NCBI RefSeq assembly: GCF_015155755.1
Contig: NZ_VWPI01000007.1
Span: forward strand, 1-64,000
From: Komagataeibacter sp. FXV3
GTDB taxonomy: Bacteria > Pseudomonadota > Alphaproteobacteria > Acetobacterales > Acetobacteraceae
DNA: 64,000 nt
Direction of reading: 5' to 3'
Shown: positions 1 through 64,000 of the stretch, one piece after another
Numbering within the stretch: position 1 is the stretch's first letter
Layout of the letters: each line of letters begins with the position of its first letter
The notes under the pieces: model-generated
What the model was told of the DNA's origin: nothing
Seen by the model: only the letters and a program-made list of their open reading frames with translations
The model's database searches: none
Translations under genes and position numbers: made by a program

Positions 1-358
1 ATACACTTGCGTATGGGGGTGTTATGTTTCTAAAAGCAGGTGTTTCATGATGAACATAGACTGTTCACGTATGATGAATTCAGAATGCGATATCAGGTGG
101 ATGTGGAGTATATTTTGATAAATTCATAATATATAAAGGGAATATTGAAACGATGTGGATACGAATTGACGAGATTCGTCCTGTTTTCAGATATTGATAT
201 AAGATGCGGGAATATACTGTTGTTTTTATGACACAGGGGCGGATGTTATCGTAATGACGGCACATACAGACCATATCCGCAGTGACGCTACTGCCAATAT
301 CATCTGCGCATGGCATGCCGCCGCCAGTCCGGCCTGAAACAGGACATGTCGGAGAGAA
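1..358. other. No gene seen
   Basis: This stretch is AT-rich in its first half. I find no convincing coding region, RNA gene or strong hairpin. The one open frame here, on the minus strand at 80-316, has no recognisable motif and no ribosome binding site, so I do not annotate it. Confidence 0.5.
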
Positions 359-846
359 GGTAATCCCCCCATTTTTAGTGGGACGTTGAATGAGAATTCA
401 GGCAACTGTTTTTAGTTTCTGGGCGGGGGCTAACCCGCGGTTCCCCATGTTGGGTCTGTCATGGTTATATGTCCAGAGCCATTGTGTTGCGACCTCCTGT
501 AAGTCCTGAATGCCTTCAAACAGATACTACTCCAGCCATTTCTGCCGGACAGTTCTGTTGTAGCGTTCAATATAGGCGTTCTGCGGCGGATTGCCCGGTT
601 GCGTATCCATAACCTGTTCCAGACAGCCCCCCCCCGACAGGCCAGCGCAATGCTGACTCCATGATGCGACACGGCCTGTGCGGCCAGTTCCCGGCACAGG
701 TCAGGAACCGGGACGCCGCCCTCAGCCTGGCGGATCACACCCATGATCTGGGCGTCAGTAAAGCGATCACTTTTCATCAGAATCTCCTCATCCTTACGCT
801 GAGAAAATTCTCATTCAAAAGTCACTCTTTTTATGGGGGGATTACC
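359..846 (-). mobile_element. Decayed IS3-family insertion sequence
   Basis: The ends carry a 14-bp perfect inverted repeat, GGTAATCCCCCCAT at 359-372 and its complement at 833-846. Between them lie pieces of an IS3-family transposase read on the minus strand. At about 490 bp it is far shorter than the usual 1.2 kb or so, so most of the element has been lost internally. I see no clear target duplication outside the repeats. Confidence 0.8.
430..777 (-). pseudogene. IS3 transposase remnant (OrfA start fused to OrfB end)
   Basis: The N-terminus, MKSDRFTDAQIMGVIRQAEG, is the OrfA helix-turn-helix start of IS3 elements of the IS407 type. After about 40 residues the homology jumps to the C-terminal part of OrfB. 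That part is spread over two frames: an INATTEL-like stretch in the open frame, and a PPQNAYIERYNRTVRQKWLE stretch in another frame that is followed by an in-frame stop near 525. The YNRTVR and WLWTYNH blocks, typical of the integrase core C-terminus, can still be read. A large internal deletion plus frameshifts mean it cannot encode an active transposase. Confidence 0.8.
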
Positions 847-1093
847 TCTCGCAACCACTCGCGATGACTTCCACGGTGCGTCACGTCAGTGCAAGCCATT
901 CTGATTGATAAAGATGATCCTACCCAATGCCCGGTAGTCGTATACCGGATCCTACCATGGTTTTTGGGAAAGCAAGACCGCAGGTGGGACTTCCATCCAT
1001 ACGGTATTTAATTCAGGGCGCTGGCATAACAAAAATAAACAGTAATAAAGTTTCTTAACAAATACTTAGATTGGTCAATGCATATAAAATATA
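847..1093. other. Spacer without a gene
   Basis: This is non-coding spacer between the IS3 scar and the metal-efflux operon. The last 70 bases are very AT-rich and probably hold the operon promoter. I see no gene here. Confidence 0.5.
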
Positions 1094-1112
1094 AAAATGA
1101 TAATCATTTTCA
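1094..1112. promoter_or_regulatory. Fur-box-like operator
   Basis: The core ATGATAATCATTTTCAT lies inside an AT-rich promoter-like stretch about 120 bp before the first gene of the efflux operon. It matches the palindromic Fur consensus GATAATGATAATCATTATC at most positions. A Fur or Mur-type regulator using iron or manganese could bind here. This is sequence similarity only. Confidence 0.6.
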
Positions 1113-1233
1113 TAATATAAATTTCCTTTTGTAGGTGTGGTGTTCAGGTTCACGTCAGGTTTCTCTGTTATCGGTAGAAAGTCATCGTCGTGATGGCAGA
1201 AATTTATGTATAACGGGGAACAGGCGCTATATT

Positions 1234-1710
1234 ATGCAGAAGATATTGCAGGGTGGTCTGTATATAGCCTGTATTTTCTTTCTGATGGTATCGCCTGCCT
1301 GGGCAGAAAGGGGGACAGAAGGCATATGCATGACAGTTCATCAGGGCATTCGCCTGCATGTGGACGGTATGTATGGTGGTTATCCCCATTCCGTACTGCG
1401 CGATGCAGTGCTGCAGGGCGTGGCGTGTCCGTCTGATGAGGCTGAACTGCATGCGTTCACGCTGATTGCGGACCCGTCACCGCATCTGCGTATTACCGTT
1501 ACGAGGCCCATGGGGCAGGGGCAGCAGGGGGTGATTTCCGCCCGACTGTTCTTTAACGGGCATTTTGTCATTGGGGAACGTATGTCCCTTTCCCCCCTGG
1601 CGCGTTCCCAGTCTCCTTTTTCAGTGACATCTGACATCAACCTCATGATGGCGCGGCTGTGGAGCGATCTTGCCGAACGGATCAGCCACGGTGGTCCCGT
1701 CATCCCATGA
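1234..1710 (+). CDS. Small exported protein of unknown function
   Basis: This encodes 158 residues starting at ATG 1234. A GTG start at 1135 in the same frame would add 33 residues before the signal peptide and is unlikely. Residues 1-23 form a Sec signal (hydrophobic IACIFFLMVSPAWA, cleavage after AWA), so the product is probably periplasmic. The mature part has two cysteines (in GICMT and GVACPS) that might pair, and no domain I recognise. It is the first gene of the metal-efflux operon, 11 bp before the TolC-like gene and downstream of the Fur-like site. A role as a periplasmic metal-binding or accessory protein of the pump is inferred from position only. Confidence 0.65.
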   Translation: MQKILQGGLYIACIFFLMVSPAWAERGTEGICMTVHQGIRLHVDGMYGGYPHSVLRDAVLQGVACPSDEAELHAFTLIADPSPHLRITVTRPMGQGQQGVISARLFFNGHFVIGERMSLSPLARSQSPFSVTSDINLMMARLWSDLAERISHGGPVIP

Positions 1711-1721
1711 TGGCCTGAAGC

Positions 1722-2987
1722 ATGAACCACACCATGCATCCCATCCTGTCAGCCGCCATGGCCTGCGCCGTGGCGTGGGTGGCATCCGCCGGGGCTCAGG
1801 CTCAGGCTCAGGCTCCCCAGTCCGGCCCATCCTTCCATGAAGCGGTCGCAATGGCGTGGGCTATTGATCCCGTCCGTACCGAACTGCAGGTCGGCCATCA
1901 TGCCGCCCGTGCCCGCGCCAGTGCCGCAGGCTCATGGTTTGCCGGTGGCCCGACCCTGTCGGGGGAATACATGGATGATCATATGATAGGCAGTAATGAG
2001 GGCTACACAACGTATCAGGGCGGTGTGTCAGTGCCGCTGTGGCTGCCAGGGCAGGGTAGCGCCACGCAACAGGTCGCAAGCGCGGAAGCCGCGTCGATTG
2101 ATGAACAGCTCAATGTCGAACACATGGCGCTGTCCATCCGGGTGCTTGATGCCGCTGCCGCTGCCCTCATCGCCCGTACCCGGATGGATGTGGCCCATAT
2201 TCTGTATGATGCGACAGCGCGCATGGCTACCAGCGCCGCGCGTGCGGTGCATGGTGGCGAACTGGCCGCGACCGATGGGCAGATGGCGCAGGCCGCGATG
2301 GAGAACGCCCGCAATGAGCTGGCGCTGGCGCAGGAAGAGGCTGAAAATACCGCCACCGCGCTGGAGGTGCTTCTGGGGCGTCCGCTCGTGCCTGATCTGG
2401 CGCGTTATGGGGCGGGAGATGTCACACACGCCCGCTTCATCGCGCCGGGTGACATGGAAAATAATGACCCTCGCCTCAGGGTGGCGCACCGCAATGTCGA
2501 AGCCGCCGAGGCCAACATGAAGCTGGCGCGCCGTTCTTTCATGCCTAATCCGGAAATTGGTGTGGATGCCATCCATGAAAAGCAGTACGGCAGCCCGTGG
2601 GATGATCGCGTGGGACTGAATTTCAGCATTCCCTTGCCTAGCGAGGTCCGTAATACCCCCATCATGTCCGAAGCACGCAACCGGCTGGCTGCGGCCACCA
2701 GCCAGGAAACACAGGCGCGGCGCATGGTGCATCTGGAAATGACGCGGGTGCGTGAACGTCTGATCGCGGCCACTACGGCGCGGCAGGCCTCCCGCATCGC
2801 CGCCGACAGTATGGAAAAGCGTGCCACGGCACAGGAACACGCATGGCGCGTGGGCGAGGCCAGCCTGGATACGGCACTTGCCGCCCGGCAGGCGGCGGCC
2901 GGCAGCCAGATGGCCAGCGCGCGGGCCGATGTGGAATGGCATGTCGCCACCATCCGCATGCTGATCGCAACTGGCATTGTGCCATGA
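1722..2987 (+). CDS. Outer-membrane factor of metal RND pump (CzcC/CusC type)
   Basis: This 421-residue TolC-family protein forms the outer-membrane channel of a tripartite efflux pump. It starts with a signal peptide (residues 1-26, ending AGAQAQA) and has no lipobox cysteine. The sequence then shows the alanine-rich helical repeat pattern of outer-membrane factors. Strand-like segments occur around residues 62-95 (GGPTLSGEY, QGGVSVPLW) and 275-305 (NPEIGVDAI, VGLNFSIPLP), as in CzcC-like proteins. Its stop overlaps the start of the adaptor gene in an ATGA, which implies translational coupling. Metal rather than drug specificity comes from the CzcA-type inner-membrane partner downstream. Confidence 0.85.
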   Translation: MNHTMHPILSAAMACAVAWVASAGAQAQAQAPQSGPSFHEAVAMAWAIDPVRTELQVGHHAARARASAAGSWFAGGPTLSGEYMDDHMIGSNEGYTTYQGGVSVPLWLPGQGSATQQVASAEAASIDEQLNVEHMALSIRVLDAAAAALIARTRMDVAHILYDATARMATSAARAVHGGELAATDGQMAQAAMENARNELALAQEEAENTATALEVLLGRPLVPDLARYGAGDVTHARFIAPGDMENNDPRLRVAHRNVEAAEANMKLARRSFMPNPEIGVDAIHEKQYGSPWDDRVGLNFSIPLPSEVRNTPIMSEARNRLAAATSQETQARRMVHLEMTRVRERLIAATTARQASRIAADSMEKRATAQEHAWRVGEASLDTALAARQAAAGSQMASARADVEWHVATIRMLIATGIVP

Positions 2988-4135
2988 GGCACATTGCCTT
3001 TGCGCTGCTGCTTGTGGGGGCCGGTTGTCTTCCGGCCCGGGCGGAGGAAGGAACGCTGCCCCCTGTCGTGAAGCTGGATGCGGCGGCTGTTGCCAATGAA
3101 GGCGTGAGCGTCGCCAGAGCCATGCCCGGCACGGTTACGCCCGTACTGCCGACCGTAAGCTGGGTCATGCCTGATACGACGCGGGTCGTGCATATCCACC
3201 CGGCGGGTAGCGGCAAGGTGCTGGCAGTTCTTGTCCAGCCGGGCACTTCCGTGCGGCGGGGGCAGGCGCTTGTGCGCTATCAGGATCATTCCCTGCACGT
3301 TGCACGCCTGCAGGCGGTCCAGATGCGTGCGGCGCTCACGGCTGCCATTGCGGCCCGGACCGATGCGGCAGGCGCGGTGCGGCGGGCAAGGACGCTGGCA
3401 GGCGAGAGCATATCCATGGCCGAACTGCGCCGCAGGCAGGATGTGCTGGCGCAGGCGGACGCCACCATGCGGGCGCGACAGGCGGATGTAGACACGTTGG
3501 GCCACCGCTTTGCTGAGGAGTTCAATTCCTCATCGGAACAGGACAGCCAGAGTGCGGAAGATGAAACCTCCACCCTGATTTCCCCGGTCGATGGCATGGT
3601 GCAGATGATCAGTACGTCGGTGGCGGGCGACGTGGATCCGAGCATGGACGTGGCCACCGTGGCCGACCTGTCGCGTGTCTGGATCGTATCGGATATCGCG
3701 CCCGATCAGGCAGCACGGATCGCACCGGGTGGCCAGCAGGTGACACAGGCAGCCGGCGGCCCGCTGATATCACGCATCGATACGGTGGATGGCATGGCCA
3801 GTCCGCTGACCGGACTGGTCCGGGTCATAAGCAGTGTTTCCAACCCCACCGGCGCGCTGGTGCCCGGCATGGTGCTGGACGCAACACTGGCGCAGCGTGA
3901 CAGCGTGGCGGGCATTGTCGTGCCGTCCGAAGCCATCCAGCGCATTGGCGGGCGTAGCGTCGTGTTCGTGCGGGTGGACCAGACCGATTACCGGCCCGTG
4001 GTGGTTGATGTGGCGCTGGATAACGGGCGGCTGGCGGTGCTGGGTTCCGGCCTGAAGGCAGGTGAGGCAGTGGTTGGCCATGGCAGCTTCGCCCTGCGTT
4101 CTGTCATTGGTCTGGCCGGAATGGATGCCGACTGA
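2984..4135 (+). CDS. Periplasmic adaptor of metal RND pump (CzcB/CusB type)
   Basis: This 383-residue membrane-fusion protein links the RND transporter to the outer-membrane channel. I start it at ATG 2984, which overlaps the upstream stop and is followed directly by a signal peptide (RHIAFALLLVGAG, cleavage near ARA-EE). The open frame extends upstream but only as a shadow of the TolC gene. The order is barrel-sandwich half (residues 60-100, HPAGSGKVLAVLVQPGTSV), a helical hairpin at about 105-180, the second lipoyl half (TLISPVDGMVQMI), and a beta-barrel and membrane-proximal domain at the C-terminus. No histidine-rich CzcB metal-binding extension is visible. Confidence 0.88.
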   Translation: MRHIAFALLLVGAGCLPARAEEGTLPPVVKLDAAAVANEGVSVARAMPGTVTPVLPTVSWVMPDTTRVVHIHPAGSGKVLAVLVQPGTSVRRGQALVRYQDHSLHVARLQAVQMRAALTAAIAARTDAAGAVRRARTLAGESISMAELRRRQDVLAQADATMRARQADVDTLGHRFAEEFNSSSEQDSQSAEDETSTLISPVDGMVQMISTSVAGDVDPSMDVATVADLSRVWIVSDIAPDQAARIAPGGQQVTQAAGGPLISRIDTVDGMASPLTGLVRVISSVSNPTGALVPGMVLDATLAQRDSVAGIVVPSEAIQRIGGRSVVFVRVDQTDYRPVVVDVALDNGRLAVLGSGLKAGEAVVGHGSFALRSVIGLAGMDAD

Positions 4136-7100
4136 TGGTGCAGGCCTACCTTGCCACGCTGATCCGTGCGCGCATGCTGGTGCTGGGCGGGCTTGGCCTG
4201 CTGCTGGCAGCGGGCATCATGGCGGTGCCGGGCCTGCCGGTGGAGGCAGTGCCGGATATTTCACCACGGCAGGTCCTCGTCTCGGTCGTGGCCCCCGGCC
4301 TTGCGACGGAGGAAGTGGAAAAACTCATCACTTTTCCCGTAGAGGCCAGCATGACTGGCATTCCCGGCATGACCGACCTGCGCTCCGTCTCCCGTGGCGG
4401 GGTATCGGTGGTGTATGTGCAGTTTGCCGACGGGACCGACATCAACCTGGACCGCACCCGCGTCAATGAACGGATCCAGCAGGCACGCGCCGCCATATCC
4501 GTGCCCGGCATCACGGTCAGCATGGGACCGTTGGCCACCGGCATGGGGGAGATCATGCAGTTCCAGATCCGGGGCGCCGGGCGCTCGCTCATGGATCTCA
4601 ACCGCATCATGAACTGGACCGTGGTGCCGCAGATGCGCCTTGTGCCCGGCGTGGTGGATGTCAACGTCAATGGCGGGGCGGAAGAAACCTATGAGGTCAC
4701 GCTGGACCCGGCAAGGCTGATTGGCAGCAATCTTTCGGTAGGCGAGGTTTATCGCGCGGTGGACGCAGGCAACGCCGCATCCGGCGGCGGGTGGATCACT
4801 CACCATGCCGAACAGCAGGGTGTGGTCGGGCGCGGGCTGGTGGGAAGCCTTGCGGATTTTGGCAATATCGCCGTGCGCACCAACGCCGATGGTTCGGCGG
4901 TGCGGCTGCGCGACCTTGGCCACGTTACCACGGGTGCCCGCACCCGGCTGGGAGCGGTAACGCGTGACGGACAGGGCGAGATCGTGATTGGCGTGGTGAT
5001 GATGGAAAGCGGGGCCAGTTCCAACGCCACCCTTGCCGCGATAGACCATGCCCTGCCGGGTATCAGGCAGGCGCTACCCAATGGTGTCACGCTGGAACCC
5101 TATTACACCCGCGCCACCCTGACCGAACAGACCATCGCCACCGTGCGTGACAACCTCCTGATGGGGGCGGTGCTGGTGGTCGGTGTGCTGGTGGTGGTGA
5201 TAGGAAGCTGGCAGGCCGCCCTTGTCATTGCCTCGGTCATTCCGGTCGCCCTTGTCTGCGCCATGGCGGGGATGCGGCAGTTCGGCATTTCCGCCAACCT
5301 GCTCAGCCTTGGCGCGATCGACTTCGGCATGATCGTGGATGGCACGCTGGTCGTGATCGAACATCTCCTGTCGCGGCAGGAGGAAGAACCGGACGCTGAA
5401 TTCATCCCGCTGGTCATCTCGTCCGTGCAGCAGGTCATGCGCCCGGTGGGGTTTGCCATACTGGTCATCATCATGGTCTACCTGCCCATCCTGACCTTGC
5501 AGGGGATAGAGGGGCACATGTTCCGTCCCATGGCACAGACGGTCATCATGGCGCTGCTGGCGTCGCTTGCATACTGTTTCATCTGCGTGCCGGTTCTGGC
5601 GGTGCTGGCGCTGGGGGGCGTGCGGCCTGCGGGGGATACGCGGCTGATCACCACTCTGCGCCGCCCCTATACCCATATGATGACATGGGGGGAGGCCCAT
5701 CCACGCATCCTGCTCGGCGGCACGCTGGCAGTGCTGGCTGTGTCGGCGGTCCTTGCCACACGGCTGGGTGGCGAGTTTATTCCCCAGCTTGATGAAGGCG
5801 CGCTGGCGGTCACCACCACGCGGCTACCCTCCGCCTCGCTCGACACCGTGCTGGCGTCGGTCACGAAGCAGGAACAGATCCTGCGCCGCTTCCCTGAAGT
5901 GCGTTTAGTAGTCAGCAATACCGGCACATCCGCCATTCCGACCGACCCGATGGGCGTGAACGAGACCGACAGCTTCATCTTCCTCAATCCGCCCTCCACA
6001 TGGAAGACCGCCCGCACGCAGGCGGGGCTTGTGGCCGCGATGGATGACACCCTGCGCCGCGAACTGCCTGACGCGCTGTATTCGTGGAGCCAGCCGGTGC
6101 AGATGCGCATGGACGACCTGCTGTCCGGCGTGCGCACGCAGATCGCGGTATCGATCTTTGGCAATGACCTGGCCACGCTGGCCGATCTGGGCGACCGGGT
6201 GGTGGCGGTGATGTCTGCCGTCAGGGGGGCGGCAGATGTGGCAGCGGCGGGGGATGGCACCGTGCCGCTGATCGTGGCCGATATCGATCGCATGCAGGCT
6301 GCCAGCCGCAATGTGGCGGTGCAGGACATTCTGGATACGGTGGAGGCGGTTGGCGGGCATATCTGCACAAGGCCGGTAATCGTTGACAATGCCATCATCG
6401 GCACGCAGGTGCGTCTTGACCCTCGCACTGTTACATCTGCCGTCGCGGTCGGCGCGTTGCAGGTCCGGCGCATGGACGGGCAGGGAAATGTCCTGCTGTC
6501 ACAGGTGGCGCATGTGCATGAAGTTGATGGCCCGCCGCGTATAAGCCGTGACCGGGTTCGCCGGCGCATGGTGGTGCAGGCCAATGTGCGCGGGCGTGAT
6601 CTCGCGTCATTCGTGGCTGAGGCACAGGCCCGTGTGGCACGGGATGTGAAACTGCCCGCAGGTTATACCATGCAGTGGGATGGGCAGTTTCGTAACCTGC
6701 AGTCGGCGGTGCAGCGGCTGGAAATCGTGCTGCCGATTGCCCTTGGCCTGATCTTTGCGCTGCTGGTTGTGGCGTTTGGCGCGGTCAGGCCCGCGCTGCT
6801 GGTATTCATTAACCTACCGGTGGCAGCAACCGGCGGCATCGTGGCGCTGACCGTGCGGGGCATGCCGTTCAGCATTTCGGCGGGGATCGGCTTCATCGCG
6901 CTGTTTGGCGTGGCGATCCTGAACGGCGTGGTGCTGGTCAGTGAAATCGCGGCCCTGCGGGCACGGGGCATGGCCGTGGCGCAGGCGGCCTTTGCGGCTG
7001 CGCAATCCCGCTTCCGTCCCGTCATGGCCACGGCCCTTGTCGCCAGCCTTGGCTTTTTTCCCATGGCATTTTCTGAAAGCGCAGGCGCGGAAGTCGAGCG

Positions 7101-7209
7101 CCCGCTGGCCAGCGTGGTGATTGGCGGGCTGGTCACGTCCACGCTGCTGACCCTGCTGGTGCTGCCATCGCTTTATGCCCGGATGATGCGAGAAAAGGAT
7201 CAGGACTGA
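4135..7209 (+). CDS. Heavy-metal RND transporter (HME family, CzcA type)
   Basis: This 1024-residue inner-membrane proton/metal antiporter is full length for the family, with 12 predicted membrane segments and two large periplasmic loops. Transmembrane segment 4 reads AIDFGMIVDGTLVVIEH, with Asp396, Asp402 and Glu409 matching the proton-relay residues of CzcA (DFGxxxDG). This motif is typical of the Zn/Co/Cd/Ni branches. The Cu/Ag branch (CusA) has AIGAMVDA there instead, so divalent cations are the more likely substrate. The family's usual Asn after Glu409 is His here. The start ATG shares one base with the preceding stop, and its own stop overlaps the response-regulator start in the same way. 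Confidence 0.9.
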   Translation: MVQAYLATLIRARMLVLGGLGLLLAAGIMAVPGLPVEAVPDISPRQVLVSVVAPGLATEEVEKLITFPVEASMTGIPGMTDLRSVSRGGVSVVYVQFADGTDINLDRTRVNERIQQARAAISVPGITVSMGPLATGMGEIMQFQIRGAGRSLMDLNRIMNWTVVPQMRLVPGVVDVNVNGGAEETYEVTLDPARLIGSNLSVGEVYRAVDAGNAASGGGWITHHAEQQGVVGRGLVGSLADFGNIAVRTNADGSAVRLRDLGHVTTGARTRLGAVTRDGQGEIVIGVVMMESGASSNATLAAIDHALPGIRQALPNGVTLEPYYTRATLTEQTIATVRDNLLMGAVLVVGVLVVVIGSWQAALVIASVIPVALVCAMAGMRQFGISANLLSLGAIDFGMIVDGTLVVIEHLLSRQEEEPDAEFIPLVISSVQQVMRPVGFAILVIIMVYLPILTLQGIEGHMFRPMAQTVIMALLASLAYCFICVPVLAVLALGGVRPAGDTRLITTLRRPYTHMMTWGEAHPRILLGGTLAVLAVSAVLATRLGGEFIPQLDEGALAVTTTRLPSASLDTVLASVTKQEQILRRFPEVRLVVSNTGTSAIPTDPMGVNETDSFIFLNPPSTWKTARTQAGLVAAMDDTLRRELPDALYSWSQPVQMRMDDLLSGVRTQIAVSIFGNDLATLADLGDRVVAVMSAVRGAADVAAAGDGTVPLIVADIDRMQAASRNVAVQDILDTVEAVGGHICTRPVIVDNAIIGTQVRLDPRTVTSAVAVGALQVRRMDGQGNVLLSQVAHVHEVDGPPRISRDRVRRRMVVQANVRGRDLASFVAEAQARVARDVKLPAGYTMQWDGQFRNLQSAVQRLEIVLPIALGLIFALLVVAFGAVRPALLVFINLPVAATGGIVALTVRGMPFSISAGIGFIALFGVAILNGVVLVSEIAALRARGMAVAQAAFAAAQSRFRPVMATALVASLGFFPMAFSESAGAEVERPLASVVIGGLVTSTLLTLLVLPSLYARMMREKDQD

Positions 7210-7880
7210 TGCGTATCCTTATTGTGGAAGATGAACAGGACCTGGGAGCGGCGGTGCAGGAACGCGTGCGGCTGGAGGGACATGCCGTGGACTGGTTCAC
7301 GACGCTGGAGGATGCGCGCGCGGCCATGGCGACGGTGGATTATGATTTCATGCTGCTTGATCTTGGTCTACCGGATGGGAACGGGCGCAACCTGCTGCGT
7401 GACATCCGCCGGACACCATCGAATATCGCCATTCTCATCACCACGGCGGAAGACCAGATCAGCGACCGTATCGCAGGCCTGTCCGACGGGGCGGATGATT
7501 ATATCGTCAAGCCCTATGACCTGAATGAACTCGTGGCCCGTATCGCTGCCGTTGCGCGGCGCTATGCGGTCCCCCGCAGGCGGCCCCATTACCACATTGG
7601 CGAGATTACGATTGACCGGGAAAGCCGCTCGGTATCACGCAATGGGCGGTTGCTGGATCTGACCGCACGTGAATGGGCCATTATGGAGTTGCTGTCGCGC
7701 AATCCCGGCCGGATCTATTCACGCCCGCAGATTGACACGGCCCTGTATGCGCTGGACCAGGATGTGGATAGCAACACGGTTGAGGTTTTCATAAGCCGCC
7801 TGCGCAAGAAGGTGGGTAATAAGGTTATCAGGACTGTCCGTGGTCGTGGTTACTGTCTGACCGATGGTGAAACCGTATGA
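7209..7880 (+). CDS. OmpR-family response regulator
   Basis: This is a 223-residue transcription factor with an N-terminal receiver domain (residues 1-115) and a C-terminal winged helix (about 125-218). The acidic pocket is EDE at residues 7-9, the phosphoacceptor is Asp51 (LLDLGLPD), and the conserved Thr/Lys pair is Thr78-79 and Lys101 (DYIVKPYD). The DNA-binding end has the usual VEVFISRLRKKV and RTVRGRGYCL motifs. It is coupled to the pump gene upstream (TGATG) and the kinase downstream (ATGA). It most likely controls this same operon, as CzcR or CusR do, but the signal metal cannot be read from the sequence. Confidence 0.92.
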   Translation: MRILIVEDEQDLGAAVQERVRLEGHAVDWFTTLEDARAAMATVDYDFMLLDLGLPDGNGRNLLRDIRRTPSNIAILITTAEDQISDRIAGLSDGADDYIVKPYDLNELVARIAAVARRYAVPRRRPHYHIGEITIDRESRSVSRNGRLLDLTAREWAIMELLSRNPGRIYSRPQIDTALYALDQDVDSNTVEVFISRLRKKVGNKVIRTVRGRGYCLTDGETV

Positions 7881-9226
7881 AGAACTGGAGCCTTGCCACC
7901 CGGATTGTCAGTGGTGTCCTGAGCATCGTGACGCTCAGCCTGCTGGCCCTCAGTCTTGCCGTCGCGGGGTTCACTCGCTACGAAATAACTGAACGGCTGG
8001 ACAACTCCCTGCAGGAAGTTTCCGAACGGCTGCAGGCCACCATCGCGACACAGCCCCATGGATCGCGCGATACTGTTGCGTGGGTACCCGATGTCGGGCC
8101 ACGCACACTTGCCTATCAGGTGGTCGATCAGTCAGGGCATGTCGTGTTGCGCTCACAGAATGCGCCGGTTCGGTCTTTTGTGTCAGATATCCATACCGGG
8201 TTTGCCGATATGCCCCGTTTCCGGGTCTATGTTGCGGCGCCGACTGCCACGGCCTACCGTGTCCTGGTAGGGGAGCCTACGTTGCATCGTCGTGGTGCCA
8301 CGTGGCGCGCAACGGCGATTGCCATCCTGCCAATACTGGTTTTCCTGCCAGTCATCTGGCTGCTGGTGCGCCTGATCGTGCGACGGGCCCTGCGCCCGCT
8401 GGACCGTCTGCATGATGAAATGCAATCCCGTGGCAGCGGCAACCTGCGGCCCATCCCGTCGCTTGATCTGCCGGTCGAGCTTGTATCTATCCAGCATGCC
8501 GTCAATACCCTCCTGTCGCGACTGGAAACCGCCCTGTCCACCGAGCGGGCCTTTGCCGCCAGCGCCGCGCATGAACTGCGCAACCCGCTGGCTGCCCTGC
8601 TGGCGCAGGCGCAGATGCTGGGCCGCATGGTACCTACGGGTTCGGATGCGGTCCGGCGGGTGGAAATCATCGCGGACCGGACCCGCCGGCTGGGACAGAC
8701 AGTGGAAAAACTACTGCAGTTTTCCCGCGCATCCTCGGGTGTTGCCTTCCGGCGCAACCGCTTCGATCTGCTGACCGTGCTACGTGTCCTGGCTGACGAT
8801 CTGGACCATAACCCGCGCGACGGGTGCGGCATCATCCTGAATGCAAACGGGATCAGCCACATATTCGTGCATGGTGACATGGATGCGACCGGCATCATGC
8901 TGCGTAACCTGCTTGAAAACGCGTTGCTGCATGGGATGGGCAACATGCCGGTGAATGTGACCGTCCTGCCGGATGGTAGCATTGATATCATCAACGATTG
9001 CGCGGCCTTGGCACCTGACATACTGGCGCGGCTGACCAATCCGTTCGTGCGCGGTGGAACAGGCACGCGCGGCAGCGGCCTCGGTCTGGCCATCGCCAGC
9101 AATATCGCCAGGCAGATGGACGCGGCCGTGTGCCTGCGTTCCCCCCTTTCGAAATCAGGCAGGGGGTTTGGCGTCCGCATTACTTTTCCCGTCCCTGACG
9201 TGAAGCAGTCACCGGGTGAAGCTTGA
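7877..9226 (+). CDS. Sensor histidine kinase of the metal pump operon
   Basis: This 449-residue membrane kinase has a first membrane helix at about residues 9-33 and a periplasmic sensor region to about 135. A second helix (AIAILPILVFLPVIWLLV) leads into a HAMP-like linker (RALRPLDRLHDEM). The dimerisation/phosphotransfer box is SAAHELRNPL with His232. The ATPase domain keeps the N box (RNLLENALLHG) and a glycine box (GSGLGLAIASNIAR). The start overlaps the response-regulator stop as ATGA. By position it should sense periplasmic metal and phosphorylate the regulator. I see no histidine- or cysteine-rich metal site in the sensor loop. Confidence 0.9.
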   Translation: MKNWSLATRIVSGVLSIVTLSLLALSLAVAGFTRYEITERLDNSLQEVSERLQATIATQPHGSRDTVAWVPDVGPRTLAYQVVDQSGHVVLRSQNAPVRSFVSDIHTGFADMPRFRVYVAAPTATAYRVLVGEPTLHRRGATWRATAIAILPILVFLPVIWLLVRLIVRRALRPLDRLHDEMQSRGSGNLRPIPSLDLPVELVSIQHAVNTLLSRLETALSTERAFAASAAHELRNPLAALLAQAQMLGRMVPTGSDAVRRVEIIADRTRRLGQTVEKLLQFSRASSGVAFRRNRFDLLTVLRVLADDLDHNPRDGCGIILNANGISHIFVHGDMDATGIMLRNLLENALLHGMGNMPVNVTVLPDGSIDIINDCAALAPDILARLTNPFVRGGTGTRGSGLGLAIASNIARQMDAAVCLRSPLSKSGRGFGVRITFPVPDVKQSPGEA

Positions 9227-9274
9227 GACTGCGCGTTCAGCTTCGCGTCATATGGAACTGATACGCATATTGGC

Positions 9275-9841
9275 ATGATACAGGAAACGTCCCCGGACCA
9301 TATGCGCTATGATGTGCCGACAGTCCTTTTCCACTGGAGTTGTGCGGCACTCATCGTGCTTCAGTTCATAAGCGCGAATATATGGAACCTGTTTCGCCAC
9401 TCGCTGCATCACCAACTTGTGGTTACCCACCTGACAGCTGGAATGGTGCTGAGCGTTTTGTTGCCCTTGCGCATCGCGTGGCGGATTGGGTGGGGGCGGC
9501 GCATATCGGCGTCAGACCGCAGGATGGATGCTGTTGCAGCCCGAAGCGTTGAGTACAGCCTGTACGGACTGACCATGATGGAAATCTGCCTTGGGTATCT
9601 GTGGCGATGGGGAAACGGACAGGCCATGAGTTTCCTGTCCGTGCAGATCATGCCTCCGTTTGGGAAATTTTCGACACGGATCGTGGGCCTGCTGCATGAA
9701 CTACATATGTGGAATGGCTGGCTGATCATGTTGCTTGCTACCGGTCATGCACTGGCAGCGTGTTTTCATTACTTCATCCGTCGCGACAATGTTTTGAAGC
9801 GCATGCTCATTACAAGGAACATATTCAATGAACGTAATTGA
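9275..9841 (+). CDS. Cytochrome b561-family membrane protein
   Basis: This is a 188-residue four-helix membrane cytochrome of the bacterial YodB/CybB type. Histidines expected to hold two b hemes occur in each helix: His20 (LFHWSC), the group at 45-52 (HHQLVVTH), His141/His144 (LHELHMW), and His158 and His165. The start is uncertain. ATG 9302 (MRYDVPTVLFHW) also fits the family, where RYD lies close to the N-terminus. It sits 48 bp after the kinase and overlaps the next gene by 14 bp, so it probably belongs to the same transcript. It may pass electrons from quinol to a periplasmic or metal substrate. The partner is unknown. Confidence 0.82.
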   Translation: MIQETSPDHMRYDVPTVLFHWSCAALIVLQFISANIWNLFRHSLHHQLVVTHLTAGMVLSVLLPLRIAWRIGWGRRISASDRRMDAVAARSVEYSLYGLTMMEICLGYLWRWGNGQAMSFLSVQIMPPFGKFSTRIVGLLHELHMWNGWLIMLLATGHALAACFHYFIRRDNVLKRMLITRNIFNERN

Positions 9842-10535
9842 TAAGGGCATGTCTGAATCGGGAGAGGTGCATGCGACAACCCGTCTGGGCTGGCTCCGGG
9901 CCTCCGTTCTTGGGGCGAATGATGGCATCCTGTCCACTTCCAGCCTTATTATTGGTGTTGCAAGTGCCCATACCTCCCAGGCTGGAATCCTGCTGGCTGG
10001 TATATCCAGTCTGATGGCTGGCGCCATGTCCATGGCTGCGGGAGAATATGTGTCTGTCAGTTCTCAGGCAGATTCAGAAAAGGCAGATCTGATCCGCGAA
10101 AAAAAGGAACTGAGTCGTAACTGGGATTGGGAAGTCAATGAACTGGCAAGCATATATCGTCAGCGTGGGCTTGACGATCTTCTGGCGCATCAGGTTGCCA
10201 TTGCATTGATGAAACATGATGCGCTGGGTGCCCATGCCCGCGACGAACTTGGTATTTCCGAGGTAACGGCAGCGCGTCCGGTACAGGCTGCCCTGGCATC
10301 CGCATGTGCATTTGCACTTGGCGCCATACTGCCCGTGCTTACGGCCGTACTATCACCTTTCAGGCTGGTGTCATGGAGTGTCTCTGTCGTTTCTCTGATC
10401 TGTCTTGCGATTCTGGGAACTGTCGGAGCACTGGCGGGAGGTACGGCGCCTTGGCGTCCTGCATTGCGAGTGATATTCTGGGGTCTTATGGCTATGGTGA
10501 TTACCGCAACTATTGGAAATATATTCAATAATTAA
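9828..10535 (+). CDS. VIT/CCC1-family Fe(II)/Mn(II) transporter
   Basis: This 235-residue protein belongs to the vacuolar iron transporter family, which moves ferrous iron or manganese out of the cytosol. The family opening is clear (LGWLRASVLGANDGILSTSSLIIGVASA, residues 20-47), followed by the helix-2 motif MAGAMSMAAGEYVSVSSQADSEKAD. A charged cytosolic hairpin at about 85-150 contains the metal-binding Glu/Met residues, and three C-terminal helices follow. ATG 9828 has a good ribosome site (AAGGAAC) and overlaps the cytochrome stop. With the Fur-like site upstream, it points to iron or manganese detoxification as one output of this operon. Confidence 0.88.
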   Translation: MNVIDKGMSESGEVHATTRLGWLRASVLGANDGILSTSSLIIGVASAHTSQAGILLAGISSLMAGAMSMAAGEYVSVSSQADSEKADLIREKKELSRNWDWEVNELASIYRQRGLDDLLAHQVAIALMKHDALGAHARDELGISEVTAARPVQAALASACAFALGAILPVLTAVLSPFRLVSWSVSVVSLICLAILGTVGALAGGTAPWRPALRVIFWGLMAMVITATIGNIFNN

Positions 10536-10549
10536 AAATATATATTTTT
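10534..10549 (+). terminator. AT-only palindrome at operon end
   Basis: AAAAATATATATTTTT is a perfect 16-bp palindrome that begins within the stop codon of the VIT gene. It could act as a weak terminator for the metal operon. It has no GC stem, so its strength is doubtful. Confidence 0.3.
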
Positions 10550-11382
10550 ATTCTGTTAAGCGTATGATGGCGGGCCTTCGGGCTGCACATGAGGATAAAC
10601 GGACAGGTAATGCTCCAACCATTGACTTGATGCAGCACTTGACGGGCATTGGCTGGCCTATTTGCAACGGGATAGGGCGGCTTTATCTGCGCTAATATCC
10701 GTCTTGCGGAATGCATCACGACACGTGATGGGGCCAAGATGAGACAATTCTGTTGAAAAGGTCGCTTGCTGTATCGGGCAGATAGGGTCTTGTAAAAAGC
10801 TTGATGCTTCTTTTCTCGTTCATGCGGTCTTCGGGAGGGCGCTGACTGCCGCTATTTTAAAGATTAAAGCGGATCAGAAAGCAATGCCTTGGTGCTGAGC
10901 AACACCACTTCTGGTTCGGAGGGGGATTTATTGATGGCATATATGAAGTCTTCAGGCGTATGCAGAAAAGAATTTTAGAGGAACATACATTTAAACTCGC
11001 TTTCTTCTCAAATTGCGATTGTCGTAATTTGAGAAGAAATCCTGTCCCGCAACCAAGTCTCATTTAATATTATCAGCATGTTAATGCGTCTGGAAGGGTG
11101 GCTTTCTGCGTTTGGAACACCCGCGCAGGATGCAAATGGGAGTGAAACTCCAGTGTATCGCACTCCTATCAGGCCGCCGAGGGGGCCGCCCTGTGGGCCG
11201 ATCTGGCTCAGCGGGCCATGTCTACGCATTTTCCGGTCACGGATGGGTATTGTGTGATTGGTGATTTCGCCTCGTTGCCGGGATGCCCTATGTCGCCGAA
11301 GGAGGTGACGCCCGGCCTGAATATGGGATGTCAGCGTGCGGGATTCCGTGCAGTTGGGCGTGTCGTGGTCATCCGATCCCTG
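10536..11382. other. Gene-poor spacer
   Basis: About 850 bp separate the metal operon from the export operon, and I recognise no gene in them. From about 11150 to 11380 a plus-strand frame has gene-like codons (AAEGAALWADLAQRAM, then PVTDGYCVIGDFASLPG). It has an upstream stop and no start or ribosome site, and it runs into the antisense of the M50 gene. It may be the eroded end of a lost gene. A perfect hairpin lies at 11001-11039. Confidence 0.45.
11001..11039. repeat. 14-bp perfect inverted repeat (hairpin)
   Basis: The arms are TTTCTTCTCAAATT (11001-11014) and AATTTGAGAAGAAA (11026-11039), with an 11-base loop. The stem is perfect but AT-rich and is not followed by a T-run. It could be a terminator-like element, a protein-binding site, or the end of a lost mobile element. 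Confidence 0.6.
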
Positions 11383-13488
11383 CTACAGGCCGGCTTCTCC
11401 CATAAAAACCGAGACAATCTTGCGATAGGTCCGCTGCACGAAGCTGGTGGCGGTGGCATGTATGCGGACCATTCCCTTTATGCGCCGCCTGGCCGGTGGC
11501 AGCGGCCCGTCGGGCAGGATAATAACCTGATAGACCGCTTCTTCCGGCACGATCCTGTGGCTGCTCTCGTCCCGGTGTGCCTTGATATGTCCGCCATAAA
11601 GGGAGGCCTGTTCCAGCGCATCGATTTCAGGGACTGATGCAACCGAAATCGACTGTACATGCCCCGTTATCCGCTTGGCACCAGGGCTGTTGGCCAGAAA
11701 ACTGGCCTTTGCTCCGGGCTGTATGAAGCTGATGTCCGTTTCATACACATATGCTTCAATGGCAGTGTGGTCGTCTGTTATGATTGATCCGATATACTCA
11801 TGCTGTTTCAGTGTATCACCGACATGGATTTCCGGTGGAACATCTACCAGCATGCCGGCAAAGGGAGCGGTGAGGGTCAACTGTCTTATCGCGGCTTCAG
11901 CCCGTAGGCGCTCGGCTGTTTCCTGCTCGATCTTGTCGCGCGTATCATCAAGCGAGGCTGTATCTTCCACGCCAAACATCCGTTCTGACAGCGTGGCGTC
12001 CAGCGTTGCCAGTCGTGCAATTGATACGGCACGGTCATGGTCAAGCTGGGGGGAACGGAGTTCGGCCACGGTCTCGCCTGCCCGTACCATGCTGCCTGTC
12101 GGGAGAAGGCGTACCACCTGGCCGGGATCCTGCGTGTAAAGCATGCTCTGCCCTTCTGCCCGCAATACGGCAGGCGCACGAACAGAGTGACTCCATGGCA
12201 GTACAAGGAATGCAAGCAGTATGGCAAAAACGGCGCCCGTAACATGCACGCGGCGACTAGCTGGCGCATACAGGGCCTGGCGTGCCCATTGTGCCAGTTC
12301 TCTCATGATAGGGCGGGCAACAAAGAACCAGATTTCAATTCCCATCAGAATCACGCCCAGCGCGGGAAAAACCGCATGATAGACAACCAGTGCAATACCG
12401 GTGAACAGGAAAAAACGATAAAGCCATGTTGCCATGCTGTAGCCGGTCAGCATGAGCCCCCGGTATGCGGGAAAGACCTCGGGCGGGGGTGTATCCATGC
12501 CAAACAGGAATTTTCGGGTGCGCCAGCGTGTCCACGCAAAGGCGCGTTCCTGCAAGTTGGGAATCCCCATAAGGTCGGAGAGAATATAATACCCGTCAAA
12601 CCGCATCAGCGGGCTAAGATTGACAGACAGGGTAAGGATCCATGTCGAACTGCTTAACGTAAACAGGCTATCACGGAATGGGCCATCGGGCACGATGCTC
12701 CAGAGAATGGTGGCCAGGGTGGCCAACATGATTTCTGCCACCATCCCGGCGCAGTCGATAACCAGCCGGTCACGCGCACGGACCAGTCGCCATGCATCGG
12801 TTGTATCGGTCCATAAAACGGGGCACAGGACCAGAAAGGCGACCCCCATTGCGGGTACCCGACAGCCAAAATGTCGTGCCGCGATACCATGTCCCAGTTC
12901 ATGCACCACTTTGCTGCATGTCAGCGCCATAGCAATGCCGATCGCACCTTGCGGGGTGATGAGATGCATGAACCCCGTGGCATAAAGGCTCCATTGCTGC
13001 ACGACCAGGATCAGCGCCAGCCCTACCGCCAGTACAAGGCCAGTACAGAACTGACGGGTAAAAAGCCAGTTCGTTAACGGCGCGCAGCGTTTGAGGACAG
13101 GATCGGGATTGCATAACCGTACCCGCAGGAAAAGGTAATGATGCAGGATCCATGATAACAATGGTGGCTTGCGCGCCTGCCGGGCCAGCAGGGCACTGTC
13201 TGCACTGGTCTGGGCAGTGGTCAGCCCGGCCTGCCGCAGAAAGGCGGCAAAGGCCGTGACATCGGCAGGCTGCGCATCAAACGTGGTCTGCTCACGCACG
13301 ACGCGGGCAATCGTGTCGGGGTCAGCCAGGTCCCAGCGCTGCAGGATTTCCATTTCCATGCTGCCAAGGCGGACGTAACGGTGGCGGGCAGGGTCATAAA
13401 GCGTCCATGTCGGCGCGCCGGTCACAACAGGGCCAGGCAACAGTTCCAGGTCATCACGCAGGGCAGGCCAGGGGGCGGGCGCATTCAT
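11383..13488 (-). CDS. PqqD-like / M50 site-2 protease / HlyD fusion protein
   Basis: This 701-residue membrane protein has three parts. Residues about 25-95 look like a PqqD-type winged-helix module (YDPARHRYVRLGSMEMEIL, then an FAAFLRQAGL end), a fold that in other systems binds leader peptides. Residues about 140-420 form a multi-spanning M50 metalloprotease with HELGH at 196-200 and the second metal site in LMRFDGYY (Asp298). Residues about 430-690 form a HlyD-type adaptor: a membrane helix, a lipoyl-like half (GQVVRLLPTGSMV), a short coiled coil, and a second half (LTLTAPFAGMLVDVP). It is last in a four-gene operon with two other adaptors and an OMF, opposite a giant DUF4347 protein. Processing or recognition of that cargo is inferred. 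Confidence 0.85.
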   Translation of the reverse strand: MNAPAPWPALRDDLELLPGPVVTGAPTWTLYDPARHRYVRLGSMEMEILQRWDLADPDTIARVVREQTTFDAQPADVTAFAAFLRQAGLTTAQTSADSALLARQARKPPLLSWILHHYLFLRVRLCNPDPVLKRCAPLTNWLFTRQFCTGLVLAVGLALILVVQQWSLYATGFMHLITPQGAIGIAMALTCSKVVHELGHGIAARHFGCRVPAMGVAFLVLCPVLWTDTTDAWRLVRARDRLVIDCAGMVAEIMLATLATILWSIVPDGPFRDSLFTLSSSTWILTLSVNLSPLMRFDGYYILSDLMGIPNLQERAFAWTRWRTRKFLFGMDTPPPEVFPAYRGLMLTGYSMATWLYRFFLFTGIALVVYHAVFPALGVILMGIEIWFFVARPIMRELAQWARQALYAPASRRVHVTGAVFAILLAFLVLPWSHSVRAPAVLRAEGQSMLYTQDPGQVVRLLPTGSMVRAGETVAELRSPQLDHDRAVSIARLATLDATLSERMFGVEDTASLDDTRDKIEQETAERLRAEAAIRQLTLTAPFAGMLVDVPPEIHVGDTLKQHEYIGSIITDDHTAIEAYVYETDISFIQPGAKASFLANSPGAKRITGHVQSISVASVPEIDALEQASLYGGHIKAHRDESSHRIVPEEAVYQVIILPDGPLPPARRRIKGMVRIHATATSFVQRTYRKIVSVFMGEAGL

Positions 13489-13507
13489 GCGTCGCCTTCC
13501 GGGCCAG

Positions 13508-14845
13508 CTAAAAGGAAAGCCATTGCCGTACTATGCCCAGTGGTTTGCGCAGGGCCCACAGCACCAGCAGGTGCCGCGGGCCGTAGATGCGCGCGGTACC
13601 ACGCAGTCCAAGGCGGATGTCGCTGTCCAGATCGGCACGCAGGGTATAGGCCAGCGTGCCCGCGGGGGTAGGTGTGCTTGCGTAGGAGGTAAAGACCAGA
13701 TGCCCTTCTGCCGGATGATCGGGGTGCACATTGTCAAAAAAACGCACACGCGCATCGGTGGCGAAATGTGCGACCTCGGTTGCTGGCAGGCGGATCTCGA
13801 TCCGGCGGGACAGGGCAGGGGCCACCATGAGGATACGCTCGCCCGCTTCCACCGGGCGGCCTATCCATTCGGAAGGATCGTTATAAAGCGCTAGCCCGTC
13901 TATCGGGGCGGTCAGGGTGGCACGGTGCAGCAGTTCGCTCTGGTAACGCATCTGGGCCGCTTCCTCATCAATGCGGCCCTTGAGTTCACCCGCCTGCGCG
14001 CGGGCCTTGGCATCAAGCATGCCTGCCTGAATGGCTTCATCGTACTGGGTGCGGGCCACTTCCAGCGCCTTGCGGGCCACCTGATACTGGCTTTCAAGCT
14101 GCGCGCGCTCCAGTTCCACCAGCGGTGTACCAGCCTTCACCGCTGTATTGGGAGCGACATCAAGCTGGTGGACGATACCGGCGAATGGCGCGCGTACGAA
14201 AGTGGGAGCAACCGGCACAACTTCAGCCGGGGCCAGAACCCATGAATGGACCGGGTAGAACGCCACCAGCACGGCAGCCGCCAGTACGGCGCCGATGCGT
14301 CTGCGCATCCGTGTATCACGTGGCTTGGGAGGTTGAGAGGCGATAAGCTGCCGACTTTCCGCATACTCGCCGCCAATCATGCACAGGGCCTGGATGTCGG
14401 GCTGTGTCCATGCATCCGCTCGTGCAACGAGCAGTGTGCCCACGCGGCCATGCCGTCCGAGCAGCGGAATGAGCACGGCGTGGGGAGCCATCCATTGCAC
14501 CCATTCATCGCGCAGTGCGGCAGGCAGGGTCGCCGTGTCAAGCTCCCTGGCCTCGGCCTGTGGCGTGATGCTCTCGAATACCCGGTTTAGCCAGCGCACA
14601 TAGGGGGCTGCAGAATCGAACACCGCCGTGCCAGATATGGCGGCAATCCCTGCCTTATCCGTGCGGTAAAGGGCAGCCTGCTGGTAGGGAAGGAGATTAT
14701 GGCTTTCGTTGACCAGCACGAAATCCAGTTCATCGGACGGGCAGGTCCGCAGGCGTTCGCATAAATGCACAAGGGCTGACAGCCGCAGCAATGCAGCCTG
14801 CCGGCCCTGCTGCATGCGCACGGGATCAGGCGAGGGGGAGGTCAT
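13508..14845 (-). CDS. GAF-like/HlyD membrane-fusion protein
   Basis: This is 445 residues long. Residues 1-180 are soluble and resemble a GAF-type domain (LLPYQQAALYRTDKAGI, HAVLIPLLGRHGRVGTLLVA, then a helix ending YAESRQLIA). They precede the single membrane helix (RIGAVLAAAVLVAFYPV, about 187-205), so they should face the cytoplasm. The rest is a HlyD adaptor with lipoyl halves (VRAPFAGIVHQLDVAPNTAV and ATLTAPIDGLALY) around a short coiled coil of about 60 residues. The gene starts 20 bp after the stop of the small adaptor and ends 19 bp before the M50 gene, so the set is one operon. The GAF-like part may sense a ligand or dock a partner. No ligand is evident. Confidence 0.82.
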   Translation of the reverse strand: MTSPSPDPVRMQQGRQAALLRLSALVHLCERLRTCPSDELDFVLVNESHNLLPYQQAALYRTDKAGIAAISGTAVFDSAAPYVRWLNRVFESITPQAEARELDTATLPAALRDEWVQWMAPHAVLIPLLGRHGRVGTLLVARADAWTQPDIQALCMIGGEYAESRQLIASQPPKPRDTRMRRRIGAVLAAAVLVAFYPVHSWVLAPAEVVPVAPTFVRAPFAGIVHQLDVAPNTAVKAGTPLVELERAQLESQYQVARKALEVARTQYDEAIQAGMLDAKARAQAGELKGRIDEEAAQMRYQSELLHRATLTAPIDGLALYNDPSEWIGRPVEAGERILMVAPALSRRIEIRLPATEVAHFATDARVRFFDNVHPDHPAEGHLVFTSYASTPTPAGTLAYTLRADLDSDIRLGLRGTARIYGPRHLLVLWALRKPLGIVRQWLSF

Positions 14846-14865
14846 GGTCCGTCAGCCGCACGCCC

Positions 14866-15687
14866 TCATTGACCAAACTGGGCTTCTCCTGTCATGCCCG
14901 GTAGCAGGTCAGGGGCCGGACGCGTCAGTTTGCCATAGACCTTGATGGTCTTGCTGACGGGGTCCACCTTGCCTGAAATGCGGCTGACGGTTGCGGGGTA
15001 AGTGGCATCCGTCTCCAGTATATGGACCTTGAACGGTGTACCGGGCTGCAGATGGCGCAGTTCCATGGATGAGACGATCATGGACAGTTCAAGCGAGGTA
15101 TCATCCAGTATTTCCAGCATGGGGGTCCCGGCTGAAAGATACTGGTAATTATGCACCATGGTATTGGAGACACGCCCGTCAAACGGGGCCTCGATCACGC
15201 ACTGGGCCACAACGGCGGTGGCCATTTCCAGGTCCGCATTGGCCGCGCGTTCATCGGCTGCGGCCGAGCGCAGGTCCGATACACTCCATTGCCCCAGCGC
15301 CTTCATCTTGTTCTGTACATCAAGCAGGCCACGGCGCTTGATGTATTCGGCATGGGCATGGGCAAGGGTTGCTTTCTGCTGGCCACAGCGGAACTCGGCC
15401 AGGATGTCGCCCTTGTGAAAATGGTCACCGTCGCGCAAAGGAAATTTTTCAAGCTGGCCCGACATGCTGGCGCTGATCTGCGCACTCATGGGGGCGGTTA
15501 CCTGTACGCTGGGGGTATGGACCGCCGTGCTGTCCGGCTCCGGCATGGGGGGAATATCAGGCTGCTGGACAGGTGCCGTGGCGGTCGATGTGATGTCAGC
15601 GTGTGCGAGCGGTTGTGCTGTCTGGGCCAGGAGTGTGCCGGGCACAAGGCCAAGCGACAGTGCGGAGATAAACGAATATATGCGCAT
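14866..15687 (-). CDS. Periplasmic adaptor subunit (RND/HlyD-like)
   Basis: This 273-residue adaptor has a Sec signal peptide (residues 1-21, ending TLLAQ) and a proline-rich linker (DIPPMPEPD). It then has a lipoyl half (APMSAQISASMSGQLEKFPLRDGDHFHKGDIL), a short helical hairpin of about 55 residues, the second half (CVIEAPFDGRVS), and a beta-barrel with the usual LLPGMTGEAQF ending. It lacks a membrane anchor. It is the second of three adaptor-type proteins in the operon, which is unusual because a normal type I or RND machine needs one. The hairpin seems short for reaching an outer-membrane channel alone, so it may work together with the other two. Confidence 0.82.
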   Translation of the reverse strand: MRIYSFISALSLGLVPGTLLAQTAQPLAHADITSTATAPVQQPDIPPMPEPDSTAVHTPSVQVTAPMSAQISASMSGQLEKFPLRDGDHFHKGDILAEFRCGQQKATLAHAHAEYIKRRGLLDVQNKMKALGQWSVSDLRSAAADERAANADLEMATAVVAQCVIEAPFDGRVSNTMVHNYQYLSAGTPMLEILDDTSLELSMIVSSMELRHLQPGTPFKVHILETDATYPATVSRISGKVDPVSKTIKVYGKLTRPAPDLLPGMTGEAQFGQ

Positions 15688-15784
15688 ATATGCAACCGGC
15701 CTTCCGGAATAAAGGCGCCACTACCGCCCGGGGCGATGGAGCTTTATAACATTACTTATTAATAACAATTTACAAAATGGCAGA

Positions 15785-17446
15785 TCAGCCGGGTGTAGCG
15801 GCAGGCTGTGCCGTATCCGTCTGCGCGACAGGCGTGGAAGGCGGCGCAGCCTGCGGCACCGGCACCGCGACAGGTGTCGTGCTGTTGCCTGCATCCGGTT
15901 TCTTTACATTATCGGGCAGCGTCAGGTCAGGCAGGCGGCCGTTTTCCCACAGGGCAATGGAATGCTCGACCTGCGCCGTCAGATGCTTGAGGTCCTGAAT
16001 ATCGGCATTGGCGGGCACAAGGTCCACGCCGATGGAGGCATACAGGTTGGCCAGCGCCTGATGGGTATGGGCAAGGCTGCGGCTGTATTCAAGCTGGCCG
16101 AGCAGGGCCGCCATCTGGTGGCGTACGCGATTGGCCTCGGACTGTGCGCCCGCTGCGGAAGCGGAGACGGCAAGCTGCTCCATCTGCAGGCTTACATCGT
16201 TGATCTGTCGCGAGGATTTGAGAAAATCCACTGCCGTGACGTATTTCTGCGCGCTCAGGTTGATCTGGGCCAGAATGGCGACACTCAGCGCAAGGCGGCG
16301 CATTTCCGAGAGTTTGACATTGCCCTTGGCCACGGCGATGGCACGCGGCCCCTGGATCATGTTGATCAGGTTGACAGTCGCCCGGACCCCGATCTGCCCC
16401 CAGATGTGGTGATAGAGCAGGGCATTCGAATCAAAGTTGCCGTTGCCGATGGCGCCAATGCCAGGCATCATCTTCAGGATTTCCTTGTAGACATCCTGCC
16501 GGTCAACTTTCTGCTGGTACACTTCCATGCGCAGTTCAGGGCGCATGACCAGTCCCATGCGCTCGAGTGTGGGGATGTCGAGGTTGCCCAGCGGCTGCAC
16601 ATCCTGCGGGTGGGTGGCAAGGTTGAGCTTTTCATCCTGCGGCACGTTGATGAGTGAGGCGAGCTGGATCTGCGCGCCGACCAGTTCATCCTTGATGCGC
16701 CGCATCTCACCCAGGATCTGGATGATGTTCTGCTGGTAATCAAGCAGCGTAAGGGGGGACTGAAGGTGTGCGTTACCCGCATCCTGCGATGCCGCCAGCA
16801 TGGTTTCCGCATCGTGAATGATGGGGTCAAGGCGGGGCAGCATGACCTGGGCTGCAGCGGCTTCCCAGTAATTGGTGGTCACGGCCTTGACCAGATCATT
16901 GATGGCGCGCCTGCGGCGCTCGACGGCAATCAGGGCACGGAAAGCCTGCTGGCGGGCGGAGAAATAGCTGATGCCCGCATCCATGGCGTTCCATGAAAAG
17001 CTGATGTCGCCGCTGCCATGGCTTGGCATTTCGGAATAAGAATAATCCAGCGAACGCTGGTTGCTGAATTCGTCAATACTTTCAGCAGCATTGTTATTGC
17101 TTCTGTCTGTATAGCCCGCATCGGCCGCAAGGTGCGGCAGCATCTGCATAAGCGCCAGGTCAAGCTGCTTTTCCTGCTGGTTGATCTCAAGCTTGGCGAC
17201 CTGTGAATCATAGTTGAACTTGAGCGCGCGCGCGATGGCGGTGCCAAGTGTCAGGTCACCATCGAGCGGCAGATAACGCGCCTCGATCGTGGCGTGATCG
17301 GCATCCGCACGCTTTATGTGATCAGCCAGCGGCATGGGCTTGGGCCGCATGCCACATCCCGCCAGCAGCATGACTGTCGAAAGCGCAGCGCAGGAGACCA
17401 GACGTATTTTGCCACGGGTAAGCTGATGCGTCACAGGATTTACCAT
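15785..17446 (-). CDS. TolC-like outer-membrane lipoprotein of the export operon
   Basis: This 553-residue outer-membrane factor heads the four-gene minus-strand operon. The N-terminus has a lipobox (VMLLAGC, Cys31), which predicts an acylated outer-membrane protein. The body has the two-fold helical and strand pattern of TolC proteins (for example GTAIARALKFNYDSQVAKLE and LDYQQNIIQILGEMRRIKDEL). It is longer than usual, with a low-complexity C-terminus rich in Pro, Ala, Thr and Val (about 515-553) that is probably periplasmic and flexible. It is divergent from the giant DUF4347 gene, and the spacer between them contains an 18-bp palindrome. It is the likely exit pore for that protein. Confidence 0.85.
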   Translation of the reverse strand: MVNPVTHQLTRGKIRLVSCAALSTVMLLAGCGMRPKPMPLADHIKRADADHATIEARYLPLDGDLTLGTAIARALKFNYDSQVAKLEINQQEKQLDLALMQMLPHLAADAGYTDRSNNNAAESIDEFSNQRSLDYSYSEMPSHGSGDISFSWNAMDAGISYFSARQQAFRALIAVERRRRAINDLVKAVTTNYWEAAAAQVMLPRLDPIIHDAETMLAASQDAGNAHLQSPLTLLDYQQNIIQILGEMRRIKDELVGAQIQLASLINVPQDEKLNLATHPQDVQPLGNLDIPTLERMGLVMRPELRMEVYQQKVDRQDVYKEILKMMPGIGAIGNGNFDSNALLYHHIWGQIGVRATVNLINMIQGPRAIAVAKGNVKLSEMRRLALSVAILAQINLSAQKYVTAVDFLKSSRQINDVSLQMEQLAVSASAAGAQSEANRVRHQMAALLGQLEYSRSLAHTHQALANLYASIGVDLVPANADIQDLKHLTAQVEHSIALWENGRLPDLTLPDNVKKPDAGNSTTPVAVPVPQAAPPSTPVAQTDTAQPAATPG

Positions 17447-17816
17447 GAATTTCCGGGTTGTGTTCAGGTCGGCAAGAAAAATTTTAACACAAGCTGGCGT
17501 GAACGGGCTTGTGGTTACCTGATTATAGGGAGCTGTATAGATCTATACAGAGACATATAGAGCTATATATAAGTATGGTTTGGGAATATCCGCCTATTTT
17601 GCAGTTACGCCGCGCCCGATACCGAGCACGGCATGGTAGTTATGGTGCGGACACATTTCTGTCAACTTCATTCGTTGTAACACGAGAAAAAAAAATGTAG
17701 ATGGAATGTGGTAATTGGAAATGCAGTCGTAGCGCCCTGCCGAGTGGCAATGATTCATATCATGGAAACCATAATCTGGTATTCCTAAACAAATTGTTGA
17801 TAAAAGTGGATTTTTC
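17447..17816. promoter_or_regulatory. Divergent promoter region, export operon and giant protein
   Basis: This 370-bp AT-rich region lies between the two divergent start codons and must hold both promoters. It contains the palindrome at 17533-17550, an imperfect AT-rich inverted repeat just after it (about 17552-17572), and a run of nine A at about 17687-17695. I see no strong ribosome site before the giant gene, and the bases before its ATG are mostly T. Confidence 0.6.
17533..17550. promoter_or_regulatory. 18-bp perfect palindromic operator candidate
   Basis: CTGTATAGATCTATACAG reads the same on both strands. It lies 87 bp upstream of the OMF start and 267 bp upstream of the giant-protein start. 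In length and centre (AGATCT) it resembles the TraR box of LuxR-type quorum regulators, matching about 12 of 18 positions. No LuxR or LuxI gene is present in this window, so the regulator is unknown. Confidence 0.5.
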
Positions 17817-20800
17817 ATGCGTCTGATTCTTGAGCAGAGATATCTCTTTGATGGCAGCGTGGCGCATGTCTCCCATCACCACGGGGCGGACAGGTACCAC
17901 CACGAGAATCAGGGCGAAAACGCTCATGATGCCCCTGTTGTGGATGAATCCGTTGGTTCCCTGCCGGATTTACCTGCAACCACTGGTACAGGTCGGTCGG
18001 TGCATGAGCGTGATGGTAGTAAAAAAGATAATTTTACCGATATCGTTTTTGTCGATTCCCGGGTAAGCGACTGGCGCGAACTTACGGCCACACTGGGCGA
18101 TAACGTGGGCGTGGTTGTGGTGGACAATACGCGTAATGGCATGTCCGTCGTCTCGCGCGTGCTGTCGCACCAGCAGAACCTCAGCAGTGTCAGCTTCCTT
18201 ACCTACGGGCAGGCAGGCCAGATCGAGCTAGGCAGCACGACTATCAATGCCGCCACCCTCATGGCGGACATTACGCAGGTTGCCCAGTGGGGCGATGCGC
18301 TGGGCACGAAGGGGCAGATCCTGTTCTGGGGCTGCGACGTGGGGCAGGGCGCGGCCGGGCAGGCGCTGGTCGAAGACCTGCATACCCTGACGGGCGCGGG
18401 GGTCGCCGCCTCGACCGATGCCACGGGCCTGGGAGCGTTGGGGGGTGACTGGACACTGGAGCGCACGGCCGGACTGGACGGCAATGCGGTGGATACGCCG
18501 TTCTCCGCCACGGCCGAGGCCGGTTATGACAGCGTGCTTGACAGCCCGACGGCCACGGTCACCATTGCAAATGCGGGCGACACCAGCAATTTGCTGGGCA
18601 ATGCGTTTTCCCAGACCATCACCTTTGCCAACAATGCACAGAATGGCGTGGGCTACGCGCCCTTTGTCGAGATATTCGCCCCGACCAACACAGCGCAGCA
18701 GGATACACCGCTTACCTCTGTAACGTATCTGGGACAAAGCCTGTCCACCAAGGCTGTTACGCTGGTTGATGTTGATGGCAAGATCGGGGCCTACAACCCA
18801 TACAGCAGTGGCACGGATGGCAAGCCGCAGTTCGTGACGGCGCCTGCGGGCTTCAAGGCGGGCGATACCATGTATGTGGTTTCCCTGCCGTTTGGCAGTT
18901 ACACACCAAACCAGCCGACCCTCACGCTTACGGCGAATTTTGCCAATCACACGGTCGAGTCCGTCGATGCGCCCACAGGCGCGGGCGCGCCCATTACCAT
19001 CGCTGCGGCCGGTGGCTACCAGTATGGCGCCGATGCGCTCAACAACCCTGGCACTGACCCGACCATTCAGGGTGCTGCCGTAACCAACACCATTGACCAG
19101 AATATCGTGCAGGTGACCGCCGGTATCATCACTTCGCCGCGTGGCGAGGATGAAGTGCCCACCGGCCCGGATTATCCCGCCACCTACCAGGTGACCGTCA
19201 CCCCTGCCGAAGTGACGCAGGCCAACGCCATCAAGGACATGACGCTCAATGTCACCCTGCCTGACAGCGTCAATTACAACAACAGCCCCATTACCCTGAC
19301 CGGGGCCGATGGCTCGACCATCAGCGGCACGGCCACCTATGTGCCGCCCGCTGACGGCTCAAAGGAAGGCGGGTCGGTCAAGGTTACGCTAGATAGCGTG
19401 GCCTACAGTGAAAGTGCGCCCTACAAGATTGATATTCCGGTCTATGTTGGCCAGACGGATGCGGCCGGAAATTCTATCCTCAATTCTTCTGGCGGCACGA
19501 CATCGCTCACCACCATTTCGGGTGCCACCATATCCTATACCGGCAACTGGACTCCGCCCGTTTCGGACGGGCAGACAGCCACGCCCGTCGCGCTGGACGA
19601 AACGGTGGACACATCGCCCACCACGTTCCAGGCCAAGGCCTTCGCGGTGCAGGAGACGGATACGATCACGAATGCGGATGGCAGTGCTGCCAGCCTGCCT
19701 GCAGGGCAGGTCATGCCCGGCGATACCATTACGCATGACATCCATATCGAGAATTCGGATTACTATTCCAGCACCGGCATGGTGGTCACCACCACGCTGA
19801 GCGATGGCCAGGCCCTGCAGCCGGGCACGAACCCCACCTTTACCTATACCGATGCCACCGGCACGTCCCATACCGTGCAACTGGGCAGTGACTACTGGTC
19901 GGCCACGCCGGGTGATAACGGGCAGACCGTGGTGAAAATGAATATCGCCCAGTACCTGGCTGACAATAACCTGCCCGCCATGGGTGCGGGCAAGCAGGGC
20001 ACGATCAGTTATGCCAGCACGGTGAGCGATAATTATAGCGCCACGAATACCCCGGTGACCGAAGGCGATACGATCGGCAGCCAGGTCAGTGTCAGCGCGC
20101 TGGCAACAGGCCCCGATGGCACGATCTCGCAGGTGCAGGACGATTCAGGCAGTACGCTTTCCGTGCCCGAGGGTTCGACGGGGCTGAAGATCGTGGCCAT
20201 CAATGGTGTTGCCGTAGAGGGCACGGATACGCCTGTCATCCACGCGGGTGACAAGGTGACCTACGAGGCAACCTACACCCTCCAGACCGGCACCTATACT
20301 GACCTGAACCTTTCATCCTACCTGCCCTTGCCGCTCTATGACACGAGCAACCCCACGGGTAACGGTGATTCCGCTTTCACGGCTGCCCCCAGCACGGACC
20401 TAACCCAACAGGCGGCCGGCACCTACAGCGTGGTGAGCGTGCCAAACGGTGTCGATCCGAAGCAGGTCACGGTCTCGACGCAGTCCGCGACCAACAGCAT
20501 CAGCTTCGATATGGGCAACAGCGACACGCTTGCCACCAGTGATGCTGGCAAGCAGGTGGCCATGCTGTTTACCCTCAAGGCGACATCAAGCCCCTTTGCC
20601 GATGGCCTGAGCCTGACCAGTCAGGAGCAGTCCACCCTGACCAATGGGCAGAATGCCCAGACGGCCCAGTCTACCCTGCAGTCAATTACGGTTGCCGAGC
20701 CTGCGGCCGAGATCAAGACCGGCGTGGTATCGGTCATGAATGGCACCAGCGCCGATAAATCCGTCACCTATGCGCCCCAGACAACGGGTGAGGGAACGGA

Positions 20801-23800
20801 TACCGATCCCACCACCACCTTCAACGCGGCGGGGTCGGATGGCGGCGCCTATACATCGGTGCCCGCCAATGGCGTGAGCGGCCTTGGCGCGGTCAATGAC
20901 CTCAATGCCACGGGGGCCGAGGGGGGCGACACCGTGCGCATCGCCTCCACGGTAGAAAATACCGGCTCGGCCGGTATGTACGACCTGACGGTATCGGGCA
21001 CCCTGCCTGCCGGGTTCTCTACAGCGGATGTCAGGAATTTCCAGATCACGCGCCCCGATGGCACGATAGTCTATTCCTCGGCGGCGGATGCCTCGACCGC
21101 TGCCAGCAGCTATTTCACCACGGGCGGGCTGAGCATACCGGCCACATCGGCAACCGCTGCGGTTCTGGCCCAGGGGCAGGACCTGACCATTACCTATGAC
21201 CTGGCCCTGCCAACCGGCCAGAACCTTGGCGATACGCTGGTGGCCAACGCAACGGTAGTGAACTTTGGCAACAGCCCCAGCGCGGTCGGGCAGGGCGACG
21301 GGTTCGTGACCAATGGCGTGCCGCTTGGCGGGCAGGCCTCGGACCTGACCGATCCGGCAAGCGTCACCCTGCAGACGCCCACCATCAGCAAGACCATTAG
21401 CGCATCCAACCTGCCTGCAAATGACGGCGTGGATGCAGCAACCTCCAGCGGCACCATTGTCAGTGGGGAGACGCGGACCACCACCATTACCGTAAATGTG
21501 CCCGAAGGCACGCTCACCAATGGCAACGGCGATGTGACGGTGGTGGAAACCCTGCCTGCGGGCATGGACTATGCCGGGGGTTTTGTCGCCACCCTGACCG
21601 GCGCGAGCGCCTCGAGCGTCGATGCCAGCGGCAACCTGCCCGCGCCCACGCCGGTCAGGAACGCCGATGGCACCACTACCCTGACCTTTGACCTTGGCAA
21701 GACGGTTACCAATTCCAGTTCCACGCCCGGTACCATAACGCTGGCCTATAACGGTTATTATGGCGAGAACAATGCACCTGCCGATGCCGCCACGATCACG
21801 TCATCGGCGGTGCTGAACTACAGCGTGCATGATGACACGGCCACCGTGGCAGAGCAGGCCGGCCCCGCCGACGTGACCGTAACCGAGCGCAAGCCCTCCC
21901 TCACCGAAACCATCACCGACGATACGAAAGGCCAGGCGCTGTACAGTGGCCAGCAGGTGACCTATACCCTGAAGCTGAGCAATAACGGTCATGTCACGGC
22001 CTATGACATCGATCATGCCATTACGCTGCCTTCGGACCTGACGGGCGTTACCATTACGGGCGGGGGGCAGACCATCACTGTGGCCGCGGGCCAGACATCC
22101 GTTGCCCTGTCCACGCTTGCCTCTCTTGCCCCCACCGATGCACCGGTCACCTATACCATTACCGGCACGGTTGCCTCCGACCTGCCGGCGGGCACGAAGC
22201 TTGCGGTAACGGACGACTACACTTGGCATTCGGCGCCCAAGAGCAACGAATTCATGCCGCCATCGGGTAGCCCGTCCGGATCGGGGGATGCGCCGGTGAC
22301 ACCGCAGGACGTGCCTGAAGCGTTCAATCACACGGTCGGCGATGCGCCGGCGGTTGGCAATTTCACGTCCGTGCTTGACATCGTGGGTGAGAATAACGGC
22401 ACCACCAGCGGCATTTCCCCCACTACTCCTGTTACTGCGGCTGATACCGTACCCGGAGACCGGGTGACCCTGCAGGGCGAGGTCTCGATCCCCGAGGGGC
22501 AGAATCAGGATGTGACGCTGACCCTCAAGGTGCCGGACAACGTGCAGCTTGACCCCACATCGCTGCGCCTGCTGCTGGCCAGCCCGAACGGCGAAATCAC
22601 CTCATCCGGCATTGGCAGTGCCACGCAGTTTACGGAAGGGACGACACCAGCCCTGACCGTGCAGGGTGGTGGCAATACCTTCACGCTTACGGATGCGGCA
22701 GAGGCTGCGCTTAACGGTACCGGTGCGTCCATAACCGGCGTGACAACGGATTCTTCCGGGCAGACCGTGCTCACCATCAATCTTGGCACGGTCACCAACA
22801 ATGACCAGTCATCCGTTCCCAACTACGCCATCATTCAGGTGGCGGGCACGGTGCTCAATACCACGGCCAATCAGGATGGTAAGACCCTTCCCTTTAGCGA
22901 GAGCCTGACGGCCAGCACGTCGCCAACACCCGCATCACCCATCTCCACCCCTGCATCCACCGTAAGCGAAACGGTCAGGGAGCCTGACGTTAAGCTGGAC
23001 AAGGCGGTGACCGCGATCGATTACACCAATGATACCGTCACCTTTACCGATACCCTGACCAATAACGGCGATGCCGCGGCCTATGATGTCGCCCTCAATG
23101 ATCCGCTTGTGGCAGGGCAGGAATCCGTTGATGGCGCAGTTGCGGCCTCGGGCGCGGGCACGGTGGACACCACGATCAATGCCAGTGGTAACGTGGCGGT
23201 AGCCGATGCAAACGGCGTGACCACCAACGGCCTGACGCTGGCCGCTCATGCCAGCGAGACCGTGACCTATACGGTCAAGCTGTCCGACCTGACAAAGGGG
23301 CTGGCGCAGACCACGACCAGTGTGACGTGGGAATCGCTGGCCGGGGCAACGCCCGCCACTTCGGGCGGAACGGCGCAGAGCCGCGATGGCTCGGCCGGGC
23401 AGGAAGGTACGGCTGGTACCAACAGCGCCGATACCTATGAGCGCTCGGTCACGATGGGGCTTGGCACCCTGTCGGGCCAGATCTGGCAGGCGCTGGGCAA
23501 TACGCCCGGCATCTATGACAGCGCCATCGATACCCCACTGGGCGGCGTGGGTGTTACGGTTGCCGCGCGCGGGTCGGACGGCACCTATGCCACCGGCCTT
23601 GTGCAGACCGGCATCCAGACCGATGCCAATGGCAACTACGCGGCGCTGGTGCCCATCTATGGCACGCCCACGTCCTCCATTGCGGAAATTACCGTGCCGA
23701 CCAAGGGGGGAGCGGATGGGCTGCCTGCAAGCGAGACGGAGGTCTACAACCACGATGGCGCGGCAACATCTGCCATAACCGCCGTCAGTCCCGATGCGGA

Positions 23801-26800
23801 TTCAGCCAATGGCATGGGCGCAACCCATGCCGACCTGGCCTATGAACTGCCGGACACCGCGCCCACCATAACAGGCTGGCAGGACATCACGCCCCACGTC
23901 ACCACCGCTGGCGCCGCCACGGCAATCGGCGATGGCGCGGTAACGGTGGATGACCACGAACTTGATACGCTGACCACGAAGGAAAGCGGTACCTACACCT
24001 ATGCCGGTACCATGCTGACGGTGCAGCGCTACGTTGATGGCAAGGCAGCCGCCTCGGCAACCGACAGCTTTGGTGCGCTGGCAGGCAGCGGCGTGACCAT
24101 GGTGGGCGGGCAGGTGAGCGTGAACGGCACCGCAATCGGCACTTATACCGACAAGGGGGGCGTGCTGCAGTTCACGTTCAATGCATCCGCCACCAAGGCC
24201 GGCATTGCAACACTGGCGCAGGACCTGACCTATACCTACACGCCCACGGCTACCGACCCGGCAACACAGCTTGATGTCACGCTGGGGGCCACGTTCTCCG
24301 ATGGCAATACCAGCCTTGCGGGTCAGCAGGTCACCACTGGCGCACAGGGCACGGGGGGCGTGCAGACCAGTGCGCCCATGTTCACGCATGTGAGTGTTGG
24401 CGGCACCACCTTTGCCACCACCTTTGCCGAGCCCAATGATACCCCGGCTGCGGCATCGGCTACCGCACTCGGCTCCTATGTCTCGGTAGAAGATGCCTCG
24501 GGCACGGGCACGGAATCGATCCAGAAAGTGACGGTACAGATCGGCTCTGCCACAGCGCAGGACGTGCTGGCCGCCACTACGGCGGGCGGCATTACGGCGA
24601 GCATGGACAGCGCAACCGGTACCCTGACACTGACCGCAGGCACCGCCACCACGCTCAAGAACTGGCAGAGTACGCTCGCCAGCCTGAAATATTACGACAG
24701 TTCCGATACGCCCATCGAGGGCACGCGCAATGTGAGCATATCCGTCTATGAAAACGGGGCGAACACGCCCATCGTCACCAATGGCACGATTGCGGTCACC
24801 GCAGCCAATGACTCCCCGGTCCTTGATCCCTCGGCCCCGGTTTCCCTTAATGATGCGCAGGAGGACTCCCTCCCGCCGCAGGGCGCGGTGGGCACAGCGG
24901 TTTCGCAGCTGGCAGGTTATGCAGGGGCAACAGGTGGCGCGGGCAACGTGACCGACCCTGATGGCGCGGGTCTTACCGGCCAGAGTGTCGCAGGCGCTAC
25001 TTCGCTGCCCGGCATTGCCATTACCAGCGCCGACACCACCCACGGCATATGGTGGTACACCACCGATAACGGCAAGACATGGACCGAATTCGCCGGTAGC
25101 GGCGCAGGCAGTGCGGTCGGCGGTGGCAATGCCCTGCACCTGATCGATAACGGGCAGACGCGGGTCTATTTCCAGTCCACCGACCCGAACTGGAACGGCA
25201 AGGTCAATGATGCCCTGACCTTCCGCGCATGGGATCAGTTTGATGGCGCGGCCAATGGCAGCATCTCCGCGCTGCCGACTACGGCAGGGCTGGGTACGGG
25301 CGTTAATACGCCTGGTTCCGCATATTCATCAGCCGCGGATAGCGTTGCGCTGATGGATGACAACGTGAATGACGCGCCGAATGTTGTGGCCGACAACAGC
25401 GACCCGACTGCAACCCCGGTCATGGGGAACCAGGCCGCCTCGTGGAAAGTGACGGAAGATACGCCAAAGGCAGAGAGCGTGCAGGAGCTGTTTGGCAGCT
25501 ACTTCTCCGACCGGACCGACCAGCAGCAGAGTACCGCCAACCCCGATGGTTCCACCGCCAACACCATGGCGGGCGTGGCTGTGGTGGGCTACACGCCCTC
25601 GGCTGCGGGCACATGGTCGTATTCGACCGATGGGGGCGGGACATGGACGCCGCTTCCGGCGTCCGTTTCCACCACGAATGCGCTTGTGCTGTCGAAGGAT
25701 GCCCAGCTGCAGTTTACGCCTGCGGCCAACTATAACGGCCAGCCTGTCAGTGGCGATGACCTCAAGGTCGTGCTGATCGACAGTTCGGACGCCGCATCGG
25801 GCAGCCCGGCCCTTGTGGGGGCGAACGGGCAGGCCCTGACCACGGCGGATGACACGCCGCTGACCGGTGCCGCGCTGGATTCCGGCACGATGGCGGTTGC
25901 GGGCGCCGATGTTTCGACCCGTGGCGGGCAGACCGCGCTCAGTGTGGGTACGGTTGACCTGTCCACGGCGGTCACACCGGTCAATGACCCGCCCACCATG
26001 GCGGCAGGCCCCTATGTGCTGCCTGATGTCACCTCGAACGGTGCTGATGGCGCCAATACGGGCGCCACGATTGCAGGCCTGTATCCGGACAGTACGGTGC
26101 AGGACGGGACCGACGCGCGGCAGGGCGCGGCTGACCCCACCGGGTCCACCGCCGACCATCTGGCTGGCGTGGCCATTACCGGCAATACGGCCAATCCCGC
26201 GACCGAGGGCACGTGGCAGTATTCCACCGATGGCGGCAGGACGTGGACGGACGTGCCCGCCAATGTTTCAGGCAGCGATGCCGTGGTGCTTGGCGATCAG
26301 GCCAGGGTGCGCTTTGACCCCATGCCGAACTTTACCGGCACGCCGGGCGGGCTGACCACGCAGGTTGTCGAGACTTCGGCCGACGTGCCGCTGACCGGCA
26401 CCAGCAACGGCGTTGCCACCAGTGTTACGGGGCAGGCGCTTGCTGGCACTGCCACGGCGCTGACGGGCGTGGACATAACCCAGATGCAGCATGACCACCC
26501 CAACGGGTCGGTCAGCACCAACAGCCAGCCGCTTGATGTCACGGTCAACCCGGACGTGCATACGGCGGTAACCATTCCGCCCGGGCAGGAAGACCAGCCT
26601 GGCCCGAAGGAAACGGTCTCGCAACTGTTTACCACCACCGACCCGAATGGTGTTGGCGGCGTTGCCATTACCGGCAATGCCACGCCTGCCAGCGAGGGGA
26701 CATGGATGTATTCCGTACCCGGTGGCACGGCGCAGGCGCTGCCGACCGGTCTTTCGGCCACGAACGCGGTGGTGCTGCCGGGTGATGCGCAGGTGTGGTT

Positions 26801-29800
26801 CCAGCCCGCGCCGAACTTCAATGGTGACCCGTCGAACATCTCGTTTACGGCAACGGTGGTGGACAATACCGCCGCTCCCGCCTTTACCGGGGCGGATGGC
26901 AGGGCTGTGGCGGGTAATGCCATAACCGGCGTGGCAACAGGGGTTGATGTCAGCAACACCGGCGGTGGCACCGCACTTGATGGGGTGCCGGTGCAGGTGA
27001 GCACCAGCGTCACGCCGGTCAATGACGCGCCGGACGTTGTGGCCGACAACAGCGATCCGAATGCCCCCCCGGTCATGGGGAACCAGCCCGCCTCGTGGAA
27101 AGTGACGGAAGATACGCCAAAGGCAGAGAGCGTGCAGGAGCTGTTTGGCAGCTACTTCTCCGACCGGACCGACCAGCAGCAGAGTACCGCCAACCCCGAT
27201 GGTTCCACCGCCAACACCATGGCGGGCGTGGCGGTGGTGGGCTACACGCCCTCGGCTGCGGGCACATGGTCGTATTCGACCGATGGTGGCGGGACATGGA
27301 CGCCGCTTCCGGCGTCCGTTTCCACCACGAATGCGCTTGTGCTGTCGAAGGATGCCCAGCTGCAGTTTACGCCTGCGGCCAACTATAACGGCCAGCCTGT
27401 CAGTGGCGATGACCTCAGGGTCGTGCTGATCGACAGTTCGGACGCCGCATCGGGCAGCCCGGCCCTTGTGGGGGCGAACGGGCAGGCCCTGACCACGGCG
27501 GATGACACGCCGCTGACCGGTGCCGCGCTGGATTCCGGCACGATGGCGGTTGCGGGCGCCGATGTTTCGACCCGTGGCGGGCAGACCGCGCTCAGTGTGG
27601 GTACGGTTGACCTGTCCACGGCGGTCACACCGGTCAATGACCCGCCCACCATGGCGGCAGGCCCCTATGTGCTGCCTGATGTCACCTCGAACGGTGCTGA
27701 TGGCGCCAATACAGGCGCCACGATTGCAGGCCTGTATCCGGACAGTACGGTGCAGGACGGGACCGACGCGCGGCAGGGCGCGGCTGACCCCACCGGGTCC
27801 ACCGCCGACCATCTGGCTGGCGTGGCCATTACCGGCAATACGGCCAATCCCGCGACCGAGGGCACGTGGCAGTATTCCACCGATGGCGGCAAGACGTGGA
27901 CGGACGTGCCCGCCAATGTTTCGGGCAGCGATGCCGTGGTGCTTGGCGATCAGGCCAGGGTGCGCTTTGACCCCGTGCCGAACTTTACCGGCACGCCGGG
28001 CGGGCTGACCACGCAGGTTGTCGAGACTTCGGCCGACGTGCCGCTGACCGGCACCAGCAACGGCGTTGCCACCAGTGTTACGGGGCAGGCGCTTGCTGGC
28101 ACTGCCACGGCGCTGACGGGCGTGGACATAACCCAGATGCAGCATGACCACCCCAACGGGTCGGTCAGCACCAACAGCCAGCCGCTTGATGTCACGGTCA
28201 ACCCGGACGTGCATACGGCGGTAACCATTCCGCCCGGGCAGGAAGACCAGCCTGGCCCGAAGGAAACGGTCTCGCAACTGTTTACCACCACCGACCCGAA
28301 TGGTGTTGGCGGCGTTGCCATTACCGGCAATGCCACGCCTGCCAGCGAGGGGACATGGATGTATTCCGTACCCGGTGGCACGGCGCAGGCGCTGCCGACC
28401 GGTCTTTCGGCCACGAACGCGGTGGTGCTGCCGGGTGATGCGCAGGTGTGGTTCCAGCCCGCGCCGAACTTCAATGGTGACCCGTCGAACATCTCGTTTA
28501 CGGCAACGGTGGTGGACAATACCGCCGCTCCCGCCTTTACCGGGGCGGATGGCAGGGCTGTGGCGGGTAATGCCATAACCGGCGTGGCAACAGGGGTTGA
28601 TGTCAGCAACACCGGCGGTGGCACCGCACTTGATGGGGTGCCGGTGCAGGTGGGCACCAGCGTCACGCCGGTCAATGACGCGCCGGTTGCCACCGGCAGC
28701 GCCACGCTGCCCTCGGCTGATGCCAATAACCAGCAGGTCAGGGGCGATAGGATTTCCAGCCTGTTCGGACCGACTTTCTCCGATCAGGCCGACCAGCAGC
28801 GTAGTGCCTCCAATCCCGATGGCTCGGTGCCCGACCACCTGCAGGGCATTGCCATTGTGGGCAATACGGCCAACCCGGCAACGCAGGGTACATGGCAGTA
28901 TTCAACCAATGGGGGCAGGACATGGCATAATGTCAGCATCTCGGTTTCCGCCACGGCAGCCCTTGTGTTGCCTGCCAACGCGGAACTGCATTTTGCGCCC
29001 GTAACAGGCTTTACCGGCACGCCGGGCGGCCTGTCTGCCGCATTGGTCGAGACCAACAGCACGTTGGCCACGGGCACGGCGGCACAGGTGGCAGATGTTT
29101 CGGCATTGATGGCCGATGAGACCAGCCATGTTTCGCAGACTACGGTGGCACTGAACACAAATGTGACGCAGCAGGAGGGCAATCCCGCCCTTTCGGGCTC
29201 GACCCTCAACAATGACCTCAGTTCCTCTGACCTGCTCAAGACATCAGTGGAGGACGGGTTTGAGAACGAGTTCCAGCGTGGCTTTGGCGTTGCGCACCAG
29301 ACATGGATACGTGGCACGTCGCTCTACCGGTTTGTGACAACCAACCAGCAATATGATGTCGATGTGCCTGCCGGTGCCTTCAACAGTTCGGATGGAACGG
29401 ACCTCAACCTGACCATTACGGCACGCCAGGCCGGCGGTGCGCCATTGCCTGACTGGGTCTCGTTCGATGCGGATCGCCGCTGCTTTTCCATGATCGCGCC
29501 AGATGATGCCACGGGTTCCATCGACCTGACCCTTATCGGTCGCGATGAATATGGCCATGAGGCGGAAGTTGATGTGCATGTGGTGATCGGAAACGAACAT
29601 CCAGCATGGGAGATGGCCGATGATCCGTCCATTCCGCAGGCGGTGGACCGCGCGATGCATGTCGTGGAGCAGGACATGAACTGGCTTGCCTTCAACCCCG
29701 ATTTCCATCGCGGTGGCCATCACGTTGCCGAGCCAGCCCCCGGTAAAAAGGGACTGCGTGCACAGATGCGTCAGATCGGCCAGAGAGCAGCGCATGCACG

Positions 29801-29825
29801 CAGCCGTGATCTGGTCAATCACTGA
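17817..29825 (+). CDS. Giant DUF4347 repeat surface protein (adhesin-like)
   Basis: This is a 4002-residue protein. The N-terminus has no Sec signal but carries LEQRYLFDG (residues 5-13), close to the LEPR-type motif found at the start of other giant repeat proteins. DUF4347 follows at about 75-235 (DIVFVDSRVSDW, SFLTYGQAGQIELG, ILFWGCDVGQG). Residues about 430-1880 hold many DUF11/Ig-like units (for example VENTGSAGMYDLTVSGTLP). An SdrD-B-like unit is at about 1883-1990 (GQIWQALGNTPGIYDSAIDT). From about 2340 come at least eight units with a G-x-W-x-YS-x-DGG-x-TW signature, six of them in two nearly identical 551-residue blocks. Near the end is a cadherin-like domain (about 3840-3925), then a basic tail. 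I see no RTX GGxGxD repeats, LPxTG or autotransporter barrel. It is probably surface-exposed and exported by the divergent operon. Confidence 0.88.
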   Translation: MRLILEQRYLFDGSVAHVSHHHGADRYHHENQGENAHDAPVVDESVGSLPDLPATTGTGRSVHERDGSKKDNFTDIVFVDSRVSDWRELTATLGDNVGVVVVDNTRNGMSVVSRVLSHQQNLSSVSFLTYGQAGQIELGSTTINAATLMADITQVAQWGDALGTKGQILFWGCDVGQGAAGQALVEDLHTLTGAGVAASTDATGLGALGGDWTLERTAGLDGNAVDTPFSATAEAGYDSVLDSPTATVTIANAGDTSNLLGNAFSQTITFANNAQNGVGYAPFVEIFAPTNTAQQDTPLTSVTYLGQSLSTKAVTLVDVDGKIGAYNPYSSGTDGKPQFVTAPAGFKAGDTMYVVSLPFGSYTPNQPTLTLTANFANHTVESVDAPTGAGAPITIAAAGGYQYGADALNNPGTDPTIQGAAVTNTIDQNIVQVTAGIITSPRGEDEVPTGPDYPATYQVTVTPAEVTQANAIKDMTLNVTLPDSVNYNNSPITLTGADGSTISGTATYVPPADGSKEGGSVKVTLDSVAYSESAPYKIDIPVYVGQTDAAGNSILNSSGGTTSLTTISGATISYTGNWTPPVSDGQTATPVALDETVDTSPTTFQAKAFAVQETDTITNADGSAASLPAGQVMPGDTITHDIHIENSDYYSSTGMVVTTTLSDGQALQPGTNPTFTYTDATGTSHTVQLGSDYWSATPGDNGQTVVKMNIAQYLADNNLPAMGAGKQGTISYASTVSDNYSATNTPVTEGDTIGSQVSVSALATGPDGTISQVQDDSGSTLSVPEGSTGLKIVAINGVAVEGTDTPVIHAGDKVTYEATYTLQTGTYTDLNLSSYLPLPLYDTSNPTGNGDSAFTAAPSTDLTQQAAGTYSVVSVPNGVDPKQVTVSTQSATNSISFDMGNSDTLATSDAGKQVAMLFTLKATSSPFADGLSLTSQEQSTLTNGQNAQTAQSTLQSITVAEPAAEIKTGVVSVMNGTSADKSVTYAPQTTGEGTDTDPTTTFNAAGSDGGAYTSVPANGVSGLGAVNDLNATGAEGGDTVRIASTVENTGSAGMYDLTVSGTLPAGFSTADVRNFQITRPDGTIVYSSAADASTAASSYFTTGGLSIPATSATAAVLAQGQDLTITYDLALPTGQNLGDTLVANATVVNFGNSPSAVGQGDGFVTNGVPLGGQASDLTDPASVTLQTPTISKTISASNLPANDGVDAATSSGTIVSGETRTTTITVNVPEGTLTNGNGDVTVVETLPAGMDYAGGFVATLTGASASSVDASGNLPAPTPVRNADGTTTLTFDLGKTVTNSSSTPGTITLAYNGYYGENNAPADAATITSSAVLNYSVHDDTATVAEQAGPADVTVTERKPSLTETITDDTKGQALYSGQQVTYTLKLSNNGHVTAYDIDHAITLPSDLTGVTITGGGQTITVAAGQTSVALSTLASLAPTDAPVTYTITGTVASDLPAGTKLAVTDDYTWHSAPKSNEFMPPSGSPSGSGDAPVTPQDVPEAFNHTVGDAPAVGNFTSVLDIVGENNGTTSGISPTTPVTAADTVPGDRVTLQGEVSIPEGQNQDVTLTLKVPDNVQLDPTSLRLLLASPNGEITSSGIGSATQFTEGTTPALTVQGGGNTFTLTDAAEAALNGTGASITGVTTDSSGQTVLTINLGTVTNNDQSSVPNYAIIQVAGTVLNTTANQDGKTLPFSESLTASTSPTPASPISTPASTVSETVREPDVKLDKAVTAIDYTNDTVTFTDTLTNNGDAAAYDVALNDPLVAGQESVDGAVAASGAGTVDTTINASGNVAVADANGVTTNGLTLAAHASETVTYTVKLSDLTKGLAQTTTSVTWESLAGATPATSGGTAQSRDGSAGQEGTAGTNSADTYERSVTMGLGTLSGQIWQALGNTPGIYDSAIDTPLGGVGVTVAARGSDGTYATGLVQTGIQTDANGNYAALVPIYGTPTSSIAEITVPTKGGADGLPASETEVYNHDGAATSAITAVSPDADSANGMGATHADLAYELPDTAPTITGWQDITPHVTTAGAATAIGDGAVTVDDHELDTLTTKESGTYTYAGTMLTVQRYVDGKAAASATDSFGALAGSGVTMVGGQVSVNGTAIGTYTDKGGVLQFTFNASATKAGIATLAQDLTYTYTPTATDPATQLDVTLGATFSDGNTSLAGQQVTTGAQGTGGVQTSAPMFTHVSVGGTTFATTFAEPNDTPAAASATALGSYVSVEDASGTGTESIQKVTVQIGSATAQDVLAATTAGGITASMDSATGTLTLTAGTATTLKNWQSTLASLKYYDSSDTPIEGTRNVSISVYENGANTPIVTNGTIAVTAANDSPVLDPSAPVSLNDAQEDSLPPQGAVGTAVSQLAGYAGATGGAGNVTDPDGAGLTGQSVAGATSLPGIAITSADTTHGIWWYTTDNGKTWTEFAGSGAGSAVGGGNALHLIDNGQTRVYFQSTDPNWNGKVNDALTFRAWDQFDGAANGSISALPTTAGLGTGVNTPGSAYSSAADSVALMDDNVNDAPNVVADNSDPTATPVMGNQAASWKVTEDTPKAESVQELFGSYFSDRTDQQQSTANPDGSTANTMAGVAVVGYTPSAAGTWSYSTDGGGTWTPLPASVSTTNALVLSKDAQLQFTPAANYNGQPVSGDDLKVVLIDSSDAASGSPALVGANGQALTTADDTPLTGAALDSGTMAVAGADVSTRGGQTALSVGTVDLSTAVTPVNDPPTMAAGPYVLPDVTSNGADGANTGATIAGLYPDSTVQDGTDARQGAADPTGSTADHLAGVAITGNTANPATEGTWQYSTDGGRTWTDVPANVSGSDAVVLGDQARVRFDPMPNFTGTPGGLTTQVVETSADVPLTGTSNGVATSVTGQALAGTATALTGVDITQMQHDHPNGSVSTNSQPLDVTVNPDVHTAVTIPPGQEDQPGPKETVSQLFTTTDPNGVGGVAITGNATPASEGTWMYSVPGGTAQALPTGLSATNAVVLPGDAQVWFQPAPNFNGDPSNISFTATVVDNTAAPAFTGADGRAVAGNAITGVATGVDVSNTGGGTALDGVPVQVSTSVTPVNDAPDVVADNSDPNAPPVMGNQPASWKVTEDTPKAESVQELFGSYFSDRTDQQQSTANPDGSTANTMAGVAVVGYTPSAAGTWSYSTDGGGTWTPLPASVSTTNALVLSKDAQLQFTPAANYNGQPVSGDDLRVVLIDSSDAASGSPALVGANGQALTTADDTPLTGAALDSGTMAVAGADVSTRGGQTALSVGTVDLSTAVTPVNDPPTMAAGPYVLPDVTSNGADGANTGATIAGLYPDSTVQDGTDARQGAADPTGSTADHLAGVAITGNTANPATEGTWQYSTDGGKTWTDVPANVSGSDAVVLGDQARVRFDPVPNFTGTPGGLTTQVVETSADVPLTGTSNGVATSVTGQALAGTATALTGVDITQMQHDHPNGSVSTNSQPLDVTVNPDVHTAVTIPPGQEDQPGPKETVSQLFTTTDPNGVGGVAITGNATPASEGTWMYSVPGGTAQALPTGLSATNAVVLPGDAQVWFQPAPNFNGDPSNISFTATVVDNTAAPAFTGADGRAVAGNAITGVATGVDVSNTGGGTALDGVPVQVGTSVTPVNDAPVATGSATLPSADANNQQVRGDRISSLFGPTFSDQADQQRSASNPDGSVPDHLQGIAIVGNTANPATQGTWQYSTNGGRTWHNVSISVSATAALVLPANAELHFAPVTGFTGTPGGLSAALVETNSTLATGTAAQVADVSALMADETSHVSQTTVALNTNVTQQEGNPALSGSTLNNDLSSSDLLKTSVEDGFENEFQRGFGVAHQTWIRGTSLYRFVTTNQQYDVDVPAGAFNSSDGTDLNLTITARQAGGAPLPDWVSFDADRRCFSMIAPDDATGSIDLTLIGRDEYGHEAEVDVHVVIGNEHPAWEMADDPSIPQAVDRAMHVVEQDMNWLAFNPDFHRGGHHVAEPAPGKKGLRAQMRQIGQRAAHARSRDLVNH
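25368..27020 (+). repeat. 1653-bp intragenic tandem repeat, copy 1
   Basis: This is the first of two adjacent copies with a period of exactly 1653 bp (551 codons, residues about 2518-3068). It contains three related subunits of about 180 residues, each with a version of the G-x-W-x-YS-x-DGG-x-TW motif. By eye it differs from copy 2 at only about eight or nine amino acids, including a PTATP/PNAPP cluster near the start and single changes Lys/Arg, Arg/Lys, Met/Val and Ser/Gly. Confidence 0.9.
27021..28673 (+). repeat. 1653-bp intragenic tandem repeat, copy 2
   Basis: This is the second copy of the 551-codon block (residues about 3069-3619), joined directly to the first. Both copies begin at the shared AATGACGCGCC, which occurs a third time at 28674 where the final single unit starts. 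The near-identity at the DNA level suggests recent duplication or gene conversion. Confidence 0.9.
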
Positions 29826-29968
29826 TTGCCAGGTTGCGCGCATGGTTGGCAACGGAGCGCCAGATACGAACGGGTTTTGTTGGAAAGAAGGATATCGATA
29901 CTGTTGCACTGAATAGTCCCTAGATTTCTGGACGCCCGAACTCCTAAAAATGAGGACAGGAGGCGTTG

Positions 29969-30115
29969 ATGGGGAAGCCCAATTTCAGTGATGGGTTCAA
30001 GCGTGATGCGGTGGCGCAGATTACCGAATGGGGATATGCGCTAGCGGAAGTTTCGCAGCGGCTCCCGGGTAGCACACATTGCCTGTATGCGTGGACGCGG
30101 CAACTTGCGAAGGTG
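29969..30115 (+). pseudogene. IS3-family OrfA fragment
   Basis: After a strong ribosome site (AGGAGG), the frame reads MGKPNFSDGFKRDAVAQITE, then AEVSQRL and CLYAWTRQL. This is the helix-turn-helix start of an IS3-family OrfA. Homology stops after about 48 residues, where minus-strand sequence from another IS piece begins. The short stretch just upstream (TGGACGCCCGAACTCCT, about 29929-29945) resembles the usual leader of such elements. The remnant cannot be functional. Confidence 0.75.
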
Positions 30116-30416
30116 GTGCGGCGATACCCGCAAGTTATCGTATTGAGCAGGAGGGTGGCCGAACCGCCGGTTTTGTGCAGCCAACGCATTCAACCAGATG
30201 CGTGCATCAGCGTCTTCGAGCCGTCGCGACACAAAGCGTCAAGGCTTTGGGGGACCCATGTAGGTCAAGTGGCAGACGCGCTGCTGTGAATAATCCCGTT
30301 CGGTCATCGCCCAGGTCACGGCCTCCTGCCGCAGGCCACGTGTCACGAGCTTTTTTTACCGGCAGCCCCTTCAATGCCGGGATGTCTCCATGATGCTTTT
30401 CGCCTGAAGTTACCAT
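30105..30416 (-). pseudogene. IS3-family OrfB N-terminal fragment, frameshifted
   Basis: Read on the minus strand, pieces in different frames give RQEAVTWAMTERDYSQQRVC and then DADARIWLNALAAQNRRFG. These match the start of the IS3 OrfB, where DDADAR, LKALA and RRFGYRRLH are usual. At least one frameshift separates them. The fragment faces the OrfA fragment head to head near 30110, so two IS pieces have been joined by deletion or rearrangement. Confidence 0.6.
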
Positions 30417-31008
30417 GTCCGTTTGATGCTTTCGCAGGGATTTGGTGATCTTGGCCAGCGTAAATCGTGCTTTTTTTATGGTCCGTCTCCAGTGGACAGA
30501 TCAAACTTTAAATCGAGGGCATTTCAGGAAGTTAAGGTCAAGCACGTCAAGGGGGGACTGCGCGAGACGGATTTTAATAGACGGTTATCTGCCCCCATGG
30601 GCTGTTACTCAGACTATACCACCATATCTACACCGTTCCCTGGAACCAGGGAAAAATCACACATTACACGTATCTAGACGATAATGATAAATAAACTTGT
30701 TTATTTTTCTAATATATTAAATTATAATTGTAATTAATTCGATATACTTAAGTTATTTTCTGGTTTCTCGCAATAAATATACGTCGGTTAAAGACAGATT
30801 TCCTTATCCTGCGATATGTGGATCCAAAGTATATTTTGGACATAACTTTTCAGTAAAATCAATATATTGCATAAAATATGAAATTTATATGAACACATAT
30901 TATATTGCTGTAATTCGTGATATATTATTCTTAGTAATATGAATGTTGGAAAACTTTCTGGTATCGCGCAAACGTAGGACGTCATCTTGATTAGAATGAC
31001 TTATCTTC
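30417..31008. other. AT-rich spacer upstream of the FecI gene
   Basis: This contains no recognisable gene. From 30680 on it is strongly AT-rich and probably carries the sigma-factor promoter. The stretch GATAATGATAAATAAAC (30680-30696) resembles half of a Fur box but lies about 310 bp before the gene, so I treat it as weak. Confidence 0.45.
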
Positions 31009-31491
31009 ATGGCTGAATGGGTAAAGCGTCAGTCCCGATGGTTTTCGCTATCATCCAAAATCCGGCAGCGGACAGGTTCTGAGGATTCCGATGATCTGTT
31101 ACAAACTGTCCTTCTGCGTCTGCTTGAACGGGGGGTGACACATATCCAGCATGCCGAATCCTATATTCTGAAATCTGCCCACAACGCTGCTCGTGACGAA
31201 AACCGGCGAACACGCTGTCTGCCCTGTAGCCCGTTGCCGGATGAAGGATGGGACAATATTGAGTGCCCAAATCCCTCTCCTGATGAGGTATTCCTGTCGC
31301 GTGAGCAGCTTGTGATATTACAGGACGCGATACAGGATCTTGATCCGTCTACGCGCGAGATTTTTCTGCTTCATCGGATCCAGGAACTATCCTATAGCGA
31401 GATTTCGCAAAAATTGGGGTATAGCGTCAGTAAAGTGGAAAAGCATATCAGTAAGGCGCTTGCGTTCCTGACAAGTCGCCTGTTGGACTAA
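31009..31491 (+). CDS. FecI-like ECF sigma factor
   Basis: This is a 160-residue extracytoplasmic-function sigma-70 factor. Region 2 lies at about residues 10-65 (SEDSDDLLQTVLLRLLE, then AESYILKSAHNAARDENRR). Region 4 is at about 100-155 (DAIQDLDPSTREIFLLHRIQELSYSEISQKLGYS, then KVEKHISKALAFL). That the next genes are a FecR anti-sigma factor and a TonB receptor with an STN domain identifies it as the FecI type, activated by a cell-surface signal. It should direct RNA polymerase to the receptor gene and probably the genes after it. The FecR start follows by 5 bp. Confidence 0.88.
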   Translation: MAEWVKRQSRWFSLSSKIRQRTGSEDSDDLLQTVLLRLLERGVTHIQHAESYILKSAHNAARDENRRTRCLPCSPLPDEGWDNIECPNPSPDEVFLSREQLVILQDAIQDLDPSTREIFLLHRIQELSYSEISQKLGYSVSKVEKHISKALAFLTSRLLD

Positions 31492-31496
31492 CTTCA

Positions 31497-32402
31497 ATGA
31501 TATCAGTTTTGCATGAAACTGCAGCGCGCTGGGTCGCGCGGCTGCAGGCGGATGATTGTTCCGTTCAGGACCGGACTGCCTGTCAGGCGTGGCTGGACGA
31601 GCATCCTTCTCACAAACAGGCTTTTTATCTGGTGCAGGCCGTATGGAAGCATAGTAGCGTTGTACCTGCATCTCCTGTCATGGCGTCTCCCATAGCGCAT
31701 CGTCGCATGACACGACGTGGGTTGGTTGCCGGTCTTGCAGCAGGTATCGGTGTACTGGCGCTAGCGCCACGGAAGACCGAAGCATCGGTTGTCAGCACGT
31801 CGATCGGTCAAAAAATCAACCTGTCTGTCCGAAAAGGCGTTGACCTGCTGATAGATAGTGACAGTTCGGTTGGGCTGGCGCCGCGCAATACCTGTATTGA
31901 CCTTTATTATGGCCAGATCGAAATAAAAATGGCGCAGCAGGCAGCCGCCTTTGCGACAGAGATGGGCACGTGTCATCTGCTATCTCAGGAAGGGCATTTC
32001 AATGTCCGTCACATGGAGGACAGCCGCACGATTACCGTTCTGGATGGGGTCGCCACGTTACATACTGGTCCTCAACATCCGGCTTATCGTCTTGCCGCAG
32101 GACAGCGTGCCACAATTACGCCGGGCGATGCTGTCGTGATTGATACGCCCCGGCTTGATGATATCATGGCGTGGCGTACGGGACGGCTTTCATTTCGGGA
32201 TACGCCGCTCTCCACTGTCGTGGCTGAAATGAACCGCTATTCCACTCAAAAAATTATCCTTAACGGTAATAGTACGGGAGACCTGCGCGTAAGCGGATAT
32301 TACCATTTTGGGAATAATGAAAATTTTTCCCGTGTTCTTGAGAAAATACTACCGGTTCACGCCGTGATTGGTCCGTCCATAACTATTATGAAGGTTTCAT
32401 GA
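31497..32402 (+). CDS. FecR-family anti-sigma/transmembrane regulator
   Basis: This 301-residue protein has an N-terminal DUF4880-like cytoplasmic part (AARWVARLQADDCSVQDRTA, CQAWLDEHPSHKQAF) that should hold the sigma factor. A membrane helix follows at about 77-92 (GLVAGLAAGIGVLALAP). The periplasmic FecR domain spans about 100-210 (CHLLSQEGHFNVRHME, VLDGVATLHTG), and the C-terminal secretin/TonB-like segment about 225-300 (MAWRTGRLSFRDTPLSTVVAEMNRYS). That end normally touches the STN domain of the receptor. Gene order and spacing match fec-type signalling operons. Confidence 0.9.
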   Translation: MISVLHETAARWVARLQADDCSVQDRTACQAWLDEHPSHKQAFYLVQAVWKHSSVVPASPVMASPIAHRRMTRRGLVAGLAAGIGVLALAPRKTEASVVSTSIGQKINLSVRKGVDLLIDSDSSVGLAPRNTCIDLYYGQIEIKMAQQAAAFATEMGTCHLLSQEGHFNVRHMEDSRTITVLDGVATLHTGPQHPAYRLAAGQRATITPGDAVVIDTPRLDDIMAWRTGRLSFRDTPLSTVVAEMNRYSTQKIILNGNSTGDLRVSGYYHFGNNENFSRVLEKILPVHAVIGPSITIMKVS

Positions 32403-32495
32403 CATCATCACTGCATGGATGAGGGGGCATCCGTTTCATTCGTCTTATGGGTAGGTCGCACAATTGGAACCACATCTGCTGGGGATCCCTACCTT

Positions 32496-35045
32496 ATGTC
32501 TCGCTTCATGCCATGTTTCCGTCATTCCTTATTTGCCGCTACCGGTAGTATCGGACTTACCGCCCTGTCCTCCAGCGTCTTTGCAACTCCTTTGCTATCC
32601 GTACACCTGCCTGCACAAAGGCTGGCACTTTCGCTAACGGAGTTATCGCGCCAGAGCCAGCGCGACATCCTGTTTTCTGTAGCTGATATTGGCGATCGAA
32701 TGGCACTCCCAGTTGACGGTTCCATGACATTTGACGATGCCCTGGGGCGCCTGACACAGGGTTCAAACCTGCAGATCATACGTCAGCCCGATGGAACGGT
32801 TCTGATTACGCCTCAGGCAACGGTGCGGGACAACAAACATGCTGCCCGACATACGCCTGTCAGTTCGCCTGGCGCTGCGCCGCAGGAAAACTTGATCGTG
32901 CTGGGAACAGGACAGTCACGACAGGTCCAGACACTTTCCAGCGCTGAACTTCACAAGACAGCGCCGGGTACATCGCCACTGGCAACCCTTTCGGAGCTAC
33001 CGGGGGTTAACTTCCAATCGTCCGATCCATTGGGTGCTTATGAATGGGCACAGCAGATAACGGTACGTGGTTTTTTTACTGACCAGCTTGGCTACACCAT
33101 GGATGGTGTCCCGTTGGGCAACATGGATTACCGCAATAACAACGGATTGGCGATTGGACGGGCCCTGGAAAATGAAAATAACGGTCCCGTTACGCTAGCG
33201 CAGGGTACCGGGGGATTAGGCACGGCCTCCACCAGCAACCTTGGTGGGACAATCCAGTTTACTTCAGTCAATCCCACTGATCGGTTCGGGATAGATGTGA
33301 GCGGTTCGATTGGCAGCGCCACCACGTCGCGCGGATTTATCAAGGTCAATAGCGGCCTGCTGCCGGGAGGCGGCAAGTTCTACGTCAGCTATGATTATCA
33401 GTTCGCGGACAAGTGGAAGGGATGGGGACAGCAGCGCCAGCAGCAGCTGAATTTCAAATATGTTCAACCTCTGGGCGAACATGTCAAAGCCACGACTTTT
33501 CTGGATTTTGATGACCGGAGGGAAGATGATTATCTCGACGTATCGCTGAATCTTATTAACCGTCTCGGTTATAATCAGGACGATATAAGCAATAATTACA
33601 AACTGGCGGAACAGATTGCCCGCGCATCACAGAACGGGCAGACGCTTCCTGCCCCGTATCGCACGGCAGACGATACCTATTATCGAGGCGGCGCGGTCCG
33701 ACAGGATGTGTTGGGATATGAGAAATTTCAGTACGATATTATTCCCCACCTGTCTGGTTCCACCACTATTTATGGTCATTATGACCGGGGACCGGGAACG
33801 TGGGCTGATCCTTATGATCCGACGCCTTCGGCTCTGGGTGGATCACCCCTGTCTGTATCGACGACCGAATATGACATGCACCGTGAGGGCGTGATCTCTA
33901 ATCTTATGTATCGTATTGCCCATCATAAGATCGAAACCGGTTTCTGGTTTGAAAATAATCTTTTCGAGCAGGCAGCCAAGCTCTATCCATTGCAGGCCGG
34001 TGTGGCACCTACCAGTTTTGAGAAGTTCTATTCCAATCCATTCGACGTGCAGTGGCAATATGCGTTTCGCACCCATGTATATCAGTTTCATCTGGAAGAT
34101 ACATGGGCCATTACCCCGCACCTGCGCCTGAATGCAGGGTTCAAGTCCCTTGTTTCAAACAGTTCTGTCGAGACAATCCAGAGTTACAATCCCATCAATG
34201 CATCCATCTCGGCTGCAGATGGCTTCCTGCCGCAGGCGGGACTACTTTATACCATTGATCGACATAATGAGGTTTTTGGGGATTTTGCGCAAAATATGGC
34301 CGCCTACAAGGCATCCGCCGCAACGGGGCCGTTCTCCACTACGCAGGCAGGGTTTGCATATATCCACAACAATCTTCGTCCCGAAAAGACCACCACCGGA
34401 GAAATAGGGTACCGTTTCCATAATGCAAACCTGCAGGCATCGCTTACGGGGTATTATGTTGATTTTACCAATCGCCTGCTGACATCCTCGGTCAGTATTG
34501 ACCTGGTGGGAAACCAGAACATTCTGGAAAACGTGGGTAGCGTGACATCACGTGGCGTGGAAGCCGCGATCAACTGGAAGTTCTACCGCAACTGGTCGTT
34601 CTACGGGACATGGTCTTATAACGACGCGCATTATAATGACAATGTTGGCGTTCCCGGTAGCAGCACGATCCTTCCCATTGCAGGAAAGCAGGTGGTCGCC
34701 ACACCACGAAATATCGGCAACTTCAAGATTTCTTACGATGATGGCAGCATATGGGGACAGTTTGGCGGACAATATATGAGCCGACGGTTTTATACATATC
34801 TTAATAATTCACCCATTCCTGGCCGAATCATTTTTAACCTTTCTGGCGGTTACCGTTTCCATGGACGAGGCTGGAAAAATGGTCTTGAAATGCAGCTAAA
34901 CCTCGTCAACCTGTTCGACAAGCAGTATATATCAAGTATCGGTACAAACGGATTTGAAAACTCAGACCCGGATGGCAGCTTCCAGACATTGCAGGTAGGG
35001 GCACCACGACAGGTATTTTTTACCGTCCGGAAGCATTTTTTCTGA
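32496..35045 (+). CDS. TonB-dependent receptor with STN signalling domain (FecA type)
   Basis: This is 849 residues from ATG 32496. The frame opens at 32415, but the later start puts the signal peptide (SIGLTALSSSVFA) at the N-terminus. The STN domain, which talks to FecR, spans about residues 40-105 (LSLTELSRQSQRDILFSVAD, DALGRLTQGSNLQII). The plug follows (about 140-270, ATLSELPGVNF, TVRGFFTDQLGYTMDGVPLG), then a 22-stranded barrel ending in an aromatic residue (FFTVRKHFF). The substrate is not given by the sequence. The phosphatase genes downstream make a phosphorylated compound as plausible as a siderophore. Confidence 0.88.
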   Translation: MSRFMPCFRHSLFAATGSIGLTALSSSVFATPLLSVHLPAQRLALSLTELSRQSQRDILFSVADIGDRMALPVDGSMTFDDALGRLTQGSNLQIIRQPDGTVLITPQATVRDNKHAARHTPVSSPGAAPQENLIVLGTGQSRQVQTLSSAELHKTAPGTSPLATLSELPGVNFQSSDPLGAYEWAQQITVRGFFTDQLGYTMDGVPLGNMDYRNNNGLAIGRALENENNGPVTLAQGTGGLGTASTSNLGGTIQFTSVNPTDRFGIDVSGSIGSATTSRGFIKVNSGLLPGGGKFYVSYDYQFADKWKGWGQQRQQQLNFKYVQPLGEHVKATTFLDFDDRREDDYLDVSLNLINRLGYNQDDISNNYKLAEQIARASQNGQTLPAPYRTADDTYYRGGAVRQDVLGYEKFQYDIIPHLSGSTTIYGHYDRGPGTWADPYDPTPSALGGSPLSVSTTEYDMHREGVISNLMYRIAHHKIETGFWFENNLFEQAAKLYPLQAGVAPTSFEKFYSNPFDVQWQYAFRTHVYQFHLEDTWAITPHLRLNAGFKSLVSNSSVETIQSYNPINASISAADGFLPQAGLLYTIDRHNEVFGDFAQNMAAYKASAATGPFSTTQAGFAYIHNNLRPEKTTTGEIGYRFHNANLQASLTGYYVDFTNRLLTSSVSIDLVGNQNILENVGSVTSRGVEAAINWKFYRNWSFYGTWSYNDAHYNDNVGVPGSSTILPIAGKQVVATPRNIGNFKISYDDGSIWGQFGGQYMSRRFYTYLNNSPIPGRIIFNLSGGYRFHGRGWKNGLEMQLNLVNLFDKQYISSIGTNGFENSDPDGSFQTLQVGAPRQVFFTVRKHFF

Positions 35046-35085
35046 TTTTGTTTTCTGTGCATACTGAAATGACAAGGCCTAGAAT

Positions 35086-36021
35086 ATGACACTACTTTCT
35101 CGTCGTAAAATTCTGTCGGGTGGCGCCGGGATCGTGGCGGCTTCGTGGGTTGACAGCACGATGGCACGACCCGCCGCGGCTGCCGTGCCGGAATCGTTTT
35201 CTTTTCTGTTCATCACGGATACACACCTCCAGCCTGAACTGGATGCACAGAAAGGATGCCGGATGTGCTTTCGCGCAGCGGCAAGGGAAAAGGCTGATTT
35301 CGTGCTGCAGGGCGGCGATCATGTTTTTGACGCCATGGATGTATCTCTTGAGCGGGCAAACAGAATTCTTGATCTGTATGAAATGACCGAGCAGGAGATT
35401 GGCAAGAAAATATATCACACGGTCGGGAATCATGACTGCTTTGGCGTATATGCCAGTAGTGGTGCATCCGTGAATGATCCCGAATTTGGCAAGAACTACT
35501 TCCGTCGCGCTTTTGGAGAAACCTATTATGCCTTTGTGCATAAGGGAGTTCATTTCATCGTTCTGGATTCAGTCAATATAACGCCAGACCGGGATTATGA
35601 AGGACGGATTGATGCGCAGCAGGTCGCATGGCTGAAAAATTACCTTTCCGTATTGCCTGCGGGCACACCATTGATTATTTCCACGCATATTCCGCTGGTT
35701 ACCGCATTTTATACATATGCGGACGAAAGTCCGTCGGCATTCAAGCATCAGGCGATGAGTACGGTAAATACCCGTGAGATTATTGACCTGCTACATCCTC
35801 ATAATGTCCTGGCTGTATTTCAGGGACATACACACGTTCTTGAACGGGTCATTTCCCATGATATTCCCTTTATTACAGGAGGGGCCGTAAGTGGAAACTG
35901 GTGGCAGGGCACCCATCTTGGTACGCCAGAAGGCTACATGGTCGTGCATGTTGACAGCACGGGCGTGCGGACCGATTATAAAACTTACGGCTTCAAAAGT
36001 ACAGATCCAAAGAATACATAA
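35086..36021 (+). CDS. Tat-exported calcineurin-like metallophosphoesterase
   Basis: This 311-residue enzyme starts with a twin-arginine signal (SRRKILSGGAGIVAA), so it is exported folded. All metal-binding motifs of the family are present in order: D-x-H (FITDTHL), GGDHVFD, VGNHDC, a histidine in ISTHIP, and GHTH (FQGHTHVLERV). It should hydrolyse phosphomonoesters or diesters in the periplasm using two metal ions. It begins 40 bp after the receptor gene and is likely co-transcribed. Whether its substrate enters through that receptor is inference. Confidence 0.88.
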   Translation: MTLLSRRKILSGGAGIVAASWVDSTMARPAAAAVPESFSFLFITDTHLQPELDAQKGCRMCFRAAAREKADFVLQGGDHVFDAMDVSLERANRILDLYEMTEQEIGKKIYHTVGNHDCFGVYASSGASVNDPEFGKNYFRRAFGETYYAFVHKGVHFIVLDSVNITPDRDYEGRIDAQQVAWLKNYLSVLPAGTPLIISTHIPLVTAFYTYADESPSAFKHQAMSTVNTREIIDLLHPHNVLAVFQGHTHVLERVISHDIPFITGGAVSGNWWQGTHLGTPEGYMVVHVDSTGVRTDYKTYGFKSTDPKNT

Positions 36022-36228
36022 TATTTTTTCATCCCGACGAAAGTCGGCTACGGATGTTTTTCGGGTGAATGACATCGGTGTGGCCATGAAAATATATGAA
36101 ACGCCGCGGCAAAATCACCAGCGTGTATTGGGGTCTGACTATATCGTGCCTTGCCGCGGTATCGTAACATTGGTCTGGTTCAGGGCCGGAGGCCCCTTGT
36201 GAGCTGGCAATGGAGGGCATGGCGTGTG

Positions 36229-37470
36229 ATGTTCCGGTCGCGTCGGCCAGGTTTTTATGGCCTGATCCTGTGGGCTTTTGTCGCGGGTATAATGACCCCG
36301 CCCGGTTTGGGGCACGGTGCGCAACCGACCGTTCTCTCGCGTCCAGAGGCCCGTGCCCGGGCACGGGCGTTGACCACGCTGGGGCGTGACCTGTTCCATG
36401 ATCCGCGCCTGTCTGCTTCGGGTCAGATGGCCTGCGCGACATGCCACGTGGAGAAGGACGCTTTTGCACAGGATAACGACCTCTCGGTGCAGAAAGGCGG
36501 CCACCGCGCGGTGCCGTCGCTTAAATACCTGCAGGCCGTGCCCCAGTTTACTGAGCATTTCTATGATTCCGAGGACGAGGCCGAGGAAAGCATGGATAAC
36601 GGTCCCACAGGTGGACTGACATGGGATGGACGGGTGGATACCGCGCAGGCGCAGGCCGGGATTCCGCTGCTTGCCCCGTACGAGATGGCCAATGTCAGTC
36701 GCGCGGAAGTCGTGCGTCATGCCCTTGCCGCCGGTTACGGGCCGCGCCTGCGATCCCTTATGCTGGCAGGGGACGAAAATAATGCACGGTTTGGCCTGAT
36801 TGCGGAAGCCCTTGCCACCTACCAGCAGGATGCCCGGCTGTTCTATCCTTACAGCAGTAAATACGATGCCGTTCTGGCAGGCAGGGCGCAGCTTTCCCCA
36901 CAGGAAGAGCGCGGACTACACCTGTTTGAACGGAAGGACAAGGGTAACTGTGCCTCCTGCCATGTCAGCGCGCAGGGGCATGATGGCACGCCACCGCAGT
37001 TTACCGATTATGGGCTGATTGCACTCGGCGTGCCGCGCAACAGCCAGATCATGCTTAATCATAACCCCGATTACTACGATATGGGCCTGTGTGGCCCGGA
37101 TCGCACGGATATGCAGGGTCACCCGGAATATTGCGGGCTGTTCCGCACGCCTTCACTGCGCAATGTAGCAACGCGGCATGTCTTTTTCCACAACGGCGTG
37201 ATCCATTCACTCAGGCAGGCGGTCGCGTTTTACGCGCTGCGTGATATGCGCCCTGACATATGGTATCCAACCGGTTTGGACGGCAAGGTGCGGATATATG
37301 ACGACCTGCCCGTACAATACCATGGCAACATTAACATGGACCCACCCTTCGGCCCGCGTCCCGATAACCGGCCCGCGCTGGATGATGACGAAATTGATGC
37401 CATTGTCGCCTTCCTCCGTACCCTGACCGATGGTTATTTCGCCTCCGCAGGGGCAGCCCGCGCTCCGTAA
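36229..37470 (+). CDS. Di-heme cytochrome c peroxidase / MauG-family protein
   Basis: This is 413 residues from ATG 36229, chosen because GGAGGG precedes it by 11 bp and a signal helix follows (YGLILWAFVAGIM). Upstream TTG or GTG starts would add residues before that helix. Two c-type heme sites are present: CATCH at residues 69-73 and CASCH at 241-245, in the arrangement of bacterial di-heme peroxidases. The conserved FRTPSLRNVA and FFHNGV blocks near residues 305-325 support this. It should act in the periplasm, reducing peroxide or oxidising a protein partner. It is an odd neighbour for phosphatases and may be a separate transcription unit, 207 bp after the phosphatase gene. Confidence 0.85.
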   Translation: MFRSRRPGFYGLILWAFVAGIMTPPGLGHGAQPTVLSRPEARARARALTTLGRDLFHDPRLSASGQMACATCHVEKDAFAQDNDLSVQKGGHRAVPSLKYLQAVPQFTEHFYDSEDEAEESMDNGPTGGLTWDGRVDTAQAQAGIPLLAPYEMANVSRAEVVRHALAAGYGPRLRSLMLAGDENNARFGLIAEALATYQQDARLFYPYSSKYDAVLAGRAQLSPQEERGLHLFERKDKGNCASCHVSAQGHDGTPPQFTDYGLIALGVPRNSQIMLNHNPDYYDMGLCGPDRTDMQGHPEYCGLFRTPSLRNVATRHVFFHNGVIHSLRQAVAFYALRDMRPDIWYPTGLDGKVRIYDDLPVQYHGNINMDPPFGPRPDNRPALDDDEIDAIVAFLRTLTDGYFASAGAARAP

Positions 37471-37489
37471 AGCCTGGAAGGGCCAGGCT
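37471..37489. terminator. Bidirectional terminator hairpin between convergent genes
   Basis: A perfect 7-bp stem AGCCTGG/CCAGGCT with a 5-base loop starts right after the peroxidase stop and overlaps the last codon of the opposing phosphoesterase gene. Only a short T/A tract follows, so it is a modest intrinsic terminator in both directions. Confidence 0.6.
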
Positions 37490-39038
37490 ATTTCGTGCGG
37501 CCGGACAGGTCCAGCGCTCCCGTCAGGTCGCCAAGCTTCTGGCCTGTTGCGGCCTGTATGGCCTTATCCCGGGTCACCACGCCGTCCAGCGGGCGCAGAT
37601 GAAAACGTTCGGTCAGGAATTTCAGGATGGATGTCGTATCCTGCACACTGTGGTCCACATAGGCCCGCTTTGCGTAGGGGGAGATGATAATGGCGGGAAT
37701 GCGGGAGCCGGGTCCCCATCTGTCGCCTTTGGGTGGAGCGACATGATCCCAGAGTCCACCATTTTCATCATAGGTTACGACAACCAGCATGTGCGGCCAC
37801 TGGGGGCTTTTTTCCAGATGGGCGACTAGATCGGCAATGTGATGGTCGCCCGACTGGATATCAGCATATCCGGAATGTTCATTCAGATTGCCTTGTGGCT
37901 TATAGAAGGAAACTTGCGGCAGGGTGCCGCGGTCGATCGCATCAATGAAGCCAGCGCCCCCGAGACCACCATCACGCAGGTGCTTGCGCCGCGCCTTCCT
38001 GCCTGGTGCATAACGGACATAGTAATTATACGGCTGGTGATGGTACTGGAAGTCCGGGGCTGGATAATGGTTGCCATGTTCCAGAACATCATTCCACGCG
38101 CCAGCATACCACGCCCATGTTATGCCGCGCCGGCTTAGTCTGTCGCCGATTGTTGGCGCTGACTGCGCGGGCATGGTGGTGGGTTGCATCGGATCGGCAT
38201 AGGCTGCGTTCTGCCCGACCGCGGCGGAATTATAGCTGGGCTGGTATGGCGGTTGCATCGTGTTGACGGCGTAGAAATCCGGCGTGAGATTTCCGTCACG
38301 CACGAATTTGGGTATGCCATCCATCGCAGAACGCGGCGATGCAGGACTGATGAGCAGTGCCGTGCCCGATGCATCAACGGCTGAAATGACGGGCTGTGCT
38401 GGGCTGGTATCTGCGTGAGGGTAATAGGGTGCGCAGGCACAGGCCAACCACTGGTGGTTAAGGAATGAGCCGCCAAACGTCCCCATGAAGAAATGATCGG
38501 CCAATGTGTATCGGCGCGCGATCTCCCACATCTCCATATGTGAACCATCCCAGTAGCTCATGGGAAGCGCGCCGGAATCCGCCCATGCGACAAACATGTC
38601 GTTCCGTCCCGCGTCAATCTGCATCTGGTTCTGGTAGAAGCGATGCCACAGGTCCTGTGTCAGGGTGCTGAGTGGTCTGTTGAAACCCTGCGGATCATCT
38701 ATGCGAAAAGGCTTGTTGGGCAGGTGGGCGCTTATAGCCTGCGTAATCGGGTTGGGCACGCCGCGGGCCGTGAGGCCGCCCCATACAGGCGGTAGTTCAC
38801 GCAATATGCTGCCGTCACGGTCGTGCTGCAGCCACTGGCTGCGGGGTTCATTCGCAAAAGTGTCAGCGCCAGGGAAACCATTGTACAGATTATCAAAAGA
38901 ACGGTTTTCTGCAAAGATAACTACAACCGTTTTAATCTGTTTCAGTTTTGCAGGTGCAGAAGCCCGGCTTCCGACCGACAGGGCCATTATTCCCGCCAGT
39001 GCAAGCATGGAAGCGGTTATGTTGGTTTGGTAGGCCAT
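37488..39038 (-). CDS. AcpA-type acid phosphatase / phosphoesterase family
   Basis: This is a 516-residue exported enzyme with a Sec signal (residues 1-27, ending SRASA). The alkaline-phosphatase-superfamily fold of the phospholipase C/AcpA branch shows in VVVIFAENRSFDNLYNGF (residues 38-55; the Asn or Glu pair binds metal) and ADHFFMGTFGGSFLNHQWL. It also shows in VTYDENGGLWDHVAPP with GPGSRIPAIIISPYAK near the C-terminus. It hydrolyses phosphomonoesters or phospholipid head groups in the family. It is convergent with the FecIR/TonB/metallophosphatase set and shares the scavenging theme. A 12-bp palindrome, CTGACGCGTCAG (39052-39063), lies 14 bp before its start codon and may be an operator. 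Confidence 0.87.
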   Translation of the reverse strand: MAYQTNITASMLALAGIMALSVGSRASAPAKLKQIKTVVVIFAENRSFDNLYNGFPGADTFANEPRSQWLQHDRDGSILRELPPVWGGLTARGVPNPITQAISAHLPNKPFRIDDPQGFNRPLSTLTQDLWHRFYQNQMQIDAGRNDMFVAWADSGALPMSYWDGSHMEMWEIARRYTLADHFFMGTFGGSFLNHQWLACACAPYYPHADTSPAQPVISAVDASGTALLISPASPRSAMDGIPKFVRDGNLTPDFYAVNTMQPPYQPSYNSAAVGQNAAYADPMQPTTMPAQSAPTIGDRLSRRGITWAWYAGAWNDVLEHGNHYPAPDFQYHHQPYNYYVRYAPGRKARRKHLRDGGLGGAGFIDAIDRGTLPQVSFYKPQGNLNEHSGYADIQSGDHHIADLVAHLEKSPQWPHMLVVVTYDENGGLWDHVAPPKGDRWGPGSRIPAIIISPYAKRAYVDHSVQDTTSILKFLTERFHLRPLDGVVTRDKAIQAATGQKLGDLTGALDLSGRTK

Positions 39039-39051
39039 GTTTTCTCGGTCT

Positions 39052-39063
39052 CTGACGCGTCAG
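39052..39063. promoter_or_regulatory. 12-bp palindrome before the AcpA-type gene
   Basis: CTGACGCGTCAG is a perfect palindrome 14 bp upstream of the phosphoesterase start on the minus strand, where a repressor would block initiation. It could also arise by chance. Confidence 0.3.
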
Positions 39064-39489
39064 CGTAAAAATTTATAGGTCATACGGCATAGAAAGTACG
39101 GTATATGGAATAAGCAGGGATAGAATGGAATGCGAGGAAAACGGATTTCATAAAAATTTCACGTTATCTATTCTTAATAATATATCTGAATGACAATTTT
39201 TTTTGTATCGTAATATTCGGAAATTTAGACGTTTTAAATCTTTCCAAGAGTTGGGGATTTTGGCGTATTTATATTATAACATCGACTATTTTGTAATTTT
39301 CTTTTATTTGTAATGGTTTTTTTAGATTTTTAGTAAAAATGCGGATGGGGCGGTATGGTTTAAGCTATAGTTTATGAAGGCAGGTAAAGGATTTTCTCCC
39401 CAGGCAAGAACATATTGTTGGCGGAGTGGCTGTAAATACCCGCCGGTTTATTGTGTCGGTGTTCCCTGACGTGATCTGCGAGTTTGCTT
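39064..39489. other. AT-rich spacer
   Basis: This contains no gene. It is very AT-rich between about 39160 and 39340 and probably includes the promoter of the phosphoesterase gene on the minus strand. The last 100 bp may include more eroded IS5 sequence. Confidence 0.45.
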
Positions 39490-39800
39490 TGGCAATTGCA
39501 GCAATGGCTACGCCGCTGGTGCGAAAGCGGAGTGATCGAACCGATCTCCTGATACCAGGCAACGGATCACAACAATGAATATATGATAAGTGACAGCACG
39601 ATTGTTCGTGCGCACCAGCATAGCATGGGGCCTATAAGAAGCAGCGCGGATCAAACCGCCGGACGAACCCGTAGTGGACTGATCACCAAAAATCTACGCG
39701 ATTGTCGATACTGCGGGAAAGGTTGCTATCATGTTTCTGACGGTCGGTCAGTGTACAGATATCATCGACGCAGAGTTTTTGTTAGCATTACGGTTGCATT
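39490..39800 (+). pseudogene. IS5-family transposase remnant
   Basis: Scattered frames recall an IS5 transposase. They are RRWCESGVIE near 39510, then SDSTIVRAHQHS and DQTAGRTRSGLITK (39588-39690), then AIVDTAGKVAIMFLTVGQCTDIIDAEFLLA (about 39695-39785) in another frame. Stops and frameshifts break it, and both ends are missing. It is older than, and different from, the IS5-family copy that begins at 39836. Confidence 0.75.
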
Positions 39801-39835
39801 TTATGGTGCGAATGAGCAGGGATAGCGCTGGCTGG

Positions 39836-40684
39836 GGTCCGATCGACATTCAGGATCTTCTTTTTTTGGAACGGATGTTTCACTGGGCACCGTGTCAGAG
39901 CAGGGAGTGTGGGATGGGAATCAAGCGGTACGAGTTGAGTAAAGCACAATGGCAACAGATTGCGCCTGTGCTCCCGGGCAAAGTTGGGGATGCAGGCCGC
40001 AGTGGGACGGATAACCGCCTGTTCGTGAACGGCTGCCTCTGGATTCTACGCTCTGGCGCGCATTGGAAGGACCTGCCTGAGCGGTATGGCAAATGGAAGA
40101 CGGTGCATCGTCGTTTCAGCAGATGGTGTCATGCCGGGGTATGGGACAGGATTTTCGAGATACTGATGGCTGATCGGGACAATGAGTATCTGATGTTCGA
40201 TTCAACGATCGTTCGTGCCCATCAGCAGGCTGCAAACGGAAAAGGGGGGGCAAGGACCAGGCGCTGGGGCGTTCCAGAGGTGGTCTGACGATCAGGATCC
40301 ATATGCCGGCCGATACGCTGGGCCGCCCGCTGCGCTTCATTATTACGGCCGGGCAGGTCGGCGATGTCACCCATCCGCAGGCTCTGCTCGCGGGGCAGGA
40401 AGGGCTGCTGTTATTGCCGACAAGGCCTATGACAGCAATGCATTACGCGTCCTTGTTGCCCAGATGGGCGCAGAAGCTGTCATACCTTGCAATCGCACCC
40501 GCAGGATTGTCATGCCGCACGATACCAGAGCCTACAGGCTGCGCAATCGTATCAAGCGCTGCTTCAACCGCCTAAAGCATTTCAGACGCTTCGCTACCCG
40601 ATATGACCGACGTGCCATCCATTTCCTTGGCTGTGTTCACCTCGCCTCAGCCATGATCTGGGTGGCCTGAATGTCGATTGGACC
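39836..40684 (+). mobile_element. IS5-family insertion sequence (IS427-like), about 850 bp
   Basis: The ends carry nearly perfect 19-bp inverted repeats: GGTCCGATCGACATTCAGG at 39836-39854 and its complement with one mismatch at 40666-40684. The single transposase gene lies between them in two designed frames. The size fits the IS427 group. I cannot define the target duplication with confidence. Confidence 0.85.
39914..40670 (+). pseudogene. IS5-family transposase, -1 slippery site plus a disabling frameshift
   Basis: The first frame (39914-40288) gives the DUF4096-type start (YELSKAQWQQIAPVLPGK, GCLWILRSGAHWKDLPERYG) and the first DDE Asp in FDSTIVRAHQ. At AAAAGGGGGGG (40240-40250) the homology moves to the -1 frame (KDQALGRSRGGLT, then GRPLRFIITAGQVGDVTH). 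This is the programmed frameshift expected in this group. A second shift at GGG 40402-40404 moves it again to AVIADKAYDSN, ending at 40670 with the NRIKRCFNRLKHFRRFATRYD block. Restoring one G there would rejoin the frames. So the copy looks inactivated by a one-base loss, unless that is a sequencing error. Confidence 0.8.
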
Positions 40685-40990
40685 TGATATTACCAGGCCG
40701 TGCCGTCTCGTCCCGAAAAAAGATCATTGTCGGTTTTCGCCGTCAGCCCATCTGCAGTCTGGTAGTCGCTTCCGAACGTCGTTGAAATACGATACGGTCT
40801 CGTCTATGTAACCCGTAACGGCTGCGTCGTGTCGCCGGGTTCAGGAAATGGCTGAGGGTGGTCGGTATCCATGCAAACCAGACATACTGGTAGTGAAGGC
40901 GTGAACCATGTGCAGACTGCCTCCTTCCTCGCCACCATTTTTCATCCTGTAACGCAGGGGGAAGGCAGCGTACCGCCGGACCCGCAGGCC
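40685..40990. other. Spacer before the RND drug-pump operon
   Basis: This contains no gene apart from the possible upstream extension of the adaptor frame from 40871, which I consider untranslated. It probably carries the pump promoter. No TetR operator palindrome is obvious to me. Confidence 0.4.
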
Positions 40991-42091
40991 ATGGCCACCA
41001 CGAAAAAACCGGGTGCTTCCCCCGGTCTGATCCTGCTCTGCCTGCTGCTTCTGCTTTCCGCGTGCCATAAAAAGACGGCGGTGGAGGAAGTCCGCCCCGT
41101 CCGCTCCGTCATTGTGGACCCGACGCCTGACACGAACGCCGAAGTGGTGACAGGACAGGTCGCCGCCCATCAGTCCATCAACCTCGCCTTCCGCCTGCCC
41201 GGCAAGGTGGTGGAACGTACGGTATCAGCCGGTAGCGTGGTGCATGCGGGGGACATGCTGGCGCGGCTGGACGACACGGTGCCGCAGCAGACGCTGCGCA
41301 CGGCGCTGGCGGAAAACGCCACGGCGAAAGCAGCGCTGGAACAGGCCGCGCCCCTGAAGCAGCGTGCCGCGGCCCTGCTGCCGGTGCAGGCCATTTCACG
41401 CAATGATTATGATGATGCGGTACGTCGCTATAAAACCGCGCTCGATCAGGTGCAGGCGACACAGGCGCAGGTACGCGTGGCGCAGGAACAGCTTGGCTAT
41501 ACCCGCCTGATGGCGCCCGAGGACGGCATCGTGACCGACCGGCTGGTGGAAGCGGGCGAGGTGGTGGCCGCAGGCCAGCCCGTGCTGCGCATGGCAGCGG
41601 GTGGCGGGCTGGATGCGCAGTTCGATATGCCCGAGGCCCTGGCACAGTCCCGTCTGGCCGTGGGCATGGCGATGAAGGTGTGTCTGGACGCAGCGCCTGC
41701 TACCTGCACACCCGCCGCGATCTATGAAATTGCGCCCGATACCGATCCGCTGACCCGCACCTATCATACCAAGGCGCTGCTGCGCGCCACGCGCGACATG
41801 ATGCCGCTGGGTGCTGTGGTGACGGGGCATCTGTCCATGTCATCAGCGCCAACCGTCCATCTGCCGCCTGCCGCCCTGAGTGTGCAGGATGGCAAACCCG
41901 CAGTCTGGATCGTGGCCCCCGACACGCTGCGTGTCTCCCTGCGCCCCGTCACCATCGCCCGTTATGCCACCGATGACGTGGTGATCGCATCCGGCCTGAA
42001 TGCCGGGGACCGGGTGGTGACGGCAGGCGTGCAGGCGCTGTATCCGCAAGAAAAGGTCAGCCTGCTGGATGAAGCCGATGTCCGCCCCTGA
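40991..42091 (+). CDS. RND efflux periplasmic adaptor lipoprotein
   Basis: This is 366 residues from ATG 40991. The longer frame would put 40 residues before the lipoprotein signal, which ends in a lipobox (LLLLLSAC, Cys24). The lipoyl halves are VTGQVAAHQSINLAFRLPGKV and YTRLMAPEDGIVTDRLVEAGEVV, with a coiled-coil hairpin between (residues about 90-155). A beta-barrel and a C-terminal domain ending VQALYPQEKVSLL follow. This is the MexA/AcrA-like adaptor of a drug-type pump. Its end overlaps the RND gene by 23 bp, so the two are coupled. Confidence 0.85.
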   Translation: MATTKKPGASPGLILLCLLLLLSACHKKTAVEEVRPVRSVIVDPTPDTNAEVVTGQVAAHQSINLAFRLPGKVVERTVSAGSVVHAGDMLARLDDTVPQQTLRTALAENATAKAALEQAAPLKQRAAALLPVQAISRNDYDDAVRRYKTALDQVQATQAQVRVAQEQLGYTRLMAPEDGIVTDRLVEAGEVVAAGQPVLRMAAGGGLDAQFDMPEALAQSRLAVGMAMKVCLDAAPATCTPAAIYEIAPDTDPLTRTYHTKALLRATRDMMPLGAVVTGHLSMSSAPTVHLPPAALSVQDGKPAVWIVAPDTLRVSLRPVTIARYATDDVVIASGLNAGDRVVTAGVQALYPQEKVSLLDEADVRP

Positions 42092-45000
42092 GCCACGTCC
42101 GCCGGGGGGCATAAACCTGTCGGACTGGTCTATCCGCCATCGTGCGCTGGTCCTGTTCTTCATGATCCTGATCGGTGTGGCGGGCATCCAGTCCTATTTC
42201 AGACTGGGCCGGAACGAGGATCCGCCCTTTACCGTCAAGACCATGGTGGTGGAAGCGTTCCTGCCCGGTGCCTCGGTGGAGGAAACCACCCACCAGTTGA
42301 CCGAACGCATCGAGAAGAAACTGCAGGAAACGCCCGACCTCGATTACGTCAAAAGCTATACGCTGGCGGGCAAGACCACGATTTTCGTCAACCTGCTCTC
42401 GGGCGCGCCCAAGGCAGAAGTGCCGGATATCTGGTACCAGGTGCGCAAGAAGGTGGGCGATATCAAGGCCCAGTTGCCGCAGGGCACGGTCGGCCCGTTC
42501 TTTGATGACGAGTTCGGCGATACCTACGGTATCATCTACGGTTTTACCGCCGATGGCTTTTCCCACCGCGACCTGCGCGATTACGTCGAAACGGTGCGCG
42601 ACGAACTGCTGCATGTGCCTGACGTGGCCAAGATCGACACGCTGGGCGCGCAGGACGAGAAGATCTATGTCGATTTCTCCACCCACCACCTGGCCCGGCT
42701 GGGCATAAACGGGGCCACGATCGCGGCTGCCCTGTTGGCGCAAAACGCCACTGTGCCGTCCGGCGTGATCGATACCGGACGCGAGCAGATACAGGTCCAG
42801 CCCACCGGGCAGTTCGGGTCGGTGCAGGACATTGCCAATGTCACGGTCTATGCCGGCAACCGCAAGGTCCGGCTGGGCGACATCGCCACCATTACGCGCA
42901 CCTATTCCGACCCGCCGCAGACCATGTTCCGCGTGGGTGGGCAGGACGCGGTCGGGCTGGCACTCAGCATGCGCAGCGGCGGCAACGTGCTGGAACTGGA
43001 AAAGAACATCACGGCAAAAATGGCCGAACTGCACGCCCGCATGCCCATCGGGATCGAGGCGCATCTGGTCGCCAACCAGCCCAAGGTGGTGCATGACGCG
43101 GTCGGTGATTTTACCGAAGCCCTGTTCGAGGCCATCGCCATCGTGCTGGGCATAAGCTTCCTCAGCCTTGGCGGCCGCGCGGGCACGGTGGTGGCGTTCT
43201 GCATTCCCTTCGTGCTGGCGGTGGTGTTCGTGTGCATGAAGCTGTTCGGCATCGATCTGCAGCGCGTCTCTCTCGGTGCGCTGATCATAGCACTCGGCCT
43301 GCTGGTCGATGATGCCATGATTACGGTGGAAAGCATGGTCAGCAAGCTGGAGGAAGGCTGGACCCTGACGCGGGCCGCGACCTATGCCTATGTCTCCACC
43401 GCGTTCCCCATGCTGACCGGAACCCTTGTGACCGTGGCGGGGTTTATCCCGGTCGGTTTCGCGAAAAGTGTGGCGGGAGAGTATACGTTCTCGCTGTTCG
43501 CCGTGGTGGGCATGGCGCTGATTGCGTCGTGGTTCGTGGCCGTTCTGGTTGCCCCGCTGGTGGGGGTGACCATCCTGAAGCAGAGCCCGGCGGCAACGCC
43601 CCATGCCCCGCCAGAAGGGCGGCTGCTGCGCGTGTTCAGCCGGGCGCTGCTGTTCACCATGCGCCGCCCGCGTGCCACCGTGCTGGCCAGCCTTGCCGCA
43701 CTGGTCGTGGCCATTGCGCTCTCGCCTCTGGTGCCGCGGCAGTTCTTCCCTGCATCGGACCGGCCGGAACTGCTGGTTGACCTGTCGCTGCGGCAGGGCG
43801 CGTCGATCAAGGCGACGGCGGATGTCTCACGTCGGCTGGATGCCATCCTGCGTAATGATCCCGATATCGATCACTGGAGTTCCTATGTCGGGCGTGGGGC
43901 GGTGCGCTTCTACCTGTCGCTCAATGAACAGTTGCCCAATGACTTCTTCACCCAGACCGTCATCGTGGCCAAAAGTGCCGTGGCGCGTGACCGCCTGCGC
44001 AAACGGCTGGATGTCGCACTGAGCCGCGACCTGCCCGACGTGGTGCATGGACTGTTCCCGCTGGAACTGGGGCCGCCGGTGGGCTGGCCGGTGCAGTACC
44101 GCGTGACCGGCCGCGACCCTGACCGGGTGTGGCATTACGCGCATGACGTGGCGAAGATCATGGCCGACAGCAACCAGTTGCACATGGTCAATTTCGACTG
44201 GGGTGATCCCGCGCGCAAGCTGAAAATCGATGTGCGGCAGGACGAGGCGCATCGTCTGGGTCTGTCGTCAGGCGCCATTGCGCTGGCCATCAATTCGGCC
44301 GTGACCGGCGTTACCGCAACGCAGGTGCGTGACAGCATCTATCTGGTGGATGTGGTGCTACGCGCCAACCATGCCCAGCGCCTGTCGATCGAGGACCTGC
44401 GCAACCTCGACATCCGCCTGCCCAATGACCAGACGGTGCCATTGTCTACCGTGGCAAGTGTTTCATACGTCGAGGACTATCCCCTGATCTGGCGGCGCGA
44501 CCGCCTGCCGACGCTGACCATACAGGCGCAGCTACGCGACGGGGTGCAGGCGGATACCGCTGTTGGCACGCTGGCCCCGAAAATCGCGGCGTTCAATGCC
44601 AGCCTGCCATCGGGCTACCATGTCGCGGTGGGTGGCACGGTGGAGGAAAGTGCGAAATCGCAGAAATCCGTCGTGGCTGTCGTCCCCCTCATGATCCTGG
44701 TCATGCTGGGCGTGCTGATGATCCAGTTGCAGGATTTCAAGCGGCTGGCGCTGGTCATCAGCGTGGCCCCCTTTGGCCTGATCGGCGTGGTCGGCGCGCT
44801 GTTCCTGACCCAGCACCCGATGGGGTTCATCGCCATGCTGGGGCTGGTGGCGCTGATTGGCATGATTATCCGCAACTCGGTCATCCTTGTGCACCAGATC
44901 CAGATCGAGAAGGATCTGGGGCAGTCGGAATGGGATGCGGTGATGAATGCGGCCAAGATCCGTTTCCGGCCCATCATGCTGACCGCTGTCGCCGCCATCC

Positions 45001-45173
45001 TGGGCATGCTGCCGATTGCGTCCAGCGTGTTCTGGGGGCCGATGGCCGATGTCATCATGGGCGGACTGGCCGTGGCGACGGTGCTGACGCTGATCTTCCT
45101 GCCTTCGCTGTATGTGCTGTGGTTCAGGGTGAAGGAAACGCCACCACCGCAGGTTGAGGGAGCCACACGATGA
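42069..45173 (+). CDS. RND multidrug-type transporter (HAE-like, AcrB superfamily)
   Basis: This is a 1034-residue inner-membrane RND pump with 12 membrane segments and two periplasmic loops. Transmembrane segment 4 has the drug-pump Asp pair, GLLVDDAMITVES (Asp414, Asp415). It has GRNEDPPFTVKTMVVEAFLPGAS near the N-terminus and FRPIMLTAVAAILGMLPIA near the C-terminus, both typical of the branch related to MexW/YegN and VexF-like exporters. The lack of the DFGxxxDG signature separates it from the metal pump earlier in the window. The start at 42069 is inside the adaptor gene. A second ATG at 42078 is equally possible. The substrate is unknown. Confidence 0.88.
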   Translation: MKPMSAPEPRPPGGINLSDWSIRHRALVLFFMILIGVAGIQSYFRLGRNEDPPFTVKTMVVEAFLPGASVEETTHQLTERIEKKLQETPDLDYVKSYTLAGKTTIFVNLLSGAPKAEVPDIWYQVRKKVGDIKAQLPQGTVGPFFDDEFGDTYGIIYGFTADGFSHRDLRDYVETVRDELLHVPDVAKIDTLGAQDEKIYVDFSTHHLARLGINGATIAAALLAQNATVPSGVIDTGREQIQVQPTGQFGSVQDIANVTVYAGNRKVRLGDIATITRTYSDPPQTMFRVGGQDAVGLALSMRSGGNVLELEKNITAKMAELHARMPIGIEAHLVANQPKVVHDAVGDFTEALFEAIAIVLGISFLSLGGRAGTVVAFCIPFVLAVVFVCMKLFGIDLQRVSLGALIIALGLLVDDAMITVESMVSKLEEGWTLTRAATYAYVSTAFPMLTGTLVTVAGFIPVGFAKSVAGEYTFSLFAVVGMALIASWFVAVLVAPLVGVTILKQSPAATPHAPPEGRLLRVFSRALLFTMRRPRATVLASLAALVVAIALSPLVPRQFFPASDRPELLVDLSLRQGASIKATADVSRRLDAILRNDPDIDHWSSYVGRGAVRFYLSLNEQLPNDFFTQTVIVAKSAVARDRLRKRLDVALSRDLPDVVHGLFPLELGPPVGWPVQYRVTGRDPDRVWHYAHDVAKIMADSNQLHMVNFDWGDPARKLKIDVRQDEAHRLGLSSGAIALAINSAVTGVTATQVRDSIYLVDVVLRANHAQRLSIEDLRNLDIRLPNDQTVPLSTVASVSYVEDYPLIWRRDRLPTLTIQAQLRDGVQADTAVGTLAPKIAAFNASLPSGYHVAVGGTVEESAKSQKSVVAVVPLMILVMLGVLMIQLQDFKRLALVISVAPFGLIGVVGALFLTQHPMGFIAMLGLVALIGMIIRNSVILVHQIQIEKDLGQSEWDAVMNAAKIRFRPIMLTAVAAILGMLPIASSVFWGPMADVIMGGLAVATVLTLIFLPSLYVLWFRVKETPPPQVEGATR

Positions 45174-46591
45174 AACGCATCCCGATCCTCCTGCTGCCCG
45201 CGCTGCTGGCGGGCTGCGCATGGCTGGCGCCGACCTATCACCGGCCACAGATGCCCATGCCCGATAAATGGGGCACGCAGCAAGCCGCCACGGTGCCCGA
45301 TGGCGGCGCATGGTGGCGCAGCTATAATGACCCGGTTCTGGACGCGCTGGTGGACGAAGCACTGAAGAACAATGATGACCTTGCCCTGGCCGGGTCAAAG
45401 CTGCAGCAGGCGCGGGCGCAGTATAAATATGCCTTCGCCAACCAGTTGCCCTCCATCTCGGTGGCAGGCGCGGATGCCATGGGCCGTCTGCACCTGAAGG
45501 ATGACCTGCCGGTTACGCACAAGATGAGCAATCTTGGCTTCGTGGGCGGCATGCTGAATTACGAAGCCGATTTCTGGGGCAAGAACGCCAGCCTGAGCAA
45601 GGCTGCCAAGGCAGGGGTCAAGGCGGCGGGTTACGGGCACGAGGCTGCCCGGCTGTCCATCGCGGCCGCCACCGCGAAGCTATATTTCAGCCTGCGCGCG
45701 CTGGACCGGCAACGCGAGATCCTGCAACAGACCATCGAGACCCAGACGGTCCTTCTGGCGCTGGTGCAGCGCCAGCATGAGGTGGGTGCGGTCGATGCGC
45801 TGGTGGTGCAGAACGTGACCGAGCAGCGTGACGCCGCACAGGCAGCCCTGCCGGATGTGGAGGACCAGCGCGGCAAGGCGGAAAGTGCGCTGGCCGTCAT
45901 GCTGGGTCGCGCGCCCCAGCAGATCATCGAACAGGCGATGGAGCGGGGCAAAAACATTGACCAACTGACCATCCCCATCCCGACACCGCCGGAAATCCCG
46001 TCCACCCTGCTTGAACGCAGGCCCGACATTGCCATGCATGAACAGACGCTGATCGCCAGCAACTTCAATATCGGCTTTGCGCGCGCGGCCTATTTTCCCA
46101 CCATCTCGCTGGCCAGCCTGGCGGGGGTGAACAACATTGATATCGACAATCTGTATCGCGCCACCACGCGGTCATGGACGCTGGCGGCTTCCATGGCGGC
46201 CCCGGTGATGGATTTTGGTCGCACGGCCAGCGGCGTCAAACTGGCACGGGCCGAGAAGAACGAGCAGGTCATTTTGTACAAGCAGAGCATCCGCACGGCC
46301 TTCAAGGAGGTGCATGACGCCCTGCTGGAACAGAACAATGCTCACGCGCGCGAACAGGATGACGGGGACAAGGAAACAGCGGCCGAAAAAACCGTGGAAC
46401 TGACGCAGTTGCGACTGGAACATGGCTATGCCAGCAGGCTGGACGTGCTGTCCGCGCAGGTGCTGGCCCAGCAGGCGGAACAGGCGCATACGACGGCACT
46501 GCTGTCCAGCCTTGATGCATCGGTTGACATGTACCGGGCGATCGGGGGCGGATTTGACACCAAGGCCCCACAGGACAGGAAACGGAAATAA
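45170..46591 (+). CDS. Outer-membrane factor lipoprotein (NodT/OprM type)
   Basis: This is a 473-residue outer-membrane channel lipoprotein with a lipobox LLAGC (Cys16). It has the usual NodT-family opening (YHRPQMPMPDKW, then WWRSYNDPVLDALVDEAL), and the two repeats (LALAGSKLQQARAQYKYAFANQLP and TLIASNFNIGFARAAYFPTISL) are clear. The start overlaps the RND stop as ATGA, giving a coupled adaptor-pump-channel operon. It should complete the drug-efflux machine. Confidence 0.88.
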   Translation: MKRIPILLLPALLAGCAWLAPTYHRPQMPMPDKWGTQQAATVPDGGAWWRSYNDPVLDALVDEALKNNDDLALAGSKLQQARAQYKYAFANQLPSISVAGADAMGRLHLKDDLPVTHKMSNLGFVGGMLNYEADFWGKNASLSKAAKAGVKAAGYGHEAARLSIAAATAKLYFSLRALDRQREILQQTIETQTVLLALVQRQHEVGAVDALVVQNVTEQRDAAQAALPDVEDQRGKAESALAVMLGRAPQQIIEQAMERGKNIDQLTIPIPTPPEIPSTLLERRPDIAMHEQTLIASNFNIGFARAAYFPTISLASLAGVNNIDIDNLYRATTRSWTLAASMAAPVMDFGRTASGVKLARAEKNEQVILYKQSIRTAFKEVHDALLEQNNAHAREQDDGDKETAAEKTVELTQLRLEHGYASRLDVLSAQVLAQQAEQAHTTALLSSLDASVDMYRAIGGGFDTKAPQDRKRK

Positions 46592-46673
46592 CCGCAGACA
46601 GGAAAGCGGTCTGTTTGCAAACGGGAATGGATCAGGCCGCCTTACACCTCGTAAAATCTTACTTTGCAGTAGA

Positions 46674-47372
46674 TTACAGGCGCTTCCGCCGCCCTGTGCC
46701 ACGCGCGGGCGTGGCGACAGGTATCGCCAGTATGCCCGTCATGAAGGCACGCCAGGCATGATCGAGATAGTCGTCCCGCTCCTTTGCCGTTCTCAGCACC
46801 CTGCGCCCGAACAGCATCTGCTGATGCGGACCACCCAGGCAGAGCGTGGCCAGCATCTGGCCGGTTTCTTCAGGCTCGCATCCCTCTTTCAGCAGGCCCG
46901 CGCGGGAGGCGGCAGTCAAAAGCTTGCAGGTCAGTTTTTCCAGCGGGTCAAAGATATGGGCACCGGCATGGTCCACCAGATCGGGAAAACGCCAGCCTTC
47001 CGCTATGAAAGTGCGACTAAGCGAGAGCGTCTCAGGGCTGAGGATCAGGTCAAGCAGCATCCGCATGGTCTTGTACAGCGCCTGCAGCGGATCGTTTGAG
47101 ACCATTTCATCCGAAGGGGAGGCCGCCAGCAGGAAACTGTTCCCCAGTTCGGCAATGACCGTCTTGAACAGGTTTTCCTTGGAGGGGTGCCGTCGGTAGA
47201 TGGTCTGCTTGCCCACCTTGGCCACCGCCGCGATCTGTTCGACCGATGTGGCGGCGTAGCCCTGTTCGCCAAACAGGCGGGTGGCGGTTTTCAGGATCAG
47301 GGCATCCAGTTCTTCCGACATGCGGCTGTCGGGCCGACCCGAAAATTTCCTCTTTGTGTCCTGATCCGCCAT
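46674..47372 (-). CDS. TetR/AcrR-family regulator
   Basis: This 232-residue regulator has an N-terminal TetR helix-turn-helix (residues about 22-70: ILKTATRLFGEQGYAATSVE, KVGKQTIYRRHPSKENLF) and an all-helical ligand-binding C-terminus similar to the AefR-like group. It is convergent with the RND operon, 82 bp from its end. That operon is the likely target, with the ligand being one of the pump substrates. Genes facing each other tail to tail share no promoter, so control of the pump would need an operator upstream of 40991. This is inference. Confidence 0.82.
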   Translation of the reverse strand: MADQDTKRKFSGRPDSRMSEELDALILKTATRLFGEQGYAATSVEQIAAVAKVGKQTIYRRHPSKENLFKTVIAELGNSFLLAASPSDEMVSNDPLQALYKTMRMLLDLILSPETLSLSRTFIAEGWRFPDLVDHAGAHIFDPLEKLTCKLLTAASRAGLLKEGCEPEETGQMLATLCLGGPHQQMLFGRRVLRTAKERDDYLDHAWRAFMTGILAIPVATPARGTGRRKRL

Positions 47373-47476
47373 TCAACCTCCTGTTCGCAGTTCCTTCGGA
47401 TTATAGGGGACAAAACCGTCTCGCAAGGGCTTTAAACGGGGACGGCATCCCACCAGGCGTATAGGAAAGCATCTGG

Positions 47477-47878
47477 TCAACGGTCGACCTGGTCAATGCG
47501 CTCGAACAGGAAAAGACCGCCAGCCGCGCCGGGCAGATTGCCGACAGGCTGCTCCGCCTGGATCTCGTGATCCTTGATGAACTCGGTTATCTCCCCTTCA
47601 GCGCGTCTGGCGGCGCCCTGCTGTTCCATCTGCGCAGCCGCCTCTACGAGCGCACCAGTGTCATCATCACAACCAATCTGAGCTTCAGTGAATGGCGAGA
47701 CGTTTTTGGTGACCCGAAGATGACGACGGCGCTTCTCGATCGGCTGACCCATCAGTGTCATATCCTTGAGACAGGAAATGACAACTACAGGTTCCGCGCC
47801 AGCACCGCCGCTATCGATCACGTCTTTTCATCCCGGCTTTCCCACCACATTTGCGTTGGAAAGAATGTGGTCGCGTAG
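47477..47878 (+). pseudogene. IstB-like ATPase fragment (IS21 family)
   Basis: The readable frame starts at about 47477 without a start codon and includes DLVILDELGYLPFSASGG (Walker B region), ERTSVIITTNLSFSEW and LLDRLTHQCHILETG, as in the C-terminal half of IS21 helper proteins. The N-terminal half with the Walker A motif and the partner IstA gene are missing. The remaining frame overlaps the end of the minus-strand peptidase gene, so this is a leftover of an IS21 insertion and deletion. Confidence 0.85.
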
Positions 47879-50050
47879 ATACTGCATACGGGCAATCGAG
47901 ACATTGGCACGAATCGTCGGGTCGGCAAGCATATGCGTTCCGGGCAGCAACATCAGATCATAGGGACGACCTGCCCTGATCAGTGACCGGGTCAGCTTCA
48001 ACGTATTTACAAAATATACGTTATCATCCGTTACACCATGAATGATCAGCAGGGGACGTGAAAGGTATTTTGAATAGGTCAGGACATTACTGACCCGGTA
48101 CCCCTCGCCATCTAGCTGCGGCAGGCCCAGATAACGTTCTGTATAGGTCGTATCATAATCAGAAAAATCTACCGGTGGGGCACCGGCTACGCCTGTTCGG
48201 AACAGTTCAGGATGCCGCATGACCGCCATGGCCGTAAAATAACCGCCAAACGACCACCCATAAATGCCAACATGGCGCATATCCATTTCAGGAAACTGTT
48301 TTCCCATGGCCTGCATCCCTGTAATCTGATCTTCAAGCGGCGTATCAATCAGATTGTTGTGGATGGCACGTTCCCAGTCGTGGTCTCGATCGGGGGTTCC
48401 CCGACCGTCCAGACTGACGACAATGAAACCCTGATTGGCCAGACACTGCTTTTCCGCATAGAGGGCAGGTGCATCAAGCACTTCCTTGTATCCCGGTCCC
48501 CCATAAACTGACAGGATAACAGGCAGATGCTGTCCGGCATGAAAATTGACGGGACGAACAATCATCGCATCGTATGATCGCGGTCCGACCGTCAGGAACT
48601 TTATGTTAAAGGGCGGCGCTTTTCGTGCAACATCAGGTAGTGTGGCACGCGTATTGCCGTCACGATCGCGCAATAGGACACGAACACTTCCATCCGCGGC
48701 ACTAAAGCGGTCGATAAACCGGTCATGCTGACCGGGTGAAAAATAAGGCTGGTGCAGTCCCTCGGCAGTGGCGATTTCCGTTATGGCTCCGGTATTCATA
48801 TCCTCCCGGTAAACTGCTGTATTCACCCGGTCAGGCGTTGCGGTAAAGGTTATGGTATGGTGCGCCGCGTCAACATCATCCAGTGACAGAAACGGCAAGG
48901 TGGCTGGCGTCAGTTCGTGACCGGGCGTACCATCCGCATTGTGCATTTCCAGCCGCCACGTACCGCTCCGTTCGGATGCCCATAAAAAATGCTTTCCATC
49001 CTTCAGCCAGTAAGGCAGGGCAAGCCCTGTACTGTGTGCCGTGGCAGCAATATTGATCCAGGCCGCGTCATGTTCGGCCAGAAGTTCGGTTGTTTTTCCG
49101 TTATGGGGATCAACGTCCAGCACGCGTTCTTCATTCTGTGCACGGTTCATCACCACGACAGACAACCGACCGGTTTCCTTCGACCAGACGACACGTACAA
49201 CATAAGGGTAAAGGGTATTATCCCATCGGATCCATCGGGTATGGCCGCCATCACGCTTTATGATACCCAACCGGACGCGGGCATTGGGCGTGCCGGCCCG
49301 TGGATAGCGAAAGGCGACGGGTGGGGTCGCCGGATTTTCAGGATCAGCGATATAATGCTTTTCCACACCCGAAAGGTCGGCTTCCTCATATACCACAGAC
49401 CGACTGTCTGGTGACCACCACAGACCATCGGGGCGGTCCAGTTCCTCGGCTGCCGCGAATTCGGTCAGGCCATGTGTCAGGTCTGCCGTGCCGCCATGGG
49501 TGACCTGATGCGCTTTGCCGTTGCTGGTCGAAATGACATACATGTCGTTGTTGCGTACGGCGGAAATATGCCGCCCATCCGGCGATAGCCGGGGCGCGCC
49601 CCAGTCCTGTTGCGGCAGGGGCGTGACACTGTAATTGACCAGATCAATCCTGAGCAGGCGTCCGGCCTGGGTCGCGATGGCGGTCCTGCCACTCTCTGCC
49701 ACCTCAAAAGCTGTCACCCCCGTCATGGTCAGGCGCGCACGTTCCCGCCTGGCCTTTTCTTCCACGGACAGATGTTCGTTTCCTGTTGCGACATGGGTCA
49801 GGGCTGTCTGCTGTCCGGTGGCAAAATCATAGCGCCATAACTGCAGGGCCGTATCTTCCGGTCCACTACGCAAAAACAGGGCAGCGTGCCCATCGGGCGT
49901 AATTTGCGCATTACGGGGCAGGCCCAGCGTATATCCATGCGTTATGGCATCATCCCTGAAGCACTGAAGGGATGCCGCCTGTACAGTGTGATACCCTGTT
50001 GTCCCGGCCAGCAGCATGCCCACCATCATGGGACGTATCAGGCCCCTCAT
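47828..50050 (-). CDS. Dipeptidyl peptidase IV-like serine peptidase (S9 family)
   Basis: This is a 740-residue exported enzyme with a signal peptide (residues 1-25, ending TVQA). An N-terminal beta-propeller is followed by an alpha/beta-hydrolase domain from about residue 490. The triad is Ser600 (GWSFGGY), Asp675 (HGVTDDNV) and His706 (GTHML), with spacing like that of mammalian DPP IV. The paired glutamates that fix the peptide N-terminus are in AAEELDRPDGLWWSPDS. It should remove X-Pro or X-Ala dipeptides. The start overlaps the end of the M61 reading frame (ATGA), so the two peptidases form an operon, next to a TonB receptor and an aminopeptidase. Confidence 0.9.
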   Translation of the reverse strand: MRGLIRPMMVGMLLAGTTGYHTVQAASLQCFRDDAITHGYTLGLPRNAQITPDGHAALFLRSGPEDTALQLWRYDFATGQQTALTHVATGNEHLSVEEKARRERARLTMTGVTAFEVAESGRTAIATQAGRLLRIDLVNYSVTPLPQQDWGAPRLSPDGRHISAVRNNDMYVISTSNGKAHQVTHGGTADLTHGLTEFAAAEELDRPDGLWWSPDSRSVVYEEADLSGVEKHYIADPENPATPPVAFRYPRAGTPNARVRLGIIKRDGGHTRWIRWDNTLYPYVVRVVWSKETGRLSVVVMNRAQNEERVLDVDPHNGKTTELLAEHDAAWINIAATAHSTGLALPYWLKDGKHFLWASERSGTWRLEMHNADGTPGHELTPATLPFLSLDDVDAAHHTITFTATPDRVNTAVYREDMNTGAITEIATAEGLHQPYFSPGQHDRFIDRFSAADGSVRVLLRDRDGNTRATLPDVARKAPPFNIKFLTVGPRSYDAMIVRPVNFHAGQHLPVILSVYGGPGYKEVLDAPALYAEKQCLANQGFIVVSLDGRGTPDRDHDWERAIHNNLIDTPLEDQITGMQAMGKQFPEMDMRHVGIYGWSFGGYFTAMAVMRHPELFRTGVAGAPPVDFSDYDTTYTERYLGLPQLDGEGYRVSNVLTYSKYLSRPLLIIHGVTDDNVYFVNTLKLTRSLIRAGRPYDLMLLPGTHMLADPTIRANVSIARMQYLRDHILSNANVVGKPG

Positions 50051-52091
50051 GGCGTGACGGGCCGTGGCTTGAGAATATCCGCCAGCATGTCAGGCGTATT
50101 GGGAATGCGCTCCAGCCGGGGGTAACGCAGTCCCCCATGATAGGGGATGGAAACGTTTCTGTATCGATCCCCAGACTGGATCAGCAATTCAATTGGTGCC
50201 GCACCGGGTGACGCGGCGGCCGTAATGGCATCTGATAACAGGTCCGCATCAAAGGTCATGTTGTTAACCGCCACGATTTTTTCGTCCATCGTAACAGCTG
50301 CCTGCCATGCGGGACTGTTCCATTCAACGTTCAGCAATTTGCCTTTCTGATCCACCATGAAGCCAAGCGAGAAGCTGTAATCATGCATTTTCAGCATTTT
50401 CTCTTTCGCGGACTGATAGGCGGTTGGCTCCGTGCCATAAACCAGACGGTACCCCCCACGGACCAGTCCGGCCAGTGGCGCATGGGGGTTACGACGTCCA
50501 CCCGGTCATGCAGGAAACCGGCCCAGTCATAGGGCTGAACGGTATTCAGGGCAGCAATAACGTTCTCACGACGATAGGTATGGGTCACCATGCTGCCATT
50601 ACTGATACCAAAGAACTGGCGGGCGACATCATCAAGCGAATGGTGTCCGTGCGAGAGTTCCCGGATCAATGTATCTGCCTCCAGCCACAATAGTTCCCCT
50701 TCGGAATAATAATCTTCACTGCGTTGCCAGCTCCGCCATGACAGGGGAGTGCGGCGGGCAATGACCGGGTCATTGGTGGTATCAACCAGCGGGCGCCACA
50801 GACGACCGGCCCGCCCGTCATACGTGGCGGCCACAAGGGCGAGTGCGTCAAGTACCTGTGGCTGTGTCATGAGGTTACTGCGGGCGGCAAGAACATAGCC
50901 CCAGTACTGGGTCTGCCCTTCATAAATCCACAGTAGCGAACCGCGATGAGGTGTGTTGAAGTCGGCAGCCCACAGATCTTCCGGACGGCGGAATTTGCCA
51001 TTCCAGGAATGCGTGAATTCGTGTGGCAGGAGATCGCGCGCAGGAAAGGTATCTTTCCATTTTGTAAAATATCCGCGTGGTCCGCTGTTTTCACTGGATT
51101 GATGATGTTCAAGACCGATACGGCCCAGTTCTTCCGTCAGCGCCAGAAGAAAATCGTAATGTTCATAATGATGGGATCCAAACACCGCGTTTGCCTGCAG
51201 TACAAGGTTGCGATGTGCATTGATCTGTTCGGGTGCCGCAGCAAGCAGATTGGGACTGTCCGCGACGACATCAAGCGATACAGGGGGGCCATTGGGTGGG
51301 GTAAGATCAAATTGCCTGAAGTAACGTCCCGCAAAAACGGGTGAATCAACAAGACGATCGAACGATACGTTCTGGAATGTAATACTGTCCCCCGTATTGC
51401 CCCCGTCGCGGGGGCGCAATGCCGAACCATACTGCCACCCATGTGGTAAGACCAATGTGGGTGAAACCGTTATGTCACGCGTAAAATATCCAGCAGGATA
51501 AAGGCAGACCGCATTCCATTGTACATTGAGCATATCAGGCGTCATGACCACCCGCCCCACATCGGAGGATACAGGCGTCAACGTCTGGAAATCCACGAGG
51601 ATCATCTTTGTCCCCGCAGTAATGGGGATGTGGAACGTGCTGACATCCACCGTATCGCGAATCCAGGGAATATTACGGTTATCCGCATGCACCGACAGTC
51701 CGGCAAGCTGCGTTACCGGACCGGTGGGGGAGTGATCTCCCGGTATCCATATGGGATACCGGATCATCATGTCACCGCCATGGGCCGATAGTTCCGGCGA
51801 GACCGGAATTATTTCATGGACTGTATATATATGTCTGGCCAGATCGGTCCCATCGACCTTCAGCATGATTGTGCCAGGCCTCGGCCTGTCCTGGGCCTGT
51901 GGCATGGGAGACGGCAATGGCAGGGGATCGGGTCCCGTTTCCTTTATGTCCTGACAAAAGGACCCTGTTGAAAATGCAAGGGAAGAACCTAATAGAAGTA
52001 AAAAAAGGACAGGCCTCAAGACTATATACTCCAATACAGATTCAACCGGTTTTCGGAACATCGCCCACAGGCACGCAGATATGTTATTCAC
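50047..52091 (-). pseudogene. M61 glycyl-aminopeptidase-like peptidase with PDZ domain, frameshifted
   Basis: Two frames make up one gene. The first (52091 down to 50391) has an N-terminal signal or anchor (VLRPVLFLLLLGSSLAFS), a beta-rich region, and the metallopeptidase site HEFTHSWNGKFRRP (His357, Glu358, His361). The second (to 50047) gives GYRLVYGTEPTAYQSAKEKM and a PDZ domain (SLGFMVDQKGKLLNVEWNSPAWQAAV). They are separated by one missing base at the C-run 50452-50457 (six G on the coding strand; seven would rejoin the frames). Intact length would be about 680 residues, usual for M61. The start is GTG 52091 or ATG 52061. The loss could be real, phase variation, or a sequencing error. 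The catalytic half is complete in the first frame. Confidence 0.8.
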
Positions 52092-52297
52092 ATATGATTT
52101 GTTTATATGTCATTATAAATCACGATATTTTTATATGATCCAGTCAGTATCCCCGTCATATGTCGTATTGTTGCTCCCTTGCAACAAGGGGAGGAAAACA
52201 ATCCTATTTATTGCGAATCTGTAATTTTATGTGGATTTCTGATGCATTTATGAATCAGTGTGAAGGCAGTGAGAGCTCTATTACGGAAGAGTCTGAT
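52092..52297. promoter_or_regulatory. Divergent promoter region, peptidase operon and TonB receptor
   Basis: This is about 200 bp of AT-rich sequence between the minus-strand M61 gene and the plus-strand receptor gene. It must contain promoters for both directions, so the two halves of the peptide-use locus are probably controlled together. I do not see a clear operator. Confidence 0.5.
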
Positions 52298-55129
52298 ATG
52301 AGATCATTGTCTGATAAGAGCCTGGCCTTACATCGTGATTGGATCCTGTTCCGAATTCCTGTTCTCATTAGGGAGGATCGGATACTTGTAGATCGGTTAT
52401 TCTCATCTTCCGTGGCACTGTTTATGTTGGGATGGAGTAGCACACTACTTGCCCAGACGACAGAAAATCAAAACAATCCCACGACAAGCAGTCATTCTGC
52501 AAAAAAGAATACAAATTCAGTTAATAAAATAAAGAACACATCGGATGACACGGCAGCATCCAATGCAAGAACGGAAGAAATCATGGTCAAGGCGCAGCGG
52601 CGCCTGCTCCGTGAAAAGAATTCGCCCAGCGCCGTAACTGAACTGGGAGCGGATCATATCCGTCAGGCTGGCCTGATGGGCAGTATTGCAACCATCCTGC
52701 GCGATGCACCGTCCGTAAATGTATATCAGTCAGGTATCGGCAATAACGAACCGGTCATGTCAGTCCGTGGCGCACGTGGGCTGGAAGTTGCGCAGACACT
52801 GGATGGCGTGCCGATGCAGGACCTGCTGAATGGTGGTTCCGGTGCCTATATGAACAGCCTTATTGGCGGCAAGTTCAATATGGATCAGATCAGCGGTGTT
52901 TCGATCTATCCCGGTGTCGCCTATCCCAGTGAGACAACATTCGGTACGATCGGCGGCACGATTGCCTACCATACATTGCGACCAAGCAATGACAGACACC
53001 TTGATGTCACGGGTTCCGTTGGCTCATTCGGAACATGGAATGAAGGTTTCGAAGCCAGTTCCGGTCGGTTGAATGGGTGGATGGGGCGGGGGATCGATGC
53101 GCCAAAGATTATGTTGAAATATTCCAACATGCAGACCCAGAACTACATTGAATATACGCCTGCGCGTTACAATAATATGGAGTTCGCGTTCGATAAGCCT
53201 TATGATGATGGGCAGTCCCTGTTTCAGGCGACAATACTTTACAATACAGGGAACGGGCGATTTGAGGCACAGCCGGTTCCGACTGCCTGGATGAATAAAT
53301 ACGGGAAATATAGTAATTATAATCCCGATACGACATTCGGGCAGCAGAATAACGATTATTTTACAATGATCCTCAAGGATGACACATACGTAAATGATTA
53401 TCTGAATGTTGGTGTCACGGGATTTTATGAATTTTCGGATTCCACGACCCTTGATTATCAGAATCCTGATTCCTTTTCCTTAAACGGTGCCCCGACGCCT
53501 TATTCGATTGGCGGGTCGAACATATTTACACAGACACCCGCCGGGTTTGGTGAGCAGGGCTATTATGGCTATGGTAACCCCTTCTACATGCCGGGGGTCT
53601 ATACCTATGGCGGGAGTTCAGCAAACTGTCCTGCAGGCGTCAGTTCCGCATGGAGTGCTGCAGGCCAGACAAGTCCGTGTGGTTATAATGCCCAGCTAAG
53701 TTATACCCGTACCGACACTTACGGCATTCGTCCCCGCCTTACGATTACGCCCCCACGTTTCTGGGGAATAGAAAACACCATCAAGGTGGGTGCGCTGATT
53801 GCCAAGGAGACCAGCAATCTTACCCCGACATGGGCGGGGGGTACCCCCAATGTCGCGGAAACGAATGCCAATCTTATTAGCGGTGGAGGGAAGGGAGGTG
53901 GCCAGCGCGTCATGTACCAGGGTTATTTTCAGGACAAGATTGATATGTTCAAGAATACCCTGCACGTGACGCCGGGTTTTGTAATTGAAGGTACACAGTC
54001 CGGTCTGACGAGTACGGCAATGTATGGTGGGCAGGTTTCTGCAGCTGCCGCCGCGACCACGTACTGCAAGACATATGGATGCAATACCGGCTTCTATTCC
54101 GCAAAGAAATGGGATCGTGAATGGCTGCCTTTCATCAACGTCAGTTATGATCTGGACAAGGTTGTGCCGGCGCTGAAGGGCCTGTCGTTTTACGGAAGCT
54201 GGGGTAATTCGGCGCTATATGCTCCGGTATCCGATTTCACACCGAATGTTCTGGGACAGGTGCCCAATGCTTCGATTGTGCATATGGAAGAAGGTGGCAT
54301 AAAATATAATGTTTCCAACCTGTCGATTTCCGTCGATTACTTCCATCAGAAAATCGATCGTGATTTTGGCATGTTTGAGTTCCAGTCCGGCAGCCTGGCC
54401 GGTTACAGCGAATATACCAATGCCGGCCAGCGCACCATGAAGGGGGAGGAGGCATCCGTTATCTGGCAGGTCACGCCACAGATCCAGCTGTTTGGCAATT
54501 TCTCGCATCTTAGCGCCTATTACGATGCAACGGCCCTTGAAAGCATGACGGTGCAGCAAGACCAGTTTGGCATTGCAACCAAGGGATCACCAGTTACCGG
54601 AATTCCTTCCTGGCTTTCCACCATTGGTATTGATTATCGTAAACGCAGCCTGTTCCGCCCGTCGGATGATTTCAATGTGCGCTTCCAGGGGCAATACACG
54701 GGCCACCAGAATACAACCTATGACCTGACCGGTTTCCAGAATATTGGTAATATACCAGGGGTAGGTGGCTTTAATGGTGGAACCAACTATAATTATTACA
54801 CCACGACAGCTGGGGCAACGACCTATGATCCACATGGTGGTATTGCACCATATATGATTTTCTCCCTGGATCTGAATTACAATCTGCCTCTGAAAGGGGC
54901 CGGACCACTGAAATCACTGAATTTCGATGTGAACGTCTATAACCTGTTCAATACATTTTACATGCAGTACAAATACAAGCAGATTGCACCGGGAACCTGC
55001 TCTACCATCAGTTCCGGTCCGCTGGCGGGACAGCCAGCCAGTAATTATGGCTGCGGCACATCTTTCAGTAATGGCATCGCGGGACAGCCGGCATCAGTAA
55101 CATTTACGATCCGTGCACGGTTTGGATAG
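52298..55129 (+). CDS. TonB-dependent receptor (peptide locus)
   Basis: This is 943 residues from ATG 52298, chosen for the ribosome site GGAAGAG 7 bp upstream. The open frame begins at 52160 but adds a tract without a signal. A signal-anchor-like helix (LFSSSVALFMLGWSSTLLAQ) ends near residue 53, then a low-complexity linker (about 55-90). The plug follows (IMVKAQRRLLREKNSPSAV, LRDAPSVNVYQSGIGNNEPV, RGARGLEVAQTLDGVPMQDL), then a large barrel ending in a family-type VTFTIRARFG. There is no STN domain. With M1, M61 and S9 peptidases around it, uptake of peptides or peptide-bound nutrients is likely but unproven. Confidence 0.87.
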   Translation: MRSLSDKSLALHRDWILFRIPVLIREDRILVDRLFSSSVALFMLGWSSTLLAQTTENQNNPTTSSHSAKKNTNSVNKIKNTSDDTAASNARTEEIMVKAQRRLLREKNSPSAVTELGADHIRQAGLMGSIATILRDAPSVNVYQSGIGNNEPVMSVRGARGLEVAQTLDGVPMQDLLNGGSGAYMNSLIGGKFNMDQISGVSIYPGVAYPSETTFGTIGGTIAYHTLRPSNDRHLDVTGSVGSFGTWNEGFEASSGRLNGWMGRGIDAPKIMLKYSNMQTQNYIEYTPARYNNMEFAFDKPYDDGQSLFQATILYNTGNGRFEAQPVPTAWMNKYGKYSNYNPDTTFGQQNNDYFTMILKDDTYVNDYLNVGVTGFYEFSDSTTLDYQNPDSFSLNGAPTPYSIGGSNIFTQTPAGFGEQGYYGYGNPFYMPGVYTYGGSSANCPAGVSSAWSAAGQTSPCGYNAQLSYTRTDTYGIRPRLTITPPRFWGIENTIKVGALIAKETSNLTPTWAGGTPNVAETNANLISGGGKGGGQRVMYQGYFQDKIDMFKNTLHVTPGFVIEGTQSGLTSTAMYGGQVSAAAAATTYCKTYGCNTGFYSAKKWDREWLPFINVSYDLDKVVPALKGLSFYGSWGNSALYAPVSDFTPNVLGQVPNASIVHMEEGGIKYNVSNLSISVDYFHQKIDRDFGMFEFQSGSLAGYSEYTNAGQRTMKGEEASVIWQVTPQIQLFGNFSHLSAYYDATALESMTVQQDQFGIATKGSPVTGIPSWLSTIGIDYRKRSLFRPSDDFNVRFQGQYTGHQNTTYDLTGFQNIGNIPGVGGFNGGTNYNYYTTTAGATTYDPHGGIAPYMIFSLDLNYNLPLKGAGPLKSLNFDVNVYNLFNTFYMQYKYKQIAPGTCSTISSGPLAGQPASNYGCGTSFSNGIAGQPASVTFTIRARFG

Positions 55130-55179
55130 GGATGGATAATGGCTATCAAAAATGTCGGACTGTGGAAAAGGGAATTGTA

Positions 55180-57855
55180 ATGCCTTCTGAATATAATAAA
55201 AAATCAAAAAGATCCTTATTATTTAGTTCTCTATCGGTTATGGCCCTGATAACGGGGCCGCTTGCCTGCTTCAGTCCTGCCCATGCGGCAGGTCATTTTT
55301 CCCTTGATCGGACACCGGGAGCATTACCAAAAACGGTTCTGCCGACGGCCTACCGTATTCATGTCGATACGGACATGAAAAAACTTGTGCTGAATGGTCA
55401 CGAGGATATCGACCTGACCGTGACGTATCCTGTCAGTCAGATTGTCCTGAATCAGGCCGGTCTGAAAATAGAGGCTGCCAGTGTCGATGGCATGCCTCTG
55501 CAGATTGCCCAGGATGAAAAAGCGCAGACCCTTACCCTGTCCCTGCCTGCGCCCGCGCAGGTTTCCGCTGGCACGCATATGCTGTCAATCCGTTATAGCG
55601 GTCCCATTCCGCAAACACCCAATGGCATCTATTACGATGATTACCGGAATCGGGCAGGCAAGAAAAAGCGGATGCTGGTCACCCAGTTTGAAGTTGCTGA
55701 TGCACGCCGCATGTTTCCCTGTTGGGACGAACCCGCGTTCAGGGCGACATATCAACTCAATATCCGCGTGCCGCGCCGCTATACGGCGGTCAGCAATATG
55801 CCCGTTGAGCGCATAACGAAAGCAAAGGGCGACAGTCAGTACGTCAGTTTTGCCACGACACCGCGCATGTCCACTTATCTGCTGGCGGTTGTGGCGGGTG
55901 ATATGGCTGCGGTGCATGGCAAGGGCGGGACGACGCCGATCAATGTCTATGCGCCCGCTGGCGATGAGAAGAAAGGCGAATATGCCCTTCATGCCGCGAC
56001 TGAAATTCTGCCGTATTATAATGAATATTTTGGCATTCCCTATCCATTGCCCAAGCTGGACTTGATTGCCATTCCGGGCAATTATGAAGCGGGCGCTATG
56101 GAAAACTGGGGCGCCATGACATTCATTGACGACATGGTGCTGTTCGACCCCAGGCGCAGTTCCCCCGAAACCAAGGAACTGGTGTACCTGGTGGTCGCGC
56201 ATGAAATGGCGCACCAGTGGTCGGGCGATCTTGTGACAATGGCGTGGTGGAATGACATCTGGCTGAATGAGGGCTTCGCTTCGTGGATGGAGGAAAAGGC
56301 CACCAACCATTTCAATCCGACATGGGAAATCTGGCCCCGCCAGCATTCCGAGCGCGAGCAGGCCATGGCGCAGGATGCACAGTCCACGACCCATCCCATC
56401 CAGCAGACCATTCATGATGTCAGCGAAGCCAGCAGTGCCTTTGACCGTATCAGTTACCAGAAGGGTGAGCAGGTCATCCGCATGATCGAAAACTGGCTGG
56501 GAGAAGATTATTTTCGTGACGGCATGCGTATTTACATGAAGGCCCATGCTTACAGTAATGCCACAAGTGATGATCTGTGGGATGCGCTTTCACAGGCATC
56601 AGGACAGGATATTGCCCCGGTTGCACGTAGTTTTGTGGAACAGCCAGGCATTCCTCAGGTCAATGTAATGCGTCGCTGCGTAGGGGGCGCAACCGTTCTT
56701 ACCCTTACCCAGAGTCGTTTCAGCATCCATGATCCCCATGCTGCGCCGTTGAAATGGAAAATCCCGGTTATCGCCGGAACGGCACAGGGTGATGTCCATA
56801 AACTCCTGCTGGGTGCATCGCCGGTTACGTTGCGTAGTCCGGGATGTGAGCAGGCCATCAAGATCAATCTGGGAGAAAACGGGTACTACCGTACCCGTTA
56901 TGACAGCGCGTCCCTCGCATTACTGCAAAAGGATTTTGCATCCTTTTCTCCGGCCGATCGAGTTAACCTGCTGGGGGATGAATTTGCCCTGTTTCAGTCC
57001 GGTCAGGCACCTCTGAAAGACTATCTGTCTCTGATCTCCCATCTGCCTGACATGCACGAGACGGATATAGCCGTCTGGCAGGATACAATTGCGCATCTAC
57101 GGGCGTTGGACAGAATGGTGCGGGGTACGGCCGTCAGTGTCCCCTTCCATAATCTGGCCCGTACCATCCTGCAGGCCCAGATGGAACGGCTGGGGTGGGA
57201 TGTGCGAAAAGATGAACCGTTTACCGATACACTCCTGCGTCCCGAGGTTATTGGTGCACTGGGACAATTCGGGGATCAGGCGGTCATAACCGAAGCGCAG
57301 CAGCGCTTTAGCCGTTATCTGAAAAAGCCAGCCTCCCTGCCGACCAGTCTGGTGGCGCCGGTTGCCACCATCGTCGGGCGGGAAGCAACGGATAAAACCT
57401 ACGGACAGATCGAAAACATCATCCGCAAATCACCTGATACGGAACAGAAGCTACGCTTTTTCCGTGCTCTGGCCGTATCGCCCGATCCTGCGTTGATGCG
57501 GCGCACTGTGGGACTGACATATAGTGGCGCTATTCCCAACGGGCGCATCGTATGGTGTCTGGCCGTACTTGCCCGGGAAAGTGGCCTGTCGGATCAGGTA
57601 TGGGATCTGGTGGTGCAAGATCAGCAGACCATCCGCAAGCGGCTTGCACCATGGTCTCAGGAAAAGCTGCTGCCCGCAGTCGCTGCGGAAACAGTCAGGC
57701 CTGACATTGCAAAAGCCCTTCTTGCCGATCCATCCAGTAACTCTTCGCGTGGCAGCCTGATTGCGGCACGAGAAGCGGCAGACAAAATAACAAGTAATAT
57801 GGAGATTTATGGACGGGCCAGAAATGAAATTTCTGAATGGATATCATCCAGATAA
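55180..57855 (+). CDS. M1-family zinc aminopeptidase
   Basis: This is 891 residues from ATG 55180, with AAAAGGGA before it and a signal peptide (SSLSVMALITGPLACFSPAHA) after it. An earlier in-frame ATG at 55132 lies just after the receptor stop. The family's exopeptidase motif GAMEN is at 305-309, and the zinc site HEMAHQ with Glu364 at HEXXH-x18-E (His341, Glu342, His345, WLNEGF) is intact. A C-terminal helical domain (about 530-890) completes the fold. It should remove N-terminal residues from peptides in the periplasm or outside. It is 50 bp from the receptor gene and probably co-transcribed. Confidence 0.9.
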   Translation: MPSEYNKKSKRSLLFSSLSVMALITGPLACFSPAHAAGHFSLDRTPGALPKTVLPTAYRIHVDTDMKKLVLNGHEDIDLTVTYPVSQIVLNQAGLKIEAASVDGMPLQIAQDEKAQTLTLSLPAPAQVSAGTHMLSIRYSGPIPQTPNGIYYDDYRNRAGKKKRMLVTQFEVADARRMFPCWDEPAFRATYQLNIRVPRRYTAVSNMPVERITKAKGDSQYVSFATTPRMSTYLLAVVAGDMAAVHGKGGTTPINVYAPAGDEKKGEYALHAATEILPYYNEYFGIPYPLPKLDLIAIPGNYEAGAMENWGAMTFIDDMVLFDPRRSSPETKELVYLVVAHEMAHQWSGDLVTMAWWNDIWLNEGFASWMEEKATNHFNPTWEIWPRQHSEREQAMAQDAQSTTHPIQQTIHDVSEASSAFDRISYQKGEQVIRMIENWLGEDYFRDGMRIYMKAHAYSNATSDDLWDALSQASGQDIAPVARSFVEQPGIPQVNVMRRCVGGATVLTLTQSRFSIHDPHAAPLKWKIPVIAGTAQGDVHKLLLGASPVTLRSPGCEQAIKINLGENGYYRTRYDSASLALLQKDFASFSPADRVNLLGDEFALFQSGQAPLKDYLSLISHLPDMHETDIAVWQDTIAHLRALDRMVRGTAVSVPFHNLARTILQAQMERLGWDVRKDEPFTDTLLRPEVIGALGQFGDQAVITEAQQRFSRYLKKPASLPTSLVAPVATIVGREATDKTYGQIENIIRKSPDTEQKLRFFRALAVSPDPALMRRTVGLTYSGAIPNGRIVWCLAVLARESGLSDQVWDLVVQDQQTIRKRLAPWSQEKLLPAVAAETVRPDIAKALLADPSSNSSRGSLIAAREAADKITSNMEIYGRARNEISEWISSR

Positions 57856-57986
57856 TGATGCGAACTGATAAGGCAGGATTTAAAGATTTATTTTCTTTAC
57901 TTTGCGTCTTTGGAGGCAGGACTGGGAAGATAGTTCAGTATAGGATCTGGACCTGTTAATTTAGGGGCTGGCATGGGTTAAGAAGA

Positions 57987-58260
57987 TTAAATGAGGAATC
58001 CGATCAGGATGTTAGCCCATTGAACGAAGACTTGCAGGCCTTTCCAAGGTGAGCGGAAATTAAAGCACCACTCACATTCAGCCAGAAAGAGGTGGAAATC
58101 CATGTCCTGCAAAGGCATTGCATTGTATCGCCGGTCCATGGCTTTCAGCGCGGTAAACAGGGCACATATATCCGTCTTGCCCCATAATCGCTGTCGGATC
58201 ATATCGTCTGACATGATCGCGGAACGCCCTGCAGAATGATTGTTCGTATCAAATACGGTA
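57987..58260 (-). pseudogene. Transposase C-terminal remnant (IS1595-like)
   Basis: The minus-strand frame ends with ALKAMDRRYNAMPLQDMDFHL, then FLAECEWCFNFRSP and a stop near 57990. The phrase HLFLAECEW-FN resembles the end of IS1595/IS1016-type transposases (often YLAEFEWRFN). Only the last part is present and there is no start. I am moderately sure it is a transposase end and less sure of the family. Confidence 0.45.
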
Positions 58261-60501
58261 TCAGGTTCGCGCACCCGGGGTTATCGGCAGATTGTGGTAT
58301 CGCCTGCCAGTTGCATGAAAAATGGCGTTGGCAATGGCAGCGGCCGTACCGCACATGCCGATTTCCCCCACGCCCTTGACCCCCAGCGGGCTGACTTCAT
58401 CATCGTGTTCATTCACGAACAGCACGTCCATGTCCGGAACGTCGGCGTGGGTCGGGATGTGATATTCGGCAAAATTGTGGTTCATGAAACGGCCGACGCG
58501 CTCATCCATCAGCGACTCTTCATGCAGCGCCATGCCGGTCGCCATCACCATGGCACCACGTATCTGGCTTGCAGCTGTTTTCGGGTTCATGATCCGCCCG
58601 GCGGCAACGGCATTGACCAGACGGGTCACGCGCACGGTGTCCAGTTCCGGGTCCACGCGTACCTCGCAGAATACCGCGCTATGGGTGAAACGGGCCTTGC
58701 GCATCTGGCTGATTTTTCCCCGCAGTCCCGGTTTCGCGGTTTCCTCAGCTTCAAGCATATCATGCCCCGCAAGGGACAGGGCATCAGGGAGAGAGAGGCT
58801 GACCCGCCCATTTTCAGTCATGCCATGCAGGGCACCGCCTTCCAGCGTCACGGCATCCTGCTTTACCCATGACGGGGTATTTTTACTTTTGACAAGCATG
58901 TCGATCAGCTTTTTGCGCAGACTGTGGCACGCAAGCCAGACCGCCGCACCGGCAGAGGCAGCCGTCCATGATCCGCCTTCCGTCGGGCATTCCGGCAGGG
59001 TGGAATCCCCCAGTTCGATATCGATCCGCTCCAGCGGCATGCCGAACGCCTCCGCCGCAGTCTGCGCCAGGATGGTATAGGTCCCGGTGCCAATGTCGGA
59101 AGCAGCTGTGGCAATATGCAACCGTCCATCCTGACCCAGCCGGGCACGGGCTGAAGTGGGGGAGAACATGGCATCCCATATGCCCGTCGCCATGCCCCAG
59201 CCGATCAGTTCCCGACCGTCACGCATGCTGCCAGGTGCCATGGAACGGTCATGCCATCCAAAATGCTGCGCGCCCTGAGCCATTGCGTCCCGCAGCGCCT
59301 TGCTGGTCAGGGGCATATCATGCATGGCGTCACTATCGGAATAGTTGTGCAGACGGAATGCCAGCGGGTCCATGGTGCAGGCATAGGCCATCTCATCAAT
59401 TGCCATCTCCAGCAGGTTGACGCCGGTTGCAGCTCCCGGTGCCCGCATGTCGCTGGATGTATAGGTGTCACGGGGAGCAATCTTGTAATCAGCCTTGGCG
59501 TTCGGGCATTTGTAATTGATCAGCCCCCAGATCACGATGTTTTCCATATTGTGTTCAAAGCGCGACGTATCGGTTACACCTTCGACAATCATGGATTGCA
59601 ATGCCCTATCGCGGCTGGCGCCAAGGGCGATGTCCATGGTGGCTTCGGGACGGAAGGCGTGAGTGAACATCTGGGGTCGCGTCAGGGTCACACGTACCGG
59701 TCGCTTCAGCATCTTTACGGCCAGCGTGGCGATAAAGACATTATATACCGTCCGCAGGCCCGAACCGAATGCGCCCCCTACATAGGGATTACGCACACGC
59801 ACCTGATCTTTTGACAGGGAAAGGGCGCTTGCCAGATAGGCCTGAACCGCCTGCGGACCCTGTGTCTTGTCCCAGACCGTGAACGTACCGTCATCTTCCA
59901 CGATGACGGTCGTGGCGTGCATTTCCATCGGGTTGTGGTGTTCGGGAGCCAGATGATAACGGCTCTCGATTTTTACCGCACTCAGCGCATAGGCTGCGGC
60001 AGCGTCGCCGCGGGGTTTGGGCGGCACGTAATTGCTGCGTGTTTTGGATGGCATGTATTTCTGGTGCAGGGCAGCTTCAAAATCCGCATTATGCGGCCAT
60101 CGCTCATAATCGACCCTGACCAGCATGGCGGCTTCACGTGCAGCCTCGAATGTCTCGGCAAGGACGACGGCAACAGGCTGCCCGTTGAAGTGGATTTCAC
60201 CGTCATGCAGCGGTCTGTAGGGCGCACCGGGCACGCCCAGGCCATCCATGTAGGATTTTTCGAACAATGCGGTATGGGGCCGGTTGTGGTGGGTCATGAC
60301 CTCGACCACACCGGGAACCTCCCGTGCCCCGGTGTCGTGAATGGTTTCAATCCGCCCGCGTGCAATGGGGCTGTTGACGATGACGCCATACAGCATGCCT
60401 GGCGGGTGGGGCTCGGCAGCATATTTCGCCTGTCCGGTCACTTTCGCAACACCATCGATCCGGGAGACAGGTTGCCCGATATGCGTGGATATGACGTTCA
60501 T
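58261..60501 (-). CDS. Molybdenum hydroxylase large subunit (xanthine dehydrogenase family)
   Basis: This 746-residue molybdopterin-binding subunit oxidises an aldehyde or N-heterocycle. The family features are HHNPMEMHATTVIVED, GAFGSGLRT, MRAPGAATG (residues about 350-358) and the C-terminal catalytic Glu713 in KGVGEIGMCG. It is closest in gene order to the periplasmic aldehyde oxidase PaoABC and xanthine dehydrogenase YagTSR. The start has a good ribosome site (GGAGAG) and lies 14 bp after the FAD subunit stop. It is third in a three-gene operon. The substrate cannot be told from sequence, and no PaoD/XdhC-type cofactor chaperone is visible here. Confidence 0.86.
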   Translation of the reverse strand: MNVISTHIGQPVSRIDGVAKVTGQAKYAAEPHPPGMLYGVIVNSPIARGRIETIHDTGAREVPGVVEVMTHHNRPHTALFEKSYMDGLGVPGAPYRPLHDGEIHFNGQPVAVVLAETFEAAREAAMLVRVDYERWPHNADFEAALHQKYMPSKTRSNYVPPKPRGDAAAAYALSAVKIESRYHLAPEHHNPMEMHATTVIVEDDGTFTVWDKTQGPQAVQAYLASALSLSKDQVRVRNPYVGGAFGSGLRTVYNVFIATLAVKMLKRPVRVTLTRPQMFTHAFRPEATMDIALGASRDRALQSMIVEGVTDTSRFEHNMENIVIWGLINYKCPNAKADYKIAPRDTYTSSDMRAPGAATGVNLLEMAIDEMAYACTMDPLAFRLHNYSDSDAMHDMPLTSKALRDAMAQGAQHFGWHDRSMAPGSMRDGRELIGWGMATGIWDAMFSPTSARARLGQDGRLHIATAASDIGTGTYTILAQTAAEAFGMPLERIDIELGDSTLPECPTEGGSWTAASAGAAVWLACHSLRKKLIDMLVKSKNTPSWVKQDAVTLEGGALHGMTENGRVSLSLPDALSLAGHDMLEAEETAKPGLRGKISQMRKARFTHSAVFCEVRVDPELDTVRVTRLVNAVAAGRIMNPKTAASQIRGAMVMATGMALHEESLMDERVGRFMNHNFAEYHIPTHADVPDMDVLFVNEHDDEVSPLGVKGVGEIGMCGTAAAIANAIFHATGRRYHNLPITPGART

Positions 60502-60514
60502 GGCGATCTCTCCT

Positions 60515-61522
60515 TCAGCGAATGGTCTTGTCCATCTGCGACTGCGGCGTACCGGATGCGGCCTGCCACAACGCGCGTTCGATTACGCGCGGGGTGAGCC
60601 TGATCTTGGCAGCGTTGTCACGGTCCGCCACTGCCCCGTGCAGCAACCGTTCGGCAACGTCGCGAAACAGCGAATGCGAAGGCGCCCTGCCGTCCAGCAG
60701 TGCTTCGGCTTCCGGCACGCACCACGGTTTGGTTGCCACGCCACCCAGCGCGATGCTGCCGCGCATGATCCGGCCCTCTTTCATCTGCAGCCCTACGGCT
60801 ACCGAGACGATTGCAAATGCAAAGGACAGTCGGTCACGGATCTTGAGATAGGTATGATGCGGCCCGAACGGTGCGGGCGCCAGATCAATGGCGGTCACGA
60901 TTTCACCCGGTTGCAGGATATTATCGCGCCATGGCGTATCACCGGGCAAGCAATGGTAGTCACGCAGGCTGACCGTACGCTCACCCTGTGGGCCATGCAG
61001 GTTGACCGTGGCGTTGAGGGCGGCGAGGGCCATGCACATGTCGGACGGGAAGGTGGCGATACAGGCGTCGCTGGTACCAAGCACGGCCATGATCCGGTTG
61101 CGACCGCCACGTGCGGCGCATCCCGTGTCGGGCGAACGCTTGTTGCATGCCATGGCGGGATCATAAAAGTAGTGGCAGCGCGTTCTTTGGTTCAGGTTGC
61201 CGCCATTGGTGGCCATATTGCGGATCTGCGGACTGGCCCCCGCCAGAATGGCCGAGGCGAGCAGGGGATACCTGTCGGTTACAAGGGGATGGGCCGCCGT
61301 ATCGGCATTGGTGACCAGTGCGCCAAGGCGCAGGCCGCCATCAGGACGGTCCACGATATGGTGCATTGGCAGGGACTTGATATCGACTACATGGGCAGGA
61401 CGTTCGACATCCGATTTCATGAGGTCGATCAGGTTCGTCCCGCCTGCAAGGAAGCGCGTATGTTCGGCGCTGCGACAGGCCTCGGCCAGGGTGGCGGGAC
61501 GGGCATACGAAAAACTTCTCAT
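60515..61522 (-). CDS. FAD-binding subunit with extra [4Fe-4S] motif (PaoB type)
   Basis: This 335-residue subunit passes electrons from the Fe-S subunit to the acceptor. The FAD motif LAGGTNLIDLMK is at about 25-36, with the second one (GGNLNQRTR) at 108-115. Four cysteines, 116, 126, 135 and 154 (RCHYFYD, ACNKRSP, GCAARGG, DACIATFPSDM), match the extra loop that holds a [4Fe-4S] cluster in the PaoB/4-hydroxybenzoyl-CoA reductase group. Its start overlaps the stop of the Fe-S gene (ATGA). Confidence 0.86.
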   Translation of the reverse strand: MRSFSYARPATLAEACRSAEHTRFLAGGTNLIDLMKSDVERPAHVVDIKSLPMHHIVDRPDGGLRLGALVTNADTAAHPLVTDRYPLLASAILAGASPQIRNMATNGGNLNQRTRCHYFYDPAMACNKRSPDTGCAARGGRNRIMAVLGTSDACIATFPSDMCMALAALNATVNLHGPQGERTVSLRDYHCLPGDTPWRDNILQPGEIVTAIDLAPAPFGPHHTYLKIRDRLSFAFAIVSVAVGLQMKEGRIMRGSIALGGVATKPWCVPEAEALLDGRAPSHSLFRDVAERLLHGAVADRDNAAKIRLTPRVIERALWQAASGTPQSQMDKTIR

Positions 61523-62025
61523 GCCGCTGCTCCCGCCTGGTTGCTGTGCTGCTGGGCCACAACCCGTTCGATGGCGTCGATGATTCCGTTATAGGCACCG
61601 CAGCGGCACAGGTTGCCACTCATGAATTCGCGGATTTCCGCGTGGGAATGGATATGACCTTCTTCCAGCAGGGCGATGGCCGACATGATCTGTCCCGGCG
61701 TGCAGTAACCGCACTGGAAGGCATCCGCATCAATGAAAGCCTGCTGCATCGGATGCAACCGGCCGTCCTGGCTGATCCCCTCAATGGTCGTGACTGCGGC
61801 GTCCGGGATCGAGACGGCAAGGACCAGGCAGCTTTTGACACGCTTGCCATCAACCAGCACGGTGCATGCGCCACATTGTCCGTGATCGCATCCCTTTTTC
61901 GTGCCGGTCAGGTCAAGTCGTTCCCGCAGCAGGTCAAGTAACGTGACGCACGCCGGCAGGTCGGCAGCATAGCCCTGACCATTGATCTGGAGGCGACACG
62001 GCACGGTGACAGACGCATGGGTCAT
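61519..62025 (-). CDS. [2Fe-2S] subunit of molybdenum hydroxylase
   Basis: This is 168 residues. The plant-type ferredoxin site is C46-x4-C51-x2-C54 with C66 (GCDHGQCGACTVLVDG), and the second cluster uses C105, C108, C140 and C142 (CGYC and CRCG). The N-terminus (MTHASVTVPCRLQING) has no twin-arginine signal, unlike PaoA/YagT, so the complex should stay in the cytoplasm unless an unseen partner exports it. GGAG precedes the start by about 9 bp. It is the first gene of the operon. Confidence 0.88.
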   Translation of the reverse strand: MTHASVTVPCRLQINGQGYAADLPACVTLLDLLRERLDLTGTKKGCDHGQCGACTVLVDGKRVKSCLVLAVSIPDAAVTTIEGISQDGRLHPMQQAFIDADAFQCGYCTPGQIMSAIALLEEGHIHSHAEIREFMSGNLCRCGAYNGIIDAIERVVAQQHSNQAGAAA

Positions 62026-62625
62026 GGGAAATCGCTCCGGCGAATATCTGATTCTGTCTGGATCTGTATTGGGTTTAAGGTATCAGCACGCCGCCGGTTG
62101 CGCTTTCATGCACGAAAACGGACGTATAAAATTCCGGGGACGACGTCAGGGCTGTTAATTGCCACGGCAGACAGTAATTTTTCAAGTACCTGGCATGCAG
62201 AACAAAGTGATATTGACATAAATGGATAAAATACCGGAATTTTTATATAAAACTATTTTCGGGAATGATATTGTCCGTGTGCCCGTAAAAACATATGTCA
62301 GGGATATGGGTATAATCTTATGCCATGCAGGTAAATACTGATATCGTATCTCCACAGTGTTCTTAATGTATTCCGGCCTGTGCGGCGGATATCTTCCCCT
62401 GCATTGCAATGCCCCAGGCTTGCACCAAGGATGAAACATAATAATTGTGATTTAAAATTTGTCGGAATGAATTCAAAATGAAATATTCATGATGTGATTT
62501 TATTTTTTTATTTTCAGAAATATAATATTTTTCTCCGAATTTTTGAAACTGCATTCAGGTCCGGCAGTTTGTCATGAGACGGTCGGATGAACAATCGTCC
62601 CCAATCAGAAAAAAGGAATGGAAAA
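62026..62625. other. AT-rich spacer
   Basis: I find no gene in these 600 bp. The last 200 bp, which are the most AT-rich, should hold the KGG gene promoter on the plus strand. The promoter of the molybdenum hydroxylase operon, on the minus strand, is at the other end. Confidence 0.45.
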
Positions 62626-62904
62626 ATGGCAAATCAGGGCGGTAGCCATGAACAGCACGTCAAGGCCGGCGAACAGAGCCACAAGAACACCGGCACGTCG
62701 CATGGCGAAAAAAACGAAGGTACCCACAGCACCGGTACCCGGGGCGGCACGCACGAACAGCACGTCAAGGCTGGCGAACAGAGCCATAAGAACACCGGCA
62801 CGTCGCATGCGGGCAAAGACGAGGCTGAACACAGCACCGGCACCCGGGGCGGCACACATGAACAGCATGTCAAGGCTGGCCAGCAGAGCCATAAGAACAC
62901 CTGA
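62626..62904 (+). CDS. KGG-type stress protein with three tandem repeats
   Basis: This 92-residue, very hydrophilic protein starts at ATG 62626 (AAGGA 8 bp before; an in-frame ATG at 62587 would add 13 residues). It is made of three copies of GG-[ST]-HEQHVKAG-x-QSHKN, spaced exactly 35 residues (105 bp) apart, joined by Gly/Thr/Ser/His-rich linkers. The repeat is of the KGG/con-10/YciG type found in general stress proteins, probably intrinsically disordered. It lies 129 bp before a DUF892 gene, and the YciG-YciE-like pairing fits a general stress role. The molecular function is not known. Confidence 0.8.
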   Translation: MANQGGSHEQHVKAGEQSHKNTGTSHGEKNEGTHSTGTRGGTHEQHVKAGEQSHKNTGTSHAGKDEAEHSTGTRGGTHEQHVKAGQQSHKNT

Positions 62905-62918
62905 CATCGTGTTGGATA

Positions 62919-62952
62919 CCGGGGACGTCAGCGATCGGCTGCCGTCCCCCGG
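62919..62952 (+). terminator. GC-rich hairpin after the KGG gene
   Basis: CCGGGGACG pairs with CGTCCCCCGG with a one-base bulge and a loop of about 15 bases, starting 15 bp after the stop. There is no T-run, so it may be a weak terminator or an attenuator before the DUF892 gene. Confidence 0.4.
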
Positions 62953-63033
62953 AATCTGGATGCTCCGGTCAGTGCATCAACTATCGTGCGCCGATCAGGC
63001 GAGTTGTATCTTTTTCAAGAAGGGAGAAAATCC

Positions 63034-63540
63034 ATGGGCCTGTTTTCCAAACCGATAAAAACCCTTGATGACCTGTTTGTACATACCCTTCAGGACATCT
63101 ATTATGCCGAAAACCAGATCATCAAGAATTTGCCCACCATGGCCGAAAAGGCGGCGGAACCGGAACTGAAGGCCGCGTTCCAGCATCACCTGACGGAAAC
63201 ACAGGAGCATGTACGCAGGCTCGAGCAGGTGTTCCAGATGCATGGCCAGCCCGTCAAGGGCGTGACATGTCAGGCAATGGATGGAATCCTCGCCGAGGCA
63301 AAGGATATCATCAGTGACTGCGATGACCCTGAGGTCCGTGATGCCGCCATGCTTTCGGCAGCCCAGGCGGTCGAGCATTATGAAATAACCCGTTATGGCA
63401 GCCTGATCGCCTATGCCCGGCAGCTTGGCCGTGCCGACTGCGCGGCCGTTCTGGAACATACGCTTGAAGAAGAAAAATCCGCGGACCAGAAACTGACGCA
63501 CATTGCCGGGATGGGTGTAAACCAGCATGCCGCGGCCTGA
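63034..63540 (+). CDS. DUF892 (YciE-like) ferritin-fold protein
   Basis: This is 168 residues from ATG 63034, with AGGGAG upstream. The frame opens earlier, but the start MGLFSKPIKTLDDLFVHTLQD is typical. It has the DUF892 four-helix pattern, with metal-ligand-type Glu and His residues in YYAENQIIKNLP, HHLTETQEHVRRLEQVF, AVEHYEITRYGSL and EEEKSADQKL. It is a YciE-like stress protein that may bind a di-metal site or act as a small ferritin-like catalyst. It pairs with the KGG gene. Confidence 0.87.
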   Translation: MGLFSKPIKTLDDLFVHTLQDIYYAENQIIKNLPTMAEKAAEPELKAAFQHHLTETQEHVRRLEQVFQMHGQPVKGVTCQAMDGILAEAKDIISDCDDPEVRDAAMLSAAQAVEHYEITRYGSLIAYARQLGRADCAAVLEHTLEEEKSADQKLTHIAGMGVNQHAAA

Positions 63541-63867
63541 CGCTGGATATAGATAAGATTGTGCATGCTTCCTGTCGGGCAGAAGGGCAGGGGCCTGTCT
63601 CCGGTTGCCTCATGCCATTCATACCTGATGTCAGACACTCTGCTCACATAATAATTCCTGCGCATGACAGGCATCGATTGTTCATATTCACCATGAACAA
63701 CCGGTTCTCTGGATTATTTTTCCAAAATTGTTCTGCCTGCAGACAATCATATAGGGGTGTCGTACACGTTCCGTCCGCGACTGGTCGCGCCGTACCCAAC
63801 GGAAAAAAGAAGCAATCCCTTCGAATTTTTGGCATTGGCCAGATGAATCCGACAGGAAGTTCCCAAA
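63541..63867. other. Spacer before the ThDP enzyme gene
   Basis: I see no gene in about 330 bp. It has patches of AT-rich sequence and likely the promoter of the next gene. AGGAAG at 63854-63859 is the ribosome site. Confidence 0.45.
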
Positions 63868-64000
63868 ATGAATGTCAGCGAATTCTTATGGAAACGCCTT
63901 CAGGAATGGGGCCTCAGACGCGCTTACGGTTATCCGGGCGATGGGGCAGGCGGAATAGACGTGGCCCTGCAACGTGAAGTGGATGCGGGCCACGTCGAAT
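63868..64000 (+). CDS. Thiamine-diphosphate enzyme, N-terminal part (pyruvate oxidase/acetolactate synthase-like), partial
   Basis: The gene begins at ATG 63868 and runs off the window after 44 codons. The visible part, VSEFLWKRLQEWGLRRAYGYP followed by GDGAGGIDVAL, is the start of the Pyr domain in the pyruvate oxidase/acetolactate synthase family, where the G-x-PG-D-G turn is usual. A pyruvate dehydrogenase (quinone) function, common in acetic acid bacteria, is possible. The short piece cannot decide between family members. Confidence 0.7.
   Translation, partial: MNVSEFLWKRLQEWGLRRAYGYPGDGAGGIDVALQREVDAGHVE

Follow-up and report, generated by a model that had tools for sequence, protein, structure and literature searches.

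A TonB receptor locus with Fec-type surface-signalling genes beside an AcpA/di-heme enzyme pair in Komagataeibacter sp. FXV3: a putative route to phosphate from phosphate esters

The analysed window is a 64,000-nucleotide stretch of Komagataeibacter sp. FXV3 DNA (contig NZ_VWPI01000007.1). Between positions 31009 and 39038 it holds six genes, all of them intact open reading frames, whose products exceed the Pfam cut-offs for Sigma70_r4_2, DUF4880, the TonB barrel and plug, Metallophos, CCP_MauG, and Phosphoesterase (PF04185). The intact frames and the domain matches bear out the gene inventory of the original prediction, namely FecIR/TonB genes, a metallophosphatase, a di-heme enzyme, and an AcpA-type phosphatase. 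The genes fall into two modules. Module 1 (31009–36021, plus strand) is composed of an ECF sigma factor, a FecR-like regulator, an STN-type TonB receptor, and a Tat-type metallophosphoesterase (MPE), and module 2 (36229–39038) of a di-heme CCP/MauG enzyme and AcpA. The twin-arginine (SRRKIL) and Sec-type leaders were assigned by eye. In a neighbourhood comparison of 14 loci, the four-gene order of module 1 recurs in two genomes of another genus, with the receptor 68% and the MPE 75% identical, which argues for a grouping beyond chance.

The sigma factor is of the FecI kind (31009–31491, plus strand; TIGR02937 72.8 bits, cut-off 42.9). It is followed by the FecR-like regulator (31497–32402, plus strand), which has a DUF4880 domain (48.1 bits) and, by eye, one membrane-like stretch, while its FecR domain (18.6 bits versus a cut-off of 24) and FecR_C domain (20.3 versus 24.4) fall below threshold. 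The two proteins are about 30% and 24% identical, respectively, to their counterparts in the orthologous loci. The TonB-dependent receptor (32415–35045, plus strand) has a barrel of 121 bits, a plug of 31.6 bits, and an STN-like signalling domain of 24.5 bits against the Pfam cut-off of 28.4. Its reading frame begins at 32415, and the leader suggests a start at Met28 (32496). In E. coli, FecIRA comprises a sigma factor, a regulator, and a receptor, and the same parts stand together in module 1, which differs from it in lacking a Fur box and an equivalog match and in carrying a phosphoesterase downstream. The FecIRA equivalog cut-offs were missed by FecI (46.2 of 260 bits), by FecR with the E. 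coli-type model (87.9 of 385), and by FecA (54.6 of 1100). The top NCBIfam model of the receptor is a siderophore receptor, whose score of 89.5 bits stays under the cut-off of 223.5.

The last gene of module 1 encodes the predicted Tat-exported MPE (35086–36021, plus strand; PF00149 58 bits, MetallophosC 31.5). Its metal-site motifs are TDTH, GGDH, GNHD, H201, and GHTH, and the metal-ligand residues are invariant across 21 sequences. The MPE sequence gave no match in the PDB at E 0.001. The closest folds to its AlphaFold2 model (pLDDT 81.7) are those of Rv0805 (Z 24.5) and GpdQ (Z 24.1), which are tied and are both diesterases; purple acid phosphatases follow at Z of about 20. By its modelled calcineurin fold and binuclear metal site residues, MPE is probably a phosphodiesterase. 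Phytate had been proposed as an example of a phosphate-rich ligand from which iron might be taken. The idea finds no footing here: no phytase family appeared among the Pfam or NCBIfam-type model matches, a purple-acid phytase was one of many calcineurin folds listed, and the MPE fold is nearest to Rv0805 and GpdQ.

The receptor belongs to a clade that is monophyletic in the tree (32/32, support 0.999), which was built without the iron-type receptor of locus L269, as this gave no match. The hosts of its members are Acetobacteraceae and Novosphingobium. An exported phosphodiesterase lies downstream of the receptor in 24 of 33 clade members, compared with 1 of 18 control receptors outside the clade, the controls having been screened solely with the phosphoesterases of the query set, in which ENPP was not included; nine of the 33 have no phosphodiesterase neighbour. 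The 24 partners are three MPEs, 20 phosphocholine phospholipases C, and one ENPP phosphodiesterase, and these three kinds are unrelated exported phosphodiesterases. The 20 phospholipases C were assigned by annotation or by similarity to that of L093, a clade locus in the FXV3 genome itself, which scores 789 bits against a cut-off of 580. At L023, one of two orthologous loci, a glycerophosphodiesterase gene sits next to a receptor that is neither in the clade nor among the 18 controls. Two loci encode a HAD protein with weak similarity to phosphorylcholine phosphatase, and a carnitine 3-dehydrogenase is encoded near one locus.

A Pho-box-like site (32388–32405, minus strand) that matches the consensus at 11 of 14 positions lies 90 bp upstream of 32496, where the receptor likely starts (P 0.021 by shuffles within 300 bp). 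An 11/14 site also occurs in each of the two orthologous loci, L023 and L024, about 87 bp before the receptor reading frame on the other strand (P 0.024 and 0.035, respectively). Among clade members, 14 of the 27 tested have such sites at shuffle P<0.05, compared with 1 of 18 controls (Fisher P 0.0013), and the consensus used also marks one of two PstS-type genes in the FXV3 genome. A search for a Pho box or a FecI promoter had been proposed as a check; its Pho part yielded the site before the receptor and none upstream of the sigma gene, where the best match is 10/14. The L093 copy likewise has no Pho box (best 9/14). The whole window contains 15 matches at three or fewer mismatches versus 5.3 expected, four of them clustered at 32388–32863 (0 of 1000 shuffles). 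As three of these four fall within coding regions and the cluster was recognised only post hoc, it was set aside as evidence and the pre-receptor site alone was used.

Fur boxes were scored against a consensus of 19 positions. The 250 bp upstream of the sigma gene contain none, the best match of 11/19 being equalled in 491 of 500 shuffles, and none precedes the FecI gene in L023 or L024. In contrast, the other three FecI/FecR loci found in the genome have Fur boxes before their FecI genes (16, 14, and 14 of 19). A GATAATGATAA-like stretch at 30680 was rejected as a Fur box, because its 13/19 was reached by 66 of 200 shuffles of 710 bp. The phosphodiesterase company of the clade, the Pho-box-like sites, and the lack of a Fur box at the sigma gene together favour a phosphate ester over iron as the ligand, and lend support to the earlier suggestion that a phosphorylated compound is taken up. 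The clade is likely a phosphoester importer, and the best model for the receptor here is a siderophore receptor.

The di-heme enzyme of module 2 (36229–37470, plus strand; CCP_MauG 107.7 bits) has a reading frame that opens at TTG 36151, with ATG 36229, just before the leader, as the likely start. Its nearest solved relative is Burkholderia BthA (6NX0, E 7e-66), and it stays far below the MauG equivalog TIGR03791 (82.1 bits versus 443.85). Tyr361 aligns with the axial Tyr463 of BthA, and Cys314 and Cys328, a predicted disulfide, with the surface-disulfide pair Cys415 and Cys430; all three are present in 81 of 81 sequences. Arg342 is at the position of BthA Lys444, in place of calcium, and is Arg in 54 and Lys in 27 of the 81. 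In the features described for BthA (PMC6405878), the two enzymes have in common a Tyr-ligated di-heme site, the Cys pair, a positive residue replacing calcium, and an exported phosphatase neighbour. They differ between the hemes, where BthA is described with a serine and the enzyme here and 80 of 80 relatives have retained the tryptophan lost from BthA (Trp158, 81/81). The Burkholderia multivorans BthA orthologue (L285) also has Ser at this position. Its partner, encoded upstream, is calcineurin-like, unlike the PF04185 enzyme AcpA here. This single case led us to drop the guess that phosA, the published phosphatase partner of BthA, is a PF04185 enzyme, and it agrees with the label in that paper (PMC6405878). 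The partners of related di-heme enzymes are mostly PF04185 phosphoesterases, with one calcineurin-like phosphatase. Partner subfamily tracks di-heme subfamily, with 14 changes on the tree versus a shuffled minimum of 32, in a table of 128 rows in which some loci are counted twice (L202–L212 are repeats and L284 repeats L266) and 15 rows have no partner.

AcpA (37488–39038, minus strand; TIGR03397 788.8 bits, cut-off 362.75) is a predicted exported acid phosphatase whose gene converges on the di-heme gene with 17 nt between the two. Francisella AcpA (2D1G) matches it at E 9e-26, and Ser191 aligns with chain position 175, which we take to be the nucleophile. Of the 80 closest relatives retained, 70 have the AcpA and di-heme genes as neighbours, which argues for a grouping beyond chance, and the other 10 have AcpA elsewhere in the genome; none of these 80 has the di-heme enzyme without AcpA. 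The pair is convergent in four relatives and the window locus by the count used here, while a second labelling gave seven. Over 71 pairs, the distance matrices of the two proteins correlate with r 0.958; the highest value reached in 500 permutations is 0.18. AcpA can occur without the di-heme enzyme, since 16 of 24 genomes of the family with an AcpA relative gave no di-heme match at the threshold used. Forty-three AcpA positions separate the 71 partnered from the 16 lone proteins, a pattern that common descent may explain because lengths and overall identity differ between the groups as well. When AcpA was compared with another partnered family, no redox residue stood out convincingly as shared, and no residue is proposed as a mark of the di-heme partner or as a modified residue.

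The junction between the modules (36018–36334) is a break in DNA similarity, which to the MPE relatives stops at 36017 and to Komagataeibacter CCP loci starts at 36334; across it the GC content climbs from about 0.49 to 0.59. In the flanks searched, none of the 80 pair loci has the receptor block beside it. The original prediction had treated all these genes as one group, a view that gives way to two modules, with the di-heme enzyme as the conserved partner of AcpA. Further right, past module 2, lies a broken IS5-type transposase remnant (39731–40670, plus strand), taken as context and not as a component of the mechanism; its reading is split over two frames, with DUF4096 at 98.5 bits in the first piece.

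We hold with moderate confidence a scheme in which both modules serve phosphate-ester use. An extracellular phosphodiester would bind the STN-type receptor, upon which FecR would free the sigma factor, and the receptor would import the ligand into the periplasm. There the Tat-exported MPE would cleave it to a phosphomonoester, from which AcpA could release phosphate. Phosphate starvation may also act at the receptor, as suggested by its Pho-box-like site. The BthA-like enzyme would serve AcpA, either by maturing it oxidatively or by controlling peroxide and redox state. Side by side, the modules would then form a diesterase-then-monoesterase route to free phosphate.

Parallels to both modules are in print. 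In the Flavobacterium systems PUS I–IV, which are induced when phosphate is depleted, TonB receptors are encoded alongside periplasmic phosphodiesterases and phosphatases, a pairing also seen here; PUS II includes a regulator resembling FecR, and induction of phoX is accompanied by that of a MauG-like gene (PMC8115612). These are Bacteroidetes systems with SusCD-like complexes and TonB transporters (PMC8115612), whereas here a sigma gene precedes FecR, and the eight open reading frames scanned (31009–42088) include no SusD-like partner. Pseudomonas aeruginosa PUMA3 (VreA-VreI-VreR), which combines a sigma factor, an anti-sigma factor, and a receptor-like protein, is expressed with PhoB when phosphate is limiting; its VreA is described as receptor-like and the system as controlling virulence functions (PMC4971064), while module 1 has a full barrel followed by a phosphoesterase. 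The PhoB regulon of Caulobacter includes TonB receptors, phosphodiesterases, and phospholipase C; in the regulon as described there, no surface-signalling trio like that of module 1 is reported (PMC11208175). For module 2, Flavobacterium phoX is likewise in an operon with a MauG-like gene, fjoh_2477, and encodes a lipoprotein of another phosphatase family in another phylum. PhoX alone was inactive in P. putida, and its authors suggest that the phosphatase may need fjoh_2477, although they add that faulty expression could be to blame (PMC8812569). The job of BthA-like enzymes is treated as an open question in print (PMC6405878). Because the pairing holds in 70 of 80 relatives, is mirrored in the distances of the partner, and extends across phosphatases of different fold, the di-heme role is directly testable, as is the common purpose of this widely conserved phosphatase and two-heme pair. 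Tentatively, Tyr-ligated MauG/BthA-like di-heme enzymes might accompany phosphatases in general, every subclass having co-evolved with a single exported partner that relies on it for maturation or continued activity under phosphate starvation. The partner folds would include AcpA/PF04185, the calcineurin-like one of phosA, and the PhoX-like one known from the literature; the locus here would join such a pair to a phosphoester receptor under a Fec-type trio, while other clade members look Pho-controlled. Surface-signalling receptors of this kind are usually assumed to import iron; this family looks tuned to phosphate compounds, and the trio appears to sense a non-iron signal.

The di-heme enzyme might instead be a common periplasmic peroxidase whose sole task is H2O2 detoxification, with co-regulation as its tie to AcpA. 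Among studied enzymes BthA is its nearest relative, and BthA turns over H2O2 (PMC6405878). We consider this rather unlikely, since the pairing is more specific than a general scavenger role needs: partner subfamily tracks di-heme subfamily in the table with some double-counted loci, and no genome among the 80 loci has the enzyme without AcpA. It is possible, and only somewhat doubtful, that the modules are functionally unrelated, with module 1 a phosphodiester scavenger and module 2 a general phosphatase. Acetobacter cibinongensis has its AcpA pair next to genes for RNase T2, a permease for nucleosides, and two nucleoside hydrolases, and a role in nucleotide salvage would suit such relatives. 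The juxtaposition in 0 of 80 pair loci and the break in GC and homology mean that cooperation of the modules may be a matter of chance adjacency, with which the IS5 remnant is also consistent. Two single cases weigh weakly against this. In one other genome, a clade receptor and a phospholipase C share a 10 kb stretch with a PHO4 phosphate transporter and a PF04185/di-heme pair, and genome G123 carries, on the same contig as module 1 and about 15 kb from it, a di-heme gene next to one for a PF04185 protein.

Returning to the proposed phosphodiester ligand, a locus importing a ferric chelate, its phosphatases being bystanders or stripping phosphate from an iron-phosphate ligand, would account for the Fec parts list and for the siderophore receptor as top model. 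The Fur boxes at three other FecI/FecR loci and none here, together with the phosphodiesterases and Pho-like sites of the clade, make it very improbable. Organic phosphates could also be scavenged mainly for carbon or nitrogen (choline, nucleosides, glycerol), a use to which the phospholipase C partners, the HAD protein of two loci, and the carnitine 3-dehydrogenase near one would be suited. We regard phosphate as the more probable aim and this alternative as unlikely, given that Pho-like sites stand before half of the clade members tested and a PHO4 transporter adjoins one member.

All six genes were present as the original prediction described them, by ORF reading and domain models. In module 1 (31009-36021), the ECF sigma and FecR-like genes are 5 nt apart, the STN-type TonB receptor ORF starts 12 nt further on (93 nt to its likely start at Met28), and the Tat-type metallophosphoesterase (MPE) gene follows after 40 nt. 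Module 2 (36229-39038) begins 207 nt downstream, counted to ATG 36229, with a di-heme CCP/MauG gene (CCP), which is convergent with the AcpA-type phosphatase gene (PF04185, TIGR03397) across 17 nt. The order sigma-FecR-receptor-MPE is repeated in two loci from two genomes of another genus (L023 and L024), whose receptor and MPE are 68% and 75% identical to those of the window. Their sigma (about 30%) and FecR (23-24%) are far less conserved, which suggests that the sensing pair has either diverged fast or been replaced. Neither CCP nor AcpA adjoins the four-gene block in L023 or L024; in one of the two genomes (G123), a CCP relative that has a PF04185 gene beside it lies about 15 kb off on the same contig. 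DNA similarity to the L023/L024 MPE genes ends at 36017, similarity to Komagataeibacter CCP starts at 36334, and GC rises between the modules, from about 0.49 to about 0.59. Among the relatives listed, the nearest named CCP loci are from Komagataeibacter, and a Gluconobacter plasmid carries a receptor relative 55% identical to that of the window; both suggest an acetic acid bacterium as the host. Counting the genome of the window itself, 20 of the 200 family genomes searched contain an MPE match (E 1e-20). Outside the window there are 21 such matches; a receptor match lies within 1.5 kb of two of them, and a weak AcpA-type match near one (L009). In two of the 20 MPE stretches (L030 and L041), a lone MPE relative has a PHO4-type phosphate transporter gene about 6 kb away.

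Receptor relatives were searched in 299 family genomes, with at most three candidates scored per genome. Two were found at 70% identity and 27 at 52-56%, 25 of the latter being kept as loci, and in 16 of these 25 a phosphocholine-specific phospholipase C gene adjoins the receptor on the same strand. The window, L044 and L045 (both with MPE), L093 (a copy in the window's own genome) and L100 (both with phospholipase C) and three annotated plasmid records were added; in these records the neighbour is ENPP for Novosphingobium aromaticivorans and phospholipase C for N. capsulatum and Gluconobacter oxydans. A phosphodiesterase neighbour is present in 24 of these 33 clade members and absent from nine (L046, L048, L051, L053, L065 and L067-L070); in the case of L065, phospholipase C is encoded about 3.7 kb away, on the other strand (L237). 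Only one of 18 control receptors (L234) has such a neighbour (Fisher P 3.9e-6, related genomes not being independent); these controls, at 34-38% identity, were hand-picked from the next matches and screened with a phosphoesterase query set without ENPP. When the loci are grouped by genus, a phosphodiesterase neighbour appears at least once in 11 of the 15 groups (27 loci; the MPE loci, L046, L093 and L100 excluded). In a midpoint-rooted FastTree with 20 other receptors, the clade, whose members had been chosen by similarity, is monophyletic (32/32, support 0.999). L023 also has a receptor, at 34% identity and in neither the clade nor the control set, that sits next to a glycerophosphodiesterase gene. 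Downstream of the phospholipase gene, two loci encode a HAD protein that matches 4GXT and, weakly, the phosphorylcholine phosphatase 4AS2.

The metal-site residues of MPE are invariant across 21 sequences, and its sequence had no match among PDB sequences. The predicted model (pLDDT 81.7, residues 1-30 poor) aligned best with Rv0805 (Z 24.5, rmsd 3.0, 233 residues) and GpdQ (Z 24.1, rmsd 2.5, 227 residues), which are tied; sphingomyelinase-like and purple acid phosphatases scored lower (Z about 20-22). Judged from the model, phosphodiesterase is the likelier class, a shared fold not fixing the substrate, and this reading fits the partners of other clade members.

Fur and Pho sites were scored against consensus sequences, with shuffles as null and P values per single test. 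Fur-like sites (16, 14 and 14 of 19) lie within about 130 bp before the three other FecI genes of the genome, identified at its FecR loci, where 0, 4 and 3 of 500 shuffles were as good; for two of them the scanned stretch ran slightly into the ORF. No Fur box was found before the window's sigma gene (best 11/19, 491 of 500 shuffles as good) or at the orthologous L023/L024 loci (best 9/19). The window's best Fur-box-like site (16/19) is at 1093-1111, immediately ahead of an ORF at 1135, after which come a TolC-type gene and a large ORF of RND size. Pho-like sites (shuffle P<0.05) occur in the 350 bp before 14 of 27 clade receptors, L046 and L100 being left out, versus one of 18 controls (Fisher P 0.0013). 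The best matches 13/14, nine of the 14 fall 86-115 bp before the ORF, and eight of 15 clade groups by genus are represented; L093, scanned separately over 236 bp, has none (best 9/14). As a positive control, a PstS-type gene (PF12849) at C50 of the same genome has two overlapping 12/14 Pho sites upstream; none was listed for its second PF12849 gene (C155). Genome-wide, the Pho pattern with up to two mismatches gave 55 matches versus 12 for the reversed pattern. In the window, no Pho site was found before the sigma gene, but the likely start of the receptor is preceded, at 90 bp, by an 11/14 site (P 0.021). L023 and L024, from closely related genomes, have one at a similar distance before the receptor on the other strand (P 0.024 and 0.035). 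Four Pho-box-like sites (11/14) cluster within less than 500 bp at 32388-32863, and three of the four fall inside coding regions; none of 1000 local shuffles was as good.

Module 2 belongs to a broader pairing. AcpA (E 1e-80) and CCP (E 1e-40) matches occur together in eight of 200 family genomes and are neighbours in six of the eight. In a scan of genome contigs, we kept the best 80 of at least 556 di-heme relatives. AcpA adjoins the di-heme gene in 70 of these 80, divergently in 66 and convergently in four (three Komagataeibacter and Acetobacter cibinongensis), and lies elsewhere in the genome in all the remaining ten. The pair ranges over Alpha- and Betaproteobacteria and two Acidobacteria bins among these 80 loci, whose flanks (up to 6 kb) contain no receptor, MPE, FecR or sigma match above 50 bits. 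Across 71 pairs, the distances of AcpA and of CCP have a correlation of 0.958. The pairing does not hold in reverse: of 24 genomes that carry an AcpA relative, 16 gave no CCP match at the threshold used. More distant CCPs have other PF04185 phosphoesterase partners, mostly upstream on the same strand, including eight of nine extra Burkholderiales loci (L213-L221), and the type of partner tracks the CCP tree, with 14 changes versus a shuffled minimum of 32 in a row set containing duplicates. Because the A. cibinongensis pair adjoins genes for RNase T2, a nucleoside permease and two nucleoside hydrolases, nucleotides are likely one class of AcpA substrate.

Among PDB sequences, the closest solved structure to the window's di-heme enzyme is Burkholderia BthA (6NX0). 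The BthA-specific axial Tyr, Cys pair and positive residue replacing calcium are present in all 81 sequences (the window and the best 80 relatives). However, the inter-heme position is Trp in 81/81; a more mixed set of 32 rows has Trp in 31 and Gln in one (L213). At this position MauG has Trp and BthA has Ser. The BthA authors report that S257W still forms bis-Fe(IV), and consider oxidation of its phosphatase partner by BthA conceivable (PMC6405878). In B. multivorans, a calcineurin-like phosphatase is encoded upstream of the BthA orthologue (L285; Ser, 711 bits to 6NX0); the two other di-heme genes of that replicon have PF04185 partners. For Flavobacterium PhoX, the authors suggest that the phosphatase may need a MauG-like neighbour (PMC8812569). 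The idea of phosphatase/di-heme pairing has therefore already been published for two groups; our literature search found no paper on the breadth of the pairing, the AcpA pairing or the Trp subclass, which are the additions of the present analysis.

The most likely working mode of the locus is as follows. The substrate would induce module 1 through surface signalling, the receptor would import a phosphodiester, MPE would cleave it, and AcpA, served by the di-heme enzyme, would then release phosphate. Cooperation of the two modules is plausible because one other genome (G218), a single case, has a 10 kb stretch (L101) that combines a PF04185/di-heme pair with a clade receptor, phospholipase C and a PHO4 transporter. 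The same genome has a stop-bearing receptor fragment (C175, 62381-63103) 70% identical to the window's receptor, perhaps what is left of a module 1 there.

AT-rich stretches border the locus to the left (30500-31499) and to the right (38500-39999), where GC per kb is about 0.42-0.47. Directly upstream, 17817-29825 on the plus strand encodes a 4002-residue repetitive protein, and the minus-strand genes at 11383-17446 include a 701-residue protein scoring 151/300 bits, below cut-off, against a daptide intramembrane metalloprotease model. To the right is a plus-strand efflux operon (40871-46591), which in a congeneric genome (G184) lies instead near a receptor-phospholipase C locus (L097), as though, at this site, one phosphoester module had taken the place of another.
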